From positions 1-26,119 of IMG/VR virus record IMGVR_UViG_3300028829_004128: a DNA stretch of 26,119 nucleotides; one strand, given 5' to 3'. Of the stretch, positions 1 to 26,119 are shown piece after piece (positions within the stretch are counted from its first letter, which is position 1; the number at the start of each line of letters is the position of its first letter). The position numbers and the translations under genes are program-made. The stretch is from a virus. Below the pieces are notes generated by a model. That model was not told the origin of the DNA and did not search any database. It was given only the letters and a program-made list of their open reading frames with translations.

Positions 1-103
1 CTCATGTGAGTTCATTACTGATTGGGCTAAGGAAATGAAGGAAGGACGATGGGAAACCGCAATCAACCATCTTCACTTATTAAAAAAAATAAAGGACGTA
101 TGA
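1..103 (+). CDS. 3' end of a hypothetical gene (partial)
   Basis: An open frame enters from the left edge (first full codon at base 2) and runs 33 codons to a TGA at 101-103. The peptide contains ITDWAKEMKEGRWETAINH and ends LHLLKKIKDV, a composition typical of a real charged, helical C-terminus. Its stop overlaps the next start in an ATGA junction, as at many other junctions here. The N-terminal part lies outside the window, so no function can be given. The alternative, that the next gene starts further upstream at 49, would make this frame spurious. Confidence 0.5.
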   Translation, partial: SCEFITDWAKEMKEGRWETAINHLHLLKKIKDV

Positions 104-354
104 GACTAAATTTTGTTAATACACCACATCAAGGTCCAGAAACATTAAACCCACAAGTAATTGATGGTGAGATAAAACATTGGACTGTTAGAAGTGAGAT
201 GTTATATAAAGGTGAGAATCTTCAAGGGTTTTTAACTAGGAAAAAAAGATATTGGGACTCTAAGGGGGTTGTCGCATTTCATTTTTATGATGCCCAACCA
301 GTTGATGGTGTCGAAAGTATTATTATTAGATATTATTTAGAAACAGAAAATTAA
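100..354 (+). CDS. hypothetical phage protein, 84 aa
   Basis: I place the start at ATG 100 rather than the in-frame ATG at 49. The 100 start overlaps the preceding stop as ATGA and is preceded by TAAAGGACGT, nearly the same leader that precedes the next two genes (361 and 630). The peptide contains QGFLTRKKRYWDSKG and ends with a beta-rich segment (SIIIRYYLETEN). The QGFLT string also occurs in the protein at 24146-24517, but the two cannot be aligned beyond it. I do not recognise a family. Cytoplasmic, no membrane segment. Confidence 0.65.
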   Translation: MRLNFVNTPHQGPETLNPQVIDGEIKHWTVRSEMLYKGENLQGFLTRKKRYWDSKGVVAFHFYDAQPVDGVESIIIRYYLETEN

Positions 355-360
355 AGACGT

Positions 361-603
361 ATGAGTAGAGAAAGGAAATTTAACGAAGGTGATAGAGTGA
401 GGTGTATCAATGAAAATGAAACTTGTGTTTCTGGTATTCATGGACATAATTTTGACACTAGTAAATCTTACATTGTTAAAGAATTTGGAATGTATACCGA
501 TGGGTTACACGTTTTAGTGGAAGGTAGCACTCAATTCGTTCACCAAAGTAAATTTAAACTTGAGACTAATAGTATTATGAGAAAATATTTATTAATTAAG
601 TAA
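361..603 (+). CDS. hypothetical protein with SH3-like beta-barrel look, 80 aa
   Basis: ATG at 361 is preceded by ATTAAAGACGT, shared with the gene at 630. The first 65 residues (KFNEGDRVRCINEN... SYIVKEFG... HVLVEG... FVHQSKFKLE) have the alternating pattern of small phage SH3-like barrels that begin 'GDrVrc'. The start of the protein at 25425-26027 (GQKVIVTKR... GKIYTVEKTE) has a similar layout. No catalytic residues are apparent. The last 12 residues are a basic tail. Function unknown. Confidence 0.7.
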   Translation: MSRERKFNEGDRVRCINENETCVSGIHGHNFDTSKSYIVKEFGMYTDGLHVLVEGSTQFVHQSKFKLETNSIMRKYLLIK

Positions 604-629
604 TATGAACAACAGAACATTAAAGACGT

Positions 630-836
630 ATGAAAGATAAGAAATTATATTTAGTTGTTAGGAATGAATTAAAGGGTACACCCCTACCAGTTTATTACTA
701 TACCTTTGCGGAAAGTGAAGAAGATGCAATAAGGAAGGTTAGATTAAAGTGGGGTGAAATATTACCCAAAACTTTTGCTAGGGAAATAAAAGAAAAAGAG
801 TTAGATAGTTTAATTATTGCAACAAATCGCTATTGA
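630..836 (+). CDS. hypothetical protein, 68 aa
   Basis: ATG at 630 follows the same ATTAAAGACGT leader as the gene before. The protein (YLVVRNELKGTPLPVYYYTF, AESEEDAIRKVRLKWGE) has a beta-strand followed by a helix with the EEDAIRKV pattern, common in small phage proteins that sense or bind through a ferredoxin-like beta-alpha fold. I cannot assign a family or function. The stop TGA at 834-836 is 2 bp before the next ATG. Confidence 0.65.
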   Translation: MKDKKLYLVVRNELKGTPLPVYYYTFAESEEDAIRKVRLKWGEILPKTFAREIKEKELDSLIIATNRY

Positions 837-838
837 TA

Positions 839-1300
839 ATGAAAAATAGAACATATACAGGACTTATAACAAGTCTATTAGAAAATGAAGTATTTGTCTT
901 CGGGTCAAACCCAGAGGGAATACACGGTGCTGGTGCCGCTAAGGTAGCCGCAACTAAGTATTATGCCATTATGGGTACTGGTAGAGGACACATGGGACAA
1001 TCCTACGGACTTGTAACAAAGAACCTATCACCCAATTACTATGAAAAAGAATCTGGTATCACATATCAAATGGCTGGTGTTAGGAGTGTGTCAAAAACTC
1101 AAATAATGGTTAACATAATTGAGTTGTATTTATATGCTGTAAAGCATCCAGAATTAGACTTTTTGATTGCATATACACTTGCACCTAACCTTAACGGTTA
1201 TACAAGTGAGGAAATGGCTGAAATGTTTAGCATACTACCAATTCCAGATAACATTATATTTAACGATGAATTTAGTAAATTATTAAAATATGGACATTAA
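839..1300 (+). CDS. FVFGSN/HGAGAA phage protein, macro-domain-like, 153 aa
   Basis: The start is ATG 839; a TTG at 833 is in frame but overlaps the previous stop. Residues 18-34 read VFVFGSNPEGIHGAGAA, followed by GTGRGHMGQSYGLVTKN (46-62). This glycine-rich loop after a beta-strand is shared by a widespread set of phage proteins and resembles the nucleotide/ADP-ribose loop of macro-domain or other Rossmann-like folds. The C-terminal half is helical with YTLAPNLNGYTSEEMAEMF. If it binds ADP-ribose it would fit the NAD+ genes further downstream, but that is inference. Ends 11 bp into the next gene. Confidence 0.75.
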   Translation: MKNRTYTGLITSLLENEVFVFGSNPEGIHGAGAAKVAATKYYAIMGTGRGHMGQSYGLVTKNLSPNYYEKESGITYQMAGVRSVSKTQIMVNIIELYLYAVKHPELDFLIAYTLAPNLNGYTSEEMAEMFSILPIPDNIIFNDEFSKLLKYGH

Positions 1301-1856
1301 AAAAGAACTCAGAAAAGGATTACTAGCAGAAGGTGATGGTGGACATAGCTACGGTTGTGTTATGTTATTCATACCAATCAAAAAGACTTGGTGGGATAAA
1401 CAAACCAAAGAAATTGATAAGGACGATGTATACAATCCAGAGGGTGAACGTGATTATGGTATTCAAGACCATACGTCCGCTCACGTAACAGTTCTTTATG
1501 GTATTCATAAGGATGTTCCAGATGAGGATGTTGAAGCTCTTATAGAGAAGATGACAGCCCCAGAAGTGACACTTAAGAAAATTGGAATGTTCGACAATGC
1601 CGATAAGGGATTTGATGTTATTAAGTTTGATGTAACAGGTAAGGAATTACACGATATGAACAAGATGTTTACAGACCTTCCACATACCAATGATTATCCA
1701 GATTATCACCCACACGCAACACTTGCATATGTTAATGCTGGAACTGGCGATAAGTATACAAGGTCATTATCCGATGATGAAGCACTTATTGTAAAGCCGA
1801 ATAAAATTGTTTATAGCAAAGCTAACGGAACAAAGAAGGAATATACAATTAAATGA
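1290..1856 (+). CDS. 2H phosphoesterase (LigT/CPDase-like), 188 aa
   Basis: Two HxT motifs define the 2H superfamily: H65-V-T67 in SAHVTVLYG and H142-A-T144 in YHPHATLAYV, spaced as expected for the two-lobed fold. Members cleave or join 2',5'- or cyclic phosphodiesters: tRNA-splicing 2',3'-cyclic phosphate ends, 2'-5' oligonucleotides, or cyclic nucleotides (the phage anti-CBASS protein Acb1 is in this superfamily). Substrate cannot be told from sequence. The N-terminus MDIKKELRKGLL resembles that of the HAD protein at 23576. The start overlaps the previous gene by 11 bp and the stop overlaps the next as ATGA. Confidence 0.85.
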   Translation: MDIKKELRKGLLAEGDGGHSYGCVMLFIPIKKTWWDKQTKEIDKDDVYNPEGERDYGIQDHTSAHVTVLYGIHKDVPDEDVEALIEKMTAPEVTLKKIGMFDNADKGFDVIKFDVTGKELHDMNKMFTDLPHTNDYPDYHPHATLAYVNAGTGDKYTRSLSDDEALIVKPNKIVYSKANGTKKEYTIK

Positions 1857-2329
1857 TTGAATTCGATATAACAGATGAGCAAAGAAAGAGAGCTAATGAA
1901 CTATACGAGTTCAATGTACTAAATGGTTCAGTAACAAGAGGTGAGGGTAATGAGGTTGGTGCTTTAGGTGAGATTCTTGTCTTAGACAAATACAAAGATA
2001 AGGCTGAGTATGTTGGTGACTATAATTACGACTTGATTATCAAAGATAAGAAGGTCGATGTCAAGACAAAGAAACAGAATGTACCACCAGCTAATCATCA
2101 TACCTATAATATCTTTGCATTCAACACAACACAGAAATGTGATTACTATTGTTTCGTTGTCATACATAAAGACTTAACTAAGGGATGGATTGTTGGATGG
2201 AAACAAAAGGATGAATTCTTTAAGACAGCTAAGTTTAGAAAAAAAGGTGAGGTTGATGATTCAATACCTAATTGTACTTGGACATTTAAGGGTGATTGCT
2301 ATTGTTTAAAGATTACTGAATTAGATTAA
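1853..2329 (+). CDS. PD-(D/E)XK nuclease-like protein, 158 aa
   Basis: The N-terminal half carries the pattern of the restriction-endonuclease fold: a helix with GALGE (E40), strand YDLII (D60), then VDVKTK giving D69-x-K71. D60, D69 and K71 with E40 are the expected metal-binding and catalytic set. The C-terminal half has several aromatic strands and cysteines (CDYYCFVVIH, CTWTF, CYCLKI) without a clear zinc motif. Phage proteins of this kind cut host or own DNA or act in recombination; the target is unknown. ATGA overlap with the 2H gene suggests co-translation. Confidence 0.75.
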   Translation: MIEFDITDEQRKRANELYEFNVLNGSVTRGEGNEVGALGEILVLDKYKDKAEYVGDYNYDLIIKDKKVDVKTKKQNVPPANHHTYNIFAFNTTQKCDYYCFVVIHKDLTKGWIVGWKQKDEFFKTAKFRKKGEVDDSIPNCTWTFKGDCYCLKITELD

Positions 2330-2356
2330 TGGTTTGTATGGTCATATTTATATAAT

Positions 2357-3148
2357 ATGATTACAGCTATTGGAATAATATTCTTCTCATTACTACCAGC
2401 CATACTATATGGGCTTGTGATGTATTATACCGTATCATATAATGCTGTAAGTCTTAAGAAAATCTTTCAATATTTAGCGGTTGGTTTCTTATCCGTTGGA
2501 TTGTTGAAGTACATATGGTACTTTTACCCAGAATGGCATAATATAAGTAAAACCCTAGGTGGTAACCCACTTGTAGACCCTTTCAAATATTATCATATAC
2601 TTTATTTTGTGCAAGTAGCCTTTATAGAAGAGATATCTAAGTTAGGGGTATTCTTATTATATGAAAGTTATAGAAGACGAAAGAAAACAATCATAGACCA
2701 TCCAGTGGCGACTATGATATACATGGGTATGATATCATTAGGGTTCTCAGTAATTGAAAATATTATGTATGGTGCATCCTCAGATACTCCAATGACAGTT
2801 CTTTGGTGGAGAGGGATAACATCTGTTGTTGCACACATGATATTTGGTCTATTCATGGGATATTGGATTTCATTAGGTAGGATGAAAGCAAGAGAGGATG
2901 ACCCAACAACATTAGATGTTTCATTGAGTGGTAGCACTATTGGTAGGAATATAGTATTTACTATAATTGGTTTCTTCTCAGCTACAATACTTCATGGTAT
3001 CTATGACCTACACTTAGAAATGAATGGTCCAAGTGGGATAACTGGTGTGTATGTACTTCTATTGATGTCATTATTAGGGGTTTACTGGTGTTTTAGAAAT
3101 TTAACAAAACTTCACAACAAAAATAAAACAAATAAAATCGAGGATTAA
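2357..3148 (+). CDS. PrsW-family intramembrane metalloprotease, 263 aa
   Basis: About seven to eight hydrophobic segments surround the motifs of the PrsW (RsiW-degrading) family: E91-E92-x-x-K95 in FIEEISKLGVF, GFSVIEN (E134 N135), R152...H160 in WWRGITSVVAHMIFG, and H213...D217 in ILHGIYD. Glu and His residues in these positions are the proposed metal/catalytic set, so the protein looks active. In Bacillus PrsW makes the first cut in an anti-sigma factor and frees an ECF sigma factor. Two ECF-like sigma factors are encoded at 15620 and 16203. No strict promoter match sits in the 27-bp gap upstream, so it is probably read through from the genes before. Confidence 0.85.
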   Translation: MITAIGIIFFSLLPAILYGLVMYYTVSYNAVSLKKIFQYLAVGFLSVGLLKYIWYFYPEWHNISKTLGGNPLVDPFKYYHILYFVQVAFIEEISKLGVFLLYESYRRRKKTIIDHPVATMIYMGMISLGFSVIENIMYGASSDTPMTVLWWRGITSVVAHMIFGLFMGYWISLGRMKAREDDPTTLDVSLSGSTIGRNIVFTIIGFFSATILHGIYDLHLEMNGPSGITGVYVLLLMSLLGVYWCFRNLTKLHNKNKTNKIED

Positions 3149-3150
3149 GC

Positions 3151-3181
3151 TTGCATTATAGGCTTTAGTTTCGTATCTTTG
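3151..3181 (+). promoter_or_regulatory. Bacteroidetes-type promoter (P3151)
   Basis: TTG at 3151-3153, 20-nt spacer, TATCTTTG at 3174-3181 preceded by TTTCG. It lies just past the PrsW stop and 24 nt upstream of the ATG at 3206. It matches the established Bacteroidetes housekeeping consensus (TTTG / TAnnTTTG). Confidence 0.85.
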
Positions 3182-3205
3182 TGGTAACTAATTAAAGAAA
3201 TTATT

Positions 3206-3664
3206 ATGAATGCATCTCATCTATTATGTACGGACTTGCTCCCAACATATACTGAATTCAAATCATATAGTGGTAAAGAATTTACTGGATATAAACTAGC
3301 TGTAAGGAAAGGAGGTCCAAATTACTATTCAATAGTTACTGGGTTATTTAGATATAAAGCGAGTGTAATTGGACCCAAGTCATATAGTAACCTTTACAAA
3401 CAAGAAAAAAAGCATTATAATGAACATCTAAGTGATAGAGTTTCAGTATTCACCACCAAGGAAGATGCTAAGAATGCGTTATTTGCGTATAAAGATATTG
3501 ATACGCACAATGGTACGTTGGTGTTGATACAGATGACTTTAAGTATGGGATTAGAGAAAGCTAAGTATACCAATAAGAATGTCACAGAACTAGATGTGGT
3601 TGTTGGGAAGAGAATGGAAGATATTATAGAACTTGAAGTTTTATATGATAAAGATAAAAAATAA
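3206..3664 (+). CDS. hypothetical protein, 152 aa
   Basis: First gene after promoter P3151. No family recognised. The N-terminal half is rich in Tyr and Ser (YTEFKSYSGKEFTGYKL, GPNYYSIVTGLFRYKA), the middle has FTTKEDAKNALFAY and the C-terminus a beta-rich VVVGKRMEDIIELEVLYD. No membrane segment or signal peptide. A strong promoter of its own suggests it is made in quantity or early. Function unknown. Confidence 0.75.
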   Translation: MNASHLLCTDLLPTYTEFKSYSGKEFTGYKLAVRKGGPNYYSIVTGLFRYKASVIGPKSYSNLYKQEKKHYNEHLSDRVSVFTTKEDAKNALFAYKDIDTHNGTLVLIQMTLSMGLEKAKYTNKNVTELDVVVGKRMEDIIELEVLYDKDKK

Positions 3665-3669
3665 AAATT

Positions 3670-3858
3670 ATGACAAGAGAAGAAAAAGCATTACTATATG
3701 ATGACCTAGTAAGAGAAGGTGACAAAGTAAACAGAAGAATTTCACAGATTAAATCTGATGTAAACCTTACAGAAGAGGCTCAAACTGAGTTAAATGGGTT
3801 AAATATAAAATTACAAAACTTAGAAGCTAGAGTTGCACAGCTATTTAACGAAGGTTAA
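3670..3858 (+). CDS. small coiled-coil protein, 62 aa
   Basis: Starts at ATG 3670, 5 bp after the previous stop. Residues about 10-58 are a continuous amphipathic helix with heptad-spaced Leu/Ile/Val (LVREGDKVNRRISQIK, LNGLNIKLQNLEARVAQLF), interrupted near NLTEEAQ, which suggests a helical hairpin or dimeric coiled coil. No enzymatic motif. It could be an oligomerising adaptor; role unknown. Confidence 0.7.
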   Translation: MTREEKALLYDDLVREGDKVNRRISQIKSDVNLTEEAQTELNGLNIKLQNLEARVAQLFNEG

Positions 3859-3861
3859 AAG

Positions 3862-3892
3862 TTGCAATTAAGTAAAAAGTTTCGTATCTTTG
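3862..3892 (+). promoter_or_regulatory. Bacteroidetes-type promoter (P3862)
   Basis: TTG at 3862-3864, 20-nt spacer, TATCTTTG at 3885-3892 preceded by TTTCG, 36 nt upstream of the ATG at 3929. The 13 bases ending in the -7 box (TTTCGTATCTTTG) are identical to those at P3151. Confidence 0.85.
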
Positions 3893-3916
3893 TTTTACTT
3901 TTGGGTTTATAGTTCG

Positions 3917-3924
3917 TATATTTA
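3917..3924 (+). promoter_or_regulatory. possible second -7 box (TATATTTA) directly before the 3929 start
   Basis: TATATTTA preceded by TTCG resembles the local TTTCG-TAnnTTTG element with the last G changed to A. It ends 4 nt before the ATG, the same distance as the two leaderless-type promoters at 10200 and 26054. No TTG lies 20 nt upstream, so it is weak alone and may be a relic or a secondary start site. Confidence 0.3.
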
Positions 3925-3928
3925 AACT

Positions 3929-4366
3929 ATGGCGAAGAGAGTTAAAAAGACTAGTACTGATTCTAAAAAACAGACAGCTGCTGCTAAGAGAACCGTTAAG
4001 AAGGCTACTCCAGTTAAGAAGGCACCAGTCAAGAAATCGGCAACTAAAAAACAAACAAAGACTACTCTTGGGTCAGTAGCTAAGAAAGCTACACCTAAGA
4101 AGACGATTAAGAAGGCACCACCTAAGGCATCAGCAAAGGTAACTAAAAAGACCACACTTGCAAAGGCGACTAAGGCAAAGGTACCAGTAAAGAAGAAAAG
4201 AAAGGTAAAGAACACTCGTGTTCATGTTAGGTTGAGTGAAAACGCAACTAAAGACAAGTTCATGGGGATGTGGGAACGAATCAAGAGCGGTGAGCTTAAG
4301 TGGGATTACTACGCAATAGACGGAAACGTTGGATACCATCATTACTTGGTATTAAAAAAGAAGTAA
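3929..4366 (+). CDS. histone H1-like Lys/Ala-rich DNA-binding protein, 145 aa
   Basis: Residues 1-92 are an extended low-complexity tail of Lys, Ala, Thr and Pro with recurring KKA, KKAP, KKATP and AKKA units, like the C-terminal tails of histone H1 and bacterial H1-like (Hc1/AlgP-type) proteins that coat and condense DNA. Residues from about 95 (RVHVRLSENATKDKFMGM to HHYLVLKKK) form a small non-repetitive domain that I do not recognise. The protein is strongly basic. It sits first behind promoter P3862. A role in compacting phage or host DNA, or shutting off host transcription, is inference from composition. Confidence 0.8.
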   Translation: MAKRVKKTSTDSKKQTAAAKRTVKKATPVKKAPVKKSATKKQTKTTLGSVAKKATPKKTIKKAPPKASAKVTKKTTLAKATKAKVPVKKKRKVKNTRVHVRLSENATKDKFMGMWERIKSGELKWDYYAIDGNVGYHHYLVLKKK

Positions 4367-4391
4367 AGTTTTAAATTATAATATAGTTCGA

Positions 4392-4808
4392 ATGAAATTA
4401 ATTGAACAAATCAGTGCAGACATAATGACTGCATACAAATCAAAAAACAAAGTAGTAAAGGAGTTACTAGGTGTTGTTAAAGGAGCGGCTACCATGGTAA
4501 ACAAGGAACCAGAGGATGACGAAGTTATCGCTAAAATCAAATCAATGATTAAGACTCACAATAAGAGTATGTCTGGGGAAAACCATCCTCCAGTACCAAC
4601 TCTTACTGATGAAGAACTTGAAATCCTTAACAGCTACTTACCAAAGCAATTATCAGAAACTGAGATTCGTGAACGTGTACAACAAGTAATTGTTAATACG
4701 GGTAGTGATAACATGGGATTCATCATGGGAACATTCAATAAGACCTACGGTCAAGAATCTGACTTTGATAATGCTATAGTTAGAGATGTAATTAAAGACG
4801 AACTGTAA
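4392..4808 (+). CDS. GatB/YqeY-domain protein, 138 aa
   Basis: The whole protein follows the YqeY family plan: an N-terminal helix (LIEQISADIMTAYKSKN), a Lys-rich helical region, then LTDEELEILNSYLPKQLSETEI and NMGFIMGTFN matching the family's 'E...iL..YLP.qls..el' and 'dMG.vM' signatures. Length is close to standalone YqeY (about 150 aa). The domain is also the tail of the GatB subunit of tRNA-dependent amidotransferases, where it contacts tRNA. The standalone function is not settled. In a phage it may act on tRNA or translation, alongside Thg1 and the RNA-repair-type genes. Confidence 0.85.
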   Translation: MKLIEQISADIMTAYKSKNKVVKELLGVVKGAATMVNKEPEDDEVIAKIKSMIKTHNKSMSGENHPPVPTLTDEELEILNSYLPKQLSETEIRERVQQVIVNTGSDNMGFIMGTFNKTYGQESDFDNAIVRDVIKDEL

Positions 4809-4817
4809 ATAGAAAAT

Positions 4818-5405
4818 ATGACGAAAGAAGAAATCATAAAAAAAATCGATGCACTATATGAGAACAAGGGTGCTCGTAACTTCTTCAATCACTTAGTAAG
4901 GGCTTATTTCCCAATATCTAAGGTGGAGAAGATAATGAGTAGACCAATCGGACCATTTAAATGTGTCATCACGAATGAGCCTCTAATATCAACCAATGAA
5001 TTACTTCAAGGTATTCGTACGAAGGAGTTCGAAGGTGACTTTCACGAGCACTTGAAATCTATGTTTGATGAGTCGTCAACTGTTGAACATCCAATGACTA
5101 AGTTGATTGGTGACAGAAAGATGGGAGTCTCAACTAGTGACACTACGACCAAGATGGCGTATTCAACTTTCCAAGTATTCTATGAGTGGATTATAACTAA
5201 GATGCTTACTGGTGATAAACACATCAATTGGATATTGAAGAATATCCAACGTAAAGATGTTATGGGTAGAGCGAATAGTATCGATAATCCATTCATCAAG
5301 GACAAGGTTAAGAAGTTCAAGAAAACAGAAGTTAAACAAGCCACTACATCACTAGGTGATTTCGATGCTCTTAAGGCATTGAAGGCAAAGATGGATAGTA
5401 ATTAA
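4818..5405 (+). CDS. hypothetical protein, 195 aa
   Basis: Starts 9 bp after the YqeY-like gene. Soluble, mostly helical, with a central FKCVITNEPLIS segment that looks like a short strand turn, and Lys-rich C-terminus (KDKVKKFKKTEVKQ) ending DFDALKALKAKMDSN. No motif that I can tie to a family. Last gene before promoter P5424, so probably the end of the unit that begins at 3929. Confidence 0.75.
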   Translation: MTKEEIIKKIDALYENKGARNFFNHLVRAYFPISKVEKIMSRPIGPFKCVITNEPLISTNELLQGIRTKEFEGDFHEHLKSMFDESSTVEHPMTKLIGDRKMGVSTSDTTTKMAYSTFQVFYEWIITKMLTGDKHINWILKNIQRKDVMGRANSIDNPFIKDKVKKFKKTEVKQATTSLGDFDALKALKAKMDSN

Positions 5406-5423
5406 AATTTTATTTTAATTTAT

Positions 5424-5454
5424 TTGGAATATTGAAAAATGTTTCGTATATTTG
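5424..5454 (+). promoter_or_regulatory. Bacteroidetes-type promoter for the NadM-NadV unit (P5424)
   Basis: TTG at 5424-5426 (TTTG from 5423), 20-nt spacer, TATATTTG at 5447-5454 preceded by TTTCG. It is 20 nt upstream of the ATG at 5475. The longer reading frame of nadM (ATG 5439) would begin inside this promoter. Confidence 0.85.
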
Positions 5455-5474
5455 TCTTAACTAAATTAAATGAT

Positions 5475-6467
5475 ATGGATTTAAAAGATGAAAGAATTGA
5501 ATTAAATGTACCACCATTGGTACACGTGCATGATTATGAGGTTGGGGTTATTGTTGCACGTATGCAAGTTCCAGAACTCCACCCAGTTCACAAACATTTA
5601 ATTGATACCGTTTGTGAGAACCACAAGAAGGTTATCATCTTCTTAGGTGTACCAGTTGTTGAACAAACACAAAGAAACCCATTAGACTTTGCATCTCGTA
5701 AAGCAATGATTCAACGTGATTATCCAAACATCACAGTCTTGCCAGTCAGAGACCAACGAGACAACAAAGTGTGGTCATATCTTCTTGACCAAAAAATACA
5801 AGAACCATTCGGAAATAGAAAAGCACTACTATACGGTAGTAGAGATTCCTTCATACCATTTTATCATGGTAGAAATCAAACAGTAGAACTTATTGGAAAT
5901 GACACTGACATATCTGGTAGTGATATTAGAAGAGCAGTGGCTAGAGAAGTAGTTGACGATGGTAACTTCCGTAAGGGTGTTGTATATGCCAACTATGGTA
6001 GATACCCAGTTATTATGCCATGTGCTGACATTGTGGTTTGGAATCGAGAAGATAATACAATCCTTTTAGGTCGTAAACCTAACGAGACACAATTCAGATT
6101 TATTGGTGGTCACGTTGAGGTTGGTGATTCTTGCTATGAATCAGCTGCATTGAAGGAGTTATCGGAAGAAGCACCAGGTCTTACAATCAATGAAAATATC
6201 AGTACCCTTAAGTATATCTGTAGTGGTAAGATTTCCGATTGGAGACACTCTAAAGAAACCAGTGAAATTTTCAGCACACTATTTTTAGCTACACGTATGA
6301 GTGGGTCAGCTAAAGCGGCTGACGATATCGAAGAAGTCAAATGGTTCCCAATTGATGAGGTTATGAACCATGAAGAATACTCAAAGATTATCGTTCCAGA
6401 ACATGTAGAGTTCTTCGGTAACCTTATGAATTACTTTTCTAAAGAATTACAAATAGAAAAAATATAG
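5475..6467 (+). CDS. nadM: bifunctional NMN adenylyltransferase / Nudix hydrolase (NadM-Nudix), 330 aa
   Basis: The N-terminal nucleotidyltransferase domain (about 20-160) has GVIVARMQVPELHPVH (24-39), the HxGH-type ATP-binding motif with Val for Gly (H36-P-V-H39), and ISGSDIRR (147-154), the ISxTxxR-type motif. The second domain (about 178-320) has a Nudix box from G211 (GGHVEVGD...KELSEEAPG) in which Lys replaces the usual Arg and one residue is inserted. This pairing is known from bacterial and phage NadM: NMN + ATP gives NAD+, and the Nudix half hydrolyses ADP-ribose-type compounds. I chose ATG 5475 because the upstream ATG (5439) lies within the promoter. NAMPT follows 3 bp downstream, so product and substrate are matched. 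Confidence 0.9.
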   Translation: MDLKDERIELNVPPLVHVHDYEVGVIVARMQVPELHPVHKHLIDTVCENHKKVIIFLGVPVVEQTQRNPLDFASRKAMIQRDYPNITVLPVRDQRDNKVWSYLLDQKIQEPFGNRKALLYGSRDSFIPFYHGRNQTVELIGNDTDISGSDIRRAVAREVVDDGNFRKGVVYANYGRYPVIMPCADIVVWNREDNTILLGRKPNETQFRFIGGHVEVGDSCYESAALKELSEEAPGLTINENISTLKYICSGKISDWRHSKETSEIFSTLFLATRMSGSAKAADDIEEVKWFPIDEVMNHEEYSKIIVPEHVEFFGNLMNYFSKELQIEKI

Positions 6468-6470
6468 ATT

Positions 6471-8072
6471 ATGAGTTTAAATAGAACAATTACAAGAAAG
6501 TTACAAGAAGCATTAGATGCTGATAATGGTGCACTTGCATTAAACACGATTGAAGAGTTGATGCCACAAATTGAAAAGGTATTAAACAGACCTAATAACT
6601 TAATCTTATGTAGTGATGCGTATAAGTATTCACATCATAAATTCTATCCAGAGAATACTGAGATAGTTCATTCTTACTTAGAGTCTAGAGGTGGTCGTTT
6701 TGAAAAGACAGTATTCTATGGTCTTCAAATCTACCTTAAGAGATTCTTAGAAGGTATTGCAATCACAGCGGAAGATGTTGATGAGGCATATGAGTACTTA
6801 GGTGATGAGAAGGGTACATTCGGTAGAGATGATGTATTCGATAGAACAAAGTTTGATTATATTGTCAAAGAGCATGGTGGGAAACTACCTATTCTTATCA
6901 AGGCGGCACCAGAAGGTACTGTTGTTGATTTCAAGAATGTTCTTATGACCATCGAAAATACAGATATGAACTGTGCATGGTTAACTAATTTCTTAGAGAC
7001 TATCCTCTTACAAGTATGGTATCCAATTACTGTAGCCACTCTTTCTAGAGAGGTTAAGAAGATTGCTCTTAAGTATTTCCAAAAGACAACTGACCATGAT
7101 GGTCCAACAACTGATTTCTTACTTAACTTCGTGTTAAATGATTTCGGTTTCAGAGGTGTATCTTCTGTAGAGTCAGCTAAGAATGGTGGTTCGGCTCACT
7201 TAGTAAACTTCCAAGGTTCTGACACCATAATAGCCAACACAGTTATCAATGATGTATACCACTCTAAGTTTAGAGGTATGAGTATTCCAGCAACGGAGCA
7301 TAGCATCATGACTATCAAGGGTGAAAAGGGAGAGGTTGAAATGATGAGAAGAACACTAGAACAGTTTCCAACAGGAATTGTGGCTTGTGTATCTGATTCA
7401 TATGATATCTTTAGAGCATGCTCACAATACTGGGGTGGGGAATTGAAGAACCTTATCTTAAGTAGACCAGCCGAAGCTGGAAACCAATTGGTTGTACGAC
7501 CAGATTCTGGTGACCCAGCAATGACACTTAAAGAGGTATTCAAAATCCTTTTCGATAAGTTTGGTTTCACTACTAACTCTAAGGGTTATAAGACACTTCC
7601 ACCACAAATCAGAGTGATTCAAGGTGATGGTGTGAATATCAATTCAATTGCTAAGATTTATGCAATGCTTGATGACCTTAAGATTTCAGCAGATAACCTA
7701 GTATTCGGTATGGGTGGTAAGTTATTACAAGCTGATGTAAATAGAGATACACAAAACTTTGCTACGAAAGCGTCTTTTGCGGTAATTGATGGTGTAGAGC
7801 ACGATGTGGTTAAGTCTCCAACAGAGATTGATGAGCATGGTAACTTCATCAAGTCATTCAAGAAATCTAAGTCTGGTAGACTTAAGCTTGTTAAGACAGC
7901 TAGTGGTTATGAGACAATTACGTCGAAGGACCCAGCATTTGATGTTGCTGAGGATGTTATGATACCAGTATTTGAAAATGGTGTTATCCTTAAGGAGCAT
8001 ACATTCGAAGAAGTGCGTGAACGTGCTGTTGTACGTGTTGAAGAATTAGAAACAGTTAAAGAAGTATACTAA
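6471..8072 (+). CDS. nadV: nicotinamide phosphoribosyltransferase (NAMPT/NadV), 533 aa
   Basis: Co-linear with NAMPT along its length: LCSDAYKYSHHKFYP (46-60), YLESRGG, KAAPEGTVV, VLMTIENTD, WYPITVATLSRE (183-194), FGFRGVSSVESA (225-236), LVNFQGSDT (244-252), SIPATEHS with the catalytic-site His277, VVRPDSGDP (341-349), RVIQGDG and FGMGGKLLQ. It joins nicotinamide and PRPP to form NMN. An N-terminal stretch of about 40 residues precedes the usual start of the fold. Phage homologues serve NAD+ reconstitution pathways. A relative, Namat, uses ADP-ribose pyrophosphate instead of PRPP and cannot be separated by eye; pairing with NadM argues for the NMN-forming version. Confidence 0.95.
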   Translation: MSLNRTITRKLQEALDADNGALALNTIEELMPQIEKVLNRPNNLILCSDAYKYSHHKFYPENTEIVHSYLESRGGRFEKTVFYGLQIYLKRFLEGIAITAEDVDEAYEYLGDEKGTFGRDDVFDRTKFDYIVKEHGGKLPILIKAAPEGTVVDFKNVLMTIENTDMNCAWLTNFLETILLQVWYPITVATLSREVKKIALKYFQKTTDHDGPTTDFLLNFVLNDFGFRGVSSVESAKNGGSAHLVNFQGSDTIIANTVINDVYHSKFRGMSIPATEHSIMTIKGEKGEVEMMRRTLEQFPTGIVACVSDSYDIFRACSQYWGGELKNLILSRPAEAGNQLVVRPDSGDPAMTLKEVFKILFDKFGFTTNSKGYKTLPPQIRVIQGDGVNINSIAKIYAMLDDLKISADNLVFGMGGKLLQADVNRDTQNFATKASFAVIDGVEHDVVKSPTEIDEHGNFIKSFKKSKSGRLKLVKTASGYETITSKDPAFDVAEDVMIPVFENGVILKEHTFEEVRERAVVRVEELETVKEVY

Positions 8073-8073
8073 G

Positions 8074-8547
8074 ATGGGAGAATTTGATAACTTTAAGAAC
8101 TCACGCATGAATGTGGAGATTAAAGAGACTGGAAAGAAAATCATGGCTGATGCGCTTAAGCGTAAAGAAGAGAAAGTTAAGAACTCACACATGAAAAAAG
8201 ATAAGATGTTAAAATTGCTTGACGCAAATTCAGTATTACTAAATGAAATTGGTAATATAATAAACTACGGTGATTGTAGTGATGAAATTGTGGACGGACT
8301 TAAATTACCATGGGCATTTGAGGAAGGTAGTGGAATGATATACTACGCTAGACATGAAGATGACGATATCTATGATTACGAAGGTTTTCAAGTGTCATCT
8401 AAGGGAGCTAAGGGTGAAGAATTCTTCATGGGTGAATCAGATGGTATTACATATGTTATGGGATATCAAGAAAGTGATAATTGGGATGATACATATATCT
8501 TAATTCTAGATAATGAGAATAAAGAAAGTCTTACGATAGATGAGTAA
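8074..8547 (+). CDS. hypothetical protein, 157 aa
   Basis: Starts 1 bp after the nadV stop. Residues 1-50 are a basic helix (NVEIKETGKKIMADALKRKE, VKNSHMKKDKMLKLL); the rest is acidic (HEDDDIYDYEGFQ, YQESDNWDDTYILILDNENK). No family recognised. The charged two-part layout could suit a binding or inhibitor protein, but nothing specific supports this. The 3' end overlaps the lipoprotein gene by 8 bp. Confidence 0.7.
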   Translation: MGEFDNFKNSRMNVEIKETGKKIMADALKRKEEKVKNSHMKKDKMLKLLDANSVLLNEIGNIINYGDCSDEIVDGLKLPWAFEEGSGMIYYARHEDDDIYDYEGFQVSSKGAKGEEFFMGESDGITYVMGYQESDNWDDTYILILDNENKESLTIDE

Positions 8548-8737
8548 ACTATTTGTCTTATTAATAACCATGATGTTAACATCATGTGGAATATCTAAAA
8601 GGTGTGAATACTTTGTCATAGAAGAAACCCTTGTGGTTCCAGCATGGCACAGTCATCATTGTGACAATAATCAATGTTACTGTATTTATATCGAAGGGTC
8701 AACACATAATGTTATTGATACAATATGGATTAAATAA
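8540..8737 (+). CDS. small predicted lipoprotein, 65 aa
   Basis: The N-terminus MSKLFVLLITMMLTSCGIS is a textbook type II signal peptide: short positive start, hydrophobic core, lipobox LTSC with Cys16. The mature chain would be about 50 residues with further Cys (HHCDNNQCYC) that may bind metal or form disulfides. It would be anchored in the inner or outer membrane of a Gram-negative host. Phage lipoproteins of this size are often superinfection-exclusion or receptor-blocking factors (for example Llp of T5); that role here is a guess. Overlaps the preceding gene by 8 bp. Confidence 0.75.
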   Translation: MSKLFVLLITMMLTSCGISKRCEYFVIEETLVVPAWHSHHCDNNQCYCIYIEGSTHNVIDTIWIK

Positions 8738-8745
8738 TTATAGAA

Positions 8746-8976
8746 ATGAGTGAATATATAACACCAAAAATAGAGGACTTGAGATATGGTCAAACATTGG
8801 AATATAATCAAGGTACTACCTATTGGAGAGATGGTGAAATGATATTGTCATTTGATGTTGATAGATGGAAGGAGGTTGTATATGATAGGACTTTTGTTGA
8901 CAGAGGATATCTAGAATATTGGTTGACAAATGATTTAATAGATAATTCAAAACTGATAAGGATAAAGAAAGTTTAA
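8746..8976 (+). CDS. hypothetical protein, 76 aa
   Basis: ATG 8746 follows an A-rich leader (ATTATAGAA). The peptide is acidic-aromatic (DLRYGQTLEYNQGTTYWRDG, DVDRWKEVVYDRTF) and ends LIRIKKV. It resembles short phage proteins with a WR...D.W...Y pattern, without a named family. No membrane segment. Function unknown. Confidence 0.65.
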   Translation: MSEYITPKIEDLRYGQTLEYNQGTTYWRDGEMILSFDVDRWKEVVYDRTFVDRGYLEYWLTNDLIDNSKLIRIKKV

Positions 8977-8987
8977 TTGAAAATATA

Positions 8988-9287
8988 ATGTATAAAAGGG
9001 AAATAAATATTACAGTTGATGAAGATGAGGTTATACCTAAGAAGTATAATATATCAATAGCTATGCCTAAGGACCAAGCAATAATGAGTGTCAAAGAAAT
9101 TACCCATACATTAATTGGTAGTGTTTCCATGATGATTAAGAGTTGTGAACATAATGAAGTTGGGATTAAGGATTATGAATTACTTGAAGAAGTTATTGAA
9201 CATCTTAATTCTGAGTTCGGGTCTATAAAATCATATAATGATTTGTATACTAATGAAGTATATATAAAAAAAACTGATGAAGAATAA
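8988..9287 (+). CDS. hypothetical protein, 99 aa
   Basis: ATG 8988 is preceded by GAAAATATA. The protein starts with a strand (REINITVDEDEVIPKKYNISI), then two helices (DQAIMSVKEITHTLIGSVS, YELLEEVIEHLNSEFGSI), giving a compact alpha/beta look. No recognised family or active-site motif. The 3' end overlaps the deaminase-like gene by 11 bp, suggesting translational coupling. Confidence 0.65.
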   Translation: MYKREINITVDEDEVIPKKYNISIAMPKDQAIMSVKEITHTLIGSVSMMIKSCEHNEVGIKDYELLEEVIEHLNSEFGSIKSYNDLYTNEVYIKKTDEE

Positions 9288-9987
9288 AGAAGAAAATTGT
9301 AATCATATATATTCTAGAGGGTTAGGTGAACCTAGACCAAGACTTTGTGAACACTGTAAAAAACCAGAGGTTTGTCAAGCATGTCATGGTGACGGTGATA
9401 TTCATATGTGTTGTATAGTTTGTACGGGTGCTGATAATGGTGATATGAAGTCTGAGCATACGTGCACAGAATTTAGACCATCACCACTTGAGCTTATGTA
9501 TAAGATGCACATTGCTAAGGATGAAATTGTAACTGTGATTCGGAATAGCTCACTAACTAAGTGGGATTGGCGTTGGGTGGACCGAGCGAATTATGTTTCT
9601 GAGTATTCTAAGGATAAGAACACCAAGACTGGTGCTGTTATCGTAGATGATGATAACACTGAACTTGTAATGGGTTACAATGGCTTTCCGAGAGGTGCTG
9701 ACGATGATAATCATCCGAAGAGATATTGTTCAAGAGGTATTATTCAAGGTGGTATCAATAAATTGTATACAGAGAAACCAGACTTCAATCATCATAAGTG
9801 GGGTGACTCATGGCTTGAAGCACTTATTATGCTTAGGGAGTGTGGTGTAGAGGTTATATGGACCAACGTTGAACCAGAAGATAAGTTTGCTAATTGTTGT
9901 GATTGTGGTAAACCTAGAAATTGGGCTGGTAAGTCATCATCCCAAGCTAGATGTGCTAATTGTTTAGAAGATTATCTAGAAAAATAA
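9277..9987 (+). CDS. dCMP-deaminase-like protein lacking the catalytic segment, with Cys-rich flanks, 236 aa
   Basis: Residues 102-145 match phage dCMP deaminases (DRANYVSEYSKDKNTKTGAV, GYNGFPRGADDDN), and 151-193 match their later part (CSRGIIQGGI, WLEALIMLRECGVEV). The roughly 40 residues that normally lie between, holding HAE and the first Cys of PCxxC, are missing: the chain passes from HPKRY150 straight to C151SRGIIQGGI. So two of the three zinc ligands and the catalytic Glu are gone. The N-terminus is a separate Cys/His-rich region (CEHCKKPEVCQACHGDGD, CCIVC) and the C-terminus a zinc ribbon (CCDCGK...CANC). Both frame halves are intact, so this looks like an in-frame deletion and possible repurposing, not decay. 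Confidence 0.75.
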   Translation: MKNKEENCNHIYSRGLGEPRPRLCEHCKKPEVCQACHGDGDIHMCCIVCTGADNGDMKSEHTCTEFRPSPLELMYKMHIAKDEIVTVIRNSSLTKWDWRWVDRANYVSEYSKDKNTKTGAVIVDDDNTELVMGYNGFPRGADDDNHPKRYCSRGIIQGGINKLYTEKPDFNHHKWGDSWLEALIMLRECGVEVIWTNVEPEDKFANCCDCGKPRNWAGKSSSQARCANCLEDYLEK

Positions 9988-10199
9988 TGGAATATAAAGC
10001 ACTTGTATTAAAGGAAGGGTCTAAGTACCAAGAGTTTATGGTCTATATAACGGAAATAGGTGAATGGGGTACATGTGATGCACCAGAGTTATATCCTATG
10101 ACGTGTACCCTTGAAGGATTGAAAGCTTTTTATCCTAATTCAAATTGGGATGATATAACATTAGTTACGGTAAAACTTGATATAATGAAAAATAATTAA
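9987..10199 (+). CDS. hypothetical protein, 70 aa
   Basis: Start taken at ATG 9987, which overlaps the previous stop by one base (TAATG), a junction type used repeatedly here; the in-frame ATG at 9960 would overlap 27 bp. The peptide begins EYKALVLKEGSKYQEFMVYI and contains FYPNSNWDDITLVTVKLD, a small alpha/beta pattern. No family recognised. The promoter for the next gene lies over its last codons. Confidence 0.65.
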   Translation: MEYKALVLKEGSKYQEFMVYITEIGEWGTCDAPELYPMTCTLEGLKAFYPNSNWDDITLVTVKLDIMKNN

Positions 10200-10207
10200 T
10201 ATATTTG
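10177..10207 (+). promoter_or_regulatory. Bacteroidetes-type promoter, leaderless arrangement (P10177)
   Basis: TTG at 10177-10179, 20-nt spacer, TATATTTG at 10200-10207. The -35 part lies inside the end of the previous gene. The box ends 4 nt before ATG 10212, so transcription would begin at or within a base or two of the start codon. Confidence 0.8.
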
Positions 10208-10211
10208 CAGT

Positions 10212-10412
10212 ATGGATGATAATAGAAGAGTATTAGTTTGTGAAGCAAACAAAGAAAAAGGGGTAAATCAAATGAGTGTTAAGGAGATTAAAGATTGGGA
10301 ACCAACCAAGGTTTCATACATTGGGACATCAGCTTATTTTAATGTTAATGGTACATTTTACTCTATGAGTTCAATTGATTTTAGAGAAATTTACGCACAC
10401 AAATTGAAGTAA
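10212..10412 (+). CDS. hypothetical protein, 66 aa
   Basis: First gene behind P10177, with almost no leader. The start at 10212 is supported by the promoter position; an in-frame Met at 10272 is an alternative. The peptide (VLVCEANKEKGVNQMSVKEIK, YIGTSAYFNVNGTFYSMSSIDF) ends with a small beta-rich segment. No family recognised and no membrane segment. Confidence 0.65.
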   Translation: MDDNRRVLVCEANKEKGVNQMSVKEIKDWEPTKVSYIGTSAYFNVNGTFYSMSSIDFREIYAHKLK

Positions 10413-10415
10413 TTA

Positions 10416-10904
10416 ATGGGAGTACTTAGAGCGATAAGAAAACAACACTTCGAAGGGCTTGAGAAACACCCTAAGTGGGGTTTCACATATTGGGCTTTTG
10501 ATTTGCATGGTACGGTGGTCAAACCAAATTTTGATGGTGACAACTTACCTAAGGAATTTTATCCACATGCTAAGGAAGTACTTCAAATGTTATCTAAGAG
10601 AGATGATATAGTAATGTATATGTATACTTGTTCTCACCCACATGAGCAAGACCAATATATCGATTACTTTAAACAGTTCGATATTGACTTTAAATGGGTT
10701 AATGAAAACCCAGAAGTTCCAACAGATAATAGTGGGTATGGTTACTATGAAGACAAACCATACTTCAATGTACTCTTCGAAGATAAGGCTGGGTTTGACC
10801 CAAGAGAGGATTGGATAGATGTAAGAGATTACTTTAGAGGTAGAAACTCATGGTTCCTAAGAAACTTCTTTAAACTTAAAAGATTATTTAAAAATGGATT
10901 TTAA
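10416..10904 (+). CDS. HAD-superfamily phosphatase-like protein (DLHGT type), 162 aa
   Basis: HAD motifs in order: FDLHGTVV with nucleophile D29 (motif I), YTCSHP with T71/S73 (motif II), K114 in the YYEDKPYF segment, and FEDKAGF with E122-D123 (motif IV). The second Asp of the usual DxD is His31, as in a known subset of phage and bacterial DLHGT proteins; in phosphatases that Asp is the general acid, so activity may differ. A likely role is nucleotide or small-molecule dephosphorylation. It starts 3 bp after the previous stop and overlaps the oxygenase gene by 11 bp. Confidence 0.8.
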   Translation: MGVLRAIRKQHFEGLEKHPKWGFTYWAFDLHGTVVKPNFDGDNLPKEFYPHAKEVLQMLSKRDDIVMYMYTCSHPHEQDQYIDYFKQFDIDFKWVNENPEVPTDNSGYGYYEDKPYFNVLFEDKAGFDPREDWIDVRDYFRGRNSWFLRNFFKLKRLFKNGF

Positions 10905-11451
10905 AAGATTTAGACACGAAGTACCTAACTTCTTAACAAAGGAAGAGTGTGTTGGATTTATCCAATTTGCTGAAACACAAGGTTTCGAGGAAGCATTGGT
11001 AAACACCAAAGCCAAGGGTCAAGTTATGATGAAAGAGCTTAGGGATAATGATAGACATATCTTTCAAGCTAGAGACTTGGCAACACAACTATGGGGACTT
11101 ATGCAAGGCTTAGTCCCAGCTGAGGTTCATGGTTGGACAGCGATTGGTCTTAACGAGCAATTCAGAGTCTATAGATACAAGGATGGTCAACAGTTTAAGA
11201 CACATCCAGATGGTTCATTCAAGAGAGATGAAACGGAACACTCAAAGATAACGGTAATACTTTACCTTAACGATGAGTTCGAGGGTGGTGAGACAGAGTT
11301 TGTTATGCCACATGAGATAGTAAAACCAGAAGCTGGAAAGTTATTATTATTTTCTCATGGTCAATTACATAAGGGTAACCCAGTTCCAGAAGGAACAAAG
11401 TATGTCATCAGAACTGATGTTATGTACAAAAACTTTGACATTGAAGTATAA
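10894..11451 (+). CDS. 2-oxoglutarate/Fe(II) oxygenase, prolyl-4-hydroxylase type, 185 aa
   Basis: The double-stranded beta-helix core is clear: RVYRYKDGQQFKTHPD with iron ligands H104-x-D106, VILYLNDEFEGGETEF, GKLLLFSHGQLHKG with the distal iron ligand H159, and YVIRTDVMY with R173 for 2-oxoglutarate. All cofactor residues are present, so an active dioxygenase is expected. Phage relatives are common and mostly of unknown substrate (protein, or modified DNA base). It abuts the Mom-like gene by a TAATG junction, so the two may act on a common target; that is inference. Confidence 0.9.
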   Translation: MDFKRFRHEVPNFLTKEECVGFIQFAETQGFEEALVNTKAKGQVMMKELRDNDRHIFQARDLATQLWGLMQGLVPAEVHGWTAIGLNEQFRVYRYKDGQQFKTHPDGSFKRDETEHSKITVILYLNDEFEGGETEFVMPHEIVKPEAGKLLLFSHGQLHKGNPVPEGTKYVIRTDVMYKNFDIEV

Positions 11452-12332
11452 TGGATGTTGATAGACTTAACAACTACGATAAAGAACATTGTTGGCAGTA
11501 CGACATAAGACTTACAAATTACGAGGAAGACCTTCAATTAGCTGGTCTTACTGATGAGTATGTTAAGACTCTTAGAGTACCAGACTTTGAGTTTAGAGTT
11601 GTTACTGATAAGAAAGAAAGAAAAGAATTAAAGGTATTCATTGAAAGACATGAATGGTTAGGTAACTTGTCCCAATTTACAACACATTGGTTTGGGTGTT
11701 ACCACAAGGATATACTAGCTGGTGTTATCTTATTTAACGTACCAAATACGTTCTCTAAGATGCTAGGTGAGAATACACCACGCTTAGAGAGATTGATTAG
11801 TAGAGGGGCTTGTATTTCATGGTCACCAAAGAACTTAGCAAGTTCGATGTTAATGTGGTCAATACAATGGATGGTTGAGAATACCGACTTTAGGTTATTC
11901 ACAGCTTACTCTGACCCAACAGCAAGGGAGTTAGGTACGATTTACCAAGCGTGTAACTTCTACTACTTAGGTCAGAAGGCTGGAACAACAAAGAGATACA
12001 TCAATCCTTACACTGGTAAGATGGTATCGGATAGGTACTTTAGACAGAAGACAGCGTATAAGAAGTATGCTAGTGAGATGGGGATTGAATGGGTAAAGAA
12101 TTGGAATCATCCAACTGGTATGAGTTGGGAGAATATACCAGATGATATTGAAAAGCGACTTAGGGATTACTCAAAGAAAAAGCAGTCAGAATCTGATGTA
12201 ACGATATTTCCACAGAAACATAAGTACGCTTATATTCTTGGAAGAGATAAGAGGGAAACGAAGCATTTGCAAAGAATGTTTGAAAATAAGATAAAGACCT
12301 ATCCATATCCAAAGGATAGAAAAAAAGATTAG
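11451..12332 (+). CDS. Mom-like GNAT-fold protein, possible DNA modification enzyme, 293 aa
   Basis: Residues about 45-190 resemble the phage Mom family: HWFGCYHKDILAGVILF, RLERLISRGACISWSPKN, LASSMLMWSIQWM, LFTAYSDPTARELGTIYQA and NFYYLGQ, matching the 'L.RL', 'S..I' and 'sYaD...GhiGtiYqA.nf.Y.G' pattern. Mom of phage Mu converts adenine in DNA to N6-carbamoylmethyl-adenine and blocks restriction. The C-terminal 100 residues are basic (KTAYKKYASEMG, KRLRDYSKKKQ, KRETKHLQRMF), fitting DNA contact. Whether it modifies DNA, and with what group, is unknown; a plain acetyltransferase is the alternative. Confidence 0.65.
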   Translation: MDVDRLNNYDKEHCWQYDIRLTNYEEDLQLAGLTDEYVKTLRVPDFEFRVVTDKKERKELKVFIERHEWLGNLSQFTTHWFGCYHKDILAGVILFNVPNTFSKMLGENTPRLERLISRGACISWSPKNLASSMLMWSIQWMVENTDFRLFTAYSDPTARELGTIYQACNFYYLGQKAGTTKRYINPYTGKMVSDRYFRQKTAYKKYASEMGIEWVKNWNHPTGMSWENIPDDIEKRLRDYSKKKQSESDVTIFPQKHKYAYILGRDKRETKHLQRMFENKIKTYPYPKDRKKD

Positions 12333-12334
12333 TT

Positions 12335-12652
12335 ATGAAAATAAAAGGATTTACAAGAGTATACACGGATGAAGATTTTAAAGGTCTTGGTCCAGATGAA
12401 ATGGGTGTTATTATAGATGATATCATAAAAGAAGATACTAAGAATTGGACAGCTAAAGATAAAAGATTGATTGATGAGTCAATGAAGAACATAGCTGACC
12501 GTCCAATATGGGATGCTATATATCAAGCTAGGAAATGGGCTTTTTTAGAGGCAAGAGCATCAACAGTTATGATGGAAACCGAAGAAGAACGAAAAGAATG
12601 GTTCGATAAACACATAACAACTTTGGATGATTTGATTAAAATTAAAAACTAA
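12335..12652 (+). CDS. hypothetical protein, 105 aa
   Basis: Two bp after the Mom-like gene and TAATG-coupled to the sirtuin gene. Soluble, acidic and helical (DEMGVIIDDIIKEDTKNWTA, WDAIYQARKWAFLEARAS, METEEERKEWFDKH). I do not recognise it. The position between a modification-type gene and a sirtuin suggests joint expression only. Confidence 0.65.
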   Translation: MKIKGFTRVYTDEDFKGLGPDEMGVIIDDIIKEDTKNWTAKDKRLIDESMKNIADRPIWDAIYQARKWAFLEARASTVMMETEEERKEWFDKHITTLDDLIKIKN

Positions 12653-13395
12653 TGAAAAAAATAGCAGTATTTACAGGGGCTGGAATATCAGCCGAGAGCG
12701 GAATCCCGACATTCCGTGATAAGATGACAGGACTTTGGGAGAAGTATGACACGGATATCGTTGCATCATCGGAAGGATGGTATAGCCACAAAGAAGAGGT
12801 CTTAGAGTTCCATAATGAGTTGCGTAAGCAAATCTATGATACGAAGCCTAACGAAGCGCACAAGGCTTTAAAAGACCTTGAGAAGCACGGACAAGTTACT
12901 ATCATTACACAGAATATCGACGACCTTCATGAACGTGCAGAGTCAAGTAATATTCTTCATTTACATGGTGAGTTGCTTAAGTGTCGTAGTACATTTAACC
13001 CATCATTGAGTTATGATTGTAGAGGTAGTATTGAGATAGGTGATAAGTGTGAGAAGGGTTCTCAATTGAAACCAGATACAGTATTGTTCGGTGAGATGCC
13101 AAGGAATGTTGATGAAGGTTATACTGCATTGTGTAACGCTGATTATGTTATCATAGTTGGGTGTAGTTTCCAAATTGGGTACACACTTACAATGTTCCAT
13201 AACATCAAGCACGAGGCTAAGGTATTCTTTGTAGACCCAGAGCCAGTAAAGTATTTAGATAGTTATGGTATGGACATGAAATACATTCAAGAACCAGCAA
13301 CAACTGGTGTTAGAAGTGTGGTAGATAAGATTATAGCTGAGATTGAGGCAAGTGAGTTAGAAGAAGCTAATCCAACATTTGGTGGTAATGACTAA
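12652..13395 (+). CDS. cobB: Sir2-family NAD+-dependent protein deacylase, 247 aa
   Basis: Sirtuin motifs are complete: FTGAGISAESGIPTFRD (7-23), TQNIDDLHERA (86-96), catalytic H105 in LHLHGE, zinc-type Cys at 111, 123 and 133, FGEMP (146-150) and GCSFQIG (170-176). It should remove acyl groups from lysines, using NAD+ and releasing nicotinamide, the substrate of the phage NAMPT. The class III pocket pair Tyr-x-x-Arg (as in CobB 'FYNARR') reads H54-x-x-L57 here, so preference for succinyl or malonyl groups is not expected. The length (247) and single domain match bacterial CobB, not the longer Sir2 defence proteins. Confidence 0.92.
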   Translation: MKKIAVFTGAGISAESGIPTFRDKMTGLWEKYDTDIVASSEGWYSHKEEVLEFHNELRKQIYDTKPNEAHKALKDLEKHGQVTIITQNIDDLHERAESSNILHLHGELLKCRSTFNPSLSYDCRGSIEIGDKCEKGSQLKPDTVLFGEMPRNVDEGYTALCNADYVIIVGCSFQIGYTLTMFHNIKHEAKVFFVDPEPVKYLDSYGMDMKYIQEPATTGVRSVVDKIIAEIEASELEEANPTFGGND

Positions 13396-13585
13396 AAGTG
13401 AAAAATTTGTAGAGGGGGTTAATATTATCGCTAAGTATATGACGGTTGAAAATATGGGTGTTCATGGTGAACATGACATAATTTACTTCGGTTCTTATGA
13501 TAGTGTTACAGATGATAATGATATAAAGCGACTTGATGAATTGGGTTGGTTTGAGGAAGAGGAATCTTGGGCAATATTTACATAA
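13388..13585 (+). CDS. hypothetical protein, 65 aa
   Basis: Start at ATG 13388, overlapping the sirtuin stop by 8 bp; an in-frame TTG at 13379 is less likely. The peptide ends DDNDIKRLDELGWFEEEESWAIFT; the 'LDELGWF....W..F' ending is common to many small phage proteins of unknown role. Acidic, no membrane segment. Confidence 0.7.
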   Translation: MTKSEKFVEGVNIIAKYMTVENMGVHGEHDIIYFGSYDSVTDDNDIKRLDELGWFEEEESWAIFT

Positions 13586-13604
13586 TATAAATAAAAAAAG
13601 AAAA

Positions 13605-14039
13605 ATGAGTTTAATTAAATTTGAAGTAAAGAAAGAGCATCTTATGCTCCTAAAGAATCTAGAATGGTCAATGACTGACACTAATCACATCTTATCTATC
13701 AATGATAGAGACAATGATGATGCCGATGACATAATTCTAACACCATTCGGTGGTGCTGACTTGATGTTGGATATCGGTGAAATCATATATGGTTTAGATG
13801 AGACTGTTGAAATCAAGGTGATTAGAACACTAGGAGAGGATGAAATCGTTGATTCAGACGATGGTGCTGAAATGGGATTCGCTACATATACTGATGAACA
13901 AGTAGCTGAAATGACTGAGTTGTTTTTAGGACTTGCAACAGCATTGGACATCTGTCTTTACAGACAAGCATTTGAAGTTGGTCATTTCAAGACGAAGTTT
14001 CACATGCGTGATTGGAAGAAGTACGAACCAAAGAAATAA
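13605..14039 (+). CDS. conserved phage-type hypothetical protein, 144 aa
   Basis: Start at ATG 13605, preceded by an A-rich leader (AAAAAAAGAAAA); a longer frame to 13533 would overlap the previous gene by 53 bp. Residues from about 95 (YTDEQVAEMTELFLGLATAL, YRQAFEVGHFKTKFHMRDWK) have a helix plus 'fe.G.yk...h.RdWk' ending seen in a family of phage proteins of unknown function. The middle is acidic (RDNDDADDIILTPFGGADLM). No enzymatic motif visible. Confidence 0.75.
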   Translation: MSLIKFEVKKEHLMLLKNLEWSMTDTNHILSINDRDNDDADDIILTPFGGADLMLDIGEIIYGLDETVEIKVIRTLGEDEIVDSDDGAEMGFATYTDEQVAEMTELFLGLATALDICLYRQAFEVGHFKTKFHMRDWKKYEPKK

Positions 14040-14044
14040 CTAGG

Positions 14045-14533
14045 ATGAAACGAGAAGATATTAAAGAATTATATACCATTGATATTATTGATGGGACACT
14101 AACATTGATTAAGAGAAAAGACATTGATGAATGGACTACTAATCGTGATAAATATTCCTATGTTAGCAATATCCTTATCAACCCAAAGATTGAAATCCTA
14201 CCAGCTAGTGGTACGCTTAATATTAGTGGACTTAGGTTAGCTTATAATAAGGTTAGAAATATAGAATCTTATGATTGGGTACCCAAACCACTTGATGAAT
14301 TGAAAGATGGATGGGAAGATATGTTATTCCATTCAGATGAAGATATAATTGAGATGGATGTGGTTGACCGTAAAGGATTTTTAGGTTTTAATAGAGTTGT
14401 TCGCAAGGGTGTGAAGTTCTTAAAAGCTGGTTTTTATTTACGAACAACTGGTTATATTGAAACCCAATCTACATCTAATTATAGAATTGTTGGGTACAAA
14501 GAAGGTGAAGTTAAATCTAGAATTTTAGGGTAA
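14045..14533 (+). CDS. hypothetical protein, 162 aa
   Basis: Start at ATG 14045, 5 bp after the previous stop and preceded by TAACTAGG; a start at 14012 would overlap 28 bp. Alternating strands (YTIDIIDGTLTLIKRKDIDE, IEILPASGTLNISGLRLAYN) and a C-terminal RTTGYIETQSTSNYRIVGYK suggest a beta-rich fold. No family recognised. Last gene before promoter P14537. Confidence 0.7.
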   Translation: MKREDIKELYTIDIIDGTLTLIKRKDIDEWTTNRDKYSYVSNILINPKIEILPASGTLNISGLRLAYNKVRNIESYDWVPKPLDELKDGWEDMLFHSDEDIIEMDVVDRKGFLGFNRVVRKGVKFLKAGFYLRTTGYIETQSTSNYRIVGYKEGEVKSRILG

Positions 14534-14536
14534 AAC

Positions 14537-14567
14537 TTGTTTAATTGAAAAAGATTTAGTATCTTTG
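14537..14567 (+). promoter_or_regulatory. Bacteroidetes-type promoter for prs and sigma genes (P14537)
   Basis: TTG at 14537-14539, 20-nt spacer, TATCTTTG at 14560-14567 preceded by TTTAG. It lies in the 61-bp gap and is 27 nt from the ATG at 14595. Confidence 0.85.
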
Positions 14568-14594
14568 GTTATTATTAACTAATAAAAAAGTTTA

Positions 14595-15620
14595 ATGGAA
14601 AGTATTATATTCAGTGTTGACGGGAGGGATGACCTTGTACATGAGATTAGTGAAGAATTGTGTAATGTTAATATTGGTCACCACGTTGTTACTGGAAAGA
14701 TGAACACTGAGCGATTCTCCGATGGGGAAGTATGTGCAGATTTCACTACCTCAGTTAGAGGTAAACGGATTTATCTAGTATCTTCACCGAACACAGCTGA
14801 GAAACTTATTCAATTAAACTTTGCTATTGATGCGGCTAAGAGGGCTGGTTCTAAGGATATTATACCTATAATCCCTTACTTCCCATATGCAAGACAAGAT
14901 AAGAAGGACCAAGCTAGAGGACCCATCGGTGCTAAGGTTATTGCAGAGATGATTGAAAATAGAGGTGCTACTTCGGTAATTACTTTCGACCTTCACGCAG
15001 ACCAAATACAAGGATTCTTTAACATACCAGTAATACACATGGAAGGTAAGTTCCTATTCGATAGATACATCTTCGAACTATATCGTGACAAGTATGGTGA
15101 TAATATGGTATTATGTGCCCCAGATGCTGGTGCTGGTAAGAGAGTCAAGGGGTTTAGAGACCAACTTAAGAGTAGATGGGATATAGACCTACCAATAGTT
15201 TATATTGATAAGACAAGAGCTAAGGCAAATGTTATTGATACAATGACTATTATTGGTGAAGTACGAACTAAGAATGTAATCATTATAGATGATATGTGTG
15301 ACACTGCTGGTACGCTTTGTAAGGCGGCTGAACATATTATAGAGGCTGGTGCTATGAGTGTTAGGTCTATTGTAACGCACGGTGTGTTAAGTGGTCCAGC
15401 ACTTGAAAGAATATATGATGCTAAGGAAACTGGGATTATGAACGACTTTGTTTGTTCTGATTCACTTTCAGTTGAAGGGAAGAGTATAACATTAGAGCAA
15501 GGTGTTTATCCCCAAGCTAAGGACTTTATAACTCAAATATCAACAGCAAGGCAAATTGCTAAGGCAATCATTGCGACTGAGGAACATAGAAGTGTTGAAC
15601 ATTTAAAGATGGCTCACTAA
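14595..15620 (+). CDS. prs: ribose-phosphate pyrophosphokinase (PRPP synthetase), 341 aa
   Basis: Class I Prs motifs are present: RFSDGEV (40-46), YFPYARQDKKDQARGPIGAK (95-114), DLHADQIQGFF (132-142, with H134), the flexible catalytic loop IDKTRAKANV (K206, R208) and the PRPP loop IIIDDMCDTAGTL (229-241). It makes PRPP from ribose-5-phosphate and ATP, the co-substrate of NAMPT at 6471. Length is slightly above the usual 310-320, with an insert around 150-200. Phage relatives annotated this way can instead phosphorylate ADP-ribose (Adps of NARP1); sequence reading alone does not exclude this. Its own promoter places it apart from nadM-nadV. Confidence 0.92.
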   Translation: MESIIFSVDGRDDLVHEISEELCNVNIGHHVVTGKMNTERFSDGEVCADFTTSVRGKRIYLVSSPNTAEKLIQLNFAIDAAKRAGSKDIIPIIPYFPYARQDKKDQARGPIGAKVIAEMIENRGATSVITFDLHADQIQGFFNIPVIHMEGKFLFDRYIFELYRDKYGDNMVLCAPDAGAGKRVKGFRDQLKSRWDIDLPIVYIDKTRAKANVIDTMTIIGEVRTKNVIIIDDMCDTAGTLCKAAEHIIEAGAMSVRSIVTHGVLSGPALERIYDAKETGIMNDFVCSDSLSVEGKSITLEQGVYPQAKDFITQISTARQIAKAIIATEEHRSVEHLKMAH

Positions 15621-16210
15621 TGACAACAGTTGAGATTATTGAAGGTTGTAAGAGGGGCGATTCTAGAGCTCAACAAGAACTCTATTCAACTCAGTATAAC
15701 AAATTAAGGGGTACTTGTATTAAACACTCACCTCAAGATGGTGAAGATATGACTCAAGATGCTTTCATGAAAGCTTATACCTTATTTGATAAGTTCGAAG
15801 GTGATAGTGAAGGTCAATTATTTGCTTGGCTTAAATCTTTAGCGATAAATGAACGCTTTTGGGAAGGTCAGAGAACTGGTAGATTTAAAGAAGATGTAAC
15901 TGATTTTACAGAACTTTCATTTTTACATCCATCAGCTAATGATGATGAAGAAGAAATAAATGATACTACTAAAGAGGATAGTCAAACTAATGATATTATG
16001 TGGGCAATTGATATGCTTGATGATGAGAAAAGAGAAGTTTTCAATCTAATAGCAATTGATGGGTATACTATAACCAAAGCCGCAAAGAAGTTAAATTTTA
16101 GGGTTAGTTGTGTTAGATATAGATATACTAAAGGGCAGAAAAAGATTAAAATGTTTATTAGAAATAAGGGGTTATACTCAAAATTAAATAAATTATCAAA
16201 TAATGAATAA
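15620..16210 (+). CDS. ECF-type sigma-70 factor (first of a tandem pair), 196 aa
   Basis: Starts in a TAATG overlap with prs. Region 2 spans about 5-75: EIIEGCKRGDSRAQQELY, then DGEDMTQDAFMKAYTLFDKF and LFAWLKSLAINE (the 'aEDl.Qe.F.k.' and 'fxxWL..ia.N' signatures). An acidic linker (DDEEEINDTTKEDSQTND) leads to region 4 (130-180): LDDEKREVFNLIAIDGYTIT then AAKKLNFRVSCVRYRYTKGQ as the helix-turn-helix. The plan is that of Bacteroidetes ECF factors. Region 4 deviates from consensus, so promoter choice may be unusual. It would redirect host RNA polymerase core. Confidence 0.85.
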   Translation: MTTVEIIEGCKRGDSRAQQELYSTQYNKLRGTCIKHSPQDGEDMTQDAFMKAYTLFDKFEGDSEGQLFAWLKSLAINERFWEGQRTGRFKEDVTDFTELSFLHPSANDDEEEINDTTKEDSQTNDIMWAIDMLDDEKREVFNLIAIDGYTITKAAKKLNFRVSCVRYRYTKGQKKIKMFIRNKGLYSKLNKLSNNE

Positions 16211-16781
16211 AATGGATAACCATAACCACAAAGAAGTAATTGATGGGTGTAAGCGTTTTGAACGCAACTACCAAGAAATCTTTTTTAACTACTATTACCC
16301 TAGACTTATAGCGGTTAGTCTTAGAATGTCACCAAATAAAACCATTGCTGAGGATTTATTACAAGATGCCTTTATCAAGATATTTATGAATATAGGTTCT
16401 ATGAATAAACATAATGTAGAAGTTGTTTACACTTGGTCTAAAAAAATCTTGAGCAATATTATTTATGATTATTATAGACAGAACCCTCACAGATTACTCT
16501 TAAATATGGATGAGGTTATTGATGGAGTTCTTTATGTGGATAATGATGAAGATGAAGATGATAACTATCTTGATAGTAAAGACGTTACCCCAAAGATGTT
16601 ACAAGAGGCTATTGAGACTCTGTCACCACAATATAAATTAGTCTTCTCTATGTATCTTATGGAAGGATACCAACACAATGAAATAAGTGAAATATTAGGT
16701 ATATCAATATCAACATCTAAGACCAATTATATGAAAGCTAGACGACACTTACAAAAAATACTTGAACCATGTACACCATAA
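16203..16781 (+). CDS. ECF-type sigma-70 factor (second of a tandem pair), 192 aa
   Basis: Overlaps the first sigma gene by 8 bp. Region 2: EVIDGCKRFERNYQEIFF, NKTIAEDLLQDAFIKIFMNI, YTWSKKILSNIIYDYYRQ. Region 4: AIETLSPQYKLVFSMYLMEG then HNEISEILGISISTSKTNYM and KARRHLQKIL, a near-consensus helix-turn-helix. The openings IIEGCKR and VIDGCKR of the pair suggest an old tandem duplication with divergent DNA-reading ends, hence different promoter sets. A later in-frame Met at 16212 is an alternative start. The linker is acidic (DNDEDEDDNYLDSKD). Confidence 0.9.
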   Translation: MNKMDNHNHKEVIDGCKRFERNYQEIFFNYYYPRLIAVSLRMSPNKTIAEDLLQDAFIKIFMNIGSMNKHNVEVVYTWSKKILSNIIYDYYRQNPHRLLLNMDEVIDGVLYVDNDEDEDDNYLDSKDVTPKMLQEAIETLSPQYKLVFSMYLMEGYQHNEISEILGISISTSKTNYMKARRHLQKILEPCTP

Positions 16782-16789
16782 AATATATA

Positions 16790-16951
16790 ATGTATTCAAT
16801 GGCTTTCACTGGGTTATTTAGCTCTGTTATGTGGAAGATAACAGAACCAGATGATAGATGGCTTTGGTTCTCAAGATTAGCACTAGGACTTATATGTCTT
16901 GGTATTGGTGGAATTATTAACGCAATAGAGAAAAATGGAAGTAAAGATTGA
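16790..16951 (+). CDS. small two-helix membrane protein, 53 aa
   Basis: I prefer ATG 16790, preceded by AAAATATATA; ATG 16769 is in frame (60 aa) but overlaps the sigma gene by 13 bp. Two hydrophobic segments (MAFTGLFSSVMWKI and RLALGLICLGIGGIINAI) are separated by the polar TEPDDRWLWF loop, giving a hairpin in the membrane. Next to two ECF sigma genes, an anti-sigma anchor comes to mind, but it lacks the cytoplasmic domain such proteins need. Function unknown. Its 3' end overlaps the next gene by 17 bp. Confidence 0.6.
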   Translation: MYSMAFTGLFSSVMWKITEPDDRWLWFSRLALGLICLGIGGIINAIEKNGSKD

Positions 16952-17321
16952 AACAGCTAGGTTAGCTAAGAAGAAGGGTTTTAAGGTCCAAGTGTTTAAA
17001 TATTATGATACAAACGGAATGACCTATTATGGTATGAATTCGACTGGTATTATGTTAGGTTGGGATTGGAATAGTTCATTTAAAGAGCGAGTTTCAGCAC
17101 CACTTCAATCACAATTACAAGCATGGCTTAGAGAGAAGCATAATATACACATGTATACAAAGATGTTCCATGACTCTCTGGAAGAGAAAACAACATTTAC
17201 ATGTGATACACTTAAATTAAATGATGGTCGAGTTAGCTTCAAATCACCAATGTTGGAAACATATGAAGATGCGTTGGAGTACGCACTTAACGAAGGATTA
17301 AAATTAATAGAGAAAAAATGA
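16935..17321 (+). CDS. conserved phage-type hypothetical protein, 128 aa
   Basis: Begins VKIETARLAKKKGFKVQVFK and contains APLQSQLQAWLREKHNIHMY and TYEDALEYALNEGLKLIEKK. The combination 'tA.lAKekGF', 'pTQS.LqkWLREkh.i.i' and 'sye.ALE..L.egL.li' is a recurring phage protein pattern of unknown function that is frequent in Bacteroidetes phages. Its stop overlaps the Thg1-like start as ATGA. Confidence 0.8.
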   Translation: MEVKIETARLAKKKGFKVQVFKYYDTNGMTYYGMNSTGIMLGWDWNSSFKERVSAPLQSQLQAWLREKHNIHMYTKMFHDSLEEKTTFTCDTLKLNDGRVSFKSPMLETYEDALEYALNEGLKLIEKK

Positions 17322-18166
17322 AAAGTTTAGGAGATAGAATGAAAGAGTATGAAGGGGCTTATAAGTATAAGCTAACCCCTAGGTCATACATTATTATTAG
17401 ACTTGATGGGAAGAACTTCTCTAAATATACAAAGAACCTAGAGAAACCATTTGACACCGATTTATCAGATGCTATGAACCAAACTGCTGTAGCAGTATGT
17501 GAAGAATTTAACGGAAAGTTCGCATACACACAGTCAGATGAGATTAGTGTATTGATTACTGATGTGGGAAATATTGAAGCACAACCAATGTTTGGTGGTA
17601 GTCTTCAAAAGTTATGTTCACTATCAGCTAGTGTTGCAACTGCTAAGTTCAATGAGGTTAGGAATAAACAATATCTAATGAATATGATGTTAGAATCAGA
17701 GATTCCAATGGAAGAATTGATTAAAAATCAAATGTATGGGGATATCGTAGACTTCCCAAAGCAAGCATTCTTTGATGCTAGGGTCTTTATTGTGCCTTCT
17801 GCAACAGAAGCTATCAATCACATGATTTGGAGACAACAAGACGCTACTAGAAATAGTATCAGCATGGCTGGTCAAGCTAACTTCTCACACAAGGAACTTC
17901 AAGGGCTTAACGGTAGTCAAGTTCAAGAGAAGTTGTTTAGTGATGCTAACATCAATTGGAACGACTTCCCAACGAAGTTCAAGCGTGGTGTATGTATATT
18001 CAAAGAAGAATACGTTCGTATGAATCATCATCACGTTGTTGGTGGTAAAAACGTTAAGTCGGTTGATACAACCACAACCATAAGACACAGAATGAAAATT
18101 GACATGGAAACACCCGTTTTCACTCAAGATACAGGTTATCTACAAGACCTAATCCCAACTATTTAA
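17318..18166 (+). CDS. thg1: Thg1-like 3'-5' nucleotidyltransferase, 282 aa
   Basis: Thg1 family features: YIIIRLDGKNFSKYTK with metal ligand D30, KPFDTDLSDAM, then YTQSDEISVLI with S73-D74-E75 completing the two-metal polymerase site, and WRQQDATRNSISMAGQANFS (about 170-190), the family's second signature. Thg1 adds G to the 5' end of tRNA-His; bacterial and phage Thg1-like proteins mainly rebuild 5' ends of truncated tRNAs in the 3'-5' direction using the complementary strand. That suits repair of tRNAs cut by host defence nucleases. ATGA-coupled to the preceding gene; a stem-loop overlaps its stop codon. Confidence 0.92.
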   Translation: MKSLGDRMKEYEGAYKYKLTPRSYIIIRLDGKNFSKYTKNLEKPFDTDLSDAMNQTAVAVCEEFNGKFAYTQSDEISVLITDVGNIEAQPMFGGSLQKLCSLSASVATAKFNEVRNKQYLMNMMLESEIPMEELIKNQMYGDIVDFPKQAFFDARVFIVPSATEAINHMIWRQQDATRNSISMAGQANFSHKELQGLNGSQVQEKLFSDANINWNDFPTKFKRGVCIFKEEYVRMNHHHVVGGKNVKSVDTTTTIRHRMKIDMETPVFTQDTGYLQDLIPTI

Positions 18167-18177
18167 CGGTTGGGGTT
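18151..18177 (+). terminator. stem-loop at the end of the Thg1-like gene
   Basis: AATCCCAAC (18151-18159) pairs with GTTGGGGTT (18169-18177) over 9 bp with one G-U pair, around a 9-nt loop that contains the TAA stop. There is no clear T-run after it, so it is either a weak intrinsic terminator or an mRNA-end hairpin. It sits right before promoter P18176, a position that fits separation of two transcription units. Confidence 0.5.
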
Positions 18178-18206
18178 GAATATATCACTTTAAAAGTGTA
18201 TGTTTG
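18176..18206 (+). promoter_or_regulatory. Bacteroidetes-type promoter with palindromic spacer (P18176)
   Basis: TTG at 18176-18178, 20-nt spacer, TATGTTTG at 18199-18206, 30 nt before ATG 18237. The 13 bases CACTTTAAAAGTG at 18186-18198, directly abutting the -7 box, form a palindrome that could be an operator. Confidence 0.75.
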
Positions 18207-18236
18207 TAGAAATAAGACGAGAATAATTAATTTTAG

Positions 18237-19811
18237 ATGAAGTTTAAAGAATTAACTGACGAGGATAAACAGTATATTGCTGAGGTCCACGCAAACACAG
18301 ATTTAAGTTGGGATGACCGAATGGACACCCTTAAAGAATTTACAGGACTTAAGGCAGAACGTAACGTTCGTAAATGGATAGAGAAATTAGGTCTATCTAA
18401 ACCTACAGAAATCAAGTCCCCACAGTATGAGGAAGCTAAGAAGAAGAAATTTGACAAGAGCAAATATGTCTTTATTTCTTGGGCTCAGAATAACACACCA
18501 GTACATGATAAGATGATGAATGAGGTTGAAGCTTACGCAAAACACCTTAAGGCATCAATTCATGTTATCGCTGGTCGATACAAAAACCCAACATCAATGT
18601 TTGCACAAGAAGGTGATAGTTGGGGTAGTAGGGTAATGCCTTACTTAGATGCAAATAGACATGATATCCATAAGTACATGTCTATTATGTCAGATGTAAA
18701 GATTCAACCAACTGCAATGAAACCTTTATCTGGACTTAAGAGTATGTCTAAGGGTAATTCATGTATCTTTGGTCACCCAAAGGTTCATATGGAACCAATT
18801 CCAGTACTTGAAGGGCATAAGTCTAAAATCATGCTAACCACTGGTGCTTGTACCGTTGCTAATTATACGGACTCTAAGGCTGGTAAGAAAGGTGAATTCA
18901 ATCACACATTAGGATTTATTATTGTTGAGATTAAGGATAAGGAAACATTCTTCGTTAGACAAGTAACTTGTGATGATGATGGTAGTTTCAATGACTTGTA
19001 CTACAATGTTAAAGGTGGGAAGGTAACTAAGAATAAAACCATTGATAGTGCTGTGTTGGGTGACCTTCACTACGGTTCACATGATGAAGAGATAGTTGAT
19101 GTGACACTTAATGTACTTCTTAAGAAGTTGAGACCAAAGAACCTTGTATTGCATGATGTATTTGATGGTGAATCAATTTCTCATCATGAAATTAACAACC
19201 CATTCGCTCAATATGCTAAGGAAATAGCTGGTGCTAATGACTTAGGTGCTGAGGTTGATAACATGTTAAGTTTCTTTAAACGTATCGATAAGTATAACTT
19301 TGAGAATACTATTGTTGCTAGAGCGAATCACGATGATTTCATTGATAGATGGCTTGTAACCACAGATTGGCGTAAAGCACACCCTAAGAATTCTTTAAAA
19401 TATATGCAGTATTCAACTGCTATACTAGAAGGTAACGCCCCAGAGGGTATCATCCCTTGGATTCTTGCGAATGAATATCCAAAGGTTGATGCGTATGGTC
19501 GAAATGATAGTCATACATCATTAGGATGGGAGTTAGCACAACACGGTGACAAAGGAACGAACGGTTCTAGAGGGTCACTTAATCAATTTGCTGACTTGGC
19601 AACTAAGATTATTGTGGGTCACTACCACACACCAGGTCGTAAGGACGGTGCATTGGCAGTAGGAACATCAACGAAGTTAAGATTAAGTTATTGTAAAGGT
19701 CCTAGTAGTTGGCTGCATGCTCACGTAATAACCCATCATGATGGGAAAGCACAACATGTTATCTTTTTCAAGGATAAGAATGGTAAGGCTGAATATACAA
19801 CCTTCAAGTAA
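18237..19811 (+). CDS. calcineurin-like metallophosphoesterase, T5 A1-like, 524 aa
   Basis: The C-terminal half carries all metallophosphoesterase motifs: LGDLHYGSH (D276, H278), LHDVFDG (D307, D310), RANHDD (N364, H365), AQHGDKG (H436) and VGHYHTPG (H462, H464). The N-terminal 55 residues (DEDKQYIAEVHANTDLSW to VRKWIEKLGLSK) look like a helix-turn-helix, and 75-240 form a conserved phage-specific region (KYVFISWAQNNTPVHD, GSRVMPYLDANR, LTTGACTVANY). The plan resembles protein A1 of phage T5, needed for host DNA degradation early in infection. A DNase role is likely but unproven here. First gene after P18176, with the mini-gene at 19811 TAATG-coupled. Confidence 0.8.
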   Translation: MKFKELTDEDKQYIAEVHANTDLSWDDRMDTLKEFTGLKAERNVRKWIEKLGLSKPTEIKSPQYEEAKKKKFDKSKYVFISWAQNNTPVHDKMMNEVEAYAKHLKASIHVIAGRYKNPTSMFAQEGDSWGSRVMPYLDANRHDIHKYMSIMSDVKIQPTAMKPLSGLKSMSKGNSCIFGHPKVHMEPIPVLEGHKSKIMLTTGACTVANYTDSKAGKKGEFNHTLGFIIVEIKDKETFFVRQVTCDDDGSFNDLYYNVKGGKVTKNKTIDSAVLGDLHYGSHDEEIVDVTLNVLLKKLRPKNLVLHDVFDGESISHHEINNPFAQYAKEIAGANDLGAEVDNMLSFFKRIDKYNFENTIVARANHDDFIDRWLVTTDWRKAHPKNSLKYMQYSTAILEGNAPEGIIPWILANEYPKVDAYGRNDSHTSLGWELAQHGDKGTNGSRGSLNQFADLATKIIVGHYHTPGRKDGALAVGTSTKLRLSYCKGPSSWLHAHVITHHDGKAQHVIFFKDKNGKAEYTTFK

Positions 19812-19998
19812 TGGTGCATGGGAATTGTGAATATTGTGCTAGATTTACCAACCTACATAACATGAAAGTAAGGGTTAAGAAGTTCTTAGGGTTCTTCTGG
19901 ATATCAAGCAAGTATGACCCTAATGGTAATGAAATCATCTTAGTGTGTGATGCTTGTAAAACAAGAGAAGAGAATAAATATACAACCTTCAAGTAATG
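19792..19998 (+). repeat. 22-bp perfect direct repeat flanking a mini-gene
   Basis: Bases 19792-19813 recur exactly at 19977-19998, 185 bp apart. Each copy encodes the C-terminal YTTFK of one gene, its TAA, and the overlapping ATG of the next. The unit between the copies is exactly one small gene (19811-19996), so it looks like a gene cassette gained, or removable, by recombination between the repeats. Confidence 0.9.
19811..19996 (+). CDS. small zinc-ribbon protein in a repeat-bounded cassette, 61 aa
   Basis: Two CxxC knuckles (CEYC near residue 6 and CDAC near residue 47) flank a basic strand region (NMKVRVKKFLGFFWISSKYD), the layout of a small zinc ribbon. It starts in a TAATG overlap with the A1-like gene and ends YTTFK, the same five residues as that protein, because both ends lie in a 22-bp direct repeat. 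It could bind nucleic acid or protein. No family recognised. Confidence 0.75.
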   Translation: MVHGNCEYCARFTNLHNMKVRVKKFLGFFWISSKYDPNGNEIILVCDACKTREENKYTTFK

Positions 19999-20301
19999 AA
20001 GCATTATATGTCAAAGACCCTAGTAGAAGCAATTCAAATTAAGGGTGATAATATCAAAGATATTGATGGGGTTAAACTTTCTAAGGGGTGGACACCTAGT
20101 GGTAATTTCCATGATAGGTTCCATGACGAACCACAAGAACCAACACCTTATGTTATTGGTCCTTTTGGTACTAAAATATTCATTAGAAATATGGATGGGT
20201 TTTTCTTGGTTCGATACATTAAACTAGACGATGTGGATTACTTTGATGTCATTAGTGAATTAGAATTTATTAAAGAATTTGAAGAAATAAAAATAATATA
20301 A
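19996..20301 (+). CDS. conserved phage-type hypothetical protein, 101 aa
   Basis: TAATG junction with the zinc-ribbon gene. The sequence (MSKTLVEAIQIKGDNIKDID, YVIGPFGTKIFIRNMDGFFL, ISELEFIKEF) resembles small phage proteins that begin 'S...eA.qi.g' and contain 'wi....g......GDyl', a widespread beta-rich family of unknown role. No catalytic motif visible. Confidence 0.7.
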   Translation: MKHYMSKTLVEAIQIKGDNIKDIDGVKLSKGWTPSGNFHDRFHDEPQEPTPYVIGPFGTKIFIRNMDGFFLVRYIKLDDVDYFDVISELEFIKEFEEIKII

Positions 20302-20304
20302 GAT

Positions 20305-20598
20305 ATGAAACCTTTAAAAGATAAAATAATATTAGTTCATTACATCAATGTTGGTAACATTGATGAATGTGATATTGAAGAATTTATAACTAAGATTAGT
20401 AAGGGTCTTAAACCAGAATCAGATGATGACGCACTTTTTTATTTCATCCCTGTTAGGTTGGGTGATTCTAGAGTTGAATGTATCAACCCTAAAGTAGTTA
20501 GTGATGAGTTCTATGAGGAAGTTTTAGGTGTATTAGAGAATGCACATGATGCATATAATGAATTACTCGATGGATTAACAAAAATTGAACAAAGATGA
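20305..20598 (+). CDS. hypothetical protein, 97 aa
   Basis: Begins PLKDKIILVHYINVGNIDEC with a strand then helix (DIEEFITKISKGLKPES), next DDALFYFIPVRLGDSRVECI and a C-terminal helix. Alternating alpha/beta, acidic. Similar small proteins with 'ILVhyi' openings and 'y.iPv' occur in phages, without known function. The stop overlaps the next start as ATGA. Confidence 0.7.
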   Translation: MKPLKDKIILVHYINVGNIDECDIEEFITKISKGLKPESDDDALFYFIPVRLGDSRVECINPKVVSDEFYEEVLGVLENAHDAYNELLDGLTKIEQR

Positions 20599-21062
20599 AA
20601 GCAATAGAAATACAAGCACCAAAACCCCTTAAGGATGATGAAAGAATTAAGATATTCTTAGCTGGTTCCATTGAGATGGGGAAGGCAGAGAATTGGCAAG
20701 ATAAGATAGTTAAAGAACTAGCTAAATATCCTATACAATTCTTAAACCCAAGAAGGGATGATTGGGATTCCTCATGGGAACAGAAGATAGAAAATAAGCA
20801 ATTCAACGAACAAGTAAGTTGGGAATTGAATGGGCTTGAAGAGGCTGATTTTATTATCATGTACTTTGACCCTAAGACCAAGTCACCAATCTCACTTCTT
20901 GAATTGGGTTTATACGCTAAGTGTGAACCAGAGAAGTTGGTTGTGTTGTGTCCAGATGGATTTTGGAGAAAGGGTAATGTGGATATTGTATGTGATAAGT
21001 ACGAAGTAAAGCAAGTAGATAATATGGATGATTTAATAGAGTTATTCAAAACAAATAAATAA
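20595..21062 (+). CDS. nucleoside 2-deoxyribosyltransferase-like protein, 155 aa
   Basis: Residues 20-26 (IFLAGSI) form the first strand and glycine loop, LNPRRDDWDSSW (50-61) the second conserved block, and QVSWELNGLEEADFIIMYFD followed by SPISLLELGLYA (98-108) the third, with E103 in the place of the family's catalytic Glu. This matches the Nuc_deoxyrib_tr-like family common in phages. Members exchange or hydrolyse N-glycosidic bonds of nucleosides. It would act in nucleotide salvage; hydrolysis or transfer on NMN or related compounds is conceivable given the NAD+ genes but is not supported directly. Confidence 0.82.
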   Translation: MKAIEIQAPKPLKDDERIKIFLAGSIEMGKAENWQDKIVKELAKYPIQFLNPRRDDWDSSWEQKIENKQFNEQVSWELNGLEEADFIIMYFDPKTKSPISLLELGLYAKCEPEKLVVLCPDGFWRKGNVDIVCDKYEVKQVDNMDDLIELFKTNK

Positions 21063-21063
21063 T

Positions 21064-21513
21064 ATGGCTAAAGTAAAAGCAGCTGGGATATTCCTAGTAA
21101 CATTAGATAGAAGAATTCTAGTTGGACACCCAACGAATCATAAGCCAAGTTTTTGGTCCATACCTAAGGGTAAGGTTGATGAGGGTGAGACTAGTCTCGA
21201 AGCTGCTATTAGAGAGACCTATGAAGAATCCAATGTAAAGTTATTTAAAGACTTACATGATTTCATTGACTTAGGTACTCATGTTTACCGTCATAAGAAG
21301 AAGGAGATTAGGATATACGCTCACCTAGAGACTGAACATTCAAGGTGGTATGACTTAAACATTAAATGTAATTCTAATGTTCCAATAGAAAGGGGTGGTT
21401 TTCCAGAGTTTGATAACTTTGAATGGGTTACCTTCGATGAAGCAAAGAAAATATTACATAATACTCAAGTTGAAGGACTAAAGGTGTTAGAACAAAAATT
21501 AGGTATGATATGA
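21064..21513 (+). CDS. Nudix hydrolase, 149 aa
   Basis: Nudix box from G36 to V58: GKVDEGET (G36, E42) then AAIRETYEESNV (R50, E51, E54, E55), complete except Ser for the final Gly. The preceding FWSIPKGKVDEGE and the N-terminal KVKAAGIFLVTLDRRILVG strand are standard. It cleaves a nucleoside diphosphate linked to another group; the substrate (dNTP, Ap4A, ADP-ribose, RNA cap) cannot be read from the box. It is a second Nudix gene besides the domain in NadM. Two bp after the previous gene; ATGA overlap with a short membrane gene. Confidence 0.9.
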   Translation: MAKVKAAGIFLVTLDRRILVGHPTNHKPSFWSIPKGKVDEGETSLEAAIRETYEESNVKLFKDLHDFIDLGTHVYRHKKKEIRIYAHLETEHSRWYDLNIKCNSNVPIERGGFPEFDNFEWVTFDEAKKILHNTQVEGLKVLEQKLGMI

Positions 21514-21674
21514 TAAAGTTTTTTGAATTTATGAACACATGCTCACCATCAAGGACAGTATTATATTTACTATTCATTACTATAATTACGTATATAAGCT
21601 TTGTAGGGTTAGTTGGTCTTGTTAGAACAATTAGAGGGTGTAATGATGAACACTACAATGAGATAGATGAATAA
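21510..21674 (+). CDS. small single-pass membrane protein, 54 aa
   Basis: ATG 21510 overlaps the Nudix stop (ATGA) and the frame runs to TAA at 21672-21674, overlapping the next start by 8 bp. The peptide has a polar head (MIKFFEFMNTCSPSR), one hydrophobic helix (TVLYLLFITIITYISFVGLV) and an acidic tail (CNDEHYNEIDE). It exactly fills what would otherwise be a 153-bp gap in a gene-dense stretch, which supports it. Function unknown. Confidence 0.65.
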   Translation: MIKFFEFMNTCSPSRTVLYLLFITIITYISFVGLVGLVRTIRGCNDEHYNEIDE

Positions 21675-22248
21675 TAAACTACTAACAAGTATCAGAAGAT
21701 TACAGGTATTATTTAGTGTAGCTGTTTTCATACTAGTAACTATAATGTGTCACTTGGTAACTGGTTTTGATATAAAAGAAATTCAATTGTCCGTATGGGG
21801 TTCACATCCAATAGTTGGAGAAGCATGGAATATGGCAATAATACTCATGTCGTTTACCATCCTATCTAATGTGGTAATTTGGATTTATAGACACCCAAGA
21901 TTGAAATATAAGTTATTATTCTATACTCTATTTTCCATACCATCAATTTGTTTATTCATTGTAGGATATTTCCCAATTAAATACGAAGCACTTCACAGTA
22001 TACCAGCATTTATATACTTCTTTATGTATCCATTGATTATATTTGTTATGGTTTTTATAAATAGAATGTATATATCATACAACGAATGGGTTAAACATAT
22101 GATAATATGCTTACTCATGATAATAGTTCCTTTGTTACTTATGTCACAGTTCAAGGGAATGGGGTTGGCTGAGATTGCACACGCACTTATGGTGTCTACT
22201 TGGAATCTAATGATACTCAAAAAACATAAAAATTATGAACAGAATTGA
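21667..22248 (+). CDS. six-helix integral membrane protein, DUF998-like, 193 aa
   Basis: About six hydrophobic segments: near 13-33, 56-74, 84-101, 112-132, 143-159 and 165-183. The loop VGYFPIKYEALHSIPAFIYF, with a His after a short periplasmic turn, and the closing GMGLAEIAHALMVSTWNLMI resemble DUF998-type membrane proteins, though I am not certain of the family. No protease or transporter motif seen. A possible role is superinfection exclusion or envelope change. It overlaps the Smr gene by 14 bp. Confidence 0.7.
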   Translation: MNNKLLTSIRRLQVLFSVAVFILVTIMCHLVTGFDIKEIQLSVWGSHPIVGEAWNMAIILMSFTILSNVVIWIYRHPRLKYKLLFYTLFSIPSICLFIVGYFPIKYEALHSIPAFIYFFMYPLIIFVMVFINRMYISYNEWVKHMIICLLMIIVPLLLMSQFKGMGLAEIAHALMVSTWNLMILKKHKNYEQN

Positions 22249-22456
22249 TTTACATGGTGTTAGACATAGTGAAGTATCAAGAGTACTTGAGCAGTTTATA
22301 TACGACCATATGTTGAAACAATCTAAAGAGATAGAAGTAGTTACTGGTAATAGTAGTAGAATGAAAGAAATTGTCAAGGAAATAGTCGTTGATTATGGAA
22401 TGGAAGCTACTGAACAATGGGGTAACAATGGTACAATGATAATTAGTCTAGTGTGA
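22235..22456 (+). CDS. standalone Smr (MutS-related) domain protein, 73 aa
   Basis: The protein is little more than one Smr domain: IDLHGVRHSEVSRVLEQFI with the DLHG motif at residues 4-7, EVVTGNSSRMKEIVKEIV in the place of the usual 'viTGkG...L...v', and GTMIISLV in the place of 'G.t.v.l'. Smr domains bind and nick branched DNA or, in other members, cleave RNA on stalled ribosomes. The HGxG-type loop is altered (TGNSS), so activity is uncertain. The stop overlaps the next start as GTGA. Confidence 0.82.
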   Translation: MNRIDLHGVRHSEVSRVLEQFIYDHMLKQSKEIEVVTGNSSRMKEIVKEIVVDYGMEATEQWGNNGTMIISLV

Positions 22457-22698
22457 AACAGTGGGTAGTTTACATACTACTATGCTCAGATAACACACTT
22501 TATACTGGAATAACCAACGATTTAGATAATAGGTTAGATAAACACAATAAGGGAACTGGTGCTAAATATACTAGAGGTCGTGGACCAGTTACATGTGTAT
22601 ACAAAAAAGACATGGACAACAAGTCTTCGGCACTCAAAGAAGAATATAGAATTAAACAATTAACAAAGAAAAATAAATTAGAATTGATTTATGGTTGA
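22453..22698 (+). CDS. GIY-YIG nuclease, YhbQ/UPF0213-like, 81 aa
   Basis: Starts with GTG at 22453 in a GTGA overlap with the Smr stop; there is no ATG before the domain. VVYILLCSDNTLYTGITNDL gives the GIY (VYI) and YIG (YTG) motifs, R27 follows in LDNRLDKHN, and ALKEEYRIKQL holds the metal-binding Glu. Length and plan match the single-domain UvrC-like YhbQ family, which acts on DNA, often damaged or branched. Neighbouring Smr gene suggests a DNA-processing pair. Confidence 0.88.
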   Translation: MKQWVVYILLCSDNTLYTGITNDLDNRLDKHNKGTGAKYTRGRGPVTCVYKKDMDNKSSALKEEYRIKQLTKKNKLELIYG

Positions 22699-23110
22699 AA
22701 TGAATGATATGATAATCAAGTACATTGACAGCGTTTACGAGGTCAAGGGTGGTATTATTGTGCATTCATTTGGCACGAGGGTTTATTTTAATGAGATACA
22801 TAAACACATTACAGATACATTTAATTTAGATGAATTCGTTGCTATTGGTTATTTAATTAGTTGTTTTTCAGACACTGAATTAGACTACGACATGTTCGTA
22901 TGTGAAGAGAGACCACTGACTATGCTTGATTTGCTTAATATGGATTATGTAATGGGTGTTGACCCAGCAATGGATAATGAACCACCAGCAGACCCAACAA
23001 GATATTATGGATATGCTATGCGTAGAAATGCTAGAGCGGGTATTCAATTAGGGAATGATGATATGGTTGATGCTATAAGATTTGCAATTCTAAATAATCC
23101 AGCACCTTAG
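22691..23110 (+). CDS. hypothetical protein, 139 aa
   Basis: ATG 22691 overlaps the GIY-YIG gene by 8 bp; ATG 22700 in frame avoids overlap. The first half is mixed strand and helix (MIIKYIDSVYEVKGGIIVHS, LDEFVAIGYLISCFSDTELD), the second half is Pro/Asp-rich (VDPAMDNEPPADPTRYYGYA) and ends DDMVDAIRFAILNNPAP. No recognised family. Last gene before promoter P23162. Confidence 0.7.
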   Translation: MVEMNDMIIKYIDSVYEVKGGIIVHSFGTRVYFNEIHKHITDTFNLDEFVAIGYLISCFSDTELDYDMFVCEERPLTMLDLLNMDYVMGVDPAMDNEPPADPTRYYGYAMRRNARAGIQLGNDDMVDAIRFAILNNPAP

Positions 23111-23147
23111 GGGTTCGGTAATGTATTTATGAATAGGAGAGAATAAT

Positions 23148-23180
23148 ATTCCAAGATTAATTTGCATTTGTCGTTGGAAT
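23148..23180 (+). promoter_or_regulatory. inverted repeat around the P23162 -35 box, possible operator
   Basis: ATTCCAA (23148-23154) and TTGGAAT (23174-23180) are perfect 7-bp inverted arms, 26 bp centre to centre, with TTG (23162-23164) between them and the -7 box starting 5 bp after the right arm. The spacing would place both arms on a similar DNA face for a dimeric repressor. A chance match is possible. Confidence 0.35.
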
Positions 23181-23192
23181 TCAGTATATTTG
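23162..23192 (+). promoter_or_regulatory. Bacteroidetes-type promoter (P23162)
   Basis: TTG at 23162-23164 (TTTG from 23161), 20-nt spacer, TATATTTG at 23185-23192, 9 nt before ATG 23202. It sits in the 91-bp gap 23111-23201, which otherwise holds only the inverted repeat. Confidence 0.85.
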
Positions 23193-23201
23193 TAATAGTT
23201 A

Positions 23202-23576
23202 ATGAAAAGAATAGTAACAAGAAAAGCTAAACTTGAGAATAAAATTAGAGAAGAGTTATCGAAACCGAAACCACAAGTAGGTCCGATATTAGACGCAGTA
23301 GAGAGTTTTCACAAGGATAACCTAGCAACAATTGAGAAGCTAAAGAAGAAAAAACAGATTGATACAAAGAGAATAAATGGTGCACTTAAGCAATCCATCA
23401 ACGCTCACGGACCAATCACCAAGTTATTAATAGGTAGTGCATCTAAGAGAATCTATGGGTCACTTCTAAGTAACGAGAATGAAGAAGAAAAGAAAAAGAA
23501 ACTATCAATCAAGTCAATGCTTGTTGGTGGTGGAATAATAACAGTTTTATATATAATATTTAAAGTAATATTTTAA
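23202..23576 (+). CDS. C-terminally membrane-anchored basic protein, 124 aa
   Basis: A basic, helical cytoplasmic part (VTRKAKLENKIREELSKPKP, LATIEKLKKKKQIDTKRING, NENEEEKKKKLSIKS) ends in one hydrophobic helix (MLVGGGIITVLYIIFKVIF), the layout of a tail-anchored protein. No signal peptide. It could tether nucleic acid or a complex to the membrane, or act as a lysis accessory; nothing specific points to either. TAATG junction with the HAD gene that follows. Confidence 0.75.
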   Translation: MKRIVTRKAKLENKIREELSKPKPQVGPILDAVESFHKDNLATIEKLKKKKQIDTKRINGALKQSINAHGPITKLLIGSASKRIYGSLLSNENEEEKKKKLSIKSMLVGGGIITVLYIIFKVIF

Positions 23577-24139
23577 TGGATACAAAGAAATTAATTAGAG
23601 AGGGTCTTGACAAGTCAAAGATAACAAGTATTGAAGTTTTCGATTTTGATGGAACTACCATGGATACACTTAACCCAGATAAGGGTAAGCCAATCTACAA
23701 AGCTAAGACTGGAAATGATTGGCAGTGGCAAGGATGGTGGGGTAGACCAGAATCTCTTGATATGCAAGTATTCGACTTTCAACCAATACCAGAAGTTAAA
23801 GCTGCTTACAACAAAGTAGCACCAAATGTAAACGCACTCAAGGTGTCACTTACTGGTCGTAGACCAAAGTTAAAGAGTTTTGTTGAGGCTATCCTAAACG
23901 CTAATGGGTATAAGTTTGATAGATACCTATACAACTATGGTAGTGATACACTTTCTAATAAAATAGAACAAGTGAATGCATTGCTTGAGGAATTCCCTAA
24001 CGTTAAATATGTGGCAATGTATGACGATAGAGATGAGCACGTACCTACATTCAAGAAGTGGGGTGATGACCAAATCAAGAGTGGTCGATTAGAAGATTTC
24101 AATTTCACACATGTCTACAACGAAGAGTGGACTAAATAA
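23576..24139 (+). CDS. HAD phosphatase of the Swiss-Army-Knife RNA-repair type, 187 aa
   Basis: Motif I is FDFDGT (D23, D25, T27), then WQGWWGRPESL (51-61), a tract typical of HAD domains in Swiss Army Knife RNA-repair proteins, then SLTGRRPKLK (T93, G94, R95) as motif II, K129, and AMYDDRDEH (D150, D151) as motif IV. All catalytic residues are present. The family is thought to trim phosphates from RNA ends before ligation. The N-terminus MDTKKLIREGL resembles MDIKKELRKGL of the 2H protein at 1290. TAATG-coupled to the tail-anchored protein gene. Confidence 0.8.
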   Translation: MDTKKLIREGLDKSKITSIEVFDFDGTTMDTLNPDKGKPIYKAKTGNDWQWQGWWGRPESLDMQVFDFQPIPEVKAAYNKVAPNVNALKVSLTGRRPKLKSFVEAILNANGYKFDRYLYNYGSDTLSNKIEQVNALLEEFPNVKYVAMYDDRDEHVPTFKKWGDDQIKSGRLEDFNFTHVYNEEWTK

Positions 24140-24145
24140 TTCATT

Positions 24146-24517
24146 ATGAACCCAGCGTTTTTACAAGAATACATAGCTTGTTCTGCAATCTATTACCCTA
24201 ACGGGGATAAATTTCAGTTACAACCAGCAAATATTGATAATGGGTTTGTTGCTTGTGGTCATAGACATGCTCACTGTAGAATTCCACTAGTTGAGATGTT
24301 TTATCCTAATTGGCAAGAAGAGAGAGACTCTGGTATGCCCTTAGAGGAACAACCTAGAATTCATGTAATCAGAAATGAGATACAAGGCTTTTTAACAAGT
24401 AAAAATAGGTTTGTTGATAGGATAGAGGGTATGGCAATAGCACTAGCGGCTGACCAAATCCTTCCAGACCGTAAGAGAAACTTACAAGAGATATTATACA
24501 GCGAAGATATATACTAG
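24146..24517 (+). CDS. conserved phage-type hypothetical protein, 123 aa
   Basis: Begins EYIACSAIYYPNGDKFQLQP, then FVACGHRHAHC with His/Cys residues, and a C-terminal half EIQGFLTSKNRFVDRIEGMA, IALAADQ, LYSEDIY. The 'QGF.Ts...Fv.R.ea...A..aqQ......LySEDlY' ending is shared by many phage proteins of unknown function. The CGHRHAHC stretch could bind metal. Six bp after the HAD gene. Confidence 0.8.
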   Translation: MNPAFLQEYIACSAIYYPNGDKFQLQPANIDNGFVACGHRHAHCRIPLVEMFYPNWQEERDSGMPLEEQPRIHVIRNEIQGFLTSKNRFVDRIEGMAIALAADQILPDRKRNLQEILYSEDIY

Positions 24518-24520
24518 ATT

Positions 24521-24790
24521 ATGGATATTAACGACAGAACAAGAATCAGAATTAATAATAAATTAAACAATAGAGTTATGAGAAACAAAAAAACAAGTTA
24601 CAACACAGGAAGTAAAGGATTTCAAAATTTCGGATTATTCGCACTTGGTGTGTGGGCATATTTCATTATTGCATGGGTAGTTAACGTTATTAAGTTAGTT
24701 AACTGTGACTTTGAAGGTCCATGGAAAGATGAAATCATTCACGCAATTGGTCTTATTGGACCAGCAGCTGGTATAACAGTTTGGTTCTAA
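24521..24790 (+). CDS. small membrane protein, 89 aa
   Basis: The N-terminal 30 residues are basic and polar (DRTRIRINNKLNNRVMRNKK), followed by a hydrophobic helix (GLFALGVWAYFIIAWVVNVI) and a second weaker one (IIHAIGLIGPAAGITVWF) at the C-terminus. Two passes with both ends on the same side are likely. No family recognised. Closely spaced (3 bp) from the previous gene. Confidence 0.72.
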   Translation: MDINDRTRIRINNKLNNRVMRNKKTSYNTGSKGFQNFGLFALGVWAYFIIAWVVNVIKLVNCDFEGPWKDEIIHAIGLIGPAAGITVWF

Positions 24791-24791
24791 G

Positions 24792-25001
24792 ATGAGTTGG
24801 ACACCAATAGATGAGGGTAGTCCACCAATGGAATGTCTTGTAACGGTTAAATTTGGGGGTGGAAGTAAAGTGGTTTTTTTAGCCTATCAAATTGGTGATA
24901 TGGATTGGACACCAGTATGTTCTGATAAGTCAATTATTGAATCATTAGATAACGCTGAGGTTACTCATTGGATGCATCCACCAGAACCAGCAAAAGATTA
25001 A
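24792..25001 (+). CDS. DUF551 domain protein, 69 aa
   Basis: SWTPIDEGSPPMECLVTVKF at the start and AEVTHWMHPPEPAKD at the end are the two signatures of DUF551 ('W.p..e.lP', 'VTHWmplPepP'). This small domain is very common in phages and prophages and its function is not known. Length is standard for a single domain. One bp after the previous stop. Confidence 0.88.
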   Translation: MSWTPIDEGSPPMECLVTVKFGGGSKVVFLAYQIGDMDWTPVCSDKSIIESLDNAEVTHWMHPPEPAKD

Positions 25002-25002
25002 T

Positions 25003-25428
25003 ATGTTTAAAAAGAAACGAATTGAGTTGGGTGAAGGACATATAGTTCAACACACCATCTTCGAGAACAAACGCTTGGGTGGTATTTGGCTTTACAATTG
25101 GCAAACAATTAAGCAAAATAGATTCCATACTCACGCATTCAGTAGCTATGCATTCCTCCTTAGAGGGTCATACACAGAAGAAGTAATAATAAATGGTAAG
25201 ATAGAACAAAGAATAGTTAATCAACGCTTCAAGCCAAGATATCTACCTAAGAACTATTGTCATAAGATTTTAAAAGCAGAGCCTAAGACATGGACAATAG
25301 TATTCTTCGGTAAGTGGATACCCAATTGGTGGGAATACTTTGAGGATACAAAGACATGGGTAAAGTACTCATGGGGTCGAAAGGTAGTTGAGAAGGTTAA
25401 AGGAAACGAAAAAACAAAAATATTATGA
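25003..25428 (+). CDS. cupin-fold protein, 141 aa
   Basis: Residues about 40-110 show the cupin barrel: NRFHTHAFSSYAFLLRGSYT with two His (H42, H44), a Glu-rich strand (EEVIINGKIEQRI), then RYLPKNYCHKI with a third His and TWTIVFFGKW. The 'H.H....a..LkGsY.Ee' and 'wH.i......tWtlf..G' pattern is typical of small phage and bacterial cupins. Metal binding is likely. The tail (WWEYFEDTKTWVKYSWGRK) is aromatic. Substrate unknown. Confidence 0.78.
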   Translation: MFKKKRIELGEGHIVQHTIFENKRLGGIWLYNWQTIKQNRFHTHAFSSYAFLLRGSYTEEVIINGKIEQRIVNQRFKPRYLPKNYCHKILKAEPKTWTIVFFGKWIPNWWEYFEDTKTWVKYSWGRKVVEKVKGNEKTKIL

Positions 25429-26027
25429 TATTTAATAAAAATATGGAAATTTACGCAAAGAGAGGACAGAAGGTAATTGTGACAAAGCGAACAGCACACA
25501 ATGGTTATGATTCTCAAGAACAAGATGTAGCAAAACACTTACAGATTGGTAAGATATACACTGTTGAAAAAACTGAGGTTCATTCATCTAGTACAACAGT
25601 ACAGTTAAAAGAGTTTCCAAACAAGAATTGGAATAGTGTTAACTTTATCGACTATGTTGATAAACCACTTAAAGATGACTTTCATGAACCAGCTGAATTT
25701 AATGGTGAACCATTATTTTGTGAGGGTGCATATGGGTTTGCTATTAGAAAATGGAAAAGAGATAATGAAGAACAAATCGAAGCACGTAATATGTACAAGG
25801 AAGGTGTTACAAAGTTAGCTGATAGTGAAATGATTGTTAGTAGTATTAGAGCCTATGATAGGAATGCCAACGGTTGTCTTCGTCACAAGAAGGATGTTAT
25901 GGTGTCTTATACAAAAGAAGGTAGCAAGACTATATATGACTTGTTCCTTACAAGAGACCAAGCGTTGGCTTTACACAAGGAATTGGGTAAGTCTATTCTT
26001 AACAATCCGCTTAGAAAGTCAGATTAA
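25425..26027 (+). CDS. hypothetical protein with SH3-like N-terminal part, 200 aa
   Basis: ATG 25425 overlaps the cupin stop as ATGA; ATG 25443 in frame is the alternative. Residues about 8-75 (GQKVIVTKRTAHNGYDSQEQ, IGKIYTVEKTEVHSSS, NWNSVNFIDY) look like a small barrel of the kind in the 361-603 protein. The rest (FCEGAYGFAIRKWKRDNEEQ, VSYTKEGSKTIYDLFLTRDQ, ALALHKELGKSIL) is a separate alpha/beta region. No recognised family. Last full gene of the window. Confidence 0.72.
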   Translation: MIFNKNMEIYAKRGQKVIVTKRTAHNGYDSQEQDVAKHLQIGKIYTVEKTEVHSSSTTVQLKEFPNKNWNSVNFIDYVDKPLKDDFHEPAEFNGEPLFCEGAYGFAIRKWKRDNEEQIEARNMYKEGVTKLADSEMIVSSIRAYDRNANGCLRHKKDVMVSYTKEGSKTIYDLFLTRDQALALHKELGKSILNNPLRKSD

Positions 26028-26030
26028 TAT

Positions 26031-26061
26031 TTGGTTTATTGAATTTAATTTAGTATCTTTG
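26031..26061 (+). promoter_or_regulatory. Bacteroidetes-type promoter, leaderless arrangement (P26031)
   Basis: TTG at 26031-26033, 20-nt spacer, TATCTTTG at 26054-26061 preceded by TTTAG. The box ends 4 nt before ATG 26066, exactly as at P10177, and the linker (TAGT) matches three of the four bases of CAGT there. Confidence 0.85.
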
Positions 26062-26065
26062 TAGT

Positions 26066-26119
26066 ATGATAACAGACAATCTTAAAGAAGCATTACTTAA
26101 CAAACATAGTACATCACTG
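26066..26119 (+). CDS. 5' end of a hypothetical gene (partial)
   Basis: ATG 26066 opens a frame that runs to the right edge with 18 codons and no stop (ITDNLKEALLNKHSTSL). The promoter immediately upstream supports the start. A helical N-terminus is suggested; nothing else can be said because the gene is cut by the window end. Confidence 0.65.
   Translation, partial: MITDNLKEALLNKHSTSL

Follow-up and report, generated by a model that had tools for sequence, protein, structure and literature searches.

Reconstitution of NAD+ is a recently recognised counter-defence of phages. In the route termed NARP2, a phage nicotinamide phosphoribosyltransferase (NAMPT) acts together with an NMN adenylyltransferase (NMNAT), and PMC12028318 lists this pair as a means against NAD+ depletion. 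The nadV-nadM genes of vibriophage KVP40 are an example, with NAMPT and NadM-Nudix leading from nicotinamide via NMN to NAD+. According to PMC5107563, KVP40-like phages also encode a sirtuin; the SIR2 protein of KVP40 was confirmed by our own search, and no Prs was found in this phage. NARP1 proceeds in two steps through ADPR-PP, catalysed by Adps and Namat, whose folds are homologous to the PRPP synthetase and NAMPT families. These enzymes are routinely labelled Prs and NAPRT/NAMPT, and two ICP1 proteins that bore the annotations PRS and NAPRT are by now regarded as an Adps/Namat pair (PMC11559045). The closest cellular counterpart of the locus described here is a Bacteroidota chromosomal operon, NadM-NAMPT(-HAD)(-Prs). 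Literature searches, with most subscription journals outside their reach, returned no paper on a Bacteroidota NadM-NAMPT-PRPP-synthetase operon and none that describes Prs, NAMPT and NadM together in a phage with recycling of ADP-ribose.

The DNA analysed, referred to as the window, is the entire 26,119-bp IMG/VR contig IMGVR_UViG_3300028829_004128, a piece of a larger phage. It originates from a giant phage of Bacteroidota; the phage collection searched contained no relatives at the DNA level. Gene content, catalytic motifs, the folds of NadM and a HAD-like protein, promoters, the cellular operon and the conserved gene order were all assessed computationally. An earlier note on this DNA had named genes for NadM-Nudix, NAMPT, a sirtuin and Prs. 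All four are intact open reading frames with their catalytic residues (ORF calls, motif alignments) at the positions in Table 1, and the HAD-like member had been overlooked. The proposed route from ribose 5-phosphate (R5P) and nicotinamide through NMN agrees with the motifs, which are of the NARP2 type and accompanied by a canonical Prs, and judging from sequence the set could convert R5P, nicotinamide and ATP to NAD+. We consider it likely that the locus is a dispersed copy of the Bacteroidota nicotinamide-salvage operon (NadM-Nudix, NAMPT, HAD-like protein, Prs), to which the phage lineage added a sirtuin and through which the products of NADases can be recycled. Genes resembling dCMP deaminase and nucleoside deoxyribosyltransferase also reside in the window.

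Table 1 Features of the window discussed in the text
Feature	Position	Strand	Evidence or signature
Acb1-like protein	1290-1856		scores above Pfam cut-off
Bacteroidota-type promoter, NadM-NAMPT unit	5424..5454	+	TTG-N20-TATATTTG
NadM-Nudix, predicted NMN adenylyltransferase fused to ADP-ribose-pyrophosphatase-type Nudix domain	5475..6467	+	fold match, motifs
NAMPT	6471..8072	+	Pfam PF18127 + PF04095; PHROG 448 E=3e-143
HAD-like protein, cap-less, D-x-H-x-T motif I	10416..10904	+	fold match, conserved neighbourhood
Mom-like protein	11451-12332
Sirtuin, SIR2 family, CobB-like protein deacylase	12652..13395	+	Pfam SIR2 PF02146 1e-37; PHROG 2162
Bacteroidota-type promoter, Prs unit	14537..14567	+	TTG-N20-TATCTTTG
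Canonical Prs (ribose-phosphate diphosphokinase), loop DDMCDTAGT of the R5P type	14595..15620	+	Pfam PF13793 + PF00156, NCBIfam

Two start codons, at 5439 and 5475, are available for the NadM frame that ends at 6467. The start at 5475, as first annotated, is the right one because the promoter spans the upstream ATG and the nearest relative begins at the same residue. A Pfam-type family search identified the C-terminal half as NUDIX, while the N-terminal half is only weakly recognisable at this level: the NCBIfam model for bifunctional NMNAT/Nudix matches with E=3e-8, well short of its cut-off. An AF2 model (pLDDT 92.7) makes the predicted identity of this half clear: the top six PDB matches in Foldseek were all structures of NadM NMNAT/ADPR-pyrophosphatases (2qjt, 2r5w and 2qjo), aligned over the full length. 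The modelled two-domain fold is thus that of the Francisella and Synechocystis enzymes, from which the window protein differs by an identity of only ~18% and a two-residue insertion ahead of the HxxH motif. HxxH and the glutamates of REUxEE are kept across 43 homologues. The window protein contains an SxSxxR-type motif. It has HPVH where the family consensus is HxGH, and reads KELSEEAPG against the Nudix consensus REUxEExG with both adjacent glutamates retained; these two departures speak against the proposed reading.

NAMPT follows after 3 nt. Its Pfam matches correspond to the NAMPT_N and NAPRTase domains, and ten catalytic positions, including the equivalents of D219 and H247, are identical in the alignment. 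With this NAMPT-type catalytic site and a putative NMN adenylyltransferase alongside, the pair has the hallmarks of NARP2. Given the habitual mislabelling of NARP1 enzymes, "Prs" and "NAMPT" could in principle be Adps and Namat working through ADPR-PP, a reading that we regard as highly improbable. ECO319P1 served as NARP1 reference for the motif comparison, since bases 1-50,000 of FelixO1 yielded no Prs or NAMPT match and that phage was therefore dropped. The clamp motif GSX.X.X.TRD, present as GSYTYQYVTRD in the ECO319P1 Namat, is absent from the aligned window NAMPT, which carries GMGGKLLQADVNRD in its place, and the window enzyme scores 404 bits to mammalian NAMPT versus 227 to the better of 9ke8 and 9w5w, the PDB entries that the ECO319P1 Namat matches best. 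Aligned to PRPS1 of human and Prs of Bacillus, the window Prs shows all of the motifs DLHAxQIQGFF, PDAG and DDMxDTxGT; DLHADQIQGFF and the DTAGT loop are kept, and the motif alignment revealed no Adps-type DGGRT loop, which in Adps reads DDICDGGRT. Moreover, the two genes are not adjacent, Prs lying 6.5 kb off, and NadM is present although NARP1 does not need it. As both the Namat clamp and the Adps-type loop are missing, NARP1 is rejected in favour of the NARP2 route via NMN plus a canonical PRPP synthetase.

A scan for E. coli-type sigma-70 promoters was uninformative (57 found, 53 expected), and the Bacteroidota pattern was used instead. TTG-N17-23-TAnnTTTG occurs nine times on the + strand, where 2.4 +/- 1.6 are expected. 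Against a background of 4%, the full pattern precedes NadM in 13 of 18 related loci, 17 of which have the -7 box, and for Prs the figure is 7 of 14. It is rare ahead of NAMPT (2 of 18) and was found ahead of Sir2 in none of 14. We thus conclude that NadM and NAMPT share a promoter while Prs has its own, as the earlier note had proposed. Its description of a two-gene operon is too narrow, however, because the next gene begins at 8074, 1 nt past the NAMPT stop; no terminator-like site was found on the + strand after NAMPT.

The HAD-like gene is present in all 18 marker-defined sister-phage loci and inside the NadM-NAMPT(-Prs) operon of 12 Bacteroidota genomes. The protein shows D-x-H-x-T rather than the DxDxT motif I of the HAD superfamily; its fold is nonetheless HAD, with BT_0820 as match (Z 11.8, 119 aligned, rmsd 3.7). 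D29, H31, S73, K114 and D123 are invariant among 33 sequences. Its substrate is probably a phosphorylated by-product or intermediate, which it would hydrolyse. Previously unlinked to such a gene set, the protein is a tangible candidate for a part of bacterial nicotinamide salvage that has yet to be named. The HAD gene adjoining nadV in KVP40 has no similarity to it.

In cellular genomes, mostly of Bacteroidota, NAMPT lies directly downstream of NadM in 74 of the 80 loci sampled, and 31 of the 80 also hold a gene of the PRPP synthetase family. Intergenic gaps amount to a few nt in the loci with canonical Prs (L190, L195, L196), and a Marivirga locus (L164) has the order of the phage, NadM-NAMPT-HAD-Prs. 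The genes are the same as those of the phage, with identities of 55-60% for NAMPT and about 50-59% for the HAD-like protein. Accessory genes spread the phage copy over 10 kb; it also differs in having a sirtuin gene, which separates HAD from Prs, and in its two phage promoters. In the NAMPT tree, the window sequence falls into a clade of 12 phages (SH-aLRT 95) that is sister to 19 Bacteroidota sequences (96), with 100 for the joint branch; it is nearer to Bacteroidota than to KVP40 NadV. The locus suggests a Bacteroidota salvage operon as the source of one version of NAD+ reconstitution, and extends the known NAMPT-NadM pair by PRPP supply and the unassigned HAD-like protein. The combination of PRPP supply, NAMPT, NMNAT and sirtuin had been called unusual. 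This is not supported: in the Bacteroidota chromosomes sampled, NadM and NAMPT are as a rule neighbours, and NAMPT, NMNAT and sirtuin had already been described within one phage for KVP40-like vibriophages (PMC5107563). At least 13 phage loci share the gene order, with a median NadM identity of 45% and most intervening genes absent from the other loci. Related phages have repeatedly exchanged their own NAMPT for a divergent NAMPT class.

The sirtuin, whose translation contains GAGISAESGIPTFRD, TQNID and HLHG, occurs in 23 of 81 phage loci with NadM and in 0 of the 80 cellular loci. It drains NAD+, which counts against a reading as NAD+ rebuilding. Recycling of by-products had been ascribed to sirtuin and Nudix genes alike; the Nudix half of NadM fits, whereas the sirtuin is an NAD+ consumer outside the cellular operon. 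ADP-ribose pyrophosphatases convert ADP-ribose to AMP and R5P, the substrate of Prs, so the recycling role is most simply that of the Nudix half itself. An NADase, be it from host defence or the phage sirtuin, would release nicotinamide and ADP-ribose or a derivative of it. The Nudix half would yield AMP and R5P, Prs would form PRPP from R5P and ATP, NAMPT would join PRPP and nicotinamide to NMN, and the NMNAT half would adenylate NMN to NAD+. By these steps the infected cell could put both halves of cleaved NAD+ back to use and bypass the nicotinate branch of the host. This presumed flux predicts that the ribose of ADP-ribose reappears in NAD+; if it runs, the net recovery from ADP-ribose and nicotinamide equals that of NARP1, reached by different chemistry with ordinary enzymes. 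More tentatively, and with rather more doubt than belief, we consider a closed ADP-ribose-recycling cycle in phages. The HAD-like protein, which Bacteroidota chromosomes also encode, would then be a fifth enzyme integral to the cycle, and pressure from defences would have led two NAMPT classes to replace each other repeatedly as its phosphoribosyltransferase.

Prs is transcribed separately from NadM-NAMPT and shares its unit with two ECF-like sigma genes, one of which overlaps its end at 15620; it is 50-460 kb away from NadM in relatives of 634-642 kb. Prs therefore need not serve NAD+ alone, and some phages with NadM (Tunturi_5, LR756500, KVP40) are without it. The asserted independence from the host PRPP pool is overstated, given that R5P and ATP must still come from the host and that PRPP may also supply nucleotide synthesis. 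The separate promoter, the overlap and the remoteness would all suit a Prs functionally unlinked to NAMPT and NadM, a sigma-operon or nucleotide gene nearby by chance whose conserved order reflects ancestry only. We think this distinctly unlikely: a PRPP-synthetase-family gene, in two sequence classes, stands directly 3' of NAMPT in Bacteroidota genomes, and Prs is retained while intervening phage genes turn over.

The set might also be a general metabolic booster, raising NAD+ and PRPP for replication of a very large phage genome with no specific role against depletion. In cellular Bacteroidota this operon belongs to ordinary metabolism, the product of Prs enters nucleotide synthesis as a whole, Microcystis phage MaAM05 has Prs without any NAPRTase-family match, and the deaminase-like and deoxyribosyltransferase-like genes of the window point the same way. 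NAMPT plus NMNAT, however, is the NARP2 pair published as an anti-depletion route and listed as such in PMC12028318, and the window is shared by Acb1-like and Mom-like genes, which by their sequences may mark a counter-defence setting. We hold the booster reading to be rather improbable; the two roles are not mutually exclusive. A counter-defence role of the salvage set may be presumed, and the set probably keeps NAD+ available while the phage infects. Region 833-1300, for which a macro domain had been considered and dropped, matches the A1S_2505 phage family.

The window is a single complete IMG/VR contig of 26,119 bp, and every gene shown by ORF and family searches lies on its plus strand. 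The ORFs named in an earlier note proved present and intact, and no tRNA genes were found in the window. NAMPT, the PRPP synthetase Prs and the sirtuin (Sir2) received clear family assignments from Pfam and PHROGs; for NadM, the Nudix half was clear by sequence and the NMNAT half weak. For the NadM model (43 homologues, mean pLDDT 92.7), the top six PDB hits are all bifunctional NMN adenylyltransferase/ADP-ribose pyrophosphatases, from Francisella and Synechocystis, and they align along the entire protein; we read the global TM of about 0.45 as two domains placed differently.

Features of the window and of compared NadM loci (L-numbers)
Feature	Position	Strand	Remark
2H-phosphoesterase-like protein	1290-1856	+	above Pfam's cut-off for Acb1 (anti-CBASS); HVT and HAT motifs
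Bacteroidota-type promoter	5424-5454	+	upstream of NadM
NadM-Nudix	5475-6467	+	
NAMPT	6471-8072	+	
HAD-like protein	10416-10904	+	
2OG-Fe(II) oxygenase	10894-11451	+	adjoins Mom-like gene
Mom-like DNA-modification protein	11451-12332	+	
Sir2	12652-13395	+	
Bacteroidota-type promoter	14537-14567	+	upstream of Prs
Prs	14595-15620	+	
Two tandem ECF-like sigma factors	15620-16210; 16203-16781	+	overlap Prs end; same transcription unit as Prs
Thg1-like tRNA-His guanylyltransferase	17318-18166	+	
Divergent NAMPT	L008:18983-20641; L002:13443-15101		also in ten further NadM loci
Divergent NAMPT with intein-like insert	L062:11064-13652; L063:11067-13655		
PncB-type enzyme	L011:20454-21641		phage LR756500
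ADP-ribosylglycohydrolase	L011:22322-23122		phage LR756500
Divergent PRPP-synthetase relative	L157:12348-13274		follows NAMPT; also in other Mucilaginibacter loci; loop neither Prs- nor Adps-type

Since the enzymes of NARP1 (Namat and Adps, acting via ADPR-PP) resemble NAMPT and Prs, this route had to be excluded. In the reference pair from Escherichia phage ECO319P1, Namat carries GSYTYQYVTRD, which fits the published clamp motif GSX.X.X.TRD (PMC12774641), and Adps carries DDICDGGRT. The window instead has GMGGKLLQADVNRD in NAMPT and DDMCDTAGT in Prs, which makes NARP1 very unlikely, and all ten catalytic positions checked in NAMPT are retained. On these motifs and positions, the predicted route is of the NARP2 type, from nicotinamide via NMN to NAD+, with a canonical PRPP synthetase; the earlier proposal of an NMN route through NAMPT and NMNAT is supported by the differences from Namat and Adps.

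Nudix ADP-ribose pyrophosphatases cleave ADP-ribose to AMP and ribose-5-phosphate. The Nudix domain of NadM would catalyze this reaction and the ribose-5-phosphate would feed Prs, with NAMPT and NadM completing the route. From gene content and fold we infer a closed cycle in which both products of NAD+ cleavage would be reused; protein identities are 38-57%, values that do not prove isofunction. That a phage making NMN encodes its own NMN adenylyltransferase would be explained by the preference of most bacterial NadD enzymes for NaMN. A counter-defence role is plausible, because PMC12028318 presents NARP2 as a means to circumvent NAD+ depletion and because the window also holds Acb1-like and Mom-like genes.

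The Bacteroidota-type promoter pattern TTG-N17-23-TAnnTTTG occurs nine times on the plus strand of the window versus 2.4 expected. The extent of the copy upstream of NadM fixes the start of this gene at 5475, as annotated earlier. In sister loci the pattern precedes NadM in 13/18, Prs in 7/14, NAMPT in 2/18 and Sir2 in 0/14 cases (background 4%), which upholds the separate Prs promoter. The proposed two-gene NadM-NAMPT operon holds in part: a promoter lies before NadM and rarely before NAMPT, and the two genes are 3 nt apart, but the following gene starts 1 nt past NAMPT and the unit is therefore probably longer. The pattern points to a Bacteroidota host. This agrees with PMC7162821, where Bacteroidetes are the predicted hosts of phages whose genomes exceed 634 kb: NadM of the 634,780-bp phage LR745206 is 68% identical to that of the window.

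A scan of bacterial genomes yielded at least 80 NadM loci. Among the 80 listed, NAMPT follows NadM in 74, nearly all from Bacteroidota, and a PRPP-synthetase-family gene is nearby in 31. These synthetases are either canonical (about 42% identical, gaps of 1-24 nt; L190, L195, L196) or divergent (25-28% identical, with DDMIRSGGS, in Mucilaginibacter and others), the latter presumably resembling plant class II enzymes. No sirtuin occurs in any of the 80 cellular loci listed. In the NAMPT tree, the window copy falls into a clade of 12 phage sequences that is sister to 19 Bacteroidota sequences. Given this grouping and the cellular operon, the phage gene set would most simply be a captured Bacteroidota salvage operon. 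Phage NadM and NadV are well described (PMC9503650), also for snow phages (PMC11097641), and vibriophages carry sirtuins beside them (PMC5107563); in literature searches covering few subscription journals, neither the extension by Prs and HAD nor an origin by operon capture was found reported.

Phage loci were collected via peptide patterns and include near-duplicates and incomplete contigs. Of the 81 NadM phage loci, 74 have NAMPT of some class in their flanks, 23 have Sir2 and 21 have Prs, the gene order being NadM, NAMPT, Sir2, Prs. In phages of 634-642 kb, Prs lies at another site of the genome, and so does the sirtuin when there is one. Most genes intervening in the window are absent from 13 loci picked for having all four genes, except those for the 162-aa HAD-like protein (13/13), a dCMP-deaminase-like protein (9277; 9/13) and a small protein (10212; 9/13). 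An independent selection of 18 loci, made regardless of the four genes, required a YqeY-like marker upstream and no less than 9.9 kb of downstream sequence; all 18 contain NAMPT and the HAD-like gene, 15 have Sir2 and 12 have Prs.

In 12 genomes the HAD-like gene is also part of the cellular operon, directly next to NAMPT or Prs. The order NadM-NAMPT-HAD(-Prs) is found in Marivirga, where Prs is present, and in Fulvivirga, Marinigracilibium and others; Cyclobacteriaceae have NadM-NAMPT-Prs-HAD. A profile search for further homologues added two weak matches only, and the tree is poorly resolved, with phage and cellular copies not mixing freely. The model (pLDDT 88) resembles BT_0820, a cap-less protein of the HAD family (Z 11.8, rmsd 3.7, 119 residues). 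In nearly all copies, motif I reads D-x-H-x-T rather than DxDxT, and the alignment shows D29 and H31 to be invariant. Our best guess, held with low confidence, is that the substrate is a phosphorylated pathway intermediate or by-product.

The NAMPT position itself varies among phages. A divergent class, about 24% identical to the window enzyme with all catalytic residues kept, follows NadM in 12 of the 81 phage loci, none of which holds both classes. Well-supported branches of the NadM tree require at least five changes of NAMPT class, suggesting that equivalent enzymes were exchanged repeatedly. In two loci (L062, L063), an intein-like insert splits the divergent NAMPT inside the RPDSG active-site motif. 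In phage LR756500, the gene found in place of NAMPT downstream of NadM encodes a PncB-type nicotinate phosphoribosyltransferase, and an ADP-ribosylglycohydrolase gene is nearby.
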